A DNA stretch of 64,000 nucleotides, taken from positions 1 through 64,000 of IMG/VR virus record IMGVR_UViG_3300021963_000001; one strand, 5' to 3'. Below, piece by piece: positions 1 to 64,000 of the stretch (position 1 is its first letter; each line of letters starts with the position of its first letter). A program made the position numbers and the translations under genes. The notes under the pieces were generated by a model that saw only the letters and a program-made list of their open reading frames with translations, did not search any database and was not told where the DNA came from. The DNA is from a virus.

Positions 1-7
1 CTTGCAA

Positions 8-30
8 CCATCGATCGGTGCCATCGATCG
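8..30. repeat. Tandem direct repeat CCATCGATCG x2 near the window start
   Basis: CCATCGATCG occurs at 8-17 and again at 21-30, separated by three bases, and each copy contains the palindrome CGATCG. The surrounding 1-172 stretch is relatively AT-rich, has no convincing gene, and lies a few hundred bases before the packaging genes. A role as a protein-binding or packaging site is possible, but nothing else in the sequence supports it. Confidence 0.4.
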
Positions 31-130
31 ACAGATTCAATATCGCATATTGGCTTGGAAAAATCAAGACAAAATTTCAAATATTAGTGGAGGGTTTTTA
101 TCTTGATATACAGAGTAGGTCCCTGGATAG

Positions 131-170
131 CCTGGACCAGGGGGTGCATACTCAACAAGCCCAAGCACCC
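131..170. other. Non-coding stretch with a short palindrome and hairpin
   Basis: CCTGGACCAGG at 131-141 is an 11-base odd palindrome. Just after it GGGTGC (142-147) and GCACCC (165-170) can form a six-pair stem with a 17-base loop. It lies directly downstream of the minus-strand gene ending at 173, so it could be a weak terminator or a protein site. No T-run follows on the minus strand, so a classical terminator is not supported. Confidence 0.25.
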
Positions 171-172
171 AC

Positions 173-466
173 TCATGTCTCACCCCCACTATCCTTGTCG
201 CCCTTTTCCTTAACCTGCTTCGCCCGATCCCAAGCCGCAAGTATCTCAGGTGACACTAGCGATTCACTCTCCTGTGGCTCGTCAGAGCCTCCGGCGTTCA
301 GCCGGTACTTGATCAGGCCCAACCTCGCCCTGGCGTGTTCCACCATGCGCACATTCACCCTGATCCCGCAACTGCGGGTGAAAAACGCGGCGATTTCGCG
401 GTCTTCCATTCTCTGAAAGTTGTCTCGCAGAAACTGATACATCCGCTCGGTCCATCTGATCTGCAC
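173..466 (-). CDS. Small helix-turn-helix DNA-binding protein
   Basis: A 97-residue protein whose first 55 residues resemble the phage HTH family with the pattern W-x(n)-FLRDNFQRMEDREIAAFF-x(n)-ARLGL. That arrangement (tryptophan, helix, 'eIA', then 'R..LGL.K') is typical of Myb/HTH-like small DNA-binding proteins. The C-terminal part is polar and acidic and probably unstructured. I chose the GTG at 466 because AAGGGGG lies about eight bases upstream; a longer GTG start at 490 has no ribosome-binding site. It is transcribed away from the sigma-like factor, with a divergent gap of about 90 bases holding an inverted repeat, so autoregulation or control of the late operon is a reasonable guess. 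It could equally be a stray terminase-associated HTH protein. Confidence 0.6.
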   Translation of the reverse strand: MQIRWTERMYQFLRDNFQRMEDREIAAFFTRSCGIRVNVRMVEHARARLGLIKYRLNAGGSDEPQESESLVSPEILAAWDRAKQVKEKGDKDSGGET

Positions 467-521
467 GCTTTGCGCCCCCTTGAAAAACACGGTTTGTGTA
501 TGTCCCTGGGTTACTACTTCG

Positions 522-535
522 TAGACAGCAGTCTA
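522..535. promoter_or_regulatory. Inverted repeat in divergent gap (candidate operator)
   Basis: TAGAC-AGCA-GTCTA is a perfect five-base dyad with a four-base centre, located between the minus-strand HTH gene (start 466) and the plus-strand gene starting at 556. The position suits an operator for a small HTH repressor, but arms this short can arise by chance. Confidence 0.3.
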
Positions 536-555
536 TATCTCTTACCGGAGTTAGC

Positions 556-738
556 ATGACGGACAATCTGCCTGATCCACAGGCTATCGAAACAGAAATC
601 CTAGCCAAAGCACACGGGTGTCTCGCCGAACCTACCCAGGTGGAGCTTGAGTTGCCTGACCCGCCTTCCACCGTCGCCGCCCAGGTTATCGCCGACAGCA
701 CGACCGCAACCGAGGAGTCCGCTGGTGGCCCTGCCTGA
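556..738 (+). CDS. Small acidic protein of unknown function
   Basis: A 60-residue protein, rich in Pro, Ala, Glu and Thr, with no recognised fold. The ATG at 556 follows CCGGAG about six bases upstream. Its stop (736-738) lies inside the start of the sigma-like gene (GTG at 725), a 14-base overlap that implies coupled translation. Composition suggests a mostly disordered polypeptide. It is the first gene of the head operon; a regulatory or leader role is possible, but nothing in the sequence identifies one. Confidence 0.5.
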   Translation: MTDNLPDPQAIETEILAKAHGCLAEPTQVELELPDPPSTVAAQVIADSTTATEESAGGPA

Positions 739-1285
739 CGGTATTAACGAAGCGGAATTTATTGAAGCGGTCAACAAAGCCTGTGATGTTCTCGCAAAGT
801 CCTTTGCGTTCGGATATTTCGACAGCGATGACATCCGCCAGGAAGCTTTCATCTTCGCCATGGAAGCCGTTGTCCGGTACGACCGCTCACGGCCTTTGGC
901 CAATTTTTTATATACGCACATCAAGAACCGCCTCATCAACTTCAAGCGGGACAGGTTTCACCGCAACGACCCACCCTGCAAGATTTGCGCCGACGGTGGG
1001 AAGCATGAGGACGGCAATCATTGCCAGAAGTTCATCGCCTGGAAGAAACGCAATTCGGCCAAGCAGAGCCTGATGCGGCCCGTGGACCTGGGCGACCGGG
1101 ACGATGTTGATTCGGTCTGTGAAGACCTCACGGAAAACCTGAACAAGGATGAGATCGTAGCCAAGATCGACATACGCTTGCCTGCGGAGCTTAGGAACGC
1201 CTACCTCCGCATGAAGTGCGGAGAATCCGTGCCCAAGAGCAAACGCGAACAGGTGTTGAAAATCATCCGGGAGATTCTGTCGTGA
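725..1285 (+). CDS. gp55-like late RNA polymerase sigma factor
   Basis: A 186-residue protein. Residues 25-80 match sigma-70 region 2: FGYFDSDDIRQEAF, then a helix with AMEAVVRYD and the aromatic/basic stretch ANFLYTHIKNRLINFKRDRF used for -10 recognition. Regions 3 and 4 are absent, as in T4 gp55-type late factors. Next comes a metal-binding-like cluster (C85, C88, H94, C100) and the segment WKKRNSAKQSLMRPVDL, an arrangement I know from phage sigma-like proteins. The C-terminal helices (141-186) may contact RNA polymerase or a clamp. The GTG at 725 is preferred because the upstream in-frame residues look like read-through of the overlapping gene. It ends in a GTGA overlap with the next gene. 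It is the natural candidate to read the CGGTGTA elements found before the structural genes. Confidence 0.8.
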   Translation: MALPDGINEAEFIEAVNKACDVLAKSFAFGYFDSDDIRQEAFIFAMEAVVRYDRSRPLANFLYTHIKNRLINFKRDRFHRNDPPCKICADGGKHEDGNHCQKFIAWKKRNSAKQSLMRPVDLGDRDDVDSVCEDLTENLNKDEIVAKIDIRLPAELRNAYLRMKCGESVPKSKREQVLKIIREILS

Positions 1286-2121
1286 TCAAGAAAGGCCAGC
1301 TTTCCAACGCCGAGAAAGGATTCATCCGGGCCAACGCCAATAGGATGAAGCCCGCCCAGATTGCAGAGCGCCTAAGCCGTTCAGAAAAACAAGTCCTTGG
1401 TTATCTGACTGAACACAGCCTTCTTCCCGTTGTCGCTGGCTCTTCCGAGCCAGAACAGGAGACAGAATCTGCCCTCGTGGAAGCCCGCCACAAGCTGCGC
1501 CAGACCATGGCTTGGAAGCAACTCAAGGACGAACTTGATGATGATGAGTTGCTCTACTTTGAGGAAAAGTATGCCCAGTACATGACGCAGTTCCGCGAGG
1601 ATGTCCTCGTGACTGAGGAGACACAAATCTTCCTGGTCATCAAGCTGGAAATCATGATGCACCGCAACAGCAAGGCTAAGCGGAATGCGGCTCAAGACAT
1701 CGCAAGGCTGTCCAGACTTCGGGACAACTTCCTTCGCAAGTACTCGGACCCTTCTGAGATGTCTGAGTCCGACAGGGACTATGTCATGGGCATCGAGACC
1801 CAAATCCAAGCCTGCAAGTCCGCCGAGGCGGCCCGCTCCACCGAGTTCATCAAACTTGAAGAAAAACATCAGGCCCTACTGAAAGACCTGAAGGCCACAC
1901 GCGACCAGCGTGTATCGCGCATAGAGTCTTCCAAAGAGACATTCCTCGGCGTCATCAAGCGTTTGCAGCAGGAAGACGAGAGGGAGTTTGCCGGGCGCCA
2001 CATGGAGTTGTTGCGCAACGCAGCAGAGAAAGAGACGAACCGTCTCGGCTCAGCGCACAAATTCGAGGACGGGGCTGAAGACCTGCCTGTTCTGAACGCG
2101 GAGACCATCACTCGTGAGTGA
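1282..2121 (+). CDS. Candidate terminase small subunit (HTH plus coiled coil)
   Basis: A 279-residue protein. Residues 8-45 form an HTH-like segment (FIRANANRMKPAQIAERLSR) suited to DNA binding. From about 80 to 270 the protein is almost wholly charged and helical, with heptad-like patterns consistent with coiled coil and oligomerisation. Small terminases commonly combine an N-terminal HTH that recognises the packaging site with a helical oligomerisation core, and the gene sits two genes before the large terminase. The start is a GTG in a four-base GTGA overlap with the sigma gene. The assignment rests on architecture and position, not on recognised sequence identity; a scaffold or regulatory role is the alternative. 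Confidence 0.6.
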   Translation: MIKKGQLSNAEKGFIRANANRMKPAQIAERLSRSEKQVLGYLTEHSLLPVVAGSSEPEQETESALVEARHKLRQTMAWKQLKDELDDDELLYFEEKYAQYMTQFREDVLVTEETQIFLVIKLEIMMHRNSKAKRNAAQDIARLSRLRDNFLRKYSDPSEMSESDRDYVMGIETQIQACKSAEAARSTEFIKLEEKHQALLKDLKATRDQRVSRIESSKETFLGVIKRLQQEDEREFAGRHMELLRNAAEKETNRLGSAHKFEDGAEDLPVLNAETITRE

Positions 2122-2611
2122 CGAACGATTCACCGTCATCAAGGACACGCGAGAACAGGACGGCTGGTCTTTCGGGGCGGGCAAGTCCTGCGCTGGCATG
2201 GACATTGGCACATTGAAGACCGGCGACTACACCCTCCGGGGCTATGAGAGTATTCTCACGATTGAACGCAAGGGTTCCGTGGCCGAATTCGCAGCCAACA
2301 TCACGCAGGATAGGTTTGTCCGCGAACTCGAGCGCATGCGAGAGTATGAGTTCCCCTTCATGGTGCTGGAGTTCACCATGGATGACATCATGCGCTTCCC
2401 CTACGGGGCCGGCCTGCCCAAATCCAAAATCCCCTTCGTCCGCGTGCGCGGCCCCTTCATCCTGCGCCGCCTCATGGAATTCCAGATCAACTACCCCGTG
2501 AAGATCATCCTCGCCGGACGCCACGGGATGGATGTCGCCCACCATATCTTCCGGAGAGTCATCGATGCCAAGTCACACCAAGGACCAGGACCGGATCAAG
2601 CGGCTGATTGA
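2114..2611 (+). CDS. ERCC4/XPF-type nuclease
   Basis: A 165-residue single-domain protein with the ERCC4 (XPF/Mus81-like) nuclease signature: an aspartate in VIKDTREQDGW, then GDYTLRGYES, then the catalytic core ILTIERKGSVAEF (ERK motif), followed by QDRFVRELERM. These restriction-like nucleases cut branched or forked DNA. Located between the candidate small and large terminases, it may resolve branched replication intermediates so that DNA can be packaged, a role played by endonuclease VII in T4. Start is GTG at 2114, overlapping the upstream stop. Its C-terminus overlaps the terminase start by 47 bases. The nuclease call is confident; the link with packaging is inferred from position. Confidence 0.85.
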   Translation: MSDERFTVIKDTREQDGWSFGAGKSCAGMDIGTLKTGDYTLRGYESILTIERKGSVAEFAANITQDRFVRELERMREYEFPFMVLEFTMDDIMRFPYGAGLPKSKIPFVRVRGPFILRRLMEFQINYPVKIILAGRHGMDVAHHIFRRVIDAKSHQGPGPDQAAD

Positions 2612-4721
2612 GCATGCCTGGCTCCTCTCGGAGCAAGACCTGGCCCATGTCACCCCTACTACCCCGGTCGATCAGTTGGAGAGCCTCCTCGCCCTTCCCG
2701 TTGACGCTGTCCACCCTTTGCGAAGCATAGGACATAGGGAAATCCAGCCCGAAGACCTCATCCGGGTGATGAGGAATCCAGACTATTTCCCGTTCACCTG
2801 CAAGCTGCTGATGGGCATCGACATCATGCCGTTCCAGCATGTGATCCTGCGGGAACTCTGGCGGCGACCGTTCCCGATGTTGATCGGTTCGCGTGGTTTG
2901 GGAAAAAGCTTCATTCTGGCGCTTTACTCCATGCTACGCCTGGCCTTCACGCAAGGTTCAAAGGTCGCAGTCATCGGCGCATCGTTCCGGCAGTCGAAGG
3001 TCATCTTCGAGTACATGGAGAAGGTCTGGGCCGATGGGGCCGTCTTGCGTGATCTGTGCGGGACAGGCAAGGGGCGGGCCGGTCGTGAGCAGGGGCCGAG
3101 GCGCGACATTGACCGCTGCGAGATGATCATCGGCGATTCGGTTGGTATCGCAATCCCGCTGGGCAACGGCGAGAAAATTCGCGGTCAGCGTGCGAATTAC
3201 ATTGTGGTGGACGAATTTGCGTCGGTGCCCGAGGACATTTACCAGAATGTGGTCCGTGGTTTTGCTTCGGTGAGTGCCGATCCGGCCTCCGGGGTACGGC
3301 ACCAGGCTAGGGTCCAGTTGTTGAAAAAATTGGGACAATGGACCGAAGAGGATAGCCAGGCCGAAGCCCGGATCATGCGGTCAAACCAGAACATCATCTC
3401 CGGCACCGCCTATTACTCGTTCAACCACTTCTACAAGACCTGGAAGACCTACAAGGCGTTCATCGAGAGCAAGGGCGACCGCAAGAAGCTGGAAGAAATC
3501 TTCGATGGCCCGGTGCCCGAGGGCTTCGACTGGCGGGACTTCTCGATCATCCGCATCCCGGTGGACATGTTGCCGAAAGGCTTCATGGATGAAAAGCAGA
3601 TTTCCTCTGCCCGCGCCACCCTCTCCAAAAGCAACTACATGATTGAGTTCGGGGCTTCTTTTGCCACGGACTCCGAAGGGTTCTTCCGGCGCAGCCTGAT
3701 CGAGTCGTGCGTGGTCGGCAGGCCAGCCAGCCCCATTGAGATCGATGGCGAGACCGTGGAATTCTCGGCCTCCCTCATGGGCGATGATGTCCCCCATGTG
3801 ATTGCTGTTGACCCGGCGTCCGAAAGGGACCGCTTCTCCGTCGTCGTACTGGCTCTCTATCCCACCCACCGAAGGCTTGTTCATTGCTGGACGACAACGA
3901 GGAAGAGCCACAAGGAGCGACTCAAGAAGGGCGTGGTCAAAGAACAGAACTTTTACGCCTTCTGCGCCCGCAAGCTGCGGGAACTCATGCTGGCCTTCCC
4001 GAATGTCGAAGTCCTCGGCTGCGACTCCCAGGGCGGCGGCGTGGCGGTGGAAGAGTCTCTGCACGACTTGCAGAAGCTACACGAAGGTGAAACTCCTATA
4101 TGGAGAGAAATCGATCCTGATCCAAAGAAATCTAAAGATAGCGATGGCAAGCCAGGATTACATATTTTGCGCATGGTTAACTTTGCTGATGGCAAATGGC
4201 TAGCAGAAGCTAACCATGGTTTACGCAAGGATTTGGAAGACAAGATTCTCCTCCTCCCCGCTTTTGATTCGGCCCAATTGGGTCTCGCCTACGAGGAGGA
4301 CATTGCCGCCGGTCGCATTGTACTGGAAGACGGGGACGAGATCAGCCTGTACGACACCCTTGAAGACACGGTCATGGATATTGAAGACCTCAAGGATGAA
4401 TTGGCTAGCATCGTCCACTCCGAGACGGCCGGCGGGCGGGAGCGTTGGGATGTCCCCTCCAGCAAACTGCCCGGCTCCAAAGCGGGCAAGCAGCGCAAGG
4501 ACCGCTACTCGGCCCTGCTGATGGCCAATTCCATTGCCCGTGGCATCCAGCGCACCGATGCTCCCCCGGAATACCACCCGGTGGGCGGCTTCGCAGACGC
4601 CGTCAAGGACGCTGAGGGCGATCTCTACATCGGCCCCTCCTGGTTCGTGGAGGCCACCCGTGGCGACTACGGAGCGGCGGTGGGTCGGGACGGTGTAGAA
4701 CTAGCAGACCCAACTGCATAG
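2565..4721 (+). CDS. terL: Terminase large subunit (packaging ATPase and nuclease)
   Basis: A 718-residue DNA-packaging motor. The ATPase half has Walker A GSRGLGKS (108-115) and Walker B YIVVDEF (catalytic D216/E217). The nuclease half has AVDPAS (D416), GCDSQGGG (D487) and KDRYSALL (D646), the spacing expected for an RNase-H-like headful or cos nuclease. The ATG at 2565 follows GGAG at 2553-2556; an in-frame upstream start lacks a site and lies inside the ERCC4 gene. Its last codons contain a CGGTGTA element (4691-4697) that may drive the portal gene. A stretch at about 4090-4225, in the nuclease domain, is distinctly AT-rich compared with the rest of the gene. Catalytic residues are intact. 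Confidence 0.95.
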   Translation: MPSHTKDQDRIKRLIEHAWLLSEQDLAHVTPTTPVDQLESLLALPVDAVHPLRSIGHREIQPEDLIRVMRNPDYFPFTCKLLMGIDIMPFQHVILRELWRRPFPMLIGSRGLGKSFILALYSMLRLAFTQGSKVAVIGASFRQSKVIFEYMEKVWADGAVLRDLCGTGKGRAGREQGPRRDIDRCEMIIGDSVGIAIPLGNGEKIRGQRANYIVVDEFASVPEDIYQNVVRGFASVSADPASGVRHQARVQLLKKLGQWTEEDSQAEARIMRSNQNIISGTAYYSFNHFYKTWKTYKAFIESKGDRKKLEEIFDGPVPEGFDWRDFSIIRIPVDMLPKGFMDEKQISSARATLSKSNYMIEFGASFATDSEGFFRRSLIESCVVGRPASPIEIDGETVEFSASLMGDDVPHVIAVDPASERDRFSVVVLALYPTHRRLVHCWTTTRKSHKERLKKGVVKEQNFYAFCARKLRELMLAFPNVEVLGCDSQGGGVAVEESLHDLQKLHEGETPIWREIDPDPKKSKDSDGKPGLHILRMVNFADGKWLAEANHGLRKDLEDKILLLPAFDSAQLGLAYEEDIAAGRIVLEDGDEISLYDTLEDTVMDIEDLKDELASIVHSETAGGRERWDVPSSKLPGSKAGKQRKDRYSALLMANSIARGIQRTDAPPEYHPVGGFADAVKDAEGDLYIGPSWFVEATRGDYGAAVGRDGVELADPTA
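4691..4697 (+). promoter_or_regulatory. CGGTGTA element (candidate late promoter) before portal
   Basis: ACGGTGTA inside the last codons of the large-terminase gene, 38 bases before the portal ATG. It is one of seven copies placed before structural genes. Promoter function is inferred. Confidence 0.45.
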
Positions 4722-4735
4722 GGAATGCAATCCAA

Positions 4736-6802
4736 ATGAGCGAGAAGAAGCCACTCTTTGTCACCGCGGACCAAGCCGACCAGGCTTATCGGGACGGGGA
4801 GGTGATCCAGCACAGGACCACAGCTGGCAACACTTTCCGCAACATCAGCCAGCCCAATGTGTCGGTGCGGGAAGGCTTTGACCGCCGCGACTACGACTTC
4901 TTCCGGCCCGGCGAACAGATTCCAACCAAGGATGTGGACATCATCGGGGCCTGCATGCAGGCCTACGACCGCATCGGCATCGTCCGCAACATCATCGACA
5001 TGATGAGCGAGTTTGCCTGCCAGGGGATTGACCTAGTCCACCCAAACCCCCGCATCGAGAAGTTCTTCAAGGAATGGTTCAACAAGGTCAACGGCAAGGA
5101 GCGCACCGAGCGCATCCTGAACATGCTGTTCCGTGCGGGCAATGTGGTCATCAAGCGTTCGACGGCCCGTCTGGCCGATGAGGACGCCGCCGCCCTCCAG
5201 CGTGGCAAGGCAGCCGATGTCAAGCCGGACATTGCAAAAGCGCCCGACCCCATGGAAATCCCGTGGGAGTACACGATCTTCAACCCTCTTTCCGTTGACG
5301 TATTCGGTCAGGAGTTGGCTCCTTTCCTCGGCACCAAGTATTTCCGGTACGGTGTCCGGGTCTCCGAGGTTGTCAGCAAGAAGATCAAGAAACCCGAGGT
5401 CACCATCGAGAAGCAGATGATGACCAAGCTGCCTCGGGAGGTGTTGAACCTAGCCCGTCAAGGTGGCAAGCTCATCCCGTTGCCGCCCGAGAAGACGGTG
5501 GCCATCTACTACAAGCGGGACGACTGGCAGGTCTGGGCGCGACCCATGACCTACGCCATCCTTGAAGACCTGATCATGCTCCGCAAGATGAAGCTGGCCG
5601 ATCTGGCTGCGCTGGACGGTGCAGTTTCCTATATCCGTCTGTGGAAGCTGGGTTCTCTCGACCACCGCATTCTGCCGACCGAAGCGGCGATTGCCCGCTT
5701 GGCCGACATGCTGATGAACAATGTTGGCGGTGGCTCCATCGACCTGATCTGGGGGCCGGAGCTTCAGCTTCAGGAAACCTCGACCGACATCTCCAAGTTC
5801 CTGGGCGAAGAGAAGTACCGTCCGATCCTCAACAACATCTTTGCCGGACTGGGAATACCGCCCGGATTGACGGGCCTGCCCGCCCCTGGCGGCTTCGGCA
5901 ACAACTTCATCAGCCTCCAAACGCTGGTCGAACGACTCCAGTACGGGCGTGACCTGCTGATCCGATTCTGGGCCAACGAGGTTCGCATCGTACAGCAAGC
6001 CATGGGCTTCCGCTTGCCAGCACAGGTGGTCTTCGACCAGCAAACTCTCACGGACGAGGCCGCCCAGCAGCGACTGCTGATCGACCTCGCCGACCGCGGT
6101 CTCATCTCCGACGAGGCCCTCCAGGAACGGTTCGGCCTCATCCCCGAGATCGAGCGTGTCCGCACCCGCCGCGAGGCCCGCATGCGAGACAATGGCAATC
6201 TCCCCGCCAAGGTTGGCCCGTTCAACGCCGACACGAAGGAAGCGGTCAAGAAAATCTTCGCCCAGAACGGATACATGACCCCAGAGGACTTCGGCATCGA
6301 GGCATCCGGCCAGCCCAAAAATGCGGGCGGTCAGCCGGTGTCCGAAGAACTCAAGGGTCAGCCTGGACAGGGTCGCCCGCCCGGCTCGACGGATACCCAG
6401 CCACGACAACGGCGGGAAGTCAAGCCGGAGAAACCCGCCCAGGCCGAATATGCAGCCGCCTTTGTGTGGGCCGACTCTGCCCACCGCCAAGTCTGCGAGT
6501 TGACCCAGCCAGCTTACCTGAAGAGCATCGGCAAGAAGAACCTGCGCGAGGCCTCCTCGGAAGAGATCGCCGCTCTGGAAGAGTTCCGCTTTGCCGCCCT
6601 GTGCCAGTTCTCTGTCGGCGATGAGATCACCAAAGAGAAACTCAAGGAAGTGCTGTCGAAGCCGATCACCGTGCCCGCACCGGTCCAGGCACTCCACAAG
6701 GAAACTCTCTCCAAGTTCGTTCAGCAAAAAGGCTCCATGCCAACCGCAGAAGAACGCCGACGGATAGAAGCCTCTGTTTATGCGGTTTATTCCTGCCTGT
6801 AA
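4736..6802 (+). CDS. Portal protein
   Basis: A 688-residue protein following the large terminase, as portals do. Residues 60-130 (RNIIDMMSEFACQGI, FRAGNVVIKRST) and 330-410 (PPGLTGLPAPGGFGNNFISL then ERLQYGRDLLIRFW) match the portal pattern of a clip/stem region followed by a long helix. It forms the dodecameric ring at one capsid vertex through which DNA passes. The C-terminal 150 residues beyond about 520 begin with a Gly/Pro/Gln linker and a helical tail, longer than in compact portals, possibly a crown or barrel. The ATG is at 4736 with GGGAATG upstream. Start and family are well supported; exact subfamily is not resolved. Confidence 0.85.
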   Translation: MSEKKPLFVTADQADQAYRDGEVIQHRTTAGNTFRNISQPNVSVREGFDRRDYDFFRPGEQIPTKDVDIIGACMQAYDRIGIVRNIIDMMSEFACQGIDLVHPNPRIEKFFKEWFNKVNGKERTERILNMLFRAGNVVIKRSTARLADEDAAALQRGKAADVKPDIAKAPDPMEIPWEYTIFNPLSVDVFGQELAPFLGTKYFRYGVRVSEVVSKKIKKPEVTIEKQMMTKLPREVLNLARQGGKLIPLPPEKTVAIYYKRDDWQVWARPMTYAILEDLIMLRKMKLADLAALDGAVSYIRLWKLGSLDHRILPTEAAIARLADMLMNNVGGGSIDLIWGPELQLQETSTDISKFLGEEKYRPILNNIFAGLGIPPGLTGLPAPGGFGNNFISLQTLVERLQYGRDLLIRFWANEVRIVQQAMGFRLPAQVVFDQQTLTDEAAQQRLLIDLADRGLISDEALQERFGLIPEIERVRTRREARMRDNGNLPAKVGPFNADTKEAVKKIFAQNGYMTPEDFGIEASGQPKNAGGQPVSEELKGQPGQGRPPGSTDTQPRQRREVKPEKPAQAEYAAAFVWADSAHRQVCELTQPAYLKSIGKKNLREASSEEIAALEEFRFAALCQFSVGDEITKEKLKEVLSKPITVPAPVQALHKETLSKFVQQKGSMPTAEERRRIEASVYAVYSCL

Positions 6803-6824
6803 TTGACCAATCCCCCACCCTCCC

Positions 6825-6831
6825 CGGTGTA
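6825..6831 (+). promoter_or_regulatory. CGGTGTA element (candidate late promoter) before protease/scaffold
   Basis: CCCCGGTGTAAAAA in the 54-base gap between portal and protease genes, 25 bases before the next ATG. A TTGACC lies about 16 bases upstream, but the other copies have no such partner. Promoter function is inferred. Confidence 0.55.
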
Positions 6832-6856
6832 AAAACCGAGGGAGGCTTAGCAAACC

Positions 6857-8272
6857 ATGGAAATCGCCGTTTATAAAGCAGAACAGGAAGCCGGTCTGGA
6901 AGAACAGATCAGGGCCAATGCTTCCGTTGCTTGGCAGTCCGATGTCCAGCTTTGCGATGCCTTTGACCTAGGCAATGCCAAGGCCAACCTCCTGCCCGAA
7001 CACGCCACGGCAGAGAACAAAAACCAGATCGATCTCCACTACCTGCGCACCATCATGGTGACCTCGGCGTGGAACCTGAACGACGATGTCTTCACCCCCC
7101 ACGAAATGTGGCTGGCCCGGGCGACCCCGGAAGACAAGCCGTTCAACTACATGCACGAGCAGCACGACATCATCGGCCACATCACGAATGCCGTTGCCGT
7201 CGATGACAGCATGCAGCCGATCCCGGAAGAAACCCCCGCCGACAAGCTGCCCGAACACTACCACATCGTCACCAATGCCGTTCTTTACAAGTTCTGGGAG
7301 AAGCCGGAACTGCAAGAGCGGATGAACAAGCTCATCGCCGAAATCGCTGAGAACAAGTGGTTCGTGTCGATGGAAGCCTTGTTCTACGGCTTCGACTATG
7401 CGTTCAAGACCGCCAAGGGTTGGCAAATCATTGAGCGCAACGACAAGACGGCTTTCCTCACCAAGCATTTGCGCGTCTACGGCGGCAAGGGCGAGTTTGA
7501 GGGTAAAAAGCTAGGCCGCGTGTTGCGGCGGATCGTGTTCTCCGGGAAGGGACTCGTCAGTAAGCCCGCCAACCCGGAAAGCGTAATCCTCGAGGCCAAC
7601 AAGGCTTCGGGGTATGAACTTCCCAGAGAGGAGACTCACACCATGAGCGTTGAAATTGAAACTGTCCAGGCCGAAGCCGCCGAGGCCAAGGCAAAAGCCG
7701 AACAGCTGGCCACCGAGTTGGCTGCCGCCAACGAGAAGCTGGCCCAGGTCGAAGCCGAGAAGCGTCTGGCCCGCCTGACCGCTTCCGTCGCCGAGAAGCT
7801 GGAAGCCGACGCCGTTCACGCTTTGGCTATTGCCACCGCCCTGTCCGGCCTGACCGACGAGGCCTTTGAGGCCGCTGTCGCCAGCGCCAACGAGTACATG
7901 GCCGCCAAGCTTGCCGCCTACAAGGGCCAGTCCGAGAAGGTGAAGGCTGCCGAAGACCTGACCGCCACCGTGGAAGCCCTCAAGGCCCAGGTGGAAGAGT
8001 TGAAGAAGATCGCCGCCGAAATCACCCCCGCCCCCAAGGGTCTCGGTGACGCCAACCCGCCTAAGCCAGCACCCGTGATGTCCATCCCCATGGACAAGGG
8101 CGCTATTCCCCCCGAGGCCGCTCCTGTTGTGGCCGGGGTTCTCGACAAGGTCATTCCGAGCGAGGAGCCGGCCCTCGCCGACCCCGCAGCCAGCCCTGTG
8201 GTGAACAAGGTGGCTGCTCAGATCGCTGCGTTCTTCAACGCAGACGAGACTGAAAGCCCGGAAGCCGAGTAA
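6857..8272 (+). CDS. Prohead protease fused to scaffold
   Basis: A 471-residue protein. Residues 40-250 resemble HK97/T4-type prohead proteases: FNYMHEQHDIIGHI supplies candidate histidines (H100, H103) and WFVSMEALFYGF a candidate serine nucleophile (S171). The C-terminal half from residue 263 is a highly charged helical/coiled-coil segment rich in Ala, Glu and Lys, typical of scaffolds, ending in a Pro/Ala-rich tail. A strong internal ribosome-binding site and ATG at 7643 would produce the scaffold part alone from the same frame, as with lambda C/Nu3. The gene lies between portal and capsid, where maturation proteins belong. The protease call rests on position and the H/S pattern; a pure core protein is the alternative. 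Confidence 0.75.
   Translation: MEIAVYKAEQEAGLEEQIRANASVAWQSDVQLCDAFDLGNAKANLLPEHATAENKNQIDLHYLRTIMVTSAWNLNDDVFTPHEMWLARATPEDKPFNYMHEQHDIIGHITNAVAVDDSMQPIPEETPADKLPEHYHIVTNAVLYKFWEKPELQERMNKLIAEIAENKWFVSMEALFYGFDYAFKTAKGWQIIERNDKTAFLTKHLRVYGGKGEFEGKKLGRVLRRIVFSGKGLVSKPANPESVILEANKASGYELPREETHTMSVEIETVQAEAAEAKAKAEQLATELAAANEKLAQVEAEKRLARLTASVAEKLEADAVHALAIATALSGLTDEAFEAAVASANEYMAAKLAAYKGQSEKVKAAEDLTATVEALKAQVEELKKIAAEITPAPKGLGDANPPKPAPVMSIPMDKGAIPPEAAPVVAGVLDKVIPSEEPALADPAASPVVNKVAAQIAAFFNADETESPEAE
7625..7634 (+). promoter_or_regulatory. Internal ribosome-binding site AGAGAGGAGA
   Basis: A near-perfect purine-rich Shine-Dalgarno with AGGAG nine bases before an in-frame ATG (7643), within the protease/scaffold gene. 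It falls exactly at the boundary between the globular and coiled-coil halves, so an internal translation start is likely. Confidence 0.65.
7643..8272 (+). CDS. Scaffold protein from internal start
   Basis: A 209-residue product starting at ATG 7643 in the same frame as the protease/scaffold gene. It begins MSVEIETVQAEAAEAKAKAE and stays helical and charged to about residue 130, then has a Pro/Ala-rich tail. Separate scaffold made in excess from a nested gene is established for lambda (Nu3 within C). The supporting evidence here is the strong site at 7625-7634 and the domain boundary. It would fill the procapsid during assembly and be removed or cleaved by the full-length protease. Confidence 0.65.
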   Translation: MSVEIETVQAEAAEAKAKAEQLATELAAANEKLAQVEAEKRLARLTASVAEKLEADAVHALAIATALSGLTDEAFEAAVASANEYMAAKLAAYKGQSEKVKAAEDLTATVEALKAQVEELKKIAAEITPAPKGLGDANPPKPAPVMSIPMDKGAIPPEAAPVVAGVLDKVIPSEEPALADPAASPVVNKVAAQIAAFFNADETESPEAE

Positions 8273-8300
8273 GTTTCTCACCCACAAGGAGACGAGAGAG

Positions 8301-8765
8301 ATGGCACTGAAACCTGATCGTCACATTCTGGAGACCGACATCTCCCTCGTGTGCAATGACGTCCACGAGAAGGGAGCTGTTCTGGTCTACAGCACCGCGT
8401 CCAGCGGCACGGGGCTTTACACCCCGGGCGTTGCGACCGTTGCCGCCAACCCCTCCGGCAAGGTTCCCGCAGGCGTCAGCCTGGCGGCCTTTGTCAACAT
8501 CGACCAGACCCGCCAGAAGAGGAACTTCCAGCGCGATGAGCAAGTCATCGGCGAGAAGGCACCCCTGCTGAAGAAGGGCTGGGTGGTCACCGACATGATC
8601 GTGAGCGGCCAGGCTGCTTCCATCGATGCTGGTGTGACCGCTTACCTCGGCGCCAGCGGCAAGCTGACCACCGTGGCCAGCACCAACCCCGTTGTCGGCC
8701 AGTTCGCCAACAAGGTGGACGCCGAAGGCTTCGTGAAGGTCTACATCGACCTCCCCGCAGTCTAA
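8301..8765 (+). CDS. Candidate head decoration/stabilisation protein
   Basis: A 154-residue protein immediately before the major capsid gene, preceded by AAGGAGACGAGAG. It is predicted to be beta-rich (KGAVLVYSTASSGTG, WVVTDMIVSGQ, GFVKVYIDLPAV), with no charged coiled coil. Its codon use is GC-rich and uniform, as in the capsid gene, suggesting high expression. Small beta proteins in this position, between scaffold and capsid, are usually capsid decoration or stabilisation proteins. I do not recognise a specific family, so the call is positional plus compositional. Confidence 0.6.
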   Translation: MALKPDRHILETDISLVCNDVHEKGAVLVYSTASSGTGLYTPGVATVAANPSGKVPAGVSLAAFVNIDQTRQKRNFQRDEQVIGEKAPLLKKGWVVTDMIVSGQAASIDAGVTAYLGASGKLTTVASTNPVVGQFANKVDAEGFVKVYIDLPAV

Positions 8766-8796
8766 TCACAGGTAACCTCTCAAGGAGACAGAACAA

Positions 8797-9816
8797 ATGA
8801 AGAAGCCCAGTGATGAGATGGTTGGCCTGCTGAAACGAGCCGGCGACCATGGTTTCGAGACCGCCAGCGCAGCTCAGCATGAGCTGGCCAAAGCCCTCAC
8901 CCTGCCCCTGCGTCAGGGCATCCTGAAGGGTGACATCGTCAGCGGTATCTACCAGCCGATTTACTTCGCGCCTGGCACCGCTGTTGAGTTCCCCCTCGAC
9001 TTCTTGGCCCCCGGGACCGAGAAGGACTTCGTGGCCTACACCGTGCCTGCTCAGGGTCGCATCCCCGAGAAGCATGTGAGCGGTGACTTCGTGATGGTTC
9101 CGACCTACGAAGTGGCCGACTCCATCGACTTCGCCCTGAAGTACGCCCGCGACGCCCGTTGGGACATCGTCGGTCGCTGCATGCAGGTGCTGGAAGCGTC
9201 CTTCGTCCGCAAGATGAACGACGACGGCTGGCGCACCATCCTGTCGGCTGGCAACAGCCGCTCCCTGGTGGTGTACGACTCGGCCGCCACCCCCGGCCTG
9301 TTCACCAAGCGCCTCGTGGCCCTGATGAAGACCATCATGCGCCGCAACGCTGGCGGTAACAGCACCTCGGTGAACCGTGGCGCTTTGACCGACCTGTATG
9401 TCAGCCCCGAAGCCATGGAAGACATGCGCTCTTGGGACCTGAGCCAGGTCGATGACTTCACCCGCCGGGAAATCTTCCTCGCCGGCACGGGCAACGAAGA
9501 GTACGGCCTGACCCAGATTTTCGGCGTGAAGCTGCACGATCTGGACGAGCTGGGTGTGGGTCAGGACTACCAGACCTACTTCACCGGCACCCTCGGTGGC
9601 TCCCTGGACTTCGGCAGCGGCAACGACGAGAAGCTTGAGCTTTGCGTCGGCCTCGACCTGTCCAAGGACGACTCCTTCGTGATGCCCTGGCGTCAAGAGA
9701 TCGAAGTGTTCGAGGACCCCACCTTCCATCGTCAGCGTCGCGCTGGCTTCTATGGCTTCGGTGAGTACGGCTTCTCGATCCTCGACAACCGTCGGGTTCT
9801 GCTGGGCGCCCTGTAA
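8797..9816 (+). CDS. Major capsid protein (HK97-fold candidate)
   Basis: A 339-residue protein with a strong AAGGAGACAG site, the most GC-biased codon use in the head block, and a transcription terminator directly after it. An N-terminal helical arm (1-40) is followed by an extended loop and the long helix DARWDIVGRCMQVLEASFVR, consistent with the HK97 spine helix. Later EEYGLTQIFGVKLHDL and SFVMPWRQEIEVFEDP are typical of the A-domain region of phage capsids. Position after protease and decoration gene supports the call. There is no obvious large N-terminal delta domain, consistent with a separate scaffold. Confidence 0.85.
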   Translation: MKKPSDEMVGLLKRAGDHGFETASAAQHELAKALTLPLRQGILKGDIVSGIYQPIYFAPGTAVEFPLDFLAPGTEKDFVAYTVPAQGRIPEKHVSGDFVMVPTYEVADSIDFALKYARDARWDIVGRCMQVLEASFVRKMNDDGWRTILSAGNSRSLVVYDSAATPGLFTKRLVALMKTIMRRNAGGNSTSVNRGALTDLYVSPEAMEDMRSWDLSQVDDFTRREIFLAGTGNEEYGLTQIFGVKLHDLDELGVGQDYQTYFTGTLGGSLDFGSGNDEKLELCVGLDLSKDDSFVMPWRQEIEVFEDPTFHRQRRAGFYGFGEYGFSILDNRRVLLGAL

Positions 9817-9844
9817 TAGGGACCTCCAAACGGAGCTAGCTTGC

Positions 9845-9877
9845 GAGGGCGGCCATCTGGCCGCCCTCCTTGTTTTG
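9845..9877 (+). terminator. Strong rho-independent terminator after capsid gene
   Basis: A perfect ten-pair GC-rich stem (GAGGGCGGCC / GGCCGCCCTC) with loop ATCT, followed by CTTGTTTTG. It ends the head operon and is followed within two bases by a CGGTGTA element that would restart transcription for the fibre genes. Confidence 0.9.
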
Positions 9878-9878
9878 A

Positions 9879-9885
9879 CGGTGTA
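9879..9885 (+). promoter_or_regulatory. CGGTGTA element (candidate late promoter) before fibre array
   Basis: TTGACGGTGTAAATTCC directly after the capsid terminator and 20 bases before the first fibre-block ATG. Its placement between a terminator and a new gene block is the clearest support for promoter function among the seven copies. Confidence 0.65.
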
Positions 9886-9905
9886 AATTCCGGTGGAGGA
9901 TAGAT

Positions 9906-10172
9906 ATGAATGCCTACCGGATCGTCACTCGAATCCAGGATCAGGACGACTTCAGCGGCGTCCCGCAGTCCGGTCAAGTCGTTTACTTTGATTCCTCTTC
10001 CGGCAAGTTTGTTCCCGCCGACCTCCTGCCTCTTATCCCCCCTGTGGGCAGGACTCTTGCTGGCTTAACGGACGTTCAGGTGGTGGCCCCATCGGGCAAT
10101 GACGTCCTCATGTACCGCTCTGGCGACCAGAAGTGGATGAACGAACACATTCTTGACGGAGGCAACTGGTAA
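9906..10172 (+). CDS. Small fibre-block protein of unknown function
   Basis: An 88-residue protein preceded by GGTGGAGG. It contains SGQVVYFDSSSGKFVP and LAGLTDVQVVAPSGNDVLMY, phrases of the type found in phage tail-fibre repeats ('L..L.DV.v..p..g..L.y') that mark short beta repeats. It may be an adaptor or a trimming of a larger fibre's N-terminal domain. Its TAA overlaps the next ATG by one base (TAATG), so the two are likely translated together. Function otherwise unknown. Confidence 0.6.
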   Translation: MNAYRIVTRIQDQDDFSGVPQSGQVVYFDSSSGKFVPADLLPLIPPVGRTLAGLTDVQVVAPSGNDVLMYRSGDQKWMNEHILDGGNW

Positions 10173-11665
10173 TGGCTAACACGATCAGAATCAAGCGCAG
10201 GACATCGGGCCAGGCCGGTGCGCCGTCTTCGCTTTACAACGCCGAGTTGGCTTTCAACGAGGTGGACAAGGTACTCTATTACGGCTTCGGCACGGGCGGG
10301 GCGGGTGGAACCGCAGGCTCGGTCATCGCCATTGCGGGCGAGGGCGCCTTCCTGCCGTTGTCGGGCGCCGGTACTGCTACTCTGGGCAAAGCGGTCAATT
10401 TCACAGGCACCGTGGACTTTCAGGGCACCACCACCGCTCTGACCGTCACCGCTGCGGACAACTCCACCAAGGTCGCCACCACCGCCTGGGTGAAGAACCA
10501 AGGCTATCGTACCGGCAACGAAACCATCAATGTCTTCGGGGACGCCACTGGTTCGGGCACGACTTCGATCACGGTGACTTTGGCCAATACCGGCGTGACC
10601 GCCGGGACCTACACGAAAGTCACGGTCAACTCCAAAGGCCTTGTCACCTCGGCCACCACCCTGGCCGCTTCCGACATTCCGACTTTGACTGCGTCAAAGA
10701 TTTCGGACTTCGACACGCAAGTCCGCACCAGCCGTCTCGACCAGATGGCCGCTCCATCGTCGTCGCTGAGCCTGAACAGCCAGAAGATCACCAGTCTGGC
10801 CGATCCGACCAACGCCCAAGATGCTGCCACCAAGAACTATGTGGACTCCACGGCGCAGGGACTTGACCCCAAAGCTTCTGTCCGCGTTGCCACCCAATCG
10901 AACCTGAACCTGTCATCGCCCGGCTCGACCATCGATGGTATCACGATGGTTTCCGGCGACCGCGTGTTGGTCAAAGCCCAGACAACGGCCTCCGAGAACG
11001 GTATCTATATCTACAACGGCTCGGCCACCGCCCTGACCCGCGCCTCCGACGCCAACAGCACCAGCAACCTGACCGCTGGCGCCTTCGTCTTCGTCGAGGA
11101 AGGCTCCGATTCAAGTGCCGGTTATGTGTTGCAGAAGCCTGCCGGCTCCTATGTACTGGGCACGAGCAGCCTGACCTTCGTCCAGTTCAGTGGCACCGGC
11201 CAGATCACGGCTGGCGCAGGTTTGACCAAGACCGGAAACAGTATCGATGTGGTCGGCACCGCCAATCGCATCACCGTCAACGCTGACAGCATCGACATCG
11301 CCAGCACCTACGCTGGCCAGAACACCATCACCACCGTTGGCACGATTGCCACAGGCACCTGGAACGGCACAGTCGTTTCGGTCTCCTACGGTGGCACGGG
11401 CGCATCAACCCTGACCGGCTACTTGAAGGGCAACGGCACCTCGGCATTCACCGGCTCCTCGACCATCCCCGGCTCCGACATCACCGGCAACATCTCCGGG
11501 AACGCCGCCAATGTCACCGGCACCGTGGCCGTGGCGAATGGCGGTACTGGAGCCACCACGCTGTCGGGTATTTTGAAAGGGAACGGAACTTCGGCGATTA
11601 GTGCAGCGACTGCTGGCACCGATTATCTGGACCCCAACAGCACCCTTGATGGCGGCAGCTTCTAA
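10172..11665 (+). CDS. Tail fibre protein with shared 200-residue module
   Basis: A 497-residue fibre-like protein. The N-terminus MANTIRIKRRTSGQAGAPSS, then LYNAELAFNEVDKVLYYG, is the phage fibre motif that starts many short fibres. Residues about 165-375 carry the module SRLDQM, LNSQKITSLADPTNAQDAATK, GLDPKASVRVAT, DGITMVSGDRVLVKAQTT, also present in the gene at 13849. The C-terminal part is Gly/Thr/Ala-rich repeats ending GTDYLDPNSTLDGGSF. It lacks charged coiled coils and is predicted to be beta-strand rich. Host-surface binding is the likely role. TAATG coupling on both sides. Confidence 0.75.
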   Translation: MANTIRIKRRTSGQAGAPSSLYNAELAFNEVDKVLYYGFGTGGAGGTAGSVIAIAGEGAFLPLSGAGTATLGKAVNFTGTVDFQGTTTALTVTAADNSTKVATTAWVKNQGYRTGNETINVFGDATGSGTTSITVTLANTGVTAGTYTKVTVNSKGLVTSATTLAASDIPTLTASKISDFDTQVRTSRLDQMAAPSSSLSLNSQKITSLADPTNAQDAATKNYVDSTAQGLDPKASVRVATQSNLNLSSPGSTIDGITMVSGDRVLVKAQTTASENGIYIYNGSATALTRASDANSTSNLTAGAFVFVEEGSDSSAGYVLQKPAGSYVLGTSSLTFVQFSGTGQITAGAGLTKTGNSIDVVGTANRITVNADSIDIASTYAGQNTITTVGTIATGTWNGTVVSVSYGGTGASTLTGYLKGNGTSAFTGSSTIPGSDITGNISGNAANVTGTVAVANGGTGATTLSGILKGNGTSAISAATAGTDYLDPNSTLDGGSF

Positions 11666-12312
11666 TGCCAAATACGATCCGGCTGAAGAGAAACACCTCC
11701 ACGGGGGTGTCCCCCGCAGCGGGTTCTCTTTCGACCGGCGAATTGGCGATCAACACGGCAGATGGTGTCCTGTTCACAAAGAACGAATCGGGCACCGTCC
11801 TCAAGCTCGTTCCATTCAATCAATACGGCCTTCTCGTCGTCGGCACCGGAGCCACCGCCCGGTCAGTTACCTGTAGTGCGTATGCCAACGGCAACTTTGC
11901 GGCGACGGGAGACGCCCAGTACAGGACGGGCCTTCTCAGGGCTTCGACCACCACGGCGACCACCACGGAACTGAGCCTGGATGGGGCGGCCGCCAGCAAC
12001 TCCAACACCTTCGTGTTGCCGAACAACGCCACCTTCCATTTTGACATCAGCGTCGTCGCCCGCAGGACAGACACGACTGGCGAACATGGGGCTTGGCACT
12101 TTTCCGGCTGTATCTCCCGCGATGCCACCGCTGCCACCACGGCTATTGTCGGCACCGTTGGCAAGACCACGGTCGCCAAGACAACTGATGCCTGGGACTG
12201 CAATGTCGTGGCTGACGCCACCAATGGTCGGCTCGTTGTCAATGTCACCGGCCAGGCAGCCAAGACGATTCGCTGGGTGGCCACCGCCAAGATCACGGAG
12301 GTGACCGCCTAA
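11665..12312 (+). CDS. Short tail-fibre-like protein
   Basis: A 215-residue protein. Its N-terminus (MPNTIRLKRNTSTG, then LSTGELAINTADGVLFTK) is a paralogue of the N-terminus of the preceding gene. Its C-terminal 130 residues end in the pattern W-x-V-DATNGRLVVNVTGQAAKTIRWVA, which recurs at the C-termini of the next two genes. This suggests a receptor-binding or trimerisation cap reused in three products. TAATG junctions join it to its neighbours. The fibre role is inferred from the shared domains. Confidence 0.7.
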   Translation: MPNTIRLKRNTSTGVSPAAGSLSTGELAINTADGVLFTKNESGTVLKLVPFNQYGLLVVGTGATARSVTCSAYANGNFAATGDAQYRTGLLRASTTTATTTELSLDGAAASNSNTFVLPNNATFHFDISVVARRTDTTGEHGAWHFSGCISRDATAATTAIVGTVGKTTVAKTTDAWDCNVVADATNGRLVVNVTGQAAKTIRWVATAKITEVTA

Positions 12313-13859
12313 TGCCAAAGAGAATCGACCAGCTTGGGGATCGCGCACCGGTCAACAATGATTGGGTGGTTTCCACGATCACCAGCGGCCCGGCTACCCG
12401 CTCCCGGCTGTACCAGCTGATCCGCAACGGCCTCGACCAGTCGGTGGACACGGGCGGCAACTCTTTACCAATCATCGGCCCCGAGAGAACCGTTACTGGC
12501 TCGGGCGGTCACATCCTGTTTGTCCCAGGCAAGAAGGCGGGTGGACCTGGAAACGCCCCCTCCGATTACTACGGCAGGGTTTACTTCGTCGCCTCGGGCG
12601 GCACCTCCCCGACCAACGCCGACTTCTACTTCGCCTTTGACACCGACAAGGTCCTGATTGTCTCCGGTCAGACAGGGTCGGGCAAGGCGATCCTCCTGCA
12701 AAGCGGCACAGCCACAGCCTGCTCGGTCCACATCGGCCAAACCCTATCCTCCGGCCCGGCGGTGGGGATCAGCGGGCCTCTTATTTCCAACGGGTTGTTC
12801 GTCAACGGCACGCAGGGCGTCTTCCAAGAAGACTTCTCCTCGTTTGATGTTGTCAATCCAAAGCTCCTCTGGCCCCGCAAGGTCTCCACGCTGGCCACCT
12901 CGGGTTCCGGTGCGCCCGATGTGGGCATTGAGCGGGCGTCCAAGGGCATCCTCAAGGTCACCGATGGATCGACCGGGGGCGGCTCCTTCTCGTCGCCGTC
13001 CTCCACAATCACCGTCTCCAGCGAGACCACCAACAATCTGGCCATCGGCTCGACCAGCTATGTCCGCCTGAATGTCACCATTTCCACGACTTTGACCGGG
13101 ATTGCCCCGCCCACCGATGGCAGTCACGCCGACGGCAGGAAGGTCAGCCTGTTCAATGTCGGCACAGCCAATATCGCCTTAGCCAACAACAACACCGGTA
13201 GCACGGCCAGCAATCGCCTCCAGGTCAACGGCACCCAGATAGTTCCCCCAAGTACAAGCGTGGACTTGACTTATGACTCGACGGTGTCGAGATGGGTCGT
13301 GTCTGGCGGCAGTTCGGGGGCCTCGGGAGCGCAGGGTTCTAACGGGGCCGTGCAATATGCCTCCGGGGGATTTCTTGCGGGAGCCACAGGTGTATTTACA
13401 GATGGATCGGACTTGCGAGTGCAGGGGCCGCTCCTGACCGGTTCAACGAACACGCGGTGCGGCCTCTATGTTGTCCACAAGCTGACCCAGTCGGCCACCC
13501 CGGAAAAGTTGACCACGGACGGGCAGGCGGTGACTGGCAGCAATCAGGTGATAATGCCTGATAACGCAACCTATCTCTTTGATATTCTTGTCAGCGCACA
13601 GCGCGAAGATGCTATCGGGGAGAGGGCGGCGTTCCGCTTTGAGGGGGTCGCCTTCCGGAATACCGGGGCGGCAACGGTAGACATCCTCATCGGTGGCGTC
13701 AGCAAAACCAGCATATCCAAGTCCGAAGTTCCCTGGGATGTCTCCGTGACCACGGACACAGCCAATGGGGCGATCAGCATTGTGGTAACCGGCGAGTCAG
13801 CCAAGTCCATTCGTTGGGTGGCCGCCGTCAAGACAGTCGAGGTGCGCCGTGCCAATTAA
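12312..13859 (+). CDS. Tail fibre protein with TG/W cap domain
   Basis: A 515-residue fibre-like protein. After a unique N-terminus (MPKRIDQLGDRAPVNNDWVV) comes a beta-rich region, then the module TDGSTGGGSF...LTGIAPP...DGRKVSLFNVGTANI, which recurs in the two giant fibres. The C-terminal cap (about 380-515, ending ESAKSIRWVAAVKTVEV) matches the caps of the genes at 11665 and 13849. It ends overlapping the next gene by 11 bases. Host recognition is the likely function; which polymer it assembles with is not visible. Confidence 0.7.
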   Translation: MPKRIDQLGDRAPVNNDWVVSTITSGPATRSRLYQLIRNGLDQSVDTGGNSLPIIGPERTVTGSGGHILFVPGKKAGGPGNAPSDYYGRVYFVASGGTSPTNADFYFAFDTDKVLIVSGQTGSGKAILLQSGTATACSVHIGQTLSSGPAVGISGPLISNGLFVNGTQGVFQEDFSSFDVVNPKLLWPRKVSTLATSGSGAPDVGIERASKGILKVTDGSTGGGSFSSPSSTITVSSETTNNLAIGSTSYVRLNVTISTTLTGIAPPTDGSHADGRKVSLFNVGTANIALANNNTGSTASNRLQVNGTQIVPPSTSVDLTYDSTVSRWVVSGGSSGASGAQGSNGAVQYASGGFLAGATGVFTDGSDLRVQGPLLTGSTNTRCGLYVVHKLTQSATPEKLTTDGQAVTGSNQVIMPDNATYLFDILVSAQREDAIGERAAFRFEGVAFRNTGAATVDILIGGVSKTSISKSEVPWDVSVTTDTANGAISIVVTGESAKSIRWVAAVKTVEVRRAN

Positions 13860-15819
13860 TTTTGATAAGAGTCCATCCGGGTCCATTACCCTCAAGGCGC
13901 CCTCCTCCGGCTCGGTCTCGCTGACCCTGCCATCAGCGGACGGCACCAACCGTCAGCTACTTTCGACCAATGGCTCGGGTACGCTCAGCTTCATCACGCT
14001 GATCGCCTCCGACATCCCGACGCTGACCGCGTCCAAGATCAGCGACTTCGACACGCAGGTCAGGACGAGCAGGCTGGATCAGATGGCGGTGCCAACCGCC
14101 TCGGTCAACCTGAACAGCCAGAAGATCATCAACCTGGCCACCCCCACCAACGCCACCGATGCGGCTAACAAGGATTATGTCGATAGCGTCAGCCAGGGGC
14201 TGGACCCGAAGAACTCCGTCCATGTCGCTACGACAACCAACCTGAACCTGTCCTCGCCTGGTGGCACAATTGATGGCGTCACCATGGTGTCGGGCGACCG
14301 GGTCCTGGTGAAGGATCAGACCACCGCCAGCCAGAACGGCATCTATGTCTGGAACGGTGCCGCTTCGGCCATGACGCGGGCCTCGGACGCCGACAGTGTC
14401 ACCAAGCTCAACGGCGGCGCCTTTGTCTTCGTGGAAGAGGGTACTACCTACGCCACCACAGGCTGGGTGCTGCAACAGCCGGTCGGCAACTATGTGCTGG
14501 GCACCACCGCCCTGACATGGTCGCAGTTCTCCGGCGCAGGCCAGATCACCGCCGGGACCGGCCTGACCAAGTCGGGCAACACGATTGCGCTGATCACTCC
14601 CGTCACCACGGCGAACGGCGGCACCGGCCTGACCACGGTCGGCACGGGTTTCCTGAAAGGCAACGGTTCTACCCTCAGCTACGCTACCCTCACCTCCGGT
14701 GATATCCCCGACCTGTCGGCCACCTATGTGACCCTGTCGGGCAACCAGACGATCTCGGGCATCAAGACCTTCTCAGCAGCTCCGATCCTCTCGACATTGA
14801 CCGGCTACCTGAAAGGCAACGGGGCCAGTGCCCTCACGGCCTCCTCGACTGTGCCAGCCTCTGACATCTCGGGCACACTGGGCGTCAGCAACGGTGGCAC
14901 CGGAGCCAACACGCTCACCAGCAATGGCGTGCTGTTGGGCAACGGCACCTCGGCCGTCCAAGCGACCGCCGCAGGAACTGCCAATCAAGTGCTGCGTGTC
15001 CCCGGGGCCGGTGGGGCACCCGCCTTCGGGGCCATCAACCTCGCCAGCACCTCGGCTGTCACCGGCACGCTCCCCATTGCCAACGGCGGTACGGGCCAGA
15101 CGGCGTTCGCCTCGGGCATCCTCAAGAGCGACGGCACCAACCTGTCCTCCGGGTCGCTGTCGGCGTCGGACATCCCCGACCTCTCCTCGACCTATGTCAC
15201 GCTGAACACAACCCAGACAGTCAACGGGGTCAAGACCTTTGCCAGCGGCATGTTGGTCAGTCAAATCGCCCCATCGGCCAACAACTACTTTGGCATCGGT
15301 GCTTCCGGCACTCCCCTTCGCCAGTTTGACATCTGGGTCGGCTCCAACAGCTCCAAGACCACAGACCTTTTTCCCTACAACACCTCGACCTCGTCCACTC
15401 CCGTGGACTTGTATATCGATGGTTCCAGCAATGTCATGGATTTGACCACCGGAGAGACTTGGTACTACGACGCCAGAGTTTTGGGAACCCAGACCGGCGG
15501 CACCTCGGGTACGGTAGGTGACAGCTTTGCGACCCGTTTCACGGGCGTGATCAAACGGTCTTCGGGCGGCACGACTGCGATGGTTGGATCGACCTCTCAA
15601 GATATCGATGCCCGCGACACCGGAGCAGCCAACTGGTCGGCCACCACTACCGCTGACACAGTCAATAACGCCCTGAAGATTTCCTGCACGGGCGAGGCCA
15701 ACAAGACCATCTACTGGCAGTCGAAAGTATCGTTGATCCGTGTTGGTACGCCAGCTGCTAGCGGCGGTGGCGGTGGCGGTGGAAGCGGCGCACCATTTTC
15801 TCCTCCCCCTCCAATTTGA
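13849..15819 (+). CDS. Tail fibre protein, duplicate module of the 10172 gene
   Basis: A 656-residue fibre-like protein starting at GTG 13849. Residues about 60-250 repeat almost exactly the module of the 10172 gene (TASKISDFDTQVRTSRLDQM, LNSQKI, QGLDPKNSVHVAT, DGVTMVSGDRVLVKDQTT). Then come repeats built on VANGGTG and LKGNGTS. The C-terminus is a further copy of the cap (SCTGEANKTIYWQSKVSLIRV) followed by a Gly run and a Pro tail. The two copies of the 190-residue module differ at many third codon positions, so the duplication is old and protein-selected. Likely adhesin or fibre shaft. Confidence 0.75.
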   Translation: MPINFDKSPSGSITLKAPSSGSVSLTLPSADGTNRQLLSTNGSGTLSFITLIASDIPTLTASKISDFDTQVRTSRLDQMAVPTASVNLNSQKIINLATPTNATDAANKDYVDSVSQGLDPKNSVHVATTTNLNLSSPGGTIDGVTMVSGDRVLVKDQTTASQNGIYVWNGAASAMTRASDADSVTKLNGGAFVFVEEGTTYATTGWVLQQPVGNYVLGTTALTWSQFSGAGQITAGTGLTKSGNTIALITPVTTANGGTGLTTVGTGFLKGNGSTLSYATLTSGDIPDLSATYVTLSGNQTISGIKTFSAAPILSTLTGYLKGNGASALTASSTVPASDISGTLGVSNGGTGANTLTSNGVLLGNGTSAVQATAAGTANQVLRVPGAGGAPAFGAINLASTSAVTGTLPIANGGTGQTAFASGILKSDGTNLSSGSLSASDIPDLSSTYVTLNTTQTVNGVKTFASGMLVSQIAPSANNYFGIGASGTPLRQFDIWVGSNSSKTTDLFPYNTSTSSTPVDLYIDGSSNVMDLTTGETWYYDARVLGTQTGGTSGTVGDSFATRFTGVIKRSSGGTTAMVGSTSQDIDARDTGAANWSATTTADTVNNALKISCTGEANKTIYWQSKVSLIRVGTPAASGGGGGGGSGAPFSPPPPI

Positions 15820-15828
15820 GAGTGAACA

Positions 15829-18800
15829 ATGGCAACTAGAGTAATAGCAGCCCAGGACAAAACCTCGTCGGGGGCGGGTGATGATGTCCAGATCAAGGCC
15901 GGTAATGCGAACACCAGCGGGGCTGGCGGCAGCATCATTATCCAGCCGGGCGCTCAGGCGACTACAGGCGGCAATGGCCTTTTGATTGTCCGCCAACCCA
16001 GCGGCGTGGCGGGGACGGACGAAATCCAGCTGTCGCACGATGGCGGCAAAGGCAGCGTCATCAACAAGGATGGCGTTTTGCAACTTGGCGGCAGCCACAT
16101 CGCTCTGAGGACTACCGCCAACAATGCCAAGACCAACCTGACCGCCGGGACCATTTATTGCGATGGACTCTATTCGTCCAATATCATCAACGCTGACGGC
16201 CAGACCAACGACAGTTATGGTTGGGCGATTGATGGAAATGGACCAAACTGGAACCAAGGCTTTAATCTGCGAGTAGGCTGGTCACACATCAAGGGGTATG
16301 CCAACTTCGGGCTGGCCTATACTGGCGACAACACGAATGGCAAAAAGGCCACCCTTGAACTGACAGACGGCAGTACGGGTGGTGGGGCCTGGGCCTATCG
16401 GTCGTCCACGACAACAGTCAACACTTCTTACAACGATCTGAATCTGGCCGGACACTCTGCGTTCCAAAGGCTGAACGCCACCGCAGCGACCACCATCACG
16501 GGGATCGCCCCCGCCTCTACGGCTGGTGGAGGCGTTTCTGGTCAACCCACCTGGGTTCACACCGATGGTCGTGTGTTCTGGCTGTACAATGTCGGCACCT
16601 TTAACATCACCATCGTAAACGAGAGCGCATCCAGCACGGCGGGCAACCGCATCACCACTCAAACCGGAGCCAATGTGGTTCTCGGCCCGGGCAGGATGAT
16701 GCAGATCGTCTATGACGGCACTTCTTCTCGTTGGCGTACCAGCGGTGAAACCTACCCGTATGTCTTCCCCACCACCGACGGCACCAACGGCCAGGTTCTG
16801 ACAACGAACGGAAGCGGCACGCTGTCGTGGACGACGGTCAGCGCAGGTGCCTCCGCAAGCGGCACGACCAATTACATTGCCAAGTTCACGGGGACTAGCA
16901 CGCTCGGCAATAGCCTCATATTCGACAACGGGACGAATGTCGGAATCGGTACGGCTACGCCGGGCGCAAAGTTGGAAATTCAAACGGCTGATGGCGCAGA
17001 CGCCCTCGCCATGTCTGGCTACAAAACAATGAAATGGGAGTCAAACAACCACCTTGTTTATGGTGGTTACTCCGCTGGCCAATGGCAGGTTCTAAAGTTT
17101 TACACTAATGGTTCAGAACGCATTAGGGTTGATGCAACAGGAAATGTTGGCATCGGCACGACTTCACCATTGGGTCGCCTTGATGTTGTTGGCGCCAATG
17201 TTTACGAACCAATTCGTGGTATTACGGATTCAGCTTCCAATTTAGAGTCTGGCTCCAATAACACTTTGGGTTTGTCGGTAAACAACAGCAACACAACCGC
17301 TGGCAATGGTATTGCTATTGGCTTTAATACGGCCACAACCAACTCCACTCTTTATGGGGTTGGCGCAATCGGGTTCAACAACTTAACCCACACTACTCTT
17401 GGCGTACCCCAAGGCAAATTCCAGGTGATCACACGGGATAGTGGTGGTGGTTTGACGCCGAAGTTGACTATCGATACTTCAGGCAATGTTGGAATTGGCA
17501 CGGCTTCGCCGAGCAACAACCTGTCCATTGGTGCTTCGGCTGGCAAGATTGGCTTTCAACGCGGTTCGGGGGACGGCGAATACTGCACCATCGGATTCAA
17601 ATCGACAACGGGCAATGATCGTTATGTCTTTGAGATAAATAATAGTTCGGGAACTGGCGAACTCAGGCTCAATCAGGGGGGAACCTCCACCCCCATCGGC
17701 ATGACCTTTTATACAAACAATTCCGAAAAGATGAGGATAGATTCTTCTGGAAATGTCGGCATCGGCACCACAACGATGAACGACACCCTAAATATTTATA
17801 ATACGACTTATCCCTACATTCGCCTGACCGGTAGCGTGGCCACTGCTGGTATGCGAATTGGTGTTGAATCAAACTCATTTGCCCAGGTCGGCGTTCTTCA
17901 AGCCAACATGCCCCTCACTTTTAGTACTTCGGGCACGTCTAACAACGGCTATTACGAAAGAATGCGGATTTCTCACGACGGACTCGTAGGAATTGGTTCT
18001 TCTTCGCCTGGTGCGAAGCTCCAGATAGACACCGGAGCAACCGGCACCAAAGGCCAAATCATCAAGGCTTTCCTTGGGCAGTCGGCGAATCTGTCGGAAT
18101 GGCAAAGCAGCACGGGCACAGTCCTCGCATCAATCGATTCTGCGGGGCGTATGACACTTGCGGCTGGGGCTGCTGCTTCAAACGCTGATTTGTATTTCAA
18201 TAACTCAGCCTCTGTAAATCCGGCCATCAAATGGAATAATGTATCCGCACAAACAGGCTTGAGATTTTATAGCGGCTCTAACCTTATTGCAGCCATTCAA
18301 GAAAATGGAGCAATAAGATCTACTTCTTTTCAGACTTGGGGAGGTGTGTACCTATCTGATTTTTCTGTGCAGCGTTCAGGCAGTGCTAGTATTTCATTTG
18401 GAGCAAGCGCATCTGAAGCTGGCGTAGAAATATCTAACGGAAGCAATTCTACTTTAGGCATAGCCTCAAGAATAAGCACTACTTACAGTGGCACTAAGGG
18501 TCTTGTTGTCAAAGGTGTGGCCTCGCAGACGGCCAACCTGACGGAGTGGCAAAACAGTTCAGGCACAGTCCTAGCCAGCGTTTCTTCTGCTGGACAGCTT
18601 AATCTTGGCACGGCTACTTCTGGTAGCAAGCAGTTGACAATTGCCAGCAATGCTGGCGATCCAGGGATTTTGATTTACAAATCTCCCGATGGCTCACTGA
18701 ATTCTTCGCAGTTGGTAGCTGGAATAGGCACCGGAAGCAGCTCAAGCAACACCGGAACTTCCGGAGGTTCCGAGTATGGCATAATCAATGTTTACCACAA

Positions 18801-21800
18801 CGGAACAGAAAGAGCTAGGCTGTATGCCTATGATGTAGGCACTGGGCAAACTGCTAACTTTGCTTTGGACCCATTCGCTTTTGGCGCAAACACATCGCTT
18901 GCCCAAGTTTATGTGACTCCAAAAACCAACGCTATTCCAGGCATAATTGTCAGAGGCAAGGCTTCGCAAACTGCCAACCTGACGGAGTGGCAAGACAGCA
19001 CTGGCACCGTGGTTGCGGCGGTAAGCCCTACGGGAGCCTTCACGGGTTCGTCGTTCACGCCCTACGGGACGTTTAACTCTACAACCACTATATTCGGGAA
19101 TAATTATTGGACCCCGAACTACACCGGAGGTGTCACCTCCCCTAGTGCTGGCACTTACACGAAGAGTACCGGCAATAATGCTTCGTGGGATGCTCAGGTA
19201 TATTCGTCCGAAGGCTACACAAAGAATGTCTACTGCGCAGCGCGTGCCTCGCAAACTAATGGCTATATCATGTTTGGCCTCAATGAAGATACGGCCAATT
19301 CAAGTTACAACACAATCGATTATGCTTGGTACTTTATCGGCGACGGTGGTAGTCTGAGCATTTATGAAAATGGCACTCAGTTTTCTGGTAGCTACGGAAA
19401 CTACACGACTTCTACTGTGTTGTCTATCACTTATGACGGAGAAAATGTTCGATACTGGAAAGATGGCGCCCTTATGCGGACGGTGGCTAGGTCAACGGGG
19501 AACCCGTTGTACTTCGACACCTCCTTCTATTCTGTCAGCGCCTCGCTGAACAGTGTTCAGTTTGGCCCCATCGGCCAGCCCTTTGGCATCTCCGGCACCG
19601 CCGGTTATCATCCGAAGTTCACGAGCCAACAGACGCTGGGCAACAGCATTGTCTACGACAATGGCACGAATGTCGGCATAGGAACAACTTCCACAACAGG
19701 TAAATTAACGATTGCTAATAATGGCAATCAACTTACTCTTAAAGCGTATGACGGGTCACAGAACAACACAGTAAGCTTTCAGGCTATACGCGCTAATTAC
19801 TCTGATGCTGCATCGGTTCTTGCTATCTACACAAATAGCGGCAGTTCTGAGAACGAACGCGTTCGCATTATGCACACGGGAGAAATGGGTATCGGCACCC
19901 AATCTCCTGGCGGTATGCTGGATGTCCAGCAATCCAACGCTGGAGATATGCTCGTCCGAGCATGGAACACTAGCACCGCAGGCACCGGGAAATCAATAGT
20001 CCGTATCGCCAACAGCGGCAACAATGCCCAGGGCCAGCAGATTCAGTTTTCGGACAACAACTATTACACGGGTACTGTTTCTTCTGACCGCACCAATGGT
20101 ATGTCTTTTTATGTCGGTCAGATGGCCACGCCGTTGGCCTCCGAACGGGTGCGGATTGACACATCGGGCAATGTGGGGGTTGGCGCAGGAGCAAGGATTG
20201 GCTCAGGAACCGGCTACATAAACGCCGGGGCGACGGCTGCTGGGTATCTGGAGCTTTACAACGCCACATCGGGCGCCACCACCCTGATGAACACGGGCGC
20301 CTTCAATGTTCTTGTGGGCACCAACAACACCGAACGCATCCGCGTGACTTCCAGCGGGTTGGTTGGTATTGGCACAAGCACCATTGCTGGCAATAACCCG
20401 CTTGCTGATCTTCATGTTAACGATGCAAGTGGGTACGGTTCTCTACAGCTGTCGCAGTCTCCAGCTGGAGCAACCATTGATACCGGCGGCGAAATTCAGT
20501 TTGCTGCCACCTATCGGTCAACTTCTGACCTCACCCAAGTCGCCCGTATCCGTGGCCTTCGGGAAAATGCGACCAACAACAACTGGGCTGGATACCTGGC
20601 GTTTTATACCTCGACAGGGTCGGACAATCCTTCGGCGTCTACGGAGAGGATGCGAATCAACTCCAGCGGCAATGTCGGCATCGGTACGGCTTCGCCGTCA
20701 TACAAGCTACAAGTAGATGGAGCTAGTGCTGACATAATTGTTGCCAACGCCACTTCTGGTTATGGTGCAATCGCTCTTTATTCTGCCGGAACAGCCAAGG
20801 CAACAATTGGCTATGCTGGTTCTAATGCGAATTATGGTAGTCAAACGGTTGCTGGCGACGTCTCTTTTAAGACCAACAACACCAATCTCCATATTGTAAA
20901 TGGCTCTGGCAACTCGGTTACTACTGCTTACTTTTCGTCAGCAGGAAATGTCGGGATTGGTAATGTCTCGCCCGGGGCGAGACTTCAGGTTGATACCGGA
21001 GCCACCGGCACCAAGGGTCAGATTATCAAGGCGGTTGCTTCGCAGACCGCCAATCTTTCAGAGTGGCAGAACAACAGCGGCACAGCTTTAAGCTATGTCG
21101 CAAGCAACGGCGATATTTATTCAACAACTTCTTTTGTTCATTACAGTTCAGGCAACTCTGGTTATTACCTAAAACGCCCGTCGGATAACGCTACTGTAGC
21201 TTCTCTCACATGGTCATCTGGTTCTATTGAAACTAATCTGTACGCATTGACTTTCTTGAATTTAGATTCAAGTGGTGCTGGTATCCGTATGGGTAGCTGG
21301 ACTACTTGGGCTGATTCCGTCAACGCTCAGGTTATGTGGCTGAAAAACAGCAACATTATTTGGGGCAACAACGCTCTCGGTGTTACCGGCAGAACAGCGT
21401 TCAACACTTCCGCTTTTCAGATTACAGCCGGAAGTTATGCCACCATCCCTGCCCCGACCTCGCGGTTTGAAGTGTACGGCGACTCGCAGTTCTTGAGCCA
21501 ATCGACATCGGCTAAGACAGTTATCGTCAAAGCTGCTGCTTCGCAGACGGCCAACCTTACCGAATGGCAGAACAACGGCGGTACGGCCCTAGCCTACATG
21601 GACGCCAACGGCAATTTCGCCGCCGTGACCAAGTCGTTCCTTATCCCCCACCCGACTCCTGCAAAGGCCGCTGAAGGCAAGAAGCTCCGCTACGCCTCAT
21701 TGGAAGGTCCAGAAAACGGCGTCTACTTCAGGGGCAGGCTGGAAGGGGAGAATGTCATCATCCTGCCGGACTACTGGGTTGATCTCGTTGATCCAGACAG

Positions 21801-21972
21801 TATTACGGTCAACCTGACTGCCCGAAAGTTTGCCCAACCCTCGCTCTTTGTTGTTGACGCCAACGCAGAGAGGGTCGTCATCGAATCCGACCGCCAGGTC
21901 TGCTGTGATTTTATTGTTTACGCAACGCGTAAAGATATCGCCAAGCTGGAGGTGGAGCCAGATGGCAACTAA
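15829..21972 (+). CDS. Giant tail fibre (2047 residues) with repeat shaft and conserved C-terminal domain
   Basis: A 2047-residue fibre. Residues 10-75 hold a module with SGAGGSIIIQPGAQATTGGNG, shared with the 24030 gene. Residues 180-345 hold the GIAP...DGR...NVGT module. From about 350 a shaft is built of 'NVGIGT.SP.AKLQI' repeats alternating with 'SQTANLxEWQ...GTVLA' repeats, phrases common in long phage fibres. Residues about 1085-1245 (YWTPNYTGG, NGYIMFGLNED, VRYWKDGALMRT) look like an embedded jellyroll/SPRY-like carbohydrate-binding domain. The last about 110 residues (KKLRYASLEGPENGVYFRG to the end) are a conserved C-terminal phage structural domain. Composition shifts between GC- and AT-rich parts. 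The gene overlaps the next by 11 bases. Confidence 0.8.
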   Translation: MATRVIAAQDKTSSGAGDDVQIKAGNANTSGAGGSIIIQPGAQATTGGNGLLIVRQPSGVAGTDEIQLSHDGGKGSVINKDGVLQLGGSHIALRTTANNAKTNLTAGTIYCDGLYSSNIINADGQTNDSYGWAIDGNGPNWNQGFNLRVGWSHIKGYANFGLAYTGDNTNGKKATLELTDGSTGGGAWAYRSSTTTVNTSYNDLNLAGHSAFQRLNATAATTITGIAPASTAGGGVSGQPTWVHTDGRVFWLYNVGTFNITIVNESASSTAGNRITTQTGANVVLGPGRMMQIVYDGTSSRWRTSGETYPYVFPTTDGTNGQVLTTNGSGTLSWTTVSAGASASGTTNYIAKFTGTSTLGNSLIFDNGTNVGIGTATPGAKLEIQTADGADALAMSGYKTMKWESNNHLVYGGYSAGQWQVLKFYTNGSERIRVDATGNVGIGTTSPLGRLDVVGANVYEPIRGITDSASNLESGSNNTLGLSVNNSNTTAGNGIAIGFNTATTNSTLYGVGAIGFNNLTHTTLGVPQGKFQVITRDSGGGLTPKLTIDTSGNVGIGTASPSNNLSIGASAGKIGFQRGSGDGEYCTIGFKSTTGNDRYVFEINNSSGTGELRLNQGGTSTPIGMTFYTNNSEKMRIDSSGNVGIGTTTMNDTLNIYNTTYPYIRLTGSVATAGMRIGVESNSFAQVGVLQANMPLTFSTSGTSNNGYYERMRISHDGLVGIGSSSPGAKLQIDTGATGTKGQIIKAFLGQSANLSEWQSSTGTVLASIDSAGRMTLAAGAAASNADLYFNNSASVNPAIKWNNVSAQTGLRFYSGSNLIAAIQENGAIRSTSFQTWGGVYLSDFSVQRSGSASISFGASASEAGVEISNGSNSTLGIASRISTTYSGTKGLVVKGVASQTANLTEWQNSSGTVLASVSSAGQLNLGTATSGSKQLTIASNAGDPGILIYKSPDGSLNSSQLVAGIGTGSSSSNTGTSGGSEYGIINVYHNGTERARLYAYDVGTGQTANFALDPFAFGANTSLAQVYVTPKTNAIPGIIVRGKASQTANLTEWQDSTGTVVAAVSPTGAFTGSSFTPYGTFNSTTTIFGNNYWTPNYTGGVTSPSAGTYTKSTGNNASWDAQVYSSEGYTKNVYCAARASQTNGYIMFGLNEDTANSSYNTIDYAWYFIGDGGSLSIYENGTQFSGSYGNYTTSTVLSITYDGENVRYWKDGALMRTVARSTGNPLYFDTSFYSVSASLNSVQFGPIGQPFGISGTAGYHPKFTSQQTLGNSIVYDNGTNVGIGTTSTTGKLTIANNGNQLTLKAYDGSQNNTVSFQAIRANYSDAASVLAIYTNSGSSENERVRIMHTGEMGIGTQSPGGMLDVQQSNAGDMLVRAWNTSTAGTGKSIVRIANSGNNAQGQQIQFSDNNYYTGTVSSDRTNGMSFYVGQMATPLASERVRIDTSGNVGVGAGARIGSGTGYINAGATAAGYLELYNATSGATTLMNTGAFNVLVGTNNTERIRVTSSGLVGIGTSTIAGNNPLADLHVNDASGYGSLQLSQSPAGATIDTGGEIQFAATYRSTSDLTQVARIRGLRENATNNNWAGYLAFYTSTGSDNPSASTERMRINSSGNVGIGTASPSYKLQVDGASADIIVANATSGYGAIALYSAGTAKATIGYAGSNANYGSQTVAGDVSFKTNNTNLHIVNGSGNSVTTAYFSSAGNVGIGNVSPGARLQVDTGATGTKGQIIKAVASQTANLSEWQNNSGTALSYVASNGDIYSTTSFVHYSSGNSGYYLKRPSDNATVASLTWSSGSIETNLYALTFLNLDSSGAGIRMGSWTTWADSVNAQVMWLKNSNIIWGNNALGVTGRTAFNTSAFQITAGSYATIPAPTSRFEVYGDSQFLSQSTSAKTVIVKAAASQTANLTEWQNNGGTALAYMDANGNFAAVTKSFLIPHPTPAKAAEGKKLRYASLEGPENGVYFRGRLEGENVIILPDYWVDLVDPDSITVNLTARKFAQPSLFVVDANAERVVIESDRQVCCDFIVYATRKDIAKLEVEPDGN

Positions 21973-22651
21973 TTACAATCCAGGGATCACCGTATCCAAT
22001 TTGCTATTTTGTTTTGACATAGGTAACCCCAGGTCTTACCCAGCTAGTGGTTCAAGCCTTACTGACATAGGAATAAGTGGCAACAACGGCTTGTTGTACA
22101 ATAGCCCGGCTTATAATTCGTCTAATGGTGGATTTCTTACATTAAATGGAACAAATAACTACATTGATTTTGGAAGTGCATCAAATCTTAAAAATACAAC
22201 TTGTTCTTTTGAAGCTTGGTTTAACCCAAACGCCGTTACGGGCTATGGCGATGGTGCAGTTTTATTAAACATAACAGATGGAACTAATTGGCGAAATGGC
22301 GCAGGTCTTTATGTTTACAACAGCAGTCTTTTTGGTGGAGTGGCTAACGGTACGACGAATTATTCTGCCGGTTATGCGATAAGCACAAATAATTGGATTC
22401 AAGCCGTTATGACCTTTAGTGCTTCTTCCGGAAACTTGAAAATTTATACCAATGGCACATTGCGTAACACAACAACTGGAGCTTCTTGTGTTTTTCACGC
22501 CAACAATAAACTTTGGTCTGGCTGGGGTGGTCCTGGCTACACTTCTTACTTAAATGCCAAAATTTCTTGTGGTCGTGTGTACTCTACGGAATTAACAGCT
22601 GATCAAGTATTTCAAAATTTTAACGCCATGCGCGGGAGGTTCGGACTCTAA
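21962..22651 (+). CDS. LamG/concanavalin-like adhesin, copy 1
   Basis: A 229-residue protein with a laminin-G/concanavalin-A-like jellyroll: LLFCFDIGNPRSYPASG, GFLTLNGTNNYIDFG, FEAWFNPNAV, WIQAVMTFSASSGNLKIYTN and the C-terminal RVYSTELTADQVFQNFNAMR. The last residues, RGRFGL, recur in two other copies. The DNA is AT-rich compared with copies 2 to 4. The ATG at 21962 overlaps the preceding fibre's end. Such LamG proteins bind surface glycans and are common in phage fibre clusters. Four copies in this array suggest alternative or combined binding specificities. Confidence 0.75.
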   Translation: MATNYNPGITVSNLLFCFDIGNPRSYPASGSSLTDIGISGNNGLLYNSPAYNSSNGGFLTLNGTNNYIDFGSASNLKNTTCSFEAWFNPNAVTGYGDGAVLLNITDGTNWRNGAGLYVYNSSLFGGVANGTTNYSAGYAISTNNWIQAVMTFSASSGNLKIYTNGTLRNTTTGASCVFHANNKLWSGWGGPGYTSYLNAKISCGRVYSTELTADQVFQNFNAMRGRFGL

Positions 22652-23346
22652 TGGGACTCTCGCACTCCCCCTCCGTGCCAACCCAGAGCCTCATGCTCTA
22701 CTTGGACGCAGCCAATCAACGCAGCTATCCGGGCAGTGGCACGACTTGGTTTGACCTAAGCGGCAACGGGTACAACGGCACTCTTGTCAATAGCCCCACC
22801 TTCTCGTCGTCGGGCTTCTTTACCTTCAACGGCACGAACACTACTGTCTCGGTTGCCAAACCTTTTCCCAACATTGTCGGTCAGATTTCGGTGGAAATTT
22901 GGGTAAATTTCACCAACTACGCTAGCAATCCGGCTTTGATGCATAAGGGGACTCACTACACCCTCTATATGCCTAATTCGGCGGGTGTGAATCAGTGGGC
23001 GTGGGCTGACTCTAGTAACTACAGCTATGCCAATTTCGGTTACCGTCAGGTCAGCGGTCTTTACGCTACCAACACCTGGATGCAGTTGGTTTGCACTAAA
23101 GACACCTCCAATAATGTCCGGCTTTACAAAAACGGCGTTCTGGTAGACACCCGTACCGCTTTCGGCTCTGCTCTCTCAGCCACCAACTCCACCCTGTGGA
23201 TTGTCGGATACAGCGACAATGACACCACCCCTTCCAGCAATGTTTTGAACGGGAGCGTGGCCGTAGCCAAGGTTTACAATTCCACCCTTTCCGATGCCGA
23301 TATCCTTCAGACTTTCAATGCCCTTCGGGGGAGGTTCGGCTTATGA
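22651..23346 (+). CDS. LamG/concanavalin-like adhesin, copy 2
   Basis: A 231-residue LamG jellyroll: LYLDAANQRSYPGSGTTWFD, LSGNGYNGTLVNSPTF, FFTFNGTNTTVSV, ISVEIWVNFTN and VAVAKVYNSTLSDADILQ, ending RGRFGL. It begins at the ATG inside TAATG after copy 1, and overlaps copy 3 by four bases (ATGA). The GC content is higher than copy 1, so the copies are not a recent duplication. Glycan binding on the host surface is the likely role. Confidence 0.8.
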   Translation: MGLSHSPSVPTQSLMLYLDAANQRSYPGSGTTWFDLSGNGYNGTLVNSPTFSSSGFFTFNGTNTTVSVAKPFPNIVGQISVEIWVNFTNYASNPALMHKGTHYTLYMPNSAGVNQWAWADSSNYSYANFGYRQVSGLYATNTWMQLVCTKDTSNNVRLYKNGVLVDTRTAFGSALSATNSTLWIVGYSDNDTTPSSNVLNGSVAVAKVYNSTLSDADILQTFNALRGRFGL

Positions 23347-24008
23347 GTGTTCATGGTGGCCCGAACAATACCGGCACAGGTCTTCTTCTGTCGTTGGATG
23401 CTGGCAATGCTCGTTCTTATCCAGGGTCGGGGTCGATTTGGTACGACCTGAGCGGCAACGGGCGGAACGTCACTCTGAACGCCAATTGCAGTTTCACCAG
23501 CACCAAGGGCGGGGGAATCGTCTTTAATGGCTCAACCGCCTATGGCGATTTCGCCATCAACAATGTTTTTGCTGGGTCCGGCCCATTCACCTTTGAGGCG
23601 TTCTATTACAACGCTTCGGGGACAGGGACGATTATCAACAACTACGGCGCAGGCTATACCACCAACAGTCTGTGGTTGTTCGGCGGGGGCATCTGGCTGA
23701 ATGCCACCACCGGGTACATCACGACCAGCAACTACTCCATGATTAACGGAACGCACCACATTTTGGTAACAAGAGATAGCAGTGGCTATTTTAACTCGTG
23801 GTTTGACGGCGTGCAGTATGTCACCAACGGCGGTCCCAACACCGCCTCGGTTGTGTCCAACATCAACTGGAGAATCGGGGCTGATGTCAACACGGGCGCC
23901 GAGCAGTTCAACGGCCATATTTACCAGATCAAGGTTTACAATTTTGCCCTGACCCCCACCACGATTCGCCAGCATTTACACGCTCACAGGAACCGCTTCA
24001 GCCTGTAA
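23343..24008 (+). CDS. LamG/concanavalin-like adhesin, copy 3
   Basis: A 221-residue LamG jellyroll: LLLSLDAGNARSYPGSGSIW, DLSGNGRNVTLNAN, GGGIVFNGSTAYGDF, FTFEAFYYN and YQIKVYNFALTPTTIRQHL, ending NRFSL, a divergent form of the RFGL terminus of the other copies. It follows copy 2 with an ATGA overlap and is followed by a short gap holding the palindrome CCTGTAATACAGG and the next fibre. Likely a glycan-binding fibre tip. Confidence 0.8.
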   Translation: MSVHGGPNNTGTGLLLSLDAGNARSYPGSGSIWYDLSGNGRNVTLNANCSFTSTKGGGIVFNGSTAYGDFAINNVFAGSGPFTFEAFYYNASGTGTIINNYGAGYTTNSLWLFGGGIWLNATTGYITTSNYSMINGTHHILVTRDSSGYFNSWFDGVQYVTNGGPNTASVVSNINWRIGADVNTGAEQFNGHIYQIKVYNFALTPTTIRQHLHAHRNRFSL

Positions 24009-24014
24009 TACAGG
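24002..24014. other. Palindrome CCTGTA-A-TACAGG at gene junction
   Basis: A perfect six-base dyad around one base. It overlaps the stop of the third LamG gene and lies 15 bases before the start of the 1409-residue fibre. It could be a binding site or a coincidental feature of this short gap. Confidence 0.25.
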
Positions 24015-24029
24015 TAAGGAGACACTACG

Positions 24030-27000
24030 ATGCCGCAAGACATTCTGATCACGCCGAATAAGGGAAGTGCGACTACCCAAGGGAAGATTGACTTCACAGG
24101 GAAGGGGGCGAGTGCGTCTACGATTACTCTGAAGGTTCTGGACGATTCCAGCCTGTCCTTTGAGGGGACCGCAGGTCAACTGTTCTCCATCACCCCTGTC
24201 CTCGCCTCGGGCACGATCTTCTCCGTCAACGATGTGTCGGGCATCCCGATGATTGACGTCGATGCCTCCGGCCTTGTCCGACTGGCTCCGTTGGGAGGGA
24301 CTGTCTACAGCAACACGCTGTATGCGGTGCCGAGGACGGTGGCTGGATCAGGCAACAGCGTCACTGTTCGTGCCGCTGACGGATTGACGAGTGGTGCGGG
24401 CGGAAACATTCTTCTGTTGCCGGGATTGCAGGCAACAACGGGTGGAGATGGCAAGATCATTGTTCGTCAGCCTGGTGGTACGGCTGGCACGAACGAAGTG
24501 CAGATGTGGCATGATGGGTCGCAGTTCCACATTAAGAATTTCACGGCTGTCGCCGACTACGGAACATCCAGCTCAATCATACTTAAATCTTCAAATGATT
24601 TCGGCGTACAAATCGGTCGTGTTGGTCCTAGCACTGTCGGGGTTTATCCAGTTGGCACAAGCACAATTGCTATTGGCAATCCAAGCAGTCAGACCGTTTA
24701 TGCTGGTTGGTGGTATTCAAATTTTTATTCTGGCGCTTGGGAACCAAGTAATTCGACTTACCCCATCAACTGGACCGATGTTGGTTTTTATCGCGGATCA
24801 GTTAGGCAGCTGGTTGTAGGTAATTATTCTTCGGGCGGTGGGTCGCTGTGCTACACTTCTTCGACGCCATCTGCGCTCTCTACTAATCCGACCAATGATC
24901 TTGCGCTAAGCGGCTCTGCCTTCCAGCGCCTCTCTTCTTCGTCGGCGTTAGCCGTGACTGGCATTGCTCCCCCATCCGGCGGCGCCCATGTCGATGGCCG
25001 CGTCATGTGGCTGCACAATGTCGGCTCCTTCAACATCACCCTGAAGCACAGCCAGACCAGCACCGCAGCCAACCAATTTATCAACGAAGGCGGCGGCGAC
25101 ATTGTTCTCGGCCCCAACCGGATCGTCCAATGTACTTATGACTCGACTTCTACTAAGTGGCGCGTCAACGGTGAGATGTATCCGTACAATTTCCCCACCA
25201 CCGACGGCACTAATGGTCAAGTTCTGACGACCAACGGCAGCGGCACGCTCTCCTGGGCGACTTCTTCTGGTGGGGTCAGCGGTAGTGGCACCACCAATTA
25301 TGTGACGAAGTTTACTGGGACGAGTGCGGTTGGCAACAGCCAAATTTTTGACAATGGCACAAATGTTGGCATTGGTACGGCTTCGCCAAGTGCCAAGCTA
25401 CATGTTGTTGCTGATAGCGCCCTAACAAATCCTGAGTCTGATATCGGCGTTTATTCTCTCTTTTTGAACAGTAATGCGACCACCAACGCAGGTTCAGCGA
25501 TAGGCTTAGGAGCAAATGGAACTGCTGGCGCCATCATAGTGGGCCAACGTGTTGGTGCCAACAATGAATCTGTTATGAAGTTGCAGACTCGGGATAGTGC
25601 TGGAACCGCAGCAACCCGCGTCACAATTTCTAGCGGTGGAAGTGTTGGTATTGGTACGACTTCGCCAGGGACCATCCTCGACATAATCGGAACTGGCGGG
25701 TCGGGAGTTAACAGTCCCGGTACGGCCCTGCTGCGCGTATCGCCGTCGGCACAAAACACCTACGCCGCCCTTGAGCTTCGCACCCTGAACGCTGGCACTT
25801 ACGGCGGCGCAGGATTAATGGCTGTCAATGATACCAACTATGACAGCAATCTTTTGTTCTACACAAACGCTGCTGGAAGCACAACTCGCACCGAACGGAT
25901 GCGGATCACCAAAAATGGCGATGTTGGGATTGGTAATACTTCGCCTTCTGCAACGCTTCATGTGACTAAGGCTACGACTGCTGTAGCTACCGCTATTGCC
26001 GCATGGCCTACTTATGAGCCGGACACCCAAACCCACGCCCGTGTGACTGCGTTCTTCACAGACGGCGGCAACGGTGGAACAGCCACAGTTGCTACTGGCA
26101 CTACGACCATCATTAAGTTTGGTGAGTATTACACGGGTCGCGTTGTCTTGATGCCCGAGGGAGCGGGTGGGCAGACTCCTGCGGATCAAAACAGCGGTGC
26201 TGGTCGGGATATCATGTTGTTGGGTGGGAAGTCCGATAACACCGCCGGGAAGACCGGCGGACGAGTGTTCATTCAGGGCGGTTCAGGATTCGCCGGGGCT
26301 TACGGCTCCAACTTCGGCAATGTGATTTTGCAGGCCAATGGTGGGGCAGTCTGCATTGGTGGCACCAGCCCCGTCTCCACGTCGCCGGGCCTTGACATCA
26401 CTTCCGATGCTTCCAGTCAACTCACGGGCCAGTTGATGATCAAGCGGGCCAGCACTAACGACCGCTTCCGTCTCACCTGCGGTGTGCATACTAGCAACTA
26501 TGCTTTTGTCCAGGCTTACGAAAATGCCATTGGCGGTTTGGTTCTTGCCCTTCAGCCTAACAGCGGGACTGTTGGCATCGGCAACACTTCTCCTGGAGCA
26601 AAGCTCCAGATTGATACGGTTGCTGCTGCCACGAAGGGGCTGATTGTAAAGGGTGCTGCTTCGCAGAATGCGAACTTGCAGGAGTGGCAGAATAATAGCG
26701 GAACTGTTTTAGCTAGCATTGAATCTACAGGAAGAATAGTTCCAACTGGCGCTCTGATTTACAATCAAAGCCCATCAGTAGCTACACTCCAAGTTCGTAG
26801 CGGCAATCCCTCAACTACCAACATCCAAGAGTGGCAGAATTTTTACGGATCGGTTCTTTCTAGAGTTGACGCAGACGGAAATATCATTGCTCCCACAGCT
26901 TCTGCAACAATTTTTTATTCCGAGCAATGGTATGGTGGTTCAACATATACATTTAGTCGAGTTTTTACATTAAGCGGCAATTTGCCGAGCGTTGTTGGCA

Positions 27001-28259
27001 ATTATATAGAACTTTTTGAATGTACCAATTCAAGATCTCTTCCGATTAGAATATCGATTAATGCAAACGATCCACATCAAGGTAAAGTATACGACTTTGT
27101 TTTTGGGTCTACTTATGCTGGTGGCGCTGGTACTGGAAGCATTATTCCACCGTTGCATTCGGCAGGAGCAAGCAGCTCAAATGATTTTGAGCTAGAAGTT
27201 TATCATGTTGATTCAAATCTAAGTCGTTTTAGATTAAGGCGAACTGCTGGAACAAGCAATCGTGCTTTTCAAGCTCACATCAATGTTCAAGTCGGTAATA
27301 CTGGTGTAAATTTCACACGCTTGTCTGGAACTGGCACATCGACTCTCGGCAGCACTGAAAATCCAGGTTATGGGATAAACACTCATTATATTTCCCCAAT
27401 CCACGCATCGACATATTCTGGTGCGGGTCGGTCTTTAACTTTAGCTGCGGCAAATGGGCAAACAAGCGGTGCTGGTGGGTCGATTATCCTTCAGCCAGGG
27501 GCGCAAGCGACCACAGGAGGGAACGGGTCGATCCGGTTTATTAACCCGTCCAATACCGCTCAGTATTTTTATATTGCACCCAGCACTTCTGCGCTCGACA
27601 TTGGTTTGGTTGGTATTTCCAATGATGTTAATACTGGCGGTATCAATTTCAACGGCACAAACATAAGAGGGTTGGGAACTGTAAATACTTCTGCCCTTTT
27701 TGCTGGCTCTTTTTATCTTTCTTCAACTACTTTGCGTTCAACATTTGGAGCAAGTGTTCAGCTTGGTTCTTCCAACGGCACCAGCACTGATAACATCAAT
27801 TACATCTGGATGCGTCAGGACGGCCATATCGCATGGTATGGCGATATCGGTTTAAGACGGGATGGGGTCGGGGTACTGAGTGTAACCAACGGCTCGACTG
27901 GCGGTGGATCGCTTGCCTACAAGAGCAACACCACCAACATTTCTGCTCCCACCAACGATTTGGTTTTGAATGGCAGCGCCTTCCAGAGGCTGAACTGCAC
28001 GACCGCCTGCAACCTGACGGGCGTTGCCCCGCCCAGCGGTTCCCACATCGATGGCCGTATGATGCGCATCTACAATGTGGGCACGGCCAATCTCACCCTG
28101 AAGCACAACAGCACCAGTTCCGCAGTCGCTAATCGGTTCTGCTGTGTGCAGGCCGTGGATATCATTCTTGCCCCGCGTGACTATGCCGAACTGATCTACG
28201 ACGGGACGGACGGGGGTCTCGTTGGTGGTCAGAATAACCCATGCTGGAGAGTCCACTGA
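24030..28259 (+). CDS. Giant tail fibre (1409 residues), modular
   Basis: A 1409-residue fibre starting MPQDILITPNKGSATTQG after an AAGGAG site. It reuses modules of the 2047-residue fibre: SGAGGNILLLPGLQATTGGD (about 125) and its second copy SGAGGSIILQPGAQATTGGN near 1145; the GIAPP...DGR...NVGS module (about 310) with a C-terminal copy (LTGVAPPSGSHIDGRMMRIY); NVGIGTASP repeats; and ASQNANLQEWQNNSG. An AT-rich insert of about 150 residues (about 957-1110, SSNDFELEVYHVDSNLSRFR) has a different composition and resembles domains I associate with marine phage fibres. The four copies of the DGR/NVGT module in the array indicate domain shuffling. Role: host attachment. Confidence 0.75.
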   Translation: MPQDILITPNKGSATTQGKIDFTGKGASASTITLKVLDDSSLSFEGTAGQLFSITPVLASGTIFSVNDVSGIPMIDVDASGLVRLAPLGGTVYSNTLYAVPRTVAGSGNSVTVRAADGLTSGAGGNILLLPGLQATTGGDGKIIVRQPGGTAGTNEVQMWHDGSQFHIKNFTAVADYGTSSSIILKSSNDFGVQIGRVGPSTVGVYPVGTSTIAIGNPSSQTVYAGWWYSNFYSGAWEPSNSTYPINWTDVGFYRGSVRQLVVGNYSSGGGSLCYTSSTPSALSTNPTNDLALSGSAFQRLSSSSALAVTGIAPPSGGAHVDGRVMWLHNVGSFNITLKHSQTSTAANQFINEGGGDIVLGPNRIVQCTYDSTSTKWRVNGEMYPYNFPTTDGTNGQVLTTNGSGTLSWATSSGGVSGSGTTNYVTKFTGTSAVGNSQIFDNGTNVGIGTASPSAKLHVVADSALTNPESDIGVYSLFLNSNATTNAGSAIGLGANGTAGAIIVGQRVGANNESVMKLQTRDSAGTAATRVTISSGGSVGIGTTSPGTILDIIGTGGSGVNSPGTALLRVSPSAQNTYAALELRTLNAGTYGGAGLMAVNDTNYDSNLLFYTNAAGSTTRTERMRITKNGDVGIGNTSPSATLHVTKATTAVATAIAAWPTYEPDTQTHARVTAFFTDGGNGGTATVATGTTTIIKFGEYYTGRVVLMPEGAGGQTPADQNSGAGRDIMLLGGKSDNTAGKTGGRVFIQGGSGFAGAYGSNFGNVILQANGGAVCIGGTSPVSTSPGLDITSDASSQLTGQLMIKRASTNDRFRLTCGVHTSNYAFVQAYENAIGGLVLALQPNSGTVGIGNTSPGAKLQIDTVAAATKGLIVKGAASQNANLQEWQNNSGTVLASIESTGRIVPTGALIYNQSPSVATLQVRSGNPSTTNIQEWQNFYGSVLSRVDADGNIIAPTASATIFYSEQWYGGSTYTFSRVFTLSGNLPSVVGNYIELFECTNSRSLPIRISINANDPHQGKVYDFVFGSTYAGGAGTGSIIPPLHSAGASSSNDFELEVYHVDSNLSRFRLRRTAGTSNRAFQAHINVQVGNTGVNFTRLSGTGTSTLGSTENPGYGINTHYISPIHASTYSGAGRSLTLAAANGQTSGAGGSIILQPGAQATTGGNGSIRFINPSNTAQYFYIAPSTSALDIGLVGISNDVNTGGINFNGTNIRGLGTVNTSALFAGSFYLSSTTLRSTFGASVQLGSSNGTSTDNINYIWMRQDGHIAWYGDIGLRRDGVGVLSVTNGSTGGGSLAYKSNTTNISAPTNDLVLNGSAFQRLNCTTACNLTGVAPPSGSHIDGRMMRIYNVGTANLTLKHNSTSSAVANRFCCVQAVDIILAPRDYAELIYDGTDGGLVGGQNNPCWRVH

Positions 28260-28525
28260 TGGCTGGAATTACTCGTCGGTGCAAAAGGCGTCCGAACAGC
28301 GGTGTACAGGGGTGTCCCGCCCAAGGGCCGGGCACGCCCATTACGGTATACCCAGGTGGAACCTCGACGGGGGTTATCAAAAGAAGCCCAACCAACCCGC
28401 CAGCGCCCCCGCCGAGGACGCCCCCAAAACCCGTGGTCAAATCAAGTACCACGATTGTCATTCCCTTCACGGGACCAGTAGTACCCACCGCCTCTGGTAT
28501 AACAGTCACGGTGACCAAGGTTTAA
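28259..28525 (+). CDS. Small basic, proline-rich protein
   Basis: An 88-residue protein with an Arg/Lys/Cys-rich start (MAGITRRCKRRPNSGVQGCP) then a Pro-rich linker (NPPAPPPRTPPKP) and a beta-like C-terminus (TTIVIPFTGPVVPTASGI). I chose the ATG at 28259 in a TGATG overlap with the fibre above. Another ATG at 28241 is possible. A competing frame through the same region (28222-28695) is rejected because its phrases are compositionally odd and overlap the following gene. Function unknown; the linker suggests it tethers or caps a fibre. Confidence 0.5.
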   Translation: MAGITRRCKRRPNSGVQGCPAQGPGTPITVYPGGTSTGVIKRSPTNPPAPPPRTPPKPVVKSSTTIVIPFTGPVVPTASGITVTVTKV

Positions 28526-28535
28526 GGAGAGTATT

Positions 28536-29537
28536 ATGTCTGGGACATCGCCCCCAACAACTAGTGGACCCACGACCTCGGGACCAACGACTTCGGGGCC
28601 AACGACCTCGGGACCAACGACTACCACGACAACCACCACAACTACGACCACGACTACGACAACAACCACCCCCGCCCCGGTTGTTGCCACATTGACTCTT
28701 GCTACTAATGATCCTCTATATAACGACGAAGCCGTTGTTTTCACTCTGTCTGGAGTTACCGTTTCGCCTGGCGACACCATCTCCATCGCAATTGCCGACA
28801 ACACCATCCAGTCTGCTGTCGACGGCGCTTTTGTCACAGGACAGACTTTCAACAACACGGATGTTTTCAACTGCGTGGGAGCGACACTTTTCCTAGATCA
28901 GTATGCCACCAATTTCGGACCCAACAGCGGGACCTGGAACGATTTAAGCTACAGCGGCAACGACGCCACCTTTGTCAGCAATCCCACCTATTCCATCAAT
29001 AATGATGGCTATTTTATTTTTGACGGAACTGCGTCTTATGCTTACGGCAACTCCGGCCTGACCAACAACGCCGATTTCAGCGTCAATTTCTGGATGTACT
29101 ACATCAGCAACAATGCGACCGAACAGGGTATTCTTTCGACCTGGGATACCAGCTGGAATGGGTTTGCCATTGCGACCGGCGGGACTGGGGCGAACATCCG
29201 CTCGTGGACGAACAACGGCGGGGGTGGGGGTCTAAACTGGGCAACCACAGCCTCCGTCCGGAACGGCTGGCATATGTTCACCCTGACCTACAAGTTTTCG
29301 ACCAAGACCCAGACAGTCTACATCGACGGAGTGCAGAAAGGGACAGAGTCCTACGGATCGGCTATCACCCACTCCACCTTGCAAATAGCGCGGGGCGGGG
29401 CGACCGGTTCGGCTCAACTCTCCTCCTATCCACTCACTAACTGCTACTTAACAAATATAGCTTTTTATAACTCTGTTATGACAGGAACGCAAATCAGTAA
29501 TGCATTCAATAAAACGAAAAGCAGGTTTGGCCTGTAG
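28536..29537 (+). CDS. LamG adhesin with mucin-like Thr/Pro stalk, copy 4
   Basis: A 333-residue protein. The first 45 residues hold four tandem TTSGP units and a run of about eighteen threonines ending in PAP, a stalk-like, mucin-like segment. Residues 50-110 are a short beta domain. Residues 115-333 are a LamG jellyroll (FLDQYATNFGPNSGTWND, NNDGYFIFDGTASYAYG, FSVNFWMYYIS, HMFTLTYKFSTKTQTVYIDG), ending NKTKSRFGL. The terminus RFGL is shared with copies 1 and 2. AGGAGAG precedes the ATG. The stalk would project the lectin away from the virion, so this is likely the longest-reach copy. Confidence 0.8.
   Translation: MSGTSPPTTSGPTTSGPTTSGPTTSGPTTTTTTTTTTTTTTTTTTPAPVVATLTLATNDPLYNDEAVVFTLSGVTVSPGDTISIAIADNTIQSAVDGAFVTGQTFNNTDVFNCVGATLFLDQYATNFGPNSGTWNDLSYSGNDATFVSNPTYSINNDGYFIFDGTASYAYGNSGLTNNADFSVNFWMYYISNNATEQGILSTWDTSWNGFAIATGGTGANIRSWTNNGGGGGLNWATTASVRNGWHMFTLTYKFSTKTQTVYIDGVQKGTESYGSAITHSTLQIARGGATGSAQLSSYPLTNCYLTNIAFYNSVMTGTQISNAFNKTKSRFGL
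28557..28670 (+). repeat. 15-base minisatellite plus threonine-codon tract
   Basis: Four 15-base units encoding TTSGP (28557-28571, 28572-28586, 28587-28601, 28602-28616), the second and fourth identical, followed by eighteen consecutive ACN codons (28617-28670). Unit-level repeats of this kind can change length by slippage or recombination, which would alter stalk length in frame. Mixed third positions in the poly-threonine tract make simple codon slippage less likely there. Confidence 0.8.
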
Positions 29538-29583
29538 TTGCTAGTGTATTATCTTACGGTTCCCCTTTTTAGGAGTATTTTTG

Positions 29584-29934
29584 ATGTCTAGCTACATTCC
29601 CGCCAGTCAGCCCACCGTGGTTCCGTCCATTGGCGAAAAAGTGTTCGACAAATGGCGGATTGAGCAGTTCAGCACCGTCGGGGAGGGGACGCAAACCCCC
29701 ACCCAGCTGCATGTAATCTTCGTCAAGGCAAGGGTTTACGACGAGCAGGTCACCAATCCGGAGACCAACGAGGTCACCACGGTCACCCGCACCGAGTTGA
29801 ATCCCAATGTGAAGACCAACCTGTTCGTGCCCGACCTGTACGAACTGATGGTGGCCGATCCAGATGTGATGGATGCCTTCAACAAGGTCATCGCAGCCCT
29901 GACCAAAATCGCCACCGACAAGGGCGTCATCTAA
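29584..29934 (+). CDS. Structural-block protein of unknown function
   Basis: A 116-residue protein with AGGAG (29571-29575) eight bases before the ATG. It starts MSSYIPASQPTVVPSIGEKV and contains TELNPNVKTNLFVPDLYELM and a helical C-terminus. No family recognised. It is the first gene after the adhesin array and abuts the next gene without a gap. The preceding gap contains TAGTGTATTA, distantly like the CGGTGTA motif. Role unknown, possibly neck or fibre attachment. Confidence 0.6.
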   Translation: MSSYIPASQPTVVPSIGEKVFDKWRIEQFSTVGEGTQTPTQLHVIFVKARVYDEQVTNPETNEVTTVTRTELNPNVKTNLFVPDLYELMVADPDVMDAFNKVIAALTKIATDKGVI

Positions 29935-30573
29935 ATGTACAAGGCGACGATTGGCGTTGTCCTTGGGGTTTCCAAGACGGGCCAGAGCCTTTCGGCTCAA
30001 CTTGTCAGCCCCAGCGGCACGCCAGTCGGCAGCCTTATCTCCAGCGGGTTCGTGGAGATCGGTCAAGGCAACTACATGTGGACTTACGACCAGTTCCCGG
30101 CCAGCTTCCGGGGTGGCGTTAAGTTCTTTTCTGGCAACAACTTAATGGCTTTCATGACCATTAATCCAGAGTTGCTGGAATATGTAGACGCTCCGATCTC
30201 CTCCCGCCTGACTTCTGCTATCAAAGTCCCGACCTTCAGCATTCCCGTTGTCGCCGACGAGGGAACGCCGGTCGTGTTTCGTCAGACGGACGATTACTTT
30301 GCCGCCGAAGGCCGGTCCATTGATGTCATCAGCGAGGCCTGGCCACCCCTAGCTGAGTCCATCGTCAGATTGACTGTTAAGTCCAAAAGGACTGGCTTTA
30401 CCAAGACTCTCCCCGTCCTGCCTGACAATACCGTAAGGGTCGAGCTATCCAGCCTGGAACTGGCCCAGATGGGGAGCGGGCGGTGGCCCTTTGAAATCAA
30501 CACCCGGCTTCCCAACGACCACCTGTTGACCCTGCTCAAGGGCATCTTCCAGATTGTGGCCCCGTTCAACTGA
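29935..30573 (+). CDS. Structural protein, possible upper baseplate or fibre anchor type
   Basis: A 212-residue protein. The first 90 residues (ATIGVVLGVSKTGQSL through FSGNNLMAFMTINPELLEYV) form a beta domain ending in a DAPISSRL linker. This is the 'DapiSsR' phrase found in many phage structural proteins at the junction with a fibre-like or baseplate domain. Residues 105-212 form a second beta domain with VRLTVKSKRTG. It is joined to the next gene by TGATG. A structural role is likely; exact position in the virion is not visible. Confidence 0.55.
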   Translation: MYKATIGVVLGVSKTGQSLSAQLVSPSGTPVGSLISSGFVEIGQGNYMWTYDQFPASFRGGVKFFSGNNLMAFMTINPELLEYVDAPISSRLTSAIKVPTFSIPVVADEGTPVVFRQTDDYFAAEGRSIDVISEAWPPLAESIVRLTVKSKRTGFTKTLPVLPDNTVRVELSSLELAQMGSGRWPFEINTRLPNDHLLTLLKGIFQIVAPFN

Positions 30574-30878
30574 TGTTGATCCAACTGCCCGATTTTACCG
30601 TCCCGCACCTCGACTTTGGATTGAGGGTGGACAGGTATACCGACCCGCTGGTTTTCACGGTCGATTCTCCCGAGCCATCAAGTGCTATCATTTTATTTCG
30701 GGATGACTTCTACAAGCCCCTTCCCTTCGTCGGCGGCAAACTAGAAATCATGATCGCCCGGGCCACCATGTACTTCCTGGGCAATGGTTTCCACCCCTTT
30801 GAAGTCCGCATCACTCTCGCCAACGGGCACACCCTAACCCCCGCCACCGGCCATCTTTCAGTCTTTATAGCCGAATAG
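30573..30878 (+). CDS. Small structural-block protein
   Basis: A 101-residue protein with alternating beta-like segments (PLVFTVDSPEPSSAIILF, FEVRITLANGHTLTP). It begins inside a TGATG overlap and ends five bases before a CGGTGTA element, so it closes this transcription unit. No family recognised. Confidence 0.55.
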   Translation: MLIQLPDFTVPHLDFGLRVDRYTDPLVFTVDSPEPSSAIILFRDDFYKPLPFVGGKLEIMIARATMYFLGNGFHPFEVRITLANGHTLTPATGHLSVFIAE

Positions 30879-30882
30879 ACTG

Positions 30883-30889
30883 CGGTGTA
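30883..30889 (+). promoter_or_regulatory. CGGTGTA element (candidate late promoter) before neck genes
   Basis: GACTGCGGTGTATCTCC in a 32-base gap, 21 bases before the ATG at 30911, with TAGGAGG as ribosome-binding site. Promoter function is inferred. Confidence 0.55.
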
Positions 30890-30910
30890 TCTCCAGTAGG
30901 AGGTGCGCTG

Positions 30911-31450
30911 ATGGCATGGCAGACAGAAATGGGGACCCTCTTGAGGGTTCTACTGAATGACTTCTCGGTTCCGTATCAATTTTCGGACCAGAGAGTCTAT
31001 CAGACAATCTGCGCCGCCGCCCAGTTGGTCTTGAGCGAACTGAACTTCCCACTCGTTTACGAAGTCGATGTTCAGTCGTTGTCAATCACCCCCGACCCTA
31101 CCGACCGCGACGAGGCCAGTCCCACCAGGGATGATAACTTCATCAACCTCGTAACCTTGAAAGCTGCTTGTATCACCGAGCGTGGCGAGGCCCGTAATGC
31201 GGTTCGACAAGGCATCTCCATTCGCGATGGCTCTTCGGCTATCGACTTGAGAGGTCCGCTTGAGGGGCGTATTGCTCTCCTCAAACAGGGTTACTGCAAG
31301 GCATATGACGATGCCAAATTAGAATACAAGACTGGTCGGGCCGGGGTCGTGGCTGGCGCCGCCATTCTCAGCCCCTTCCGCATCTTCGCTGGCTACGGCG
31401 ATCAGAACTACTATCCGGTGCCGGAGGGTCGCCAAACCTTTATTCGCTAA
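30911..31450 (+). CDS. Candidate head-tail connector (neck) protein
   Basis: A 179-residue protein: MAWQTEMGTLLRVLLNDFSV, then QRVYQTICAAAQLVLSELNF, a helical start like that of small phage head-tail connectors, followed by a second helical half containing EARNAVRQGISIRDGSSAID. It begins the neck block. Connector proteins of this size normally bind the portal and form the neck. The family match is by architecture only. Confidence 0.55.
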   Translation: MAWQTEMGTLLRVLLNDFSVPYQFSDQRVYQTICAAAQLVLSELNFPLVYEVDVQSLSITPDPTDRDEASPTRDDNFINLVTLKAACITERGEARNAVRQGISIRDGSSAIDLRGPLEGRIALLKQGYCKAYDDAKLEYKTGRAGVVAGAAILSPFRIFAGYGDQNYYPVPEGRQTFIR

Positions 31451-31461
31451 CGGAGGGTGTC

Positions 31462-31677
31462 ATGGGAAAAGAAGCAACCTATTTTGCAATTTTCATAATT
31501 TGCGTGGTTGCCGGAGCTTACGACATTTACGCCATGGTGTTCCTCGGGTACGAGGCGACTTTTAGCTCCGTGCTTCTGGAACTCGCCCATGCGACCCCCA
31601 TTGTGCCGTTTTCGTTTGGTGTCTTGATCGGGCACCTCTTTTGGCCACAGAAGATTGAAGTGAAGGAGAAAACCTAA
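31462..31677 (+). CDS. Small two-helix membrane protein
   Basis: A 71-residue protein with two hydrophobic segments, about 6-28 (TYFAIFIICVVAGAYDIYAM) and 43-61 (HATPIVPFSFGVLIGHLF), and a basic tail. Holins have this size and topology, but there is no endolysin or spanin next to it, so a lysis role cannot be claimed. It sits between virion structural genes, coupled by TAATG to the following gene. A membrane-associated assembly or superinfection function is equally possible. Confidence 0.55.
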   Translation: MGKEATYFAIFIICVVAGAYDIYAMVFLGYEATFSSVLLELAHATPIVPFSFGVLIGHLFWPQKIEVKEKT

Positions 31678-32204
31678 TGGCAATTGCATACCAGCCCGGT
31701 GGCAACTCAATCAAGGACGGTTCTGCGGTCATCACCGCCGTTCCCCAGAGCGCCCCTTCCGGCCTCGTCACCACCCTCGACCGGCGTGCCAATGTTGTCG
31801 CCGACATCAATACCGGCAAGGTGGGTGTCTCCCTCGATCAGCGTTATTTGTCTTGGAACGAAGACAAATTTGAGACTCTCCCGGTTGCTTCAGGGGACTA
31901 CGCTACCGGCACCAATGCTGCCGCCGTTATCACCCTCCCTGCGGCTGGTCCGGGTCGCAACCATGTCATCACCGGCCTTTCTTTTGGTTACAACGCTACT
32001 CCAGCTTCCGGGGCTGTGATCAAAATCGAAGACGGCTCCGGGAATGTGGTCTACAAGGCTCCTATTACCGACGCTGGTTTTGAGTCGGTAAACTTCTACC
32101 CCCCCAAGGTCTGCTCTCCCAACACCAATGTCACCATCACCTTGTCGGCGGGCGGGGCTGGCGTGGTTGGCGATGTGAACATCATCGGACGTCGGATTCA
32201 GTAA
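31677..32204 (+). CDS. Virion structural protein (neck block)
   Basis: A 175-residue, beta-rich protein: VSLDQRYLSWNEDKFETLP, HVITGLSFGYNATPASGAVI, ITLSAGGAGVVGDVNIIGRR. The composition is that of an abundant structural component: GC-rich codons, few cysteines. Position between neck genes suggests a tail terminator, decoration or neck protein. Joined to the next gene by TAATG. No family assigned. Confidence 0.55.
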   Translation: MAIAYQPGGNSIKDGSAVITAVPQSAPSGLVTTLDRRANVVADINTGKVGVSLDQRYLSWNEDKFETLPVASGDYATGTNAAAVITLPAAGPGRNHVITGLSFGYNATPASGAVIKIEDGSGNVVYKAPITDAGFESVNFYPPKVCSPNTNVTITLSAGGAGVVGDVNIIGRRIQ

Positions 32205-32725
32205 TGGCTTTCCTCTTCTCCATCGATGATGAGATTCGGTTGGTGGCTGAACAGGCCATCACCGATCTCATCGATCAACTTGGGAAGAACTGCCTGTTGG
32301 TGTACCCGCCGACATGGGAGCCGTGCAGCAATTGCCTTTATGACGAGATTGGGCAGAAGTCTTCCAACCATTGGCGAAGCGGTGGCCCCCTACCCTTCCC
32401 CAATGGTTCTGTTTGTCCAGCTTGCAGCGGCCAGGGTCTTCACGCCAAGGAGCTAAGTCGGCCCGTCAAGCTGCTCGTCAGCACCGTTCCGGCCAAGTTC
32501 GTTGCCAACATGCCCCTGAAATACCAAGTGCCGGATGGGGTTATTCAGACCAAGGGCAAGATGGCCGACCTGGCCGATGTCCTGCAAACGCGAAAGATCA
32601 TCGTCCAGAGCGACCTCCAGTCCGCCATCCGGCTCACCTACGAACTGTACGGTGAACCGGTCGATACGAACAATATCGCACAGGGCAAGTTCTGGACGGC
32701 CACCTGGACGAGGGTCGGGGCGTGA
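32204..32725 (+). CDS. Neck-block protein with zinc-knuckle (CxxC pairs)
   Basis: A 173-residue protein containing CSNC (C41/C44) and CPACSGQG (C71/C74), separated by a Gly/Pro-rich loop containing SGGPLPFPNGSVCPAC. This double-CxxC layout with the phrase 'GG..PFP.GS.CP.C.G.G' occurs in a phage protein family that I associate with the head-tail interface. It probably binds one zinc ion structurally. The C-terminal half is beta-rich. GTGA overlap with the following gene. Confidence 0.6.
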   Translation: MAFLFSIDDEIRLVAEQAITDLIDQLGKNCLLVYPPTWEPCSNCLYDEIGQKSSNHWRSGGPLPFPNGSVCPACSGQGLHAKELSRPVKLLVSTVPAKFVANMPLKYQVPDGVIQTKGKMADLADVLQTRKIIVQSDLQSAIRLTYELYGEPVDTNNIAQGKFWTATWTRVGA

Positions 32726-33405
32726 TCGGTTTTGATGTAAAGGTCAATCCGGAAGAATTCGGACCTGCTCTCATGGAGCGCTGGGCAATTCGTATTAATC
32801 TAGCTCTTTCCGGGGCTGCAAGAAATGCCCGCAACGAATGTCGCAGAATCCTTCGTCAGTCCCTAAAAAGCAGCAGAGAATACAAAGCTTTATTTATGGA
32901 AGTCCAGTCGGCTCGAGAAATGGGCCTTCAGGGCGAATTAGGTATTGAGGACCCATCTTCAACGGTTGATCCTATTGTTGAAGCCGTGGTCGGAGCATTA
33001 AAAGTCGATGTAATAAAATCTACCGGAAAGTATTATTTTGGAACCGTTTCTTCTTTGGGTGGATTGAGAGTGGTAATTGTTCCTCAAGACTTGAAGTTTC
33101 TTTTAGGTCTTGGCGAAGCTTCTTATGACAGCTATGGCGGTGAGGTTGATTGGCTTTCTTGGCTTCTGTACAGCGGAACAGAAGTAATTATTAGTGATTA
33201 TTATGTGATGTATGGTAGCAGAAGTCGCGCTTCTCGTACCGATGATGCCATCATGGTAGAGAGTGGAGATTCTAGGCTGAACTTCCGAATAGCACCTTTT
33301 TATGCTGGTACAGCTGGCAATAACTGGATTACCAGAGCTGGAGCTAGAGCAGAAGAAAGAATTAGGGAAATTCTCGTTCAAAAAATTAGGGACGCTTTGT
33401 CATGA
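32722..33405 (+). CDS. Candidate tail-completion/minor structural protein
   Basis: A 227-residue protein. The helical start (ARNARNECRRILRQSLKSS) and central beta region (GKYYFGTVSSLGGLRVVIV) resemble the HK97 gp10-like or tail-completion type proteins that follow neck genes. The DNA is markedly more AT-rich than its neighbours. The start is GTG in a GTGA overlap with the zinc protein, and the end overlaps the next gene by ATGA. The call is moderate. Confidence 0.5.
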   Translation: MIGFDVKVNPEEFGPALMERWAIRINLALSGAARNARNECRRILRQSLKSSREYKALFMEVQSAREMGLQGELGIEDPSSTVDPIVEAVVGALKVDVIKSTGKYYFGTVSSLGGLRVVIVPQDLKFLLGLGEASYDSYGGEVDWLSWLLYSGTEVIISDYYVMYGSRSRASRTDDAIMVESGDSRLNFRIAPFYAGTAGNNWITRAGARAEERIREILVQKIRDALS

Positions 33406-34382
33406 GTAATTTAACGAGATTATCCGGCGTCAGTCAGTATGGCGATCCCTTGGTTAGCGACCTGCTAGAATGGTCTTGCTACCAGTTCCTGGACTGGGGC
33501 CTTCTTGGCGTTGGCGCATTCACCAATGTGACTTTTCCGTCCGGCACCTACCCGTCCGGGGTGGGTTCTCACGCCGCCGAGCCGTATGTGCTTCGCCCGG
33601 CCCGCGATCCCCGATATACCGCCGGGCAGATTTGGGAAGGTTTTCGATCCAATTGGGTTTATGAATCCGGAGTGGATTACAACCGCCAACCCATCCAAAT
33701 TAGCGGTATTTATGTCAACAATGTCTTTAGGTCGAAGAACACGGTTGGAGCTTCTGGGTACAAGATCAATTACCCAGAGGGCAGGGTGATTTTCAACACC
33801 CCCGTCCCGACTGGCTCTAGAGTCGCCTGCGAGTTTTCGTTCAAGAATGTCAGGATTGATATGGACGATGCTCAATGGTTTAAGGCTGTCCAGTTTGATT
33901 CTTTTAATCCTGCCGACCCCCAGTTCCAGTCTCCTGCTGGCTCCGGGGCTTGGGATGTGCTGTCCGCAAACCGCATTCAGCTTCCAGCCGTGGTTATTGG
34001 GGCCGTCCCCAGAGTAGACATGGAAGGCTTGCAGATGGGCAATCTGTCCCGGATGCACTATCAGGATGTGGTTTTTCACATCCTAGCCGAGACCAAATTT
34101 GACCGCAAGCAGCTTCACGACATCGTTGTCAACCAATGGCAGCGCAGGATTGAGGGTGTTGATAAGAAGAGATTGGCCACCGATAACCGCTTCCCCCTTA
34201 CCTACGATGGGCAAATCAATCCATCTGGCTGCACCTATCCGCAAATGGTCGAGCCAGCTGGTTCTGGTGCCTATGCTTGGCGTAAAATAACCTGGGAAGA
34301 AATAAAGTCTGCCGAGATGCCGTCCAAACCCCCCCTTTTCCGGGCTGTTGTTCGGGCTACTTTGTCTGTTGATCTGCCCTAG
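33402..34382 (+). CDS. Structural protein (tail-terminator/neck region)
   Basis: A 326-residue protein: LSGVSQYGDPLVSDLLEWSC, VTFPSGTYPSGVGSHAAE, then VIFNTPVPTGSRVACEFSFK and a long helical segment FHILAETKFDRKQLHDIVV. It fits a beta-rich virion protein with an additional helical region. It is the last gene before the CGGTGTA element preceding the tail-tube gene. Tail terminator and baseplate roles are both possible. Confidence 0.5.
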   Translation: MSNLTRLSGVSQYGDPLVSDLLEWSCYQFLDWGLLGVGAFTNVTFPSGTYPSGVGSHAAEPYVLRPARDPRYTAGQIWEGFRSNWVYESGVDYNRQPIQISGIYVNNVFRSKNTVGASGYKINYPEGRVIFNTPVPTGSRVACEFSFKNVRIDMDDAQWFKAVQFDSFNPADPQFQSPAGSGAWDVLSANRIQLPAVVIGAVPRVDMEGLQMGNLSRMHYQDVVFHILAETKFDRKQLHDIVVNQWQRRIEGVDKKRLATDNRFPLTYDGQINPSGCTYPQMVEPAGSGAYAWRKITWEEIKSAEMPSKPPLFRAVVRATLSVDLP

Positions 34383-34383
34383 C

Positions 34384-34390
34384 CGGTGTA
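34384..34390 (+). promoter_or_regulatory. CGGTGTA element (candidate late promoter) before tail-tube gene
   Basis: AGCCGGTGTACTTG immediately after the preceding stop, 50 bases before the GTG of the tail-tube gene. Promoter function is inferred. Confidence 0.5.
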
Positions 34391-34440
34391 CTTGATTGCG
34401 GTAAGCCCATTGGGCCAATTCCCGAATCAAGGAGAACACC

Positions 34441-35418
34441 GTGGCAAACAATCGCGTATTTTACGCTATCACAGCTGTCGGAATCGGCCCGCACGGCGGT
34501 GCGCTGTCTTTTGACCGCGTTCGTGGCTTGCAGTCGGCGACGATTACGACTAATTACAACCTCGAAGCCGCTTACGAACTGGGCATGCTCAGCCTGTACC
34601 AGAACATCGAAGGCGTGCCCGAAATCGAAGTCCAGCTTGAGAAAGTGCTGGACGGTTATCCCCTGATGTTCGATCTGGCTACTTCTGGCCGCGTCAACAA
34701 CAGCTTGATTGGTCGCGCCAACTCCCGTTGCAACTTGGTGTTGTCGGTTCACAACGACACCGCCGTGTCTGCCAGCGGCACCCCGGTCGCCCAGTGCCTG
34801 GTTTCCGGCGCCTATGCCTCGGCCATCAGCTACAAGGCTGCGATGGACGGCAACGCCACCGAGTCGCTGACCCTAGTCGGCAACAACAAGGTGTGGCAGG
34901 CTGGCGGCAGCTACTGGACCCCCAACAGCCCCGCCTCTGAGTCTCCTGCGGCAGCTTCCGGCATCGTTCGTCGGCAGCATGTCCTCGTGGAAGATTCCAC
35001 CTTCCCCAAGGTGATTCGCGGCGTGAACTCCAGCGGCAAGCTGGTGGAAATCCCCGGTTCTGGTTACGCCACCCACATCCAGTCGGTGAGCGTCAACTGC
35101 AACTTGGGCCGTGAGCAACTGATGGAACTCGGTCGCAAGGGGCCGTTCTTCCGCTATGTGAAGTTCCCAGTCGAAGTGACCTCCGAGTTTGAGGTTCTCT
35201 CCAAGGACGGCGACTTCACCGATGCCAACGACGGCAACGCCGACCAGCTGCTTGATGAGACCGTGATCATCAAGTTCGCCGACGGCACCACCATCGACCT
35301 CGGCACCAAGAACAAGCTCCAGTCTGCCAACTATCAGGGTGGCGGTACTGACGGCGGCAACCGGACGGTGACCTACTCCTTCCGGACCTTCAACGACATG
35401 ACCGTGACCAAGGTCTAA
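34441..35418 (+). CDS. Candidate major tail tube protein
   Basis: A 325-residue protein beginning at GTG after AAGGAG. It is GC-rich with strongly biased codons, as the capsid gene is, implying high expression. It contains RGLQSATITTNYNLEAAYEL, a start typical of phage tube proteins, and beta-rich repeats. It follows the neck block and is closed by a strong terminator, which would favour many copies relative to the downstream tail genes. No sheath gene lies next to it. The tube call comes from position and expression signals rather than a recognised fold. Confidence 0.65.
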   Translation: MANNRVFYAITAVGIGPHGGALSFDRVRGLQSATITTNYNLEAAYELGMLSLYQNIEGVPEIEVQLEKVLDGYPLMFDLATSGRVNNSLIGRANSRCNLVLSVHNDTAVSASGTPVAQCLVSGAYASAISYKAAMDGNATESLTLVGNNKVWQAGGSYWTPNSPASESPAAASGIVRRQHVLVEDSTFPKVIRGVNSSGKLVEIPGSGYATHIQSVSVNCNLGREQLMELGRKGPFFRYVKFPVEVTSEFEVLSKDGDFTDANDGNADQLLDETVIIKFADGTTIDLGTKNKLQSANYQGGGTDGGNRTVTYSFRTFNDMTVTKV

Positions 35419-35443
35419 GCTTGACGGTTAGTAAAGGATGACG

Positions 35444-35474
35444 GAGGGGGGGCCGTAAGGCCCCCTCTTCTTTT
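35444..35474 (+). terminator. Rho-independent terminator after tail-tube gene
   Basis: A GC-rich stem (GGGGGCC 35448-35454 with GGCCCCC 35459-35465, loop GTAA, extendable with a bulge) followed by TCTTCTTTT. It would reduce transcription into the chaperone and tape-measure genes, matching their lower required copy number. Confidence 0.8.
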
Positions 35475-35484
35475 GGAGGATGCC

Positions 35485-36528
35485 TTGGATTTTGACCTGT
35501 TGATCGCCCGCATCATTGCGGGTTGTTTTCGCTTTATATGCGAAGGGCGGCGTTTTCTTGTCCGCCAGCCCGGTCGCTTGCGCCGCTACAAGGCCCAACA
35601 AGTCTATTGCGAAGCCCTTGAGGAAGCCATTATAGATGAACTATACAGTGATGACGAAATCAATGTCATGCTGCGAGAAAACGGCCTTTGGGATGACGAA
35701 AAAGAAAGTCAGCTGAAAATACTCTATGACGATGTGGACAAGCTAAAAACCAATTTGTTCAAATCGTTTTTCAAATCAAGAGATCGCGAAAACATACGCA
35801 AAGCACTTAATGTCGCTCGATCTGAAATCAATTCACTACTTTTGCAAAAGAACATCTATGCCCCCATGGGTGCGACCGGCTTTGCCCAAGTTGCCCGCAC
35901 CCGCTATTTGGTAGGTAGTGGTTTGTACGACGACAAGGGAAGGCGGGTTTGGAAGGATGATGATTTTTACCGGGGGAACGATACCCTTCTGGATGACGCT
36001 GTCACAGCTTATTCTGAGTCTCAAATCTTTGATTGGCAGATGAGGGCGATTGCAAGGTCTGACCAATGGCGTTCTGTGTGGAATTGCAAGTCTGCGTGCG
36101 GCGATGTGTTCGGTCGCTCGGCAGTAGATTTGACAGAAGAACAGCGTCAACTCCTATCCTGGTCCCAGCTTTACGACTCCGTTGCTGAACACCCCACCCC
36201 GCCTGACGACAGCATTATCAAAGATGATGATGCCTTTGATGGCTGGATGATTATCCAACGCAAGGAGCGTGAGAGACAGCGACGAGAAGCTACGGCTGAA
36301 GGCACCCTCAATGGCTTAAAGCTTCCAGATTCAGGCGAAATTTTCCTCGTTGCCGAGACTGACGAGGATTTACAAAACATTGAATCTTTGAACAGCCCCC
36401 AGGCTGCTGCGATTAAAAGAGAGAGACTGGCGCACATCGCCAAAAAGGGCGAGGTCGAAGAGCAGCACATGCCCGATTCCAAGCGGGAAATCATGATGAT
36501 GGCTCAGCGGGCTTTGCCAGGTAAGTAA
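35485..36528 (+). CDS. Candidate tail assembly chaperone
   Basis: A 347-residue, charged helical protein between tail tube and tape measure, the usual place of tail assembly chaperones. Residues 45-115 contain EINVMLRENGLWDDEKESQL and are homologous to residues 40-120 of the 36905 gene (IESVMREQKLWDDAKEAGLR), so the two are paralogues. The start is uncertain: TTG 35485 lies five bases after GGAGG, and an upstream TTG at 35473 is possible. The C-terminus has further charged helix. Chaperones of this kind bind tape measure and tube subunits. Confidence 0.55.
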   Translation: MDFDLLIARIIAGCFRFICEGRRFLVRQPGRLRRYKAQQVYCEALEEAIIDELYSDDEINVMLRENGLWDDEKESQLKILYDDVDKLKTNLFKSFFKSRDRENIRKALNVARSEINSLLLQKNIYAPMGATGFAQVARTRYLVGSGLYDDKGRRVWKDDDFYRGNDTLLDDAVTAYSESQIFDWQMRAIARSDQWRSVWNCKSACGDVFGRSAVDLTEEQRQLLSWSQLYDSVAEHPTPPDDSIIKDDDAFDGWMIIQRKERERQRREATAEGTLNGLKLPDSGEIFLVAETDEDLQNIESLNSPQAAAIKRERLAHIAKKGEVEEQHMPDSKREIMMMAQRALPGK

Positions 36529-36539
36529 GGAGGACCCCT

Positions 36540-36905
36540 GTGGATGCTTATAACCAGATGGAGGCCGCTGCGGATGCGGCCCGTCGAACAGAGGAGGAGG
36601 CGATAAAAAATCACGAGCGAAACTCGAGAACTCGCCTCCAAAGAATCCTCGCTACGAAAATGCGAACCGCTTTCATTGGTGCTTTAAGTGCCGTGGAACA
36701 AAGTTTCGGTGAGTTGTGGGGCCATAACGGCTCACCGACACAGCGGGAAGCAGACAAGGAAAAGTGGAAGCAGATATGGGAAACCTGTCGTTCCGCAATC
36801 CTGAACAACGGCAACGCCCAGCTGCGTGCTGTCGAATCGGAACTGGCCCAGTATTCGGTTAGCTGGAACCGTTGTCAGAAGACCCTACCTGTGGAGGAGG
36901 AATGA
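36540..36905 (+). CDS. Conserved phage protein of the tail-assembly region
   Basis: A 121-residue protein starting at GTG after GGAGGACC. The pattern TRLQRILATKMRTAFIGAL, SFGELWGH, then ILNNGNAQLRAVESELAQY is one I recall as a recurrent small phage protein family without a defined job. It is helical, charged, and lies between two chaperone-like genes. It ends in ATGA overlapping the next gene. A role in tail assembly is the natural inference. Confidence 0.55.
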   Translation: MDAYNQMEAAADAARRTEEEAIKNHERNSRTRLQRILATKMRTAFIGALSAVEQSFGELWGHNGSPTQREADKEKWKQIWETCRSAILNNGNAQLRAVESELAQYSVSWNRCQKTLPVEEE

Positions 36906-37741
36906 TGAGCGCCAATAAGAAGGTGATTAAGGTTGAGATTGGTGGCAAGGAAGTCGAACTGGCTGTCTTGCGACCGAATGCAAAAGTGCGCCAGGACGCC
37001 CAGAAAGTCTACAACAAGGCTTTTCGGGATGCCGTTGAGTCCGGAGCCATTCTTCGGGCCAAAATTGAGTCGGTGATGCGGGAACAAAAGCTTTGGGACG
37101 ATGCCAAAGAGGCAGGACTCCGCAAGCTGCAAGGCCAGATCGCCGAAAAAGAGCGCAAAATACGCAGCGGTGGCATCAAGCTCTCGGAGGCCCGAGAAAT
37201 GGCCATCCAGCTTCGCCGGGATCGTGATGAACTCCGTGCCCTCAATTCCGAGCGGATGAGCCTGGACAACAACTCCTGTGAGGCTCAGGCCGACAACGCC
37301 CAGTTCAACTTCTTCGTGTCGGCGTGTACTGTTCACGCCAACGATGGGAAGCCCTATTTCAAGTCCTACGAGGACTACATGACCAAGGAGGATGACCCCG
37401 CCGTTGGACCGGCCGCATCCGCTTTGGCCAAGATCATTTACAACCTGGAAGACGACTACGAGAAGAAGCTGCCTGAAAACCAGTTTCTCCTCAAGTTCAA
37501 GTTCGCCGATGACAGCCTCCACCTCATCGACAAGCAGGGCCGGAAGATTGATGCCGATGGCCGACTTGTTGATCAGGAGGGCCGGTACATCAACGAGGCC
37601 GGGGAATATGTGGATCGGGAGGGGAACCGGGTGGATGCCGATGGCAACTATCTGGTGGATGAAAAGCCCTTCCTAGACGACGAAGGAAACCCGGTTTTGA
37701 CCGAAGTTTCTACCTCCACCCCGGCTCCCGCCGCGGTGTAA
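36905..37741 (+). CDS. Candidate tail assembly chaperone, second paralogue, with acidic repeat tail
   Basis: A 278-residue protein. Residues 40-130 are homologous to part of the 35485 gene (MREQKLWDDAKEAGLRKL). The last 75 residues form a degenerate, acidic repeat with G-x-x-(V/I/L)-D at short spacing (QGRKIDADGRLVDQEGRYIN, then EYVDREGNRVDADGNYLV), possibly a disordered calcium- or partner-binding tail. GGAGGAGG lies just before two candidate ATGs; the one at 36905 gives correct spacing. It is next to the tape measure. Chaperone role is inferred from position and paralogy. Confidence 0.55.
   Translation: MSANKKVIKVEIGGKEVELAVLRPNAKVRQDAQKVYNKAFRDAVESGAILRAKIESVMREQKLWDDAKEAGLRKLQGQIAEKERKIRSGGIKLSEAREMAIQLRRDRDELRALNSERMSLDNNSCEAQADNAQFNFFVSACTVHANDGKPYFKSYEDYMTKEDDPAVGPAASALAKIIYNLEDDYEKKLPENQFLLKFKFADDSLHLIDKQGRKIDADGRLVDQEGRYINEAGEYVDREGNRVDADGNYLVDEKPFLDDEGNPVLTEVSTSTPAPAAV
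37734..37740 (+). promoter_or_regulatory. CGGTGTA element before tape measure
   Basis: GCCGCGGTGTAATTCC overlaps the stop of the preceding gene, 89 bases before the tape-measure ATG. It is unusual because a terminator-like hairpin lies between it and the gene. Promoter function is inferred. Confidence 0.45.
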
Positions 37742-37767
37742 TTCCTGTTGAACCGGACAGGCTTTGC

Positions 37768-37819
37768 GGGCGGTGGTCTCTTCTCCTTCGTGAGGTAGGG
37801 CCGCCGCCCATTTATTTTG
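37768..37819 (+). terminator. Terminator-like hairpin in tape-measure leader
   Basis: GGGCGGTGG (37768-37776) pairs with CCGCCGCCC (37801-37809) across a 24-base loop, followed by ATTTATTTTG. The loop is large and the tail is interrupted by A, so it may be an attenuator rather than a full terminator. It is the only hairpin found between a CGGTGTA element and its downstream gene. Confidence 0.45.
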
Positions 37820-37829
37820 CGGGGTTAAT

Positions 37830-40800
37830 ATGTCATTTGATATCACAGGACAGCTAAATCTACGCCTCGCATCCGGGGCAATCCGCAATATTGCCAACGA
37901 AATTAACACGGGCCTTCGTGGCACAACCCGTGGCGTGTCCGTCCCTGTTCGGGCTGACATGAACAATATACGGGCGGTAAAGGAGGCAATCAGCGGAGCT
38001 GGCACGGCCCTCGACAAGTTTGCTCAGCAGTCCGGTCTGGCATTTAAGCGTTTTGCAGCTTTCAGTTCGGCAGCAGTACCTTTTATCGCAGTAGCATCTG
38101 GAATTCGCAATGCTGTAACTCAAGCCATTGAATTTGATAGGGAAATGGTTCGTCTTCGACAGGTGAGCGTTGAATCTGCATCAGAAGTGGCTCAGGTTGG
38201 TCAGGAAGTCACTCGTTTGGCTACGGCCTATGGTGTTTCCAGCAAAGAACTGATCAAAATGGCTGTGACATTGAAGCAAGCAGATTTTAACATCTATGAA
38301 ACAAGAGATGCTCTTGAAGCTTTAGCAAAATCTGCCCTTGCCCCCAACTTTGATTCGATGGCTCAAACCGGTGAAGGTGCCATCGCTGTAATGAAACAGT
38401 TCCAAATCCAAGCAGCCGACCTAGACAAAGCTATAGGCTCAATGAATGCGGTAGCCGGAGCTTTTGCTGTCGAAGCAGGCGACTTGATTGAGGCCGTCCG
38501 AAGGACGGGTGGCGCATTCAAGGCTACCGGTGGCGATCTCAATCAATTGCTTGCTTTGTTTACTTCTGTTCGTCAAACGACTCGCGAATCTGCTGAATCT
38601 ATCGCAACCGGCTTGCGAACCATTTTTACTCGCATCCAGCGCAACGACACGGTAAACGCCCTAAAAGAGTTTGGCGTGAATCTCCGTTTCACTCGCCAGG
38701 AAGCCGAGCGGGCAGGAGACTTAGGTCTCACCAACCAATTTGTCGGGGCATATGAGGCCATTCGGAGACTTTCATCTGCGTTAACTCAGCTTCCAGAAGC
38801 CGATCCGAGATACAGTGCTATCGTTGAAGATTTGGGCGGTTACCGGCAAATTTCAAAAGTGATTCCATTGATTCAGCAATGGTCAACGACCGAGCGAGCT
38901 TTGATGGTGGCTGAAGCTGGTCGAGTAAGCCTAACTGTCAATGCTTCACAAGCAACAGAATCATACGCCAATCGATTAACTAAACTTCAAGAAAGTTATC
39001 TTTCGCTTGGGCGTTCCTTGATGGATAGCAATTCTTTCAAGGTAGCATTTTCTGGCTTTGAATCTCTTGCTAAAGGCATGCTGATGGTTTTAGAGGCGGC
39101 AAAGCCACTATTGCCCATGCTTACCGCAATGGCTTCAGCCAAATTAATTCAAAGTATTGCTCCAGTAGCGGCCAGATTCTATCAAGGAGTGACCTACAGC
39201 GATAAGGGTTCTCTATTGGCCCGCAATCAGGGTGGACCTGTTGGCTTTGCGTCTGGCGGTTTGGTTCCTGGTGTTGGCGACAAAGATACCGTTCCTAGCT
39301 CCATCCCATCCGGCTCGTTTGTGGTTCGTAAATCTGCCGTTCAAAAGTTCGGTTCAGAAAATCTAGCTAGGCTTGGCAGCAAAGCAAATGTGATGCTGAC
39401 GCCTGGCGAATATGTCTTCACTCCTGACCAAGCCAAGAAGATCGGTGCCCCTAGCCTCAATCAGATTAATCGCAATGGGAAATTGCCTGGTTATGCTTTG
39501 GGCGGGTTGTTCGACTATGTGAAATCCTACTTCGGCTCCCCCTCGTTGCCGGACGCCAATCAGACGGCTGCCCGCCCAACGGTTCGCTTGATCGACCAGA
39601 TTTTGAAGCAAGGCAAGGACCCGAACAAAGAAGCCAAATTCCAGCAGTATGCTAGTCGCCTACAGAAAGAGGCGTTCAAATCAGGTAATTTTGCCGACTT
39701 GGCAAAAGTTATTCCTAGTTTGGCTGACACAAAGGTTGAATATGGGGTTTCATCAAAACCTCTAAGTAAAGCATACGGATTTGTTGACGCAAATGAACAA
39801 AAAAATAAAGTATATATAACATCTAATTTGAAAAATGCACCGAACCCTTTGAGTACTGTTGTTCATGAAATGGCGCATGTTGCAGACCTAGCGGCTGGCC
39901 GAAAAATAGCTGGCAAGAAAACAGGTCGTAACTTTCTGTCTAATCAAGAAGGAACAGAAACAAATACTATCATTAAAAAATTGGCTCCGTTGTTTGAAAA
40001 AGGCTTGATGGGAATGGAGCCTGACGAGTTTAAGAATACGGGCAAAAACAAACAAGACTATATAAAATATCGCCTTCAACCACACGAGATTCTGGCCAAA
40101 TCTGTCCAGGCAATGTCTTTGGAGAATCCTCTGGATGCCTTCAAGGACATGCAGGGGGTGACCAAAAAAGAACAGGCACAGCTGTTGGCTTTGGTTAAGG
40201 AGGTGGATCAGACCTTTCGTAAAGAAGTTGTCGAAAAAATGGGGGCGACCCAGCCAAAGGCTGACTCTGGGCCAACAAAGAAGGTTGAAGAAGCCAGAAA
40301 GAAAGTTGCATCTGTTGGCAAACAAATTAAGGATGCAGCCAAAAAAGTAAAAACACCGGATTCAGAACCAGTACCTGTTGCGGTTGCTGAACCAGCTGTC
40401 CAGCCCATGAGCAGGGAAGAGCGTCTTGAGTACCTCAAACGGCGTAAGGCCGAAATGGACGCAAAGGCAGAAGCAGACGCCAAACGCGATGTCCGGCAGG
40501 CCATGCGCGATGAAGGAATTGCTCCCGCCCGTGGAAAACGCAAGAAAAAAGAAGGGCTTCCGGCCAAACCTGAAGTCATTGTAAAAGAACCGATCAGGGA
40601 AATTCTCAGCAACGAGAAAACGCCTGGTGGCACTTTTCCAGAAAACTCTCAGGGGTATTTGGCGGCTCACGCCATAACCGAGAGAATGAATCAGGGACGC
40701 GCAGAACGCCACAAAGCTGTTTTGCCTACAGGTGTTGCTGCTAGTGAATTGGCAACTGTTTCAATAAGTAAGGCTACCGACAAAATAACCGGCACCCGTG

Positions 40801-43800
40801 TTGCGCCTCCAGGCCTTACTAGAGAAGATCGTAAGCGTTATGAAGCTTATAGCTCTAAGGTATATGCCGAATTAAAAGAAGCAAGGTATTGGGGATTTAA
40901 TTCCGTCAAGGAATATCGAGAGTTTAATGATTATTTTGGTAGGTTAGATGGTAGTGGACCTCCTGGTAAAGGCTCAATTCCTACTGGTGGTGGTGGTGGT
41001 GGTGGTGGTGGTGGTGGTGAACCTCCCAGCCCAACTACTCCTTCTGATGTGTCACCCGGCTCTCCTCCACCGCCCCCTAAAAAAAGGCGTGGTTACGCTG
41101 CTTTTAAATCTGAAATGAAATACCGGGAACTCATCGAATCGGCGATGAAGACTGGCAATCAAATTGGTGCTTACTCTACCGAAATGCCTCAATTTTCAGG
41201 CGATCAGTCGATTAAGTTTTTGGGCGAACTGCGTAAAATGGGCGGTTATCGACCTCAAATGTTGCAGGAGTCTATTGAGCAGAATTTGCGCACCAACAAT
41301 CCTGGCATGAACGAGAAAGGGATTCAGAAGGTCGCTGCGATGCAGACGACCCGCATCATGAAGGCAGCTGAACAGGTTAGTCGTGCCCAGGAGCGTCTTG
41401 GTCAAGTTAGCAACATTCGTGAGCAGGCAAATAGTCGAGCTGGAGACATAGATCAATATTTCCAGTTGAGTCGCAGCATCAATCGACTTCAAAAAAGGGC
41501 AGATTTTGATCCCGAAGCTGTTGCTGAAGCAAAAAGACTAACTGCAACTCGTCAAGAAGTCGCAAAAAGAATTGCAGACAACGAAGGAATTGATTTTTCA
41601 GAATTAGGAAAGGTTAGCAAGTCGGGTCGTGTGTCGGCCACAAAGTCGGCCCGAGACCTCCTTAAAGGATACCGTTCTGGATACGAGAGTGATGCCCGCG
41701 GCGCAACAGTAGAAGAGGCTCGACAAAGGGCTATTTTGGAAAAGAACCAGGAGAAACTGCAAGGCGTTGGCATATCTACTTCAATGGATGCTTCTGGCCA
41801 AGTTAAGATTAATTTCCGCGGAACTGATTCAGCTTATGGTGCCGGGACCATTCCTCCGCGCGCAAATATTAATAAAAACAATTTGGGCAAAATCCTGAAC
41901 GATGAAGTTCAGAAAATTTATAATGCTATTGATCCCGCTGGTCGTGGGAAAAATATCAGCGATATTCAGAAAAAAGATATTTCTGAAAACGCCAAAAATA
42001 ATGTTATGAAAAATTATGTTGATAATGTTAGCTTACAAATTCAACAACAATATAAAATTAAAGATGCTGAGTCGGCCAGGCTAATTGCGACTCAAAAATT
42101 TGAACATGCACTACGAAGCGGCGCAGAAATTGTTGTTAAGAACAATCAAATTTTTGATGCAGATGCCCTGAAGCAAGGTTATAAGGGTGGTTTAAGACAA
42201 AAATTTGCCAATGTTTTTTCTTCCACGCAAGGCGCACTAGGTAATGCATTTTCTTCTCAGTCTGGCTTTTTGGGCGGTCAAGTAATTGCTAGTTATGTGT
42301 CGAACGCATTGTCTAATCTTGCTGGTAGCGCAGACAATGCGGCCGCCAACGACAGAGGCGGTTCTTATAAGGCAGCCAGAGTTTTAAGCGGCGGATTGTC
42401 GGGTCTTGTGACTGGCGCACAGATTGGTTCTGCTTTTGGGCCACTTGGTGCCGGAATCGGTGCTGCAACTGGTGGACTTTTTGGGCTGGTAAATTCATTC
42501 AAAGAAGCTGCTCAAGAAATATCAGATGCAAAAATTGGATTGGCACTCAAGAAAACTACGGATGCACTTTCCAATTTCGCCAAAGGTACTTATGCACTCA
42601 CTCCTCAAAATGCCAAGACAATTGATACTAATTTTAACACAATTGATCGTGAAATAGCCGCTAAATCTGGAAGAAATACATCTTACCTTTTTGGTTTGGT
42701 TTCTGGTTCTCAAGAAAATTTTCAGACAGAATTAACCAAAAATATGCGAGAATCAATGGCTGGCCAAGCCACTTCTATGATGGATGCTCTGACTAAATTG
42801 ATCCAAGATCAGGCTGTTCGTAATGTGGGAAATGCCGATATTCAAGATATGGCATCTATTCGTAAAGATTTTGATTTAGCACTTGCTCAAAATGGAGGAA
42901 TAGGTTCTCGACTCTTTTCAAGAGTTGCTACGGCCACGGAACAAGACCCTGAAATGTTCCGAAAAACCTTGCTTGACATGTTTCAAAGGTCTAAAGAAAG
43001 CGAAGTCTTAAAAAGAAGGCAGCAGACATCAGAAACAGAAATCAATCGATCCACAGCTACATTTGGCGGTTTGTCTTCTGCTGTCGAAGTTGCCACTCAA
43101 AGATTAACGAGGATGACTACATCCTTGAAGAATGTGTCGGATTTCATGGACGGCAGCATCACTCCATTTTCCGGTTCTGGTTTGACAGAAGCCCTACAAA
43201 GACCTCTTGGTTCTGACCGCGAAGATTTTATGGGCGCTGTTAGGTCTATTACCAAAACTGCCGGTGTGGCTGGTGGAGATGTCGAAAAAACAGCTGACGC
43301 TGTCACCGTTGCCGGAAGACTTTTGCCAAGCATTATTAATGCCGTGCGTTCTCAGCCCGTCGCCAATTTGGCCACAGGGGCTGACATTAGTGTGCAAATA
43401 GGTGAAAATCTCAGAAAAGGTTTAGCCGCTCGCGGTATTGATAACACTTCAGCAGCCATGGTTACCAACATGGTCTCAAGCCAGTTGGGATCAGAAGATT
43501 TTAGCAAAATGCTTCGTGAGACTGGCCAGGACATGGGCAAGTTGATTCAGAAGCTCCTAGGACCAATGGCAGAACCGCTCAAGCAATCCTTTACGGAAAT
43601 TGCTAAAAATCTTGATGAACGCGGTCGTATGTTTGCAGAAGGCTTGTCTGAACTCGCCAATAGAACGCGTGCTGTCGGCGAGTTGATGGACAAAGCCAAT
43701 ATGGCAGAAATTGCTTCGGTGCGTAATCGGATTCAATTTGGTGTCAGGAGACGCCTGATTTCTGAAGATGCAGCCGATGCTGGCTTATTTAACGCAAGCC

Positions 43801-46800
43801 AAAACTTACAACGGGCAAGACAAGAAAGACTGACTGGTTTTGGCGGCCCAGGCTCTGGAAACCCTCAATTTATAGCCAGCGCAATGGGTGGTGTTTTTGA
43901 TGACATTCGTCGAACAGAAGAGCGAATTTCTCAAGCAACCAAAGGCGGAAATATCGCTGAACAGAATGCGGCTGCTATCCAATTGTCTTCTCTTAAAACC
44001 AAAGCGGCAGAACTCGGTCAAGCCTTGAAAAATCTTACGGATGTTTCCGAAAGAACATCACAGGCTCAAGAAAAGCTTTCAAAAATACAATCTGACCGAG
44101 AAGGCAGGCAAGCTCTTGGTCTTCGTTACGCTACAGCAAACACAGAGGGCCGAGCGGAAATAGCTTCTTCTTTTAGGTTGTTATCTGCTGCGGCTCAAAT
44201 GGGTACTGCGGCTACTTTTTCAACCAAGCAACAAAATCAAATCTTCAGTCTACTTTCTTCGTTGTCGCCCCAAATGAAATTGCCTGGTTTGGGTGGTATC
44301 AATGTAAAAGATTTGACTTCTCAATTAATGAAAACTACTTTTGGCGGAGCATTTGATCTTGACCCACAAACGGCTGCTCTTGAGCGGGCTTTAGATAATT
44401 TCGTTCAATCAAATTATGATGTCGCAGTCGAGGCATCTCGTCTACAGGTAGAGATGCAACAGAAGCTGCAAGCTGATTTCTTTTCTAGGCTTCAAAACGG
44501 ACAACAAACCTTCATAAATGAACTTTCTAGAGTTATGATGGAAAATCAAAAACTCATGCGAGAAAGTCTTCAAATGCAGGCGCAAAGTCGCCTTGAAGGT
44601 TTGGAAAAACAAGTTGGTCAATCTTCAATGCTTGGAAAAATCGGAGTTTCGACTGACGATCAATTCAAGGCTTTGAGAGATACATTGAATGATCCAAAAA
44701 ATAAAAGTATTGATACTATTTTTGAGTCGGCAAAAAACCAAAGAATTGTGCAAGGCAAAACAGAAAAAGCATTAGATAACACAAAAAGTTTTGTGGATGA
44801 TATAATTGCTTTAGCTGGAAATGACTATGCTAGAGGGACAGCAAAAAGCGATGTTTCTGGAATTTTGATGAACAAATTTGGCGATATGGGATTTACTTCT
44901 CCTATCGATCAAAAAAAATTGATGTCTTTGTTTTCCGAAAATTTAGACGAAAAAGCTGGCTATTTGTCAACCATTGGTGGAAACAAAGAGAACATCGCTG
45001 AAGCATTTCGTTATGCAATTACCACATTTCAAAGAGAATCTAATGATCGAAACAACACCGACATATTGCAAGCCGGAAAAGATTTGCGTAACCAAGGCAC
45101 TATTGATAACAAGATAATAGACAACATTATTCGGACAGCAAAAGAAAACGCAGATAATATTACTGTCAAAACATTGCGTGAATCTGTTTCTGCCGTAGGT
45201 AGCACGAATAAGAAGTTTTCAGAGTTAAATGGCGCTCTTGACCAGGCTCGTCAACAAGTTCAGGGATTTGCTGAAGTCTTAGCTGTTAGGCCTGAAGGAA
45301 GAGCCAACGGCGGTATGATTCGTTATTTTAATAAAGGTGGTTGGGGTTCTGGCGGTAGTCTCAGCCCTCACTCTTCTGACACCGTAAACGCCAGAATTAA
45401 TCCTAATGAATTTGTTGTTTCGGCAGGGCCTGCTCAAAGAAACAAAAAACTTTTGGAGCAGATAAACGCCGGTTATGCAAATGGTGGAGCAATTGAAGAA
45501 GCCAAACAAAATATTGGAAACGCTCAAAAAAATATTGGCGCAAGTACTGAAGATATTATAAATCCCGTTAAAACTATGGAGGCCGCCGAGCAAGCTCGCA
45601 AAGTAGCTCGCGCAAATTCACAAATTCTTTTCCTTCTTCAAATTAAAAACATGAACCCTGATGAGCGGTTCAAATTTGTCAACAAACAAAAAGATTGGAT
45701 CAAATCAATTTCTGGGAAAGAGACAGGCGATCAACTTGGTATCAAAGATGCTCTTGCTCAATTAATGTCAATCGAAGATCAAAAAAATAAATCTTTGAAC
45801 TTTCGTGATCTTGAAAATTATCATGTTGGCAAAAGAAAAATGGGAATTGCAAAAGCAATAAAAACTTTTCCGACTAAAATTGCAGTTGATATTCCAGAAA
45901 TATATCAAGCATTAAAAAAGTTTATGGAAGCAGGAAAAGAAGCTGAAATATTTACAAATAATGTCAACGATAAATTCCGAATCGGAATTGGTTCTAGTTT
46001 GAGCGAAGTAATTCAATCAGAACCAGATTTGAAAAGACATTTATTCCTTAATAATGTTGATCGCATGGCGAATACTCTAAACGAAGATGGCACATTAAAA
46101 CTTTTGGGTGACATTGATCCTCTTCGCAGAGAATATGAATCTCTTTGGACTGATACAAAAATATATGCTAAAACGGCAAAAGATTGGACATCAAGTGTCA
46201 TTTTTGCAAATGACTATAATGAAATTGGAAACTTGCCTACAATTGGCGATTTGCAAGAAAAAGAAAAACGAAACATTGACAAAAAGATTCTTCAAAAGCA
46301 TTATCCTCCTGGAATTTTTGGCAAAATTTATGGCGATGCCCTTCAACGCTTAGCAATTACTGCTCCGAATGAATTTTCTGGAGACATGGATACATGGGCA
46401 AAAAAAACAGAAAAAACCAAAAAACTTGGTCTAGATTTTGATTTTGAAAAGACGATTTCGGCTCTTATTGATAAGGCTCAAAATGATTTAGTAAATCAAA
46501 AAGCAGAAGTTCAAAAGCTTGCTAAAGCTAATGACTTGGTAAAAATAATTCAGCAAGGACGAATTGGTTCATTGCAGACTCCAGAACAAGGCATCGCCAA
46601 GATTTTTGAAGAGCGCAACAATGCTCAGTTTGGCCCCAAACAAGATATGGAGTTGATGAAGCTCCAGCTTATGGCCATGGAAGCAGACGCTTTCAATAAA
46701 TTAAACCCTGGCGTTCAAACAAAACTTTTGGAGATGAAAAGGCGTCGCATCCTTGAAAACAAATTGAGTCCTGCCGAGCAAGCCCAAATGGCTGCTATGG

Positions 46801-49436
46801 GTCTGGATAAACTTATTAATTCCACCGAAGATGTGACTGGAGATGAAATTCGCGAATACGCTGCCAACCGCAACAAAATGACCTTAATACAAAGAGCAGC
46901 CCTAGATGTTTTAATGGGCAAAATTGCCGCTCAATCTCAAGGCAAATTTAACGAAGACCCAGACAGCTTGAGCGCAGTCGAAAAGGCAGCTTATCTCATT
47001 TCTGTAGATGCTGAGGGTAGATCGGCTGCTCTTGATGAATTTAACAGTCGAAAAAATGCGATGACCTTAAATCGAATCGGGATGTGGATAACTTCCAATC
47101 CTGGCGCAATAAACAATATGTTAAAAAAATCTGAAGAGAAGGGTCCTTTTGGTTATGCTAAAGATTCAGCTCTTCTTGAAATTTTGGCAAGTGCTTATGG
47201 CGCTCCGACAACTTTACCAAAAGCTTCTGATGTGTTTAAGGATAGAAGCCTAAAAAACAAACAGCAACTTGACGAAGCAGAAAAAATTAAAAACGAATTT
47301 TTGGGTCAAAAAGAAAATGCTATTGCTATTGCTCAAGCGGCTTTGGGTTCTGGTGTCACAAACGGACTTATTGAAGCCTTTAAATCTGGAAAAGGTCTTC
47401 TTGGATTTGCTTCTGGTGGTCTAGTTCCTGGGGTTGGCAATACCGATTCTGTTCGCGCTAATTTGCCAGTTGGTAGTTATGTTGTTCGCAAGTCTTCTGT
47501 TCAAAAGCTAGGCGCAGATACTTTAGCTGCCCTTCCCCACATGGCTAGGGGCGGAGTTGTGCCAGCCATGGTTATGCCTGGTGAACATATTTTTACTCCC
47601 AGCGAAGCTTCAAAGATTGGGAAAAACAATCTTGATCATATTAACTCAACGGGGAAATTACCTGGATACGCAGATGGTGGTGATGTTGTCATCAACGGAA
47701 TCAAATACAATTTGGTTCCATCTGGTGCGGCAAAATGGGGTGGAAACCGAAATGCTCAAATGGGATTCCAACCGCAGACCGCCAAAGGAACAACTAATCC
47801 TTTAGCAAACAATAATAATAATGGCAATCTAAATGAACAACAGTTCCTCGCTATGGAAGCGATGAACCAAATGATTGGCGGTAATGGTGGAATCACCGGG
47901 GCCAAAGCTAAATTTTTCTCTCTTCGTGACGAACTAAAAAATCCAAGAAACAGAACCAAAGAAAAAATTGCTGAATTTCGACAGTTGTATGCGACTTTGA
48001 CCAATCCATTGGTTGCACAAATGGATGCGCAGCGTCAAATGCTTGGCGCTCAAGACGCATTCGCTTCTTTCCAGCAAGACCCAAAAGCCTTTATTGCTCG
48101 GTCGAAAGAGCTTCGAGCTTTGGCTATGAACACCAAAGCCTCAATGGAAGAACGCGTAGCAGCCAAAGAACAACTCAATCAAATGAACTATGCTGCTAGG
48201 TTCATTGATCCTCGGGCACTTAGAGGCGCGGCAGCAGCAAATCAAAAAGATCAACAGATCAGACAGCAACAGCAATTTATTGCTGCCGGAAACGATCCAT
48301 TGCAGGGTGGCCTGCTGCGTCTCAATCCCGCTCTCGCCAACAAAAATATGGCGCCTGCGGCAAATCCAGTAGAAGTACACAACGCAAGAGTTAGAGCTAA
48401 CGAACAAAATCAAGCCGAACCAAATCGTAAAGCAGCAGAAGTTAACCATCTCAAAAAGATGCTGGATATAGCTCAAGAAAACTACCTAAAAACTGGCGAT
48501 CCGCGGTTTCTTCAAGAGATTAACAAACTCAAGAACCCAGAAAAAGTAAAAGCAGAAGAAGAAGCCGAAGCCAAACGCAAAATGGATGACTATCGCGCCA
48601 AAAAACAAAGTGAAGAACATGGAAATGAAATTGGTCGTTGGCATGTGCGAGAAGGCATTGAAGACATCAAAGATCCAAATGGCATTAAGCGTGGAGAAGA
48701 AAAACTAAGAAAGTTTTACGCAGAGAAAGACAAGAAAAGACAAGAGTTTGAGAGTCGGGTTTTTGCCCACGCCCCGACTTACGAAGAAAATATGCCAAAA
48801 ATGCAGAAGGAATGGGACGAAAAGAACAAGGGATTTGTTGAAAACCGATTGAAAGAACTTGAAAAAGAAAGCAACGAGCGTTTCAATCGCAATCCAATGC
48901 ATGCTGCGATGTATGCTCGACTGGCAGATTCTCCTTATCTTGACAAAAAAGACATTGTCAAAAAAGCGACAGGCGGCATAGTCCCTGGCGTTGGTTCTGG
49001 GGATACTGTTCCCGCCCTGCTTGAGCCTGGCGAACTCGTAGTACCGAAGAAGCAGGTTCAAAAGTTTGCCAACGGCGGTGTGGTGGGCGGTCTCCAAGGA
49101 TTCGCCAACGGAGGAATGGCGCAAGGCGGTCCTGAGCTTCTGGACGTCGCCGCCAAGTTCAACCAAGCCGCCACCCAGATCAGCCAGGGACTATCGGGCT
49201 TCTCCACCTCGGTTAGTACCTTCAACGGGGCCGTGGCCAACTTCGGCACCTTTGTGGACAAGTTCGACGAGGCGGTGGGCAAGATTCCCGGCCAGATTGA
49301 ACTGTCTGGGGCGAACGACATCTCGGTCAACCTGATGGGCCAGGACTCCATCGTCAAGGCGGTCACCGAAGCCATCGGGCCTATGATCGCCCAGGCGATT
49401 CGGGACAACCAGCCGGTTGAGCAAAGGGCACAGTAA
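37830..49436 (+). CDS. Tape measure protein (3868 residues) with zincin-like domain
   Basis: A 3868-residue tape measure. Residues 90-300 resemble the phage tape-measure core (FDREMVRLRQVSVESASE, AVEAGDLIEAVRRTGGAFKA). Residues 476-562, about 2493-2550, about 3195-3285 and about 3714-3750 carry four copies of the Gly-Gly/Pro-Gly module (GGLVPGVGDKDTVPSSIP, FVVRKSAVQKFG). Residues 679-683 are HEMAH, a zincin motif, with the possible third ligand in LQPHEILAKS downstream. A run of about ten glycines occurs near 1053. Hydrophobic, Gly-rich segments at about 1476-1557 suit membrane insertion during DNA ejection. The middle is AT-rich, unlike the head genes. Tape measures set tail length at about 1.5 Angstrom per residue, so a tail of over 500 nm is possible if most residues are helical spacers. 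The length, position and modules make the call firm. Confidence 0.9.
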   Translation: MSFDITGQLNLRLASGAIRNIANEINTGLRGTTRGVSVPVRADMNNIRAVKEAISGAGTALDKFAQQSGLAFKRFAAFSSAAVPFIAVASGIRNAVTQAIEFDREMVRLRQVSVESASEVAQVGQEVTRLATAYGVSSKELIKMAVTLKQADFNIYETRDALEALAKSALAPNFDSMAQTGEGAIAVMKQFQIQAADLDKAIGSMNAVAGAFAVEAGDLIEAVRRTGGAFKATGGDLNQLLALFTSVRQTTRESAESIATGLRTIFTRIQRNDTVNALKEFGVNLRFTRQEAERAGDLGLTNQFVGAYEAIRRLSSALTQLPEADPRYSAIVEDLGGYRQISKVIPLIQQWSTTERALMVAEAGRVSLTVNASQATESYANRLTKLQESYLSLGRSLMDSNSFKVAFSGFESLAKGMLMVLEAAKPLLPMLTAMASAKLIQSIAPVAARFYQGVTYSDKGSLLARNQGGPVGFASGGLVPGVGDKDTVPSSIPSGSFVVRKSAVQKFGSENLARLGSKANVMLTPGEYVFTPDQAKKIGAPSLNQINRNGKLPGYALGGLFDYVKSYFGSPSLPDANQTAARPTVRLIDQILKQGKDPNKEAKFQQYASRLQKEAFKSGNFADLAKVIPSLADTKVEYGVSSKPLSKAYGFVDANEQKNKVYITSNLKNAPNPLSTVVHEMAHVADLAAGRKIAGKKTGRNFLSNQEGTETNTIIKKLAPLFEKGLMGMEPDEFKNTGKNKQDYIKYRLQPHEILAKSVQAMSLENPLDAFKDMQGVTKKEQAQLLALVKEVDQTFRKEVVEKMGATQPKADSGPTKKVEEARKKVASVGKQIKDAAKKVKTPDSEPVPVAVAEPAVQPMSREERLEYLKRRKAEMDAKAEADAKRDVRQAMRDEGIAPARGKRKKKEGLPAKPEVIVKEPIREILSNEKTPGGTFPENSQGYLAAHAITERMNQGRAERHKAVLPTGVAASELATVSISKATDKITGTRVAPPGLTREDRKRYEAYSSKVYAELKEARYWGFNSVKEYREFNDYFGRLDGSGPPGKGSIPTGGGGGGGGGGGEPPSPTTPSDVSPGSPPPPPKKRRGYAAFKSEMKYRELIESAMKTGNQIGAYSTEMPQFSGDQSIKFLGELRKMGGYRPQMLQESIEQNLRTNNPGMNEKGIQKVAAMQTTRIMKAAEQVSRAQERLGQVSNIREQANSRAGDIDQYFQLSRSINRLQKRADFDPEAVAEAKRLTATRQEVAKRIADNEGIDFSELGKVSKSGRVSATKSARDLLKGYRSGYESDARGATVEEARQRAILEKNQEKLQGVGISTSMDASGQVKINFRGTDSAYGAGTIPPRANINKNNLGKILNDEVQKIYNAIDPAGRGKNISDIQKKDISENAKNNVMKNYVDNVSLQIQQQYKIKDAESARLIATQKFEHALRSGAEIVVKNNQIFDADALKQGYKGGLRQKFANVFSSTQGALGNAFSSQSGFLGGQVIASYVSNALSNLAGSADNAAANDRGGSYKAARVLSGGLSGLVTGAQIGSAFGPLGAGIGAATGGLFGLVNSFKEAAQEISDAKIGLALKKTTDALSNFAKGTYALTPQNAKTIDTNFNTIDREIAAKSGRNTSYLFGLVSGSQENFQTELTKNMRESMAGQATSMMDALTKLIQDQAVRNVGNADIQDMASIRKDFDLALAQNGGIGSRLFSRVATATEQDPEMFRKTLLDMFQRSKESEVLKRRQQTSETEINRSTATFGGLSSAVEVATQRLTRMTTSLKNVSDFMDGSITPFSGSGLTEALQRPLGSDREDFMGAVRSITKTAGVAGGDVEKTADAVTVAGRLLPSIINAVRSQPVANLATGADISVQIGENLRKGLAARGIDNTSAAMVTNMVSSQLGSEDFSKMLRETGQDMGKLIQKLLGPMAEPLKQSFTEIAKNLDERGRMFAEGLSELANRTRAVGELMDKANMAEIASVRNRIQFGVRRRLISEDAADAGLFNASQNLQRARQERLTGFGGPGSGNPQFIASAMGGVFDDIRRTEERISQATKGGNIAEQNAAAIQLSSLKTKAAELGQALKNLTDVSERTSQAQEKLSKIQSDREGRQALGLRYATANTEGRAEIASSFRLLSAAAQMGTAATFSTKQQNQIFSLLSSLSPQMKLPGLGGINVKDLTSQLMKTTFGGAFDLDPQTAALERALDNFVQSNYDVAVEASRLQVEMQQKLQADFFSRLQNGQQTFINELSRVMMENQKLMRESLQMQAQSRLEGLEKQVGQSSMLGKIGVSTDDQFKALRDTLNDPKNKSIDTIFESAKNQRIVQGKTEKALDNTKSFVDDIIALAGNDYARGTAKSDVSGILMNKFGDMGFTSPIDQKKLMSLFSENLDEKAGYLSTIGGNKENIAEAFRYAITTFQRESNDRNNTDILQAGKDLRNQGTIDNKIIDNIIRTAKENADNITVKTLRESVSAVGSTNKKFSELNGALDQARQQVQGFAEVLAVRPEGRANGGMIRYFNKGGWGSGGSLSPHSSDTVNARINPNEFVVSAGPAQRNKKLLEQINAGYANGGAIEEAKQNIGNAQKNIGASTEDIINPVKTMEAAEQARKVARANSQILFLLQIKNMNPDERFKFVNKQKDWIKSISGKETGDQLGIKDALAQLMSIEDQKNKSLNFRDLENYHVGKRKMGIAKAIKTFPTKIAVDIPEIYQALKKFMEAGKEAEIFTNNVNDKFRIGIGSSLSEVIQSEPDLKRHLFLNNVDRMANTLNEDGTLKLLGDIDPLRREYESLWTDTKIYAKTAKDWTSSVIFANDYNEIGNLPTIGDLQEKEKRNIDKKILQKHYPPGIFGKIYGDALQRLAITAPNEFSGDMDTWAKKTEKTKKLGLDFDFEKTISALIDKAQNDLVNQKAEVQKLAKANDLVKIIQQGRIGSLQTPEQGIAKIFEERNNAQFGPKQDMELMKLQLMAMEADAFNKLNPGVQTKLLEMKRRRILENKLSPAEQAQMAAMGLDKLINSTEDVTGDEIREYAANRNKMTLIQRAALDVLMGKIAAQSQGKFNEDPDSLSAVEKAAYLISVDAEGRSAALDEFNSRKNAMTLNRIGMWITSNPGAINNMLKKSEEKGPFGYAKDSALLEILASAYGAPTTLPKASDVFKDRSLKNKQQLDEAEKIKNEFLGQKENAIAIAQAALGSGVTNGLIEAFKSGKGLLGFASGGLVPGVGNTDSVRANLPVGSYVVRKSSVQKLGADTLAALPHMARGGVVPAMVMPGEHIFTPSEASKIGKNNLDHINSTGKLPGYADGGDVVINGIKYNLVPSGAAKWGGNRNAQMGFQPQTAKGTTNPLANNNNNGNLNEQQFLAMEAMNQMIGGNGGITGAKAKFFSLRDELKNPRNRTKEKIAEFRQLYATLTNPLVAQMDAQRQMLGAQDAFASFQQDPKAFIARSKELRALAMNTKASMEERVAAKEQLNQMNYAARFIDPRALRGAAAANQKDQQIRQQQQFIAAGNDPLQGGLLRLNPALANKNMAPAANPVEVHNARVRANEQNQAEPNRKAAEVNHLKKMLDIAQENYLKTGDPRFLQEINKLKNPEKVKAEEEAEAKRKMDDYRAKKQSEEHGNEIGRWHVREGIEDIKDPNGIKRGEEKLRKFYAEKDKKRQEFESRVFAHAPTYEENMPKMQKEWDEKNKGFVENRLKELEKESNERFNRNPMHAAMYARLADSPYLDKKDIVKKATGGIVPGVGSGDTVPALLEPGELVVPKKQVQKFANGGVVGGLQGFANGGMAQGGPELLDVAAKFNQAATQISQGLSGFSTSVSTFNGAVANFGTFVDKFDEAVGKIPGQIELSGANDISVNLMGQDSIVKAVTEAIGPMIAQAIRDNQPVEQRAQ
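40986..41015 (+). repeat. GGT trinucleotide repeat (about ten units) in tape measure
   Basis: Ten consecutive GGT codons encode a poly-glycine run near residue 1053, flanked by Pro/Ser-rich linkers. The unit purity makes it a slippage-prone in-frame tract. Confidence 0.85.
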
Positions 49437-50050
49437 TGGCAATCTTTACGGGAAGACTGGGTGATGTCCTTGCTGCCCCGGGTGGCCTTGTCCTAGGCTA
49501 CAGCGGGGAGGCAAATTTAACCTGGCAACCCCTAAATTTGTTCCTCAAGGTCGATGAAATTCCGACCAAGAGCGTTGCCCTGCCCCTCCTTACCGTTGGC
49601 GTATTCCAGGGTGCCGCCAAGGCACTGCCCCTTTATGTTTCTGGCAAGAACCTGACAAAGTCGCTAAATCTTTATATCTTCTGCAATCTTTCTTCAAGTC
49701 AGAGGAATATGAACCTCTTTGTGGAGGGCGGCTACAAGAAGATATCGGGTGGGGTAGACCTATTCATTACAAACGATGCCGCCGATTTGGTGGACGGCTC
49801 CCTGCCCCTTACCGTTGACGGCCCCACCTTTGGCAAGGGCTTAAATCTCGTTGTTTGGCGCACTCCTGAAGAATATTCGACCCTTCCATTAACCATCACT
49901 GGATATGCCCAGGAGGCTAGTGGTAGCTGTGTATTGTATTTAGCTGGCCCTGTCGGTCTCGACGGGTCGCTGGATATGGTCACAGCAGGCACTGGTGTGA
50001 ATATCAATTCTGTTGATCTGATTACTGACGGTTACAGAGGAGACATTTAA
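49436..50050 (+). CDS. Beta-repeat structural protein
   Basis: A 204-residue protein starting at TAATG. From residue 40 onward it shows about eight irregular repeats of about 18 residues, each with a pattern like 'LPLYVSGKNLTKSLNLYIF' (hydrophobic strand, Gly turn, hydrophobic strand). This would build a small beta-solenoid or stacked-strand arrangement. It lies between the tape measure and baseplate genes, so a distal-tail role is likely. The family is not recognised. Confidence 0.6.
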   Translation: MAIFTGRLGDVLAAPGGLVLGYSGEANLTWQPLNLFLKVDEIPTKSVALPLLTVGVFQGAAKALPLYVSGKNLTKSLNLYIFCNLSSSQRNMNLFVEGGYKKISGGVDLFITNDAADLVDGSLPLTVDGPTFGKGLNLVVWRTPEEYSTLPLTITGYAQEASGSCVLYLAGPVGLDGSLDMVTAGTGVNINSVDLITDGYRGDI

Positions 50051-51693
50051 TGCCTGTTCTTTACGGATCACAGGGACAAGAAAAACTCCTGACACCAGCC
50101 CCTTTTGTGTCTATCTCAAATCAAATCGAGAGATTTGAAGACGGTCGTGTTAAGAAGTATTTGTTTAACATCACCCTAAAGGGTCGGATGTTGGCTTATA
50201 AAGGTGGTGTTCTTAACAACACGACTGATCCGCTTCAAGGTGCTTTGGAAGTTGTGCCTCCCAATAGTCGCCAAGCAAAAATTCAACAAAAAATTGGTCA
50301 GCTCAATGAGTTGTTCCGACCCAAATCTCCGCTTAATTCTACCGAGCGAGTGAGCCTTCAGATAACCCCATGGGATGCTTCTGGCGCAAACTCTACAATT
50401 ACTTGTAACCCCCGCGTCAAATCAATTGAAATTCCAGAAGGACCATTCACGGATTATTTTGAGTACACGATCACGCTTGAAGCCGATTATTTGAAAATAG
50501 GCACTCAAATCATAGGAATGGACGCCCAGGATGATGTGGGTGTTGAAGAGTCGTGGTCGATGGAGCCAGACGAAAAGCTCCGTAAGTACAAGCTGACACA
50601 TCAAGCTTCTGCGCAAGCCACCACTCGCTGGATTGACGCCCCTTTCAATCGCATGGTCAACGGCTACGAGATAGCCCGCAGGGCCGTCTTAAAAAAACTG
50701 TCATCTGATGCCGCGCTTGATGACAACACACTTTACTCCCAGCCCCCCTCCGCAAAATTAAAGCTGAATAATCTTCCAGCTGGCATGTCTTATTTTGGTT
50801 TGGGCGGATCGCTAGCCAACGCGTTCAGCGAATCTGCGGCTTCTGGTTCTGATACGGTTCGCGCTTACGATGCAGTCAGAACAATCACAGTAGATGAGGC
50901 GGGTGGCAAGTTCACCGTTTCAGAAAGCTGGACAATTGTAGATTTGGCCGTTGTCAACCCAGACGATCTCGGGGCAAAGGATGGCTCAAATTACATACCA
51001 GCCCTTGAAGAGTTTACCGTCAACATTCGGGACAATGCGGAAAGCGTGTCAAAATCGGTAACAATCGATGGAACCATAACTGCTTTACGGCGCAATCAGT
51101 CTGGTGCTTTTGAGAACCCACAAAATTTTTATCAATTCGCAAAGAAAAAATGGGACAATTTGTCTGCGACAAACTACGCCTTGATTCGTCAACGCGTGGT
51201 CGCTTTTGTGCCTGGTGAATTTTTGGCAGCAAAGCCAAATCAGGTTACCGTTGGACACAATAAAATTGCCGGTACTATTACTTACAATTTAGAATATAAT
51301 AATCTATATCGTCCTAGTAGGTTTGCTGACGCAAAATTCTTCCATGTGAACTGGACTGACAATGGTGGGACGCCTTTGTTTGCGGCCATCGATGTAATGG
51401 GTCGTGTAGATAGCGCAAATCCTCAAGGTAAGGGGCCAGTATTTCAAAATCTGTTAAATACCACAAAAATGACAAGAGATATTAGTGTTGAAGCCGTGAT
51501 GGGAACAGTCAATCAAACAAATGGTCTTCCATTAAGACCAGTAAGAGACGATGTCTTTTTTGCGCTTAAGGAAATGAATTTGATACCAAACACTACCTTA
51601 TATCCTAAATTATTTGTTGAAAAACTGACTGAAGGTTTTGACTACACGACTGGCCGTTACAACTTTAGCGTGACATATGCCTACGGAAAGTGA
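50050..51693 (+). CDS. Distal-tail/baseplate structural protein
   Basis: A 547-residue protein: VSISNQIERFEDGRVKKYLF, ISPWD-like ITPWDASG, then SYFGLGGSLANAFSESA and the closing LFVEKLTEGFDYTTGRYNFS. It is beta-rich, with a central Ser/Ala-rich stretch. It is encoded immediately before the large tail-tip protein, and overlaps it by 17 bases. A distal tail or baseplate hub role is inferred from position. No catalytic motif is visible. Confidence 0.6.
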   Translation: MPVLYGSQGQEKLLTPAPFVSISNQIERFEDGRVKKYLFNITLKGRMLAYKGGVLNNTTDPLQGALEVVPPNSRQAKIQQKIGQLNELFRPKSPLNSTERVSLQITPWDASGANSTITCNPRVKSIEIPEGPFTDYFEYTITLEADYLKIGTQIIGMDAQDDVGVEESWSMEPDEKLRKYKLTHQASAQATTRWIDAPFNRMVNGYEIARRAVLKKLSSDAALDDNTLYSQPPSAKLKLNNLPAGMSYFGLGGSLANAFSESAASGSDTVRAYDAVRTITVDEAGGKFTVSESWTIVDLAVVNPDDLGAKDGSNYIPALEEFTVNIRDNAESVSKSVTIDGTITALRRNQSGAFENPQNFYQFAKKKWDNLSATNYALIRQRVVAFVPGEFLAAKPNQVTVGHNKIAGTITYNLEYNNLYRPSRFADAKFFHVNWTDNGGTPLFAAIDVMGRVDSANPQGKGPVFQNLLNTTKMTRDISVEAVMGTVNQTNGLPLRPVRDDVFFALKEMNLIPNTTLYPKLFVEKLTEGFDYTTGRYNFSVTYAYGK

Positions 51694-54600
51694 CTTTAAG
51701 TTTGTTGCCCCACAAATCACCTACGGGTCCAACAATAGGACCCTGCTAGGATTTTATGTGCAGCAAGCTAGCGCAACGGTATCGTGGGGCGATAACGGAA
51801 GTTCGCTCAACTTGACTTTAGTCAAAGAAAATGACGACTTTAATTATCTATACAATGATTTTCCGGCGACGGTCGGACATCCCATCCGCCTCAAAATCGG
51901 AGGGTTTTATTTTGGTGGAATTCTTTCCAAGGTAACCAAGAAAAAGGCCACAAACGGTCTCACTTACGACATTGTCGTGGTAGACCCGCGAGAAATTTTG
52001 CAGGCGACATCGGTAATCATAGGTCAATACTCGGGGACTGTTCCTGTTGGCGTCGGCAATATCATCAATGCCTACGGTTTTTGGGAAGACCCGGCAATTG
52101 GTGGATTCGGCTGGTCAGGCTCCGACAATCTCGGGATGCCCTGGACTTCTTTCTTTAGTGCGGTCCTGCAAATATGCAATAAGCCAATTATCACGCCATA
52201 CGGTGGGCCGATGCGGTGGGGCTTGCCCACGCCTGAATTTCCCAACGGCGTTTATTACTCTCTCGACCTTAGCGAACTACCCATCCCTGACCCCTACTAC
52301 AGGATTGAGGGAAACGGGGTTGTCAGCCTGTACGATGTCATCAACAAGGTCTGCCAGGATGCCGGTTACGATTTCGTCGTAGAACTGATTGGGTACACCA
52401 TCAAGATCAGGGTGATCAACCGCAAGTTCGCTCCGGCCCTTGGAACCATCGGGGCTATCGTCAACACGCCTGGCAGCAATGCTACCGCCATTGAACACGG
52501 CATCGAGATGGCTCAGGGCCACCAAACAGCCGCCATGCTGATCGGCGCACCACGGGAAGGGATGTTTGCCAAGGCGAACTTCACCTCTTTCTGGGGCTAC
52601 GATCATCTCAAGAACCCCATCCTAGGCCATTCTGGCACAATAGTTTTAGCCCCCAAGATAATGGGCGAACAACCAATTCTTTATCGCTGCGAGATGATGA
52701 ATCTATACGCTTTCAGCGTGGAAGATGTTATTGGTTCGGCGTATTATTTCTGTTCGACTCTTGAACTCCAATTTGCGATGGCTGGTATCGACAGCTGGAT
52801 GGAGTTCATCGAAAAGTACCGCCCCGATGTCTTTTTCGCAATGACCGGGTTCGCCAGTAATCGAACCAATCAAGTGCTTTTGAACGGACTGAATGTCGGC
52901 GACTCTGTCCAGACTAATCCACAGGCGATTCTTGCTAGGGCACTTGAGGCAACATATGACCGCTCCGAAGGGCGCAGAAGGTTCTTTTCTTGGTTGTCTG
53001 GTGTCGCCCAGCAGTATCTAGGCAAGGAATTCATTGTCAGCCTTGGTCCGATCACAACAGATATCGGCAATCTCTGGCCCTCATTCTTTCAGTCTACGAT
53101 TGACCCCGATCAACCATTTGATCAAAATTTGCGACCGAATATACGCTACGAGTTTGATGTCTGTCGTAGCGCCTACATGCCGATAGAAGAGGCTTTTCTT
53201 TATTACGGATTAAAGCCAATTTCTGCTAGTACATTTATGGATGATGGCAATCGCTTTGAACCAATTGCCTTGTACAATTATGTGCGGCTGAATCAAACCA
53301 ATGCCTTCATTGAGAATACCCAAGAAACCGTCTTTGATACCTATGGCGTCTACACGAAGGTGTCAATGGGTGATCAAATCGAAGAGATGGCTTTCCCTAA
53401 TGTTGTGACTCCATATAGCACTTCACAAAGTATTAGATACATCCTTGATGGTCCCGGATTCGCTTTTGTTGGCGGACCTCTTGTCCGCGCCACGGTGCAA
53501 AATCCGATTTTCTCAAGGGCTACCGATCCATCGGGTGACCATAGCGTAATCAGCAGGGTTTTGGGCACTCCGGCCAATATATATCAAACAAACGCCGAGT
53601 CCAGCAAAACCAAAATGCATCCCCCTCCCGTGAATCCGTCGTTTTTCATTTTGCCTTTGAAGAGCAATCGATTCTGCTACGGACCTTTCTGGACTTACTC
53701 TCAAATTCCAGGCAGGGTGAAGATTGAAGTCGATTCTGATTTGACTCCGGCTTCTTACGGTTCTGAAATCCTAATGAATCGCATAGCCATTGCAAGATTG
53801 TTCGATGGCTCAAGTCAGCTAGCTTTGACAGAACACGGACGGGTAACGATTCCAGACTTTCCTCAAGTTTCCATCGGCCAAGCCCTTCAGGTCAACGGTC
53901 CTGCTGTCACTTCAGTAGAGATCAGTTTTGGCACAGGTGGAGTTCAGACCACCTATGCTTTTCAGAATTTCTCGCCAAGGTTCGGCGTGATCCCTCGCCA
54001 GACGCAGGATCGTCTACGGAAAGTAGGCCAACTGAGTTCTCAACTAAGGCGCAACTTATTCAAGCTTGCCATAGAATCTCAGAAGACTTCACAGGGCATG
54101 GCGCGTGCTGCTGTCGGCGCGGCAGGCCTGCAAATGACCGCCGGAGCTTTTGATAAGTTTCATCGAGTGCAAACTCCCCATGAATGCGTGGCGGGTTTTG
54201 CTTCCCAAGCTTCGCAATACGCTGTGAGATTGGATGTCAAATCTGCACCATTGCATGAGCTATTGGCCAACACAGAAGCCAATGATGTGGAGTTGTACGC
54301 CAATCGCGCCATCACTAGCCAAGACGCACTGTTCAGGCCGTATAGGGCACCAACTTACAACGGCGGCATATCTGTCACAAGAAATGGCGTGGACTATCGT
54401 TCTTTGCCAGACACATCGCTGTTGCCCAAGTTAGAAATCCCTCAGAATATTTACAACACGACAACTTCGCAGAATCTTACCCCCATCATTTATCCTGGCG
54501 CTTCTGACATTTCCATCGTCACTTATCAAAAAGCAAATGGTGAACCTTGTGAAATAAACAACTGGAATACGGGGGCGGGCGCCGGAGCTTTTGAGGCGCG

Positions 54601-55135
54601 GAGTGTCGGACTGCGTGGCCCGATGGTAGTTGTGGGCTACGGCCAAGACATTTACAACAACGGAAATATTGCTCCTACCGGAGTTGGTTTGGCCTATCGC
54701 TCAGATCAACACAAGGTTGGACCGACAGATTTGCTGTGGGATGATTTGAGGCAGGTCTGGACAGGAGCCGGAATCACAAGAGTTTATGTTTATGCCGAGG
54801 GAAGTCCGGCCTCTGGCTATGTTGTTATTGGAAATTCTATTACCAGCAAAGCCATCGCCCTTTATCCATCGACGCCTGGATCAATCGGTATTGGCTACAC
54901 ATTAGCAGCCTACTCGCCGAATGAAAAAGTTTGGTATCAAGCAGGTGGCGGCAGCCAAGTATTTTTGGGCAATTCTTTGGGTTACATATATGGTGGATCA
55001 AGTGGTAGCGCCAATGTCTTCAATAGAGGCGTAAAAAATGTCTACAACTATCTTTCCACCCCCATTTCTTCTGGCGCAAAAATAATTGTGGCTGAGTCTA
55101 ATGGTAGTTATGTTGTCATTGCGGCGGATTGCTAA
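51677..55135 (+). CDS. Large tail-tip/baseplate hub protein
   Basis: A 1152-residue protein. The start (YGSNNRTLLGFYVQQASATVSWG) and the segment GHPIRLKIGGFYFGGILSK resemble baseplate hub or tail-associated proteins that cap the tube. Residues 100-250 contain an FWEDPAIGGFGWSG loop and YDVINKVCQDAGYDFVVELI, a hub-like phrase. The remainder is beta-rich with no transmembrane segments; the C-terminal 200 residues look like an additional beta domain. Its size and position after the distal-tail protein fit a central tail-tip protein. No lytic transglycosylase motif was found. Confidence 0.6.
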   Translation: MPTESDFKFVAPQITYGSNNRTLLGFYVQQASATVSWGDNGSSLNLTLVKENDDFNYLYNDFPATVGHPIRLKIGGFYFGGILSKVTKKKATNGLTYDIVVVDPREILQATSVIIGQYSGTVPVGVGNIINAYGFWEDPAIGGFGWSGSDNLGMPWTSFFSAVLQICNKPIITPYGGPMRWGLPTPEFPNGVYYSLDLSELPIPDPYYRIEGNGVVSLYDVINKVCQDAGYDFVVELIGYTIKIRVINRKFAPALGTIGAIVNTPGSNATAIEHGIEMAQGHQTAAMLIGAPREGMFAKANFTSFWGYDHLKNPILGHSGTIVLAPKIMGEQPILYRCEMMNLYAFSVEDVIGSAYYFCSTLELQFAMAGIDSWMEFIEKYRPDVFFAMTGFASNRTNQVLLNGLNVGDSVQTNPQAILARALEATYDRSEGRRRFFSWLSGVAQQYLGKEFIVSLGPITTDIGNLWPSFFQSTIDPDQPFDQNLRPNIRYEFDVCRSAYMPIEEAFLYYGLKPISASTFMDDGNRFEPIALYNYVRLNQTNAFIENTQETVFDTYGVYTKVSMGDQIEEMAFPNVVTPYSTSQSIRYILDGPGFAFVGGPLVRATVQNPIFSRATDPSGDHSVISRVLGTPANIYQTNAESSKTKMHPPPVNPSFFILPLKSNRFCYGPFWTYSQIPGRVKIEVDSDLTPASYGSEILMNRIAIARLFDGSSQLALTEHGRVTIPDFPQVSIGQALQVNGPAVTSVEISFGTGGVQTTYAFQNFSPRFGVIPRQTQDRLRKVGQLSSQLRRNLFKLAIESQKTSQGMARAAVGAAGLQMTAGAFDKFHRVQTPHECVAGFASQASQYAVRLDVKSAPLHELLANTEANDVELYANRAITSQDALFRPYRAPTYNGGISVTRNGVDYRSLPDTSLLPKLEIPQNIYNTTTSQNLTPIIYPGASDISIVTYQKANGEPCEINNWNTGAGAGAFEARSVGLRGPMVVVGYGQDIYNNGNIAPTGVGLAYRSDQHKVGPTDLLWDDLRQVWTGAGITRVYVYAEGSPASGYVVIGNSITSKAIALYPSTPGSIGIGYTLAAYSPNEKVWYQAGGGSQVFLGNSLGYIYGGSSGSANVFNRGVKNVYNYLSTPISSGAKIIVAESNGSYVVIAADC

Positions 55136-57042
55136 TGAGTTGCCAAGGTCGATGGCCGTGTTGTTGTAATCGCGCAAGCCAATGTCTTGCCTGCGATTCC
55201 GATCCTACAGGCGGCGAGTATGACTACGCTGTCATCGTTCGCTTCGGGGCGAAAGAATCCAGCTTATACAATTCGCAAGAACAAAAATATCTGCCGGATT
55301 TTGATTTTTCGTCTCCGGAACGCTTTCTGTCATTGAAGCTCAACGGACAGAATTTACCCATCCCCCATTTGGTAGAACGAAACGATTACAATAACGACTA
55401 CTACTATTATTGGTATTGGAACTACCATTATTACGGGTGGGCGGTCTACTACACAAACCCCAGCGTTTTGGGTCCGCTTGTCAACGCCACACGCTGCCCT
55501 TGCTTGAATGATGTCACAACCATGTATGGTTGGAATTACTGGTGGCTTCCCGGCTGGTGGTATCAAGGCCCAGAGTTTCTCAGCGACCCGTCCACGCAAT
55601 ACATACCTATGAGCAAAGGTATGTTTCAAGCCAACAACAATGACATGGACCTGCGCTTCTCTTCGTTGCCGTTCAACTTAGACGAATGGCCCACCGAGAA
55701 TCCGCTGAAGACAGCGGATGTCGATGCCAGCTTTGTGGTGATTCGTTTCAAGAATGGTATACCAGAATGTGTCTCTACCAAAAGTAAATTGACTGCTAGT
55801 CTTCGCTCTCAGGAATACGACTACTCTAGTAATTATAACGGTTACTACTACTGGTGGGGCTGGAACGGATACTGGTGGGGGATATCTGTAGGCGGAGCCT
55901 ATTTGCCCGGCTCCAACCAACCCCCTTATACGGCAGGTTACTGCCAATGGCCATTTCCCAATAACGGCTATTACAACTACTGGTATGGCTGGTATAACGG
56001 CTACTACTCAAATTCCAACCGCAGCCTAGACAAGTATTGGGGTAGTGGTGGTCACACATACTTTGACCTGTGCGCCTACGAACAAGACTCCCTACCTCCG
56101 TGCGGCGGTAATTTGCCAGGAACTCTCAATGTCACGGTTGTGACCAAATGCCTAGGGACACAAAGCGCACAGGTATCGGCGGCCACCCCGCTTTTTTCAG
56201 ACTACGACAACACGCAACCCATTCCGTACACCTACACAAATTGCGGTAACTTTACGGAAATCCAAGCAGATACCTCTACCTATTACATGTTCGCCCACGC
56301 TCAGTACGATCAGCCTTATACCTATCAAGGCGACGATCTTAATAAAAAACTACGCGAGTGCAAGTTTCCTTTGAGTAGCGCAGGTGCTTCTTATTACCTT
56401 ATCAACAAGATCGACAAAGGTAGTGAGCCGATTGATTTTGGAATACCCGAAGGACAACAAGAATACTATCTTGGTTATGCTTATGAATATTTTATTGATG
56501 ATGGGAACTATACCGCAGAACCACAGAACCCGGTCATACCTGATCATTACAAAGATGATAAAGGAAATATAATTCCGCGTTCTTCTATTATTCAATCCTG
56601 GAAAATAGGTGACCCATACTATTATTATTGGTATAATTGGTACTACAACACAGATTATGATCTTTATTATATTTGCGAACAAGGTGGAGTTAATTATAAA
56701 AACAAACACGACAATATTGTTTATCAGGACTGGCCGCTTGATTTGCGAGACGAGCCGATTCGATGTAGTCCGTTTGTGACCGGTCCTGCTCGTTCTAGTG
56801 CTTATTCATATCACTATGCGGTTTCTACTCCGATAGTTACTCGTTTTGAATTAGCGCCCAGATACGATAATACAAAAACCAGCCGTGATTATTACTACTG
56901 GCATAAAATCAACGGATCTTATGTTCAACTCAAATATAGACTTTGGGACCTTTATGGCATCAGTCGGGTCTGGTCAACCAACTGTCACTCTTGTGAGCTT
57001 GGATATAGAGTTGCCCACCCACCAATCACGGTGACACCATGA
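55135..57042 (+). CDS. Tyr/Trp-rich tail-tip protein of unknown function
   Basis: A 635-residue protein with an N-terminal cysteine cluster (CQGRWPCCCNRASQCLACDS) and six aromatic-rich patches: about 84-106 (YYYYWYWNYHYYGW), 130-145 (YGWNYWWLPGWWYQ), 228-250 (GYYYWWGWNGYWWG), 276-295 (NNGYYNYWYGWYNGYY), 493-512 (YYYYWYNWYYNTDYD) and 583-597 (SRDYYYW). Between them lie ordinary beta-like segments with a few cysteines. The patches are encoded by mixed TAC/TAT and TGG codons, so they are not a simple DNA repeat. It follows the tail-tip gene and begins in a TAATG overlap. Aromatic loops of Tyr, Trp, Ser, Gly and Asn are well suited to binding, so an adhesin is the best guess. I know no family that matches. 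Confidence 0.7.
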   Translation: MSCQGRWPCCCNRASQCLACDSDPTGGEYDYAVIVRFGAKESSLYNSQEQKYLPDFDFSSPERFLSLKLNGQNLPIPHLVERNDYNNDYYYYWYWNYHYYGWAVYYTNPSVLGPLVNATRCPCLNDVTTMYGWNYWWLPGWWYQGPEFLSDPSTQYIPMSKGMFQANNNDMDLRFSSLPFNLDEWPTENPLKTADVDASFVVIRFKNGIPECVSTKSKLTASLRSQEYDYSSNYNGYYYWWGWNGYWWGISVGGAYLPGSNQPPYTAGYCQWPFPNNGYYNYWYGWYNGYYSNSNRSLDKYWGSGGHTYFDLCAYEQDSLPPCGGNLPGTLNVTVVTKCLGTQSAQVSAATPLFSDYDNTQPIPYTYTNCGNFTEIQADTSTYYMFAHAQYDQPYTYQGDDLNKKLRECKFPLSSAGASYYLINKIDKGSEPIDFGIPEGQQEYYLGYAYEYFIDDGNYTAEPQNPVIPDHYKDDKGNIIPRSSIIQSWKIGDPYYYYWYNWYYNTDYDLYYICEQGGVNYKNKHDNIVYQDWPLDLRDEPIRCSPFVTGPARSSAYSYHYAVSTPIVTRFELAPRYDNTKTSRDYYYWHKINGSYVQLKYRLWDLYGISRVWSTNCHSCELGYRVAHPPITVTP

Positions 57043-57395
57043 AGCCGTGCCCGAACGATCCATCGATCTGCAAGTGTGCGATCTGCAAGCTGTACAGCAC
57101 CGATCCAGTTTATCGGGCACATTGGGATGGGGTGGCTTTGCCAACACCCGCACAGCCAGCACAACCACCACCGCTTCCTGGTCTGTTGCGACAAGGACTG
57201 AATCTGGCTACCGCCATCGTCCAACATGTCGCCGGAGGGTTGCAATCAGCTGATAGCGAAACATATCAAAAAAGAATGGAAATTTGCAAAGCTTGCCCCA
57301 AACTTCGGCCCGACAACCGCTGTTCTGGGTGCGGATGTGTTATGAGCGTAAAGGCCTCGTGGGACGAGCAAAAGTGCCCCGATGGCAAGTGGTGA
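57039..57395 (+). CDS. Cysteine-rich zinc-ribbon-like protein
   Basis: A 118-residue protein. A short N-terminal cysteine cluster (CPNDPSICKCAICK) is followed by a Pro/Ala-rich linker and a C-terminal six-cysteine motif (C83, C86, C95, C98, C100, C113) within ICKACPKLRPDNRCSGCGC and DEQKCPDGKW. This C-terminal block matches a small phage zinc-binding protein type found in many large phages. It begins in an ATGA overlap with the Tyr/Trp-rich gene. A structural zinc module or assembly factor at the tail tip is likely. Confidence 0.65.
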   Translation: MKPCPNDPSICKCAICKLYSTDPVYRAHWDGVALPTPAQPAQPPPLPGLLRQGLNLATAIVQHVAGGLQSADSETYQKRMEICKACPKLRPDNRCSGCGCVMSVKASWDEQKCPDGKW

Positions 57396-57402
57396 CGGTG
57401 TA
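57396..57402 (+). promoter_or_regulatory. CGGTGTA element (candidate late promoter) before 57425 gene
   Basis: GTGACGGTGTAAATC in a 29-base gap, directly after the stop codon and 22 bases before the ATG, followed by AAAGGAGG. The copy is identical to that at 9879 over ACGGTGTAAAT. Promoter function is inferred. Confidence 0.65.
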
Positions 57403-57424
57403 AATCTTAAAGGAGGTACTAGAC

Positions 57425-58096
57425 ATGCCGGCGTCAATTTCATTTTATGCGGGTCAGTTCGTAGAGGGGGGAACCTTCTCGACTTTCCAGATTGCCGACC
57501 TAGCCGGTTCCGGTTTGGGCTTTTACGGTGGCGGATTTGGAGAATCCGTAGCCGTTGGCCAAGCCCAAGACAAGACCTTCGTGACCAATGCCACGGGTGT
57601 CAACCAGGGCGTCGAAGCTTGGAATGTCAAATACGCCAACGCAGGAAGCGGGTTGGTGGGCCGCGGCACCTCTGCCATCCCCCTCCGTGCCATCCCCAAC
57701 TGGCAATCCACCGTCAATGTCCGATTCACGAACGACACTTCCGTAAAGACCCAGAATGTCAAAGCCTACATCTTTGATCGGGTTCTTCCAACCAATCCAG
57801 CCTCCGGTGTAACTACTTACCTAGCAGAGATCGTACACCCCGTCACTGTTCAGGACTCGGGAAGTCCTACTGGGTCGGGTTCGACAGCTTGGGAAGTGTT
57901 TACGACTGCCGGCCAAACTACACCAGCTCAGCGAGACCCGGTCACCTTGACGGCCTCGCCAGGAACCTCTGGTCTGCGTCCCTCGGGCGCAAACACGATG
58001 GATATCCGCCACGACTGGTATTTGGCATTGTCAGCATCCCCGGACGGGATCGGGAGTAAGCAGTTCGGACTCTGGGTCCAACTGGAATATCTGTGA
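57425..58096 (+). CDS. Virion structural protein
   Basis: A 223-residue, beta-rich protein: SISFYAGQFVEGGTFSTFQI, GSGLGFYGGGFGESVAV, then VKYANAGSGLVGRGTSAI and EYL at the end. It has its own candidate promoter, a strong AAAGGAGG site and a terminator directly after, and GC-rich codons. All this suggests high expression, as for an abundant virion component such as a minor tail or decoration protein. The family is not recognised. Confidence 0.6.
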   Translation: MPASISFYAGQFVEGGTFSTFQIADLAGSGLGFYGGGFGESVAVGQAQDKTFVTNATGVNQGVEAWNVKYANAGSGLVGRGTSAIPLRAIPNWQSTVNVRFTNDTSVKTQNVKAYIFDRVLPTNPASGVTTYLAEIVHPVTVQDSGSPTGSGSTAWEVFTTAGQTTPAQRDPVTLTASPGTSGLRPSGANTMDIRHDWYLALSASPDGIGSKQFGLWVQLEYL

Positions 58097-58123
58097 TCGA
58101 TCCCCTCTTACCGCAGCGGAAAG

Positions 58124-58153
58124 GCCCGCCCAAAAAGGCGGGCTTTTTCGTTT
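58124..58153 (+). terminator. Rho-independent terminator after 57425 gene
   Basis: Stem GCCCGCC (58124-58130) / GGCGGGC (58137-58143) with a CAAAAA loop, followed by TTTTTCGTTT. It separates the plus-strand unit from the convergent minus-strand gene. On the minus strand the tail is weaker. Confidence 0.9.
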
Positions 58154-58876
58154 CTAGGCGAACTCATAGCCACGGTTGGGAATGAAGACTGCCCTTTTCC
58201 TCGTCGCCGTAGGACGGGGCTGGGTGAGGTAAGTGGTTGCCGCCATGGCTAGATATTGGTTTTCGCCACCGGGCGTTTGGAGTGAACGGACAGACATCCA
58301 GCCATTATCCTGGCTTTCATAGATAACCATGCGTCCCTGGCGCGGTTCAATTTCACGAACCACATTGAAGCCGACATCGTCCCACAACAGATGCTGGCCT
58401 TTCCAACCCACATTCCACTCCGGCGTCAAAAATAAAAGCACATTGACCCGTCGCTCCAAGTTTAGGATGGGATGCAGTTCGTAGCCCATATGGGGGGCAA
58501 GGAAGCCGCCATTGTCATAGCGGTAAATGCCCATCCCGTGCAGGCCTGGGTCAGCAATCAAATTGGGAATACCTATGGCATTGCTAACGATATTGATAAA
58601 CGATGGAGACTGCATCGCCTCCAAAAGGTTCCTGGTAAACGGCGACAGCGAGGGCAGTTCGCGGGTGGTGCGCTTCCTCTCAAAATCATTATTGTAGACC
58701 GTCCAGTTTGGCCAATTGGATGGAGGCAGCGTGTAAAAGGCCTCGTTTAGAACTTGTGGGTCAAAAGCGTTTTCGATGATTAGGTGGGGATATGGTCCGG
58801 TTGCAACATTGCTGACGATGCTGTTGCCACCGAAGCCTGGCACCGGTTCGCCAGCGATCACACTTATTGCTGCCAT
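58154..58876 (-). CDS. 2OG-Fe(II) oxygenase-like protein, catalytic residues degenerate
   Basis: A 240-residue protein with the outline of prolyl-4-hydroxylase-type 2-oxoglutarate oxygenases: IYRYDNGGFLAPHMGYEL, RRVNVLLFLTPEW, WKGQHLLWDD and VREIEPRQGRMVIYES. The usual HxD pair becomes H129-M-G131, the distal histidine is missing (W193-M-S-V196) and the usual 2OG-binding arginine is not obvious (GGENQYLAM). This suggests lost or altered chemistry. GAAGGAGAACG precedes the ATG at 58876. It is divergent from the glycosyltransferase, with an inverted repeat between them. Modified or binding-only function is possible. Confidence 0.65.
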   Translation of the reverse strand: MAAISVIAGEPVPGFGGNSIVSNVATGPYPHLIIENAFDPQVLNEAFYTLPPSNWPNWTVYNNDFERKRTTRELPSLSPFTRNLLEAMQSPSFINIVSNAIGIPNLIADPGLHGMGIYRYDNGGFLAPHMGYELHPILNLERRVNVLLFLTPEWNVGWKGQHLLWDDVGFNVVREIEPRQGRMVIYESQDNGWMSVRSLQTPGGENQYLAMAATTYLTQPRPTATRKRAVFIPNRGYEFA

Positions 58877-58913
58877 TTCGTTCTCCTTCTTTTGATAATA
58901 ACCGCCACCACCC

Positions 58914-58952
58914 CCAGCACGCATAGAACCATATGACACGGGATTGTGCTGG
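58914..58952. promoter_or_regulatory. Inverted repeat in divergent gap
   Basis: CCAGCAC (58914-58920) and GTGCTGG (58946-58952) form seven-base arms, 25 bases apart, in the 84-base gap between the oxygenase-like gene and the glycosyltransferase. The right arm abuts the ribosome-binding site of the latter. It is a possible operator. Confidence 0.25.
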
Positions 58953-58960
58953 AGGACAGT

Positions 58961-59998
58961 ATGCCTACGCCCTTGCTTACTATCGGAATGGCGACCTTTG
59001 ACGACTTCGACGGCGTCTACTTCACCCTCCAATCTCTTAAGGCTTACCACGACCTGACCGATGTTGAGCTATTGGTCGTTGACAACAAACCCGAAGGCTG
59101 CACTCACACCAAGACTATCTGCGAGTGGACGAAGACACGCTACCTGCACAGGGGCCACGCTACCGGCACCTCCCTCCCCCGCCAACTTGTCTTTGAAGAA
59201 GCACAAGGGGAATGGGTCATGTGCATGGACAGCCATGTCTTGCTCACGCAAGGGGTTGTGTCCAAGGTTAAGGAGTTCATTCGTTCTGGCAAAGCCGAAC
59301 GCAAGAACCTTTACCAGGGACCGCTTCTTTACGATGACCATATCAACATGGCGACGCACTTCGACCCAGTCTGGCGCGACTCCATGTATGGCACCTGGGC
59401 GACTGATGAGCGAGTCAAGCTTGGGGAACCGTTCGACATCCCCATGCAAGGCCTCGGCCAATTCATGATGTGTAAGGAAGAATGGCCAGGCTTCAATACC
59501 CTGTTCAGAGGCTTCGGTGGTGAAGAGGGGTATATTCACTCTAAGGTGCGCAAATTCGGTGGCAGGGCGATGTGTGTCCCTTGGATGACCTGGCTGCACC
59601 GGTTCGGTCGGCCCAAGGGTGTTCCCTATCGCCTCGTTCTTGAAGATCGCGTGTTCAACTACATCCTAGGTCGCCGCGAGATCGGCCTGCCTTATCAAGA
59701 TGTGATTGAACACTTCACGGGCAGGATGCCCGAAAATAATCTCAAGGCGACAGTCGCCGAGGCCGAAGCACTAGATTTTAACGAGGGCGTTTTCCCTGAG
59801 CGTTTCCGCAGTCTGCAAAAAATCGTTCGGACTCAACCGTGCGTTTATCGCACGGAATTACCCATCGACCGGGCTGACTGCAACTGCCCCTTCAAATTCG
59901 TTTATGGCTGCGAGAAGCACGAGAAGTGCCGACCGTTCACCGACAACGGAGACGGTGTTCGCTGCTGCCAAAAATGCGAAGACTACGAGGAGGTCTGA
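58961..59998 (+). CDS. GT-A glycosyltransferase with DSH motif and C-terminal cysteine cluster
   Basis: A 345-residue protein. MPTPLLTIGMATFDDFDGVY and ELLVVDNKPEG are the GT-A family start. GEWVMCMDSHVLL supplies a D90-S-H92 metal motif of DxH type, as in polypeptide GalNAc transferases (family knowledge). The C-terminal 55 residues hold CNCPFKFVYGCEKHEKCRPF and GVRCCQKCEDYE, a probable metal cluster or zinc module. The ATG at 58961 has GGAGG five bases upstream. It may glycosylate a virion or host-surface component. The donor sugar is not visible. Confidence 0.75.
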   Translation: MPTPLLTIGMATFDDFDGVYFTLQSLKAYHDLTDVELLVVDNKPEGCTHTKTICEWTKTRYLHRGHATGTSLPRQLVFEEAQGEWVMCMDSHVLLTQGVVSKVKEFIRSGKAERKNLYQGPLLYDDHINMATHFDPVWRDSMYGTWATDERVKLGEPFDIPMQGLGQFMMCKEEWPGFNTLFRGFGGEEGYIHSKVRKFGGRAMCVPWMTWLHRFGRPKGVPYRLVLEDRVFNYILGRREIGLPYQDVIEHFTGRMPENNLKATVAEAEALDFNEGVFPERFRSLQKIVRTQPCVYRTELPIDRADCNCPFKFVYGCEKHEKCRPFTDNGDGVRCCQKCEDYEEV

Positions 59999-59999
59999 G

Positions 60000-60215
60000 G
60001 TGCGCCTAGAAGACATCCCCAAAGATATTCGAGATGCCATTGAGATGGCAGGCTGGGCGGCAGCAGATGCCTTCCTGGCCAAACTCGAAGAAAGCCTACC
60101 CCTCTGTGAGTGGGGTGGATACCAGCCCGAGATCGGCCCCTGGGTTGGCGGTATTTGTCGTAACTTACGCAGTGCCCTAACCGGTGGGTCAATCCAAGGT
60201 TCAACCGATGAATGA
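60000..60215 (+). CDS. Small conserved-looking phage protein
   Basis: A 71-residue protein: DIPKDIRDAIEMAGWAAADA, then EWGGYQPEIGPWVGGICRNL. It starts at GTG 60000 with AGGAGG (59988-59993) six bases upstream, next to the glycosyltransferase stop. It ends in an ATGA overlap with the next gene. Function unknown. Confidence 0.55.
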   Translation: MRLEDIPKDIRDAIEMAGWAAADAFLAKLEESLPLCEWGGYQPEIGPWVGGICRNLRSALTGGSIQGSTDE

Positions 60216-60409
60216 GCGAGGATTTTCCAATGTCGGAAGAGATCGAAATTGTACCGGCCCCCGAGTCTCCGATGCCGGAGTTTACGGCGACGGCAGACCA
60301 GTCCGTTCTGATCGACCCGCGGGTCTTTTTGCCGTTCCAGGTCGTCGCCCACCCAATCGATCTGGTCGTGGTCGAGACCGAGCTTCCTAGTCAGCCTACG
60401 GCTGAATGA
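60212..60409 (+). CDS. Small acidic protein
   Basis: A 65-residue acidic, Pro/Glu-rich protein that starts at ATG 60212 within an ATGA overlap; ATG 60230 is the alternative, with GAGG nine bases upstream. No recognised fold. It is the last gene of the plus-strand unit before a bidirectional terminator. Confidence 0.5.
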   Translation: MSEDFPMSEEIEIVPAPESPMPEFTATADQSVLIDPRVFLPFQVVAHPIDLVVVETELPSQPTAE

Positions 60410-60421
60410 CGAGAAAAGAAG

Positions 60422-60450
60422 AAGACCCGCTCAAAAAGCGGGTCTTTTTC
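60422..60450. terminator. Bidirectional rho-independent terminator
   Basis: A perfect ten-pair stem (AAGACCCGCT / AGCGGGTCTT, loop CAAAA) followed by TTTC on the plus strand and CTTCTTTTC on the minus strand. It sits between converging genes (60212-60409 and the minus-strand gene ending at 60450). Confidence 0.9.
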
Positions 60451-60551
60451 TACAAGATGAGCGTCAACAGGTAGAAGGTGACAGAAGTCCAGATAAAGCA
60501 AACGATCCCAATCAGGAATAGCAAAGCCAATTCTTTCAAGATTCTGATCAC
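60450..60551 (-). CDS. 33-residue single-span membrane micro-protein
   Basis: GTG 60551 preceded by GGAGG (complement of 60557-60561) at five-base spacing, and encoding MIRILKELALLFLIGIVCFI and then WTSVTFYLLTLIL. The whole protein is one membrane-spanning segment with a charged N-terminus. Its stop abuts the bidirectional terminator. The gap to the upstream gene holds that gene's own terminator, so it may be expressed by read-through or from its own start. Function unknown; micro-membrane proteins in phages often act on the host envelope. Confidence 0.5.
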   Translation of the reverse strand: MIRILKELALLFLIGIVCFIWTSVTFYLLTLIL

Positions 60552-60561
60552 GGCATCCTCC

Positions 60562-60597
60562 AAAAAAGAAAAAGCGGGGGACAACGCATCCCCCGCT
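60562..60597 (-). terminator. Rho-independent terminator (minus strand)
   Basis: Minus-strand stem AGCGGGGGA / TCCCCCGCT (60573-60581 with 60589-60597, loop of seven) followed by a minus-strand T-run interrupted by one C (complement of 60562-60572). It ends the zinc protein transcript, leaving the micro-protein gene beyond it. Confidence 0.8.
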
Positions 60598-60627
60598 CCT
60601 TCTAAAGGGTCTCCCGCCAAGGCCCCT

Positions 60628-60993
60628 TTAGTCCTTTTGTTCGCCCCGATAGCGACTCCAGCCGTTGTGTGGGCCGTAAGTGCCGGTCTCACGGTCGGGC
60701 TGGCCGTCCTTGTCCAGCTTGCGGATGGGGAACAGACCCGAACCATCCTGGTACTGGCCGAAAGCCAACTTGGCCCGACACTTGGGATTGTTGCATTGCA
60801 TCTCAAAATATTCGTATTCTTTTTTGTTTTTTGAGACTTTGCGCACCCGTGGGACGATGCGGTCTTCACCGCATGCCCCGCACTTGTGATCGCCGAAAAC
60901 TTCGTGAGCAGCCGACATTTGCCGGAACAACTCCTTCGTGTCGGCGGATTCGATTTCAATCGTGCCGTAAGCGGTCGGGATGTGGGCTTTCAT
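60628..60993 (-). CDS. Zinc-ribbon protein linked to single-strand annealing gene
   Basis: A 121-residue protein. C38/C41 (KCGACGED) and C67/C72 (QCNNPKCRAK) make a zinc ribbon separated by a beta hairpin with KEYEYFEMQC. The C-terminus contains LFPIRKLDKDGQPDRETGTY. The gene lies three bases after the stop of the annealing-protein gene and is likely co-transcribed. Similar zinc proteins accompany recombination proteins in other phages as far as I recall. Role: partner in recombination or replication, uncertain. Confidence 0.65.
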   Translation of the reverse strand: MKAHIPTAYGTIEIESADTKELFRQMSAAHEVFGDHKCGACGEDRIVPRVRKVSKNKKEYEYFEMQCNNPKCRAKLAFGQYQDGSGLFPIRKLDKDGQPDRETGTYGPHNGWSRYRGEQKD

Positions 60994-60996
60994 GCA

Positions 60997-61854
60997 TTAC
61001 TCCGTGGACTTGTTAGTGTTCTTCTTCCAGTCAGGATCGTACCCTTTGAACTTGGGATCGATCTTGCTCCTATCCCTCTGAAGCTCGTTCAGATGCGCGA
61101 TGATGAGCGTTGCGCTCTTGTGGGGGATGTTCTCCAGCTTGCCGTCCCAACGGAAGCTTCGTGACGATGACAGATAGGCATCGATATTGATGTCGTTGCG
61201 CTGGCAAAGCGTCTGAATGAAGCTGTGCTGCATTTCGGTTGACTTGCCGTTGTTGGACAAATCATGATCCTGGAACAGGTTGGATGGCTCCTCAGCCGTG
61301 ATCACCCTGCGCAGGCGCAGAGCCTTGCGGAGTGCCCGTCCTTCGGCCCTAGTCTCAGCCATTGCTGTCGCAAAAATAGAAAACTTGCCGTCCGTGTTGC
61401 CTGAATTGCAATCCGCAGCAGCCGTAAAGGTGACCTCCCTATCGGTGTGGATTGACTCGTAAGTGTACGAAAATTCAGCCACCGCCGTCATGGCGTTTTC
61501 CGGACTGGGCGCTTGGACAATGCGGACGCTGGAGCTGACCGTCGGTCCAAGAACCAGTTCGGCCACTCGGCGCAGGCCATCGCAAGTCGGGCGCCCTTCG
61601 GGCGACAGCTCCTCTGGCGACAACTTCGACAAGACATACTCAGTCCAGTCGGGGTCGGTCGGGCAATGCTCCTTGTAAGATTCTGGTTCAAAAGGAGGAA
61701 TTTCAGGACTAGGAGTAGCAACATTCACCACGACATCGACTGGGGTAGCTGGGATTTCGTCAACGCTAACCGCCGCATCCAACGATACGGTATCCAGAAC
61801 ACTTTCCCCATCGAGATCATCAACGGAAACAACAGCCCCACGCTTCTTAGCCAT
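60997..61854 (-). CDS. Candidate single-strand annealing (recombination) protein
   Basis: A 285-residue protein. Residues 100-190 (VRIVQAPSPENAMTAVAEF, then FATAMAETRAEGRALRKALR, VITAEE) match the beta-hairpin then 'ETxAEGRALRxAL...AEE' pattern of phage Rad52/Erf-like annealing proteins. The first 60 residues are acidic and Val-rich, and the last 60 a charged helical tail. The ATG at 61854 overlaps the endonuclease gene's end by eight bases. With the zinc protein next to it, recombination is the likely pathway. The call rests on this motif and position. Confidence 0.65.
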   Translation of the reverse strand: MAKKRGAVVSVDDLDGESVLDTVSLDAAVSVDEIPATPVDVVVNVATPSPEIPPFEPESYKEHCPTDPDWTEYVLSKLSPEELSPEGRPTCDGLRRVAELVLGPTVSSSVRIVQAPSPENAMTAVAEFSYTYESIHTDREVTFTAAADCNSGNTDGKFSIFATAMAETRAEGRALRKALRLRRVITAEEPSNLFQDHDLSNNGKSTEMQHSFIQTLCQRNDINIDAYLSSSRSFRWDGKLENIPHKSATLIIAHLNELQRDRSKIDPKFKGYDPDWKKNTNKSTE

Positions 61855-62635
61855 CGGTCGCCACCTCAATTTCGTAATACGATCCCACCCCGGGATCATT
61901 GTCCTTCGCCAATTGTATGATGTTCAACAGCTTCTGTAAAGTATTTTTCATCCGAATTTCGGACGGACTTCCTTTAGTATCTTTGATAATAATCACTAGC
62001 AGATTACATCCGGTCAAAAGACCGGTCTTTTTGGCGTCTGCCGCAGCCCGTTTCGCATAATAGTCATCCCCCCAGATGGGCCGATAATGGCTGGGGCCGT
62101 TAACTTCAATCGCAACCCCCTTAAACTTTCCAACCTTACGATTAATTAATATATCGATGTGCTGCCGTTCCAGCTGAACATGAAAGTCTACGGGATAACG
62201 AGCTTGCGTCAGTCCGCGAATCAAATATTTTTCTAGTCTGCTTCCGGTATCGGCGGCTTCCCGAACGGCATCCAAAGCCTTTTTCTGCAAAGATTCTCGC
62301 CGATCTTCCCCCATTGTTTCCCATTGCTTCTTGGAAATTTCCGAACGGCGTTTGCGTTCCTCCTCGGACATGGTTTCCCATTTCTCTGCCATTCGTTCGC
62401 CGATTTGGGCCTTGCGCTCCGCAGAAAGCTTCTTGCCCTTGGTGGGGTGTTCCTGACGGCCAGTTTCCAAGGCGAGGACCTGAGCCTCCGACCGACTACG
62501 GACAGGGATACCAAACTTGTTCAAGGCGCGACGCACCCGGTTGGGGTAGGTGCCTAGTTCAGCGGCAATGTCGTGGGTCGAGCGTCCCTTGTTGGCGTAC
62601 TCTTCAACGAGATATTCATAGGTCAAACTTGACAT
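61847..62635 (-). CDS. NUMOD-type endonuclease with PD-(D/E)XK-like nuclease domain
   Basis: A 262-residue protein. Residues 5-50 hold an HTH (YANKGRSTHDIAAELGTYPN, RVRRALNKFGIPVRSRSEAQ). Residues 62-115 are NUMOD3-like (KKLSAERKAQIGERM, RSEISKKQWETMG). Residues 130-245 hold a nuclease domain with SRLEKYL, HIDILI and AIEVNGPSHYRP, then DAKKTGLLTGCNLLVIII, like a VSR/EDxHD nuclease. This architecture suggests a mobile homing-type endonuclease. It has no intron or intein around it and overlaps its neighbours by 8 and 13 bases, so it is a free-standing gene fixed in the operon. Confidence 0.7.
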   Translation of the reverse strand: MSSLTYEYLVEEYANKGRSTHDIAAELGTYPNRVRRALNKFGIPVRSRSEAQVLALETGRQEHPTKGKKLSAERKAQIGERMAEKWETMSEEERKRRSEISKKQWETMGEDRRESLQKKALDAVREAADTGSRLEKYLIRGLTQARYPVDFHVQLERQHIDILINRKVGKFKGVAIEVNGPSHYRPIWGDDYYAKRAAADAKKTGLLTGCNLLVIIIKDTKGSPSEIRMKNTLQKLLNIIQLAKDNDPGVGSYYEIEVATDG

Positions 62636-63084
62636 AACAACCTCTCAATCTGATCGGGATCAAAATCTTTGATGACTCTTTCGGTGTCAATCGGTCGCCC
62701 CCAGGTGTTTTCCAGAATGCGACGATGATGAAGAGATCGCGCCAACAGGGGGAAAGTCACATAGAACGGTTGCAAATCACGCCAGGCAAACCCCTCATTG
62801 CCCAACCATTCCAAGTCCCAACAGTAAAACCAAACTTTTCGCCCAGCCGGCGAGTTGCTTACCTTGGCCAAGCTTGACAGACTGGTAACGATGACAGGCG
62901 TGTTCTGCGCATAAGCGTAGGCCGCATCAAATATTGGAAAGTGAGGTTGGGCTGGCGATGCCCCTTTGTCTTCAACAAAAACCGTTATCTCGTGGCCTCG
63001 TTTCGTAAGCTCGTTGCCACAATGAACTATGGCAAGGGAAAGGTGAGATGAAGCCAGGGTCGGGGTCAGAAAGTGGATTTTCAT
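62623..63084 (-). CDS. Truncated glycosyltransferase-like (GT-B N-terminal) protein
   Basis: A 153-residue protein: MKIHFLTPTLASSHLSLAIV and LTKRGHEITVFVEDKG look like the N-terminal Rossmann-type domain of a GT-B glycosyltransferase, with VWFYCWDLEWLGNEGF following. No C-terminal donor-binding domain is present, so it may be half of a two-part enzyme or a decayed gene. It overlaps its neighbours by 13 bases and by an ATGA. Confidence 0.55.
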   Translation of the reverse strand: MKIHFLTPTLASSHLSLAIVHCGNELTKRGHEITVFVEDKGASPAQPHFPIFDAAYAYAQNTPVIVTSLSSLAKVSNSPAGRKVWFYCWDLEWLGNEGFAWRDLQPFYVTFPLLARSLHHRRILENTWGRPIDTERVIKDFDPDQIERLLCQV

Positions 63085-63812
63085 GGCCTCAGCACGGCAC
63101 GGATGCCCGCTCCCTGTTGACTGATTTTAAACGGCAGACGCTCAACCCCAGTAATGTTCGCAATAGCATCGTGCCATTCAGACGGAGCCAGGCAAAACAA
63201 GGTATTTTCGCCACACCAAACACAGCCCCACGCCCCCTGCATCCTGGCGTCGGCGTAAATGCGGATAACTTCGTCTGGTGCTTGGTCGCGATAAAGCTTC
63301 CAGGCCTGTTCAAGAACATCGCCTGATTTTTCCCAATCGCCAGCAGCCATGGTTTTCACCAACATCCCAGCCATAATTGTGTAGCTGGTGGCGTGGCCAG
63401 AGTTCGGGGTTCTAACCCAGTTATTGGAGTTGCCTTCAACGCGCAGAAGAATCCCGTGTTTTTCAAGACCTTCAGCACACGGCAGCGCAAACGGACCATT
63501 GATTCCAATGCTGTCTCGTGCCACAGAAACCAGACCACCTACTCGTGAGCAAATTTCTGTCAAAGATTCCCCTTCCAGCTTGCCCGGATACCATTGCTCG
63601 TCTCTCAAGATTTTGCTTGCCAATTCGCACGCTTCTATCTGGCTCAAATGAGCGTCCGGGAAATCCTGGTAGCACTCGACTCTTTCCTTGTGGCGAACCG
63701 CCCATACACCAGCCTTAAGATGGACGCGGATAGTATGAATTTCTCCCTCTGAAGAGCCAGATAAATCGGTGCCAACCAGAGTAAAACTATATGGGGCAAA
63801 CGACACTTTCAT
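63081..63812 (-). CDS. Unknown protein of the recombination/endonuclease operon
   Basis: A 243-residue protein that starts at ATG 63812 in an ATGA overlap with the upstream gene, with GCGGAG upstream. It contains KVSFAPYSFTLVGTDLSGSS, SKILRDEQWYPGKLEGESLT, then LEKHGILLRVEGNSNNW and a helical C-terminus with EWHDAIANITGVERLPFKIS. Alternating alpha/beta composition suggests a soluble globular protein. Family not recognised. Confidence 0.6.
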   Translation of the reverse strand: MKVSFAPYSFTLVGTDLSGSSEGEIHTIRVHLKAGVWAVRHKERVECYQDFPDAHLSQIEACELASKILRDEQWYPGKLEGESLTEICSRVGGLVSVARDSIGINGPFALPCAEGLEKHGILLRVEGNSNNWVRTPNSGHATSYTIMAGMLVKTMAAGDWEKSGDVLEQAWKLYRDQAPDEVIRIYADARMQGAWGCVWCGENTLFCLAPSEWHDAIANITGVERLPFKISQQGAGIRAVLRP

Positions 63813-64000
63813 TTCTGCCATGCTCCGCGACCCATGGTAAAATTCTTCGTGGCCTTTATGTCTTTGTTGCTGAACTCCCAGATTTCGCCGGTCTCGTAAA
63901 GAATGACGGCGAAGAGTTTTTCGGTCTCGACACCATAGTCGGTGACGAGCCACACCCTCCCACGGCCCTTGGGCGTGTCCACTTCTAGCGATTGCTTGGG
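63809..64000 (-). CDS. Partial gene, small phage protein (start beyond window)
   Basis: The last 63 codons of a minus-strand gene run off the window end. The visible part reads EVDTPKGRGRVWLVTDYGVE, then KLFAVILYETGEIWEFSNKD, ending MGRGAWQK. It is beta-rich with a Gly/Arg patch. Its TGA overlaps the next ATG (ATGA). It is in frame throughout, so it is a genuine truncated gene end at the window edge. Confidence 0.6.
   Translation of the reverse strand, partial: PKQSLEVDTPKGRGRVWLVTDYGVETEKLFAVILYETGEIWEFSNKDIKATKNFTMGRGAWQK

Follow-up and report, generated by a model that had tools for sequence, protein, structure and literature searches.

A predicted protease-scaffold gene with a putative internal translation start in the head module of an uncultured virus

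The window, the whole 64,000-nucleotide stretch analyzed here, comes from a virus record of 149,106 bases, and its head module opens on the plus strand. The features of that module are as follows.

2532..4721, plus strand: terminase large subunit (PF03237, phrog_2)
4736..6802, plus strand: portal protein (PHROG 2739, E 5e-8; its positional counterpart in Stills matches this PHROG too)
6841..6845, plus strand: Shine-Dalgarno (SD) sequence of the full-length product, GGAGG, with an 11-base spacer to ATG 6857
6857..8272, plus strand: predicted prohead protease-scaffold fusion, 471 residues, open throughout (open reading frame and gene order)
6857..7597, plus strand: predicted protease domain, approximately residues 1-247 (AF2 model, fold matches and invariant columns)
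7629..7633, plus strand: putative internal SD sequence, AGGAG, with a 9-base spacer (duplex energy -9.1; signal kept in relatives)
7643..8272, plus strand: putative nested scaffold reading frame from ATG 7643, 209 residues, acidic and predicted to be mostly helical
8301..8765, plus strand: putative small head protein gene, 154 residues (position only)
8797..9816, plus strand: probable major capsid protein, 339 residues (weak PHROG 3922 match, E 0.016, and position)

The gene at 6857-8272 is thus found in the order terminase large subunit, portal, fusion gene, small head protein and major capsid protein, the capsid assignment being a weak one. From its position, the product of 8301..8765 is probably a head decoration protein; the equivalent place in SPbeta is occupied by yonC, which is annotated as a virion structural protein. 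The weak PHROG 3922 match and the position of 8797..9816 indicate that it probably encodes the major capsid protein, and no sequence match was observed between this gene and its positional counterpart in Stills. Among the window reading frames in the interval from portal to capsid, no second gene fits the role of a scaffold. Farther downstream, at 10172-11665, 13849-15819 and 15829-21972, lie tail-fibre-like reading frames with common segments and a reading frame of 2047 residues that contains repeats. A search of positions 1-64000 for tRNA and tmRNA genes found none.

The N-terminal half of the 471-residue protein was modeled with AF2 using residues 1-251 and 65 aligned relatives (pLDDT 88.2, pTM 0.82). 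The first model, that of the full-length protein, had been poor (pLDDT 54), with weak matches only. With VIA-align, the first match to the protease model is T4 gp21 (5jbl; Z 9.8, 137 residues, 3.1 Å), followed by the herpesvirus proteases at Z 9.2 to 6.0, and unrelated rows lie at 5.5 and below. In a Foldseek search against the PDB, herpesvirus proteases occupy every one of the first 20 rows, at modest E-values (0.016 for the best), and a library of predicted virus structures yielded 142 matches with E-values no higher than 0.001, of which several are named prohead protease. On the basis of these models, the protease half is predicted to adopt the T4 gp21/herpesvirus fold, a grouping made by fold and not by sequence. 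Indeed, a Pfam search with the window protein and the 65 relatives gave no protease match, neither S49 nor PF03420; hhalign comparisons with the single sequences of T4 gp21 and of Mu I were not significant; and no entry of Pfam, PHROGs or NCBIfam convincingly identified the window protein as a protease or a scaffold. His 100 and Ser 171 are invariant in the 65-row alignment and occur in the order usual for such proteases, and they are likely to form the putative catalytic pair.

Three further observations concern the protein and its relatives. A match of the window protein to PHROG 3270 (head maturation protease, E 0.0011) was not used, as it spans residues 232-384, which are mostly coiled coil. 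Seventeen of the 65 relatives match PHROG 27806 (best E 3e-5), whose name, DNA methyltransferase, is at odds with both the fold and the gene position and may be a mislabel. In one close relative (L006, 4242-5612; also L134, on the same contig), 15 residues, EGKKLGRVLRRIVFS, are missing in frame inside the protease, which represents either a natural variant or an assembly artefact.

The C-terminal half is acidic and rich in alanine, glutamate and lysine, with a length of 182-254 residues in 53 representatives of the family. The full-length model, at low confidence, places helices at residues 266-314, 319-329, 334-389 and 447-459. Family models from Pfam and PHROGs gave no match to this half. 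Its composition, its helices and its position are compatible with a putative scaffold role.

The original prediction held that an AGGAG positioned nine bases before an in-frame ATG falls at the boundary between a protease-like and a coiled-coil half, and the coordinates bear this out. The AGGAG is located at 7629-7633, and ATG 7643 follows ATG 6857 by 786 bases (3 x 262). This ATG is residue 263 of 471, and the short product that it would initiate has 209 residues, a mass of 21.4 kDa and a pI of 4.5. According to the models, the site is positioned within the linker between the last protease strand, which ends at residue 234, and the helix beginning at residue 266. With an energy of -9.1, ATG 7643 outscores every other ATG of the gene and ranks second of its 28 candidate starts overall, the only start scoring above it being TTG 8000 (-9.8). 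The two genes that follow have ribosome sites of similar SD energy, at -8.5 each. Taken alone, the internal site in the window sequence is unremarkable, for approximately one in seven control windows holds such a site. When the codons of the window gene were shuffled synonymously, the site did not exceed chance (p = 0.25). The mRNA around the start is no more open than at other in-frame ATGs (p 0.19).

Comparison in relatives, proposed beforehand as a check on the prediction, was more informative. Relatives were collected from scans of IMG/VR and GTDB, of which the best 80 of 592 confirmed were taken in one scan and the best 80 of 107 in another. The resulting 285 records, including the window, contain 284 protease reading frames; removal of 117 duplicates, eight frames cut by contig ends and five without a domain end left 154 distinct genes, of which 152 are fused and two are short. 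Of the 152 fused genes, 151 have a boundary in-frame ATG or GTG with an SD site of energy -6.3 or lower; in the remaining one, L122, the site is weak (-4.3). With the fused genes clustered at 70% identity, 55 of 56 representatives contain such a site, as compared with 13.4% of the 253 same-gene control windows and 14.2% of the 1224 taken from other genes. The control windows were 72 codons long, and the threshold of -6.3, picked after inspection of the data, was the same for them. Median site energies are -8.7 at the boundary, -2.7 in the same-gene windows and -3.1 in the other-gene windows. Of the fused genes, 136 have ATG at the internal start and 16 have GTG, and an alignment of 18 rows shows an unchanging internal methionine within a linker of varying length. 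A per-gene synonymous shuffle, conducted on 157 reading frames less 46 duplicates and three without a domain end, with a further two of the 108 dropped because their tails were too short, reached p < 0.05 in only 18 of 106 genes and is too weak to decide. Judged from the alignments and the control windows, the recurrence of the putative internal start across relatives is far beyond chance.

The peptide preceding the start differs by lineage, being REETHT in the window and LQEND, IGEFN, KEKDS or EGGVED elsewhere. The SD site occurs in two codon phases among the relatives, with spacers of 6 to 12 bases. When the residues of each gene were held fixed and its own codon use was applied, 9.3 of 53 representatives were expected to contain the SD core and all 53 do, with a combined p of 6e-11 that is conditioned on these 53 (three of the 56 representatives, which lack the core, were dropped) and counts clusters as independent. 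At 50% identity, where 15 representatives remain and 3.2 are expected to keep the core, the value is p 0.002. Because the upstream residues and the codon phase vary while the SD signal persists, selection, as read from these genes, is acting on the nucleotides of the putative internal start site.

A tblastn search of a phage isolate collection with the window protein and two relatives gave no matches. A search with the terminase did reach isolates at 22-30% identity, namely Microcystis phage MaeS, Slashvirus and SPbeta-like phages, and the examined members of all three groups display the same head gene order. By hhalign, the protease part of the window family matches that of Slashvirus and MaeS (PHROG 16389) with a probability of 95.7 and E 9.5e-9, and Slashvirus in turn matches the SPbeta YonD family (PHROG 3313) with a probability of 94.1 and E 1.2e-7. 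The direct profile comparison of the window family with SPbeta YonD was not significant, and the link runs via Slashvirus only. Candidate internal starts lie just after the protease part in Stills (ATG 184, -12.6, rank 1 of 11), Slash (ATG 183, -11.6, rank 1 of 11), MaeS (GTG 201, -11.7, rank 1 of 7) and SPbeta yonD (ATG 232, -12.8, rank 1 of 15). Among the 12 isolate sequences examined, 11 have the boundary start as their top-ranking site; in Geobacillus E3 it comes second, ATG 329 inside the coiled coil being stronger than the boundary ATG 198. The best boundary site of Alicyclobacillus KKP_3916 and of LC76P1 has TTG as its start codon, and that of Perkons is weak (-6.3). PHROG 3313 and PHROG 16389, whose members include L293 12192-13628, L324 3459-4895 (SPbeta yonD) and L291 11937-12959 (Stills33), are probably families of nested protease/scaffold genes. 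A literature search, by which absence is not proved, returned no description of the window gene family or of a nested start in yonD. As stated in a 2021 review, almost nothing is known about SPbeta virion assembly (PMC8270828).

Taken together, the conservation of the site, the lineage with separated halves described below and the annotated precedents support the original prediction of a protease and a scaffold in one frame with an internal start. We estimate a probability of roughly 90% that one gene with two translation starts on one mRNA specifies two proteins, a protease-scaffold fusion and the scaffold alone, a reading drawn from comparative sequence analysis. Ribosomes starting at ATG 6857 would produce the 471-residue fusion, and those entering at the AGGAG and ATG 7643 would produce the 209-residue scaffold. 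The short product would supply the bulk of the scaffold for assembly of the capsid protein, which is encoded two genes downstream. Since the scaffold domain is common to both products, the long one would be built into the same core at lower copy and would thereby carry the protease into the procapsid, where it would cleave the scaffold and head proteins. The two products, their ratio, their co-assembly and the cleavage are all inferred.

Another route to a free scaffold would be translation of the fusion alone, with the protease then cutting its own chain at the linker. The prohead proteases of SPN3US and phiKZ are reported to process their own C-termini (PMC5694885, PMC9026906), and the linker in the present family is long and variable. 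Self-cleavage requires neither an SD sequence nor a start codon, yet both are conserved. Further evidence against it is provided by the contigs L133 and L220, which come from different metagenomes and belong to one 70% cluster. In both, a stop codon follows the protease, and a separate scaffold reading frame with its own ribosome site begins 10 or 15 bases past the first base of that stop codon, at a place equivalent to the internal start of the fused genes. Both contigs end within the scaffold frame. Given that the stop codon separates the halves, the scaffold must be started independently there. Four other members of the 50% cluster that includes these contigs are fused, such that a natural switch between fused and split layouts is found inside one clade. 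Self-cleavage as the only source of the scaffold is thus quite improbable, and linker cleavage may occur in addition to internal initiation.

The short product might also arise from an mRNA of its own, transcribed from a promoter within the protease part and using the same SD sequence, as in the parallel case of herpesvirus UL26.5. No sigma-70-like promoter was found in 6700-8300, a weak test given that phage promoters may differ, and the SPbeta late cluster has been described as one polycistronic mRNA (PMC8270828). A separate transcript is, in our estimation, a slim prospect. It is very unlikely that the SD-like sequence, for all that it stands at a domain boundary, merely pauses ribosomes between domains for folding without initiating translation. 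Pausing needs no start codon at a fixed spacing, and yet in 48 of 56 representatives an in-frame start follows the linker site that pairs most strongly with the anti-SD sequence, as compared with 157 of 1699 control windows; in the other eight representatives the strongest site is not the one preceding a start. In addition, the lineages lacking the methionine carry GTG, another start codon (16 of 152). Lastly, that conserved residues happen to spell an SD sequence is conceivable for any single sequence, the window included (p 0.25), but it is scarcely credible for the family and is contradicted by the comparison, in which residues and codon phase vary and the core is kept in all 53 representatives against 9.3 expected.

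Two translation starts in one gene would provide a function for a gene without a name in the family libraries, in a group whose uncultured relatives number in the hundreds (a single scan confirmed 592). The profile link via Slashvirus to yonD makes the two-product prediction testable in Bacillus subtilis, a model organism.

With respect to known systems, Stills33, Slash_35, MaeS and yonD have in common with the window gene both the order of the head genes and a candidate internal start, preceded by a strong SD sequence, just after the protease part. The annotation of these genes is hypothetical protein, or virion protein in the case of the phi3Ts records, and their PHROGs are of unknown function. 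The lambda C/Nu3 pair, cited in the original prediction as the established precedent, stands as a parallel in design and not as a relative, because the protease folds differ: lambda C is an S49 protease (SppA/ClpP type), whereas the window protease has the predicted T4 gp21/herpesvirus fold. As in the window, nu3 lies within the 3' portion of C, in the same frame and with its own internal start (J02459), and C/nu3 is followed by the genes for a small head protein and the capsid protein. The internal site in lambda is weaker than that of the window (-6.9, rank 2 of 35). In Mu, the scaffold Z is likewise annotated as nested in the protease gene I (AF083977), with an AGGAG, a 9-base spacer and ATG 179 (-7.4, rank 1 of 16). 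Mu I differs in belonging to PF10123, which the window protein does not match. For the Mu-like phage PaMx73, a putative internal Val 177 start with a 9-base spacer has been reported (PMC4378225).

T4 resembles the window in the gp21 protease fold (Z 9.8) and in the order of protease, scaffold and capsid gene. It differs in that the scaffold, gp22, is encoded by a separate gene, and L133 and L220 display this T4-like split layout. The internal start of T4 gene 21 (-1.8, rank 3 of 6) gives a shorter protease rather than a scaffold; this alternate start is codon 23 in the sequence record and Met 45 in a published account, which also gives approximately 576 scaffold and 72 protease chains per prohead (PMC9026906). 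Such a ratio illustrates why unequal amounts of scaffold and protease matter.

Herpesvirus UL26/UL26.5 has the protease fold predicted for the window protein and, like the window gene, an in-frame nested scaffold with a C-terminus in common. The UL26.5 product is made from its own mRNA, the promoter of which lies inside the protease part, whereas the window gene has a putative bacterial-type SD start. It is conceivable, if doubtful, that a nested protease/scaffold gene was the ancestral means of scaffold supply in a wide tailed-phage lineage with the T4 gp21/herpesvirus fold, including aquatic uncultured viruses, Slashvirus and SPbeta, and that the split arrangements (T4 21/22, L133/L220) are derived. 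The UL26/UL26.5 layout would then have been inherited along with the protease and not reinvented. The arrangement itself is already known from lambda C/Nu3 and Mu I/Z; what is new is its predicted members, namely the uncultured group, the Bacillus megaterium phages and SPbeta.
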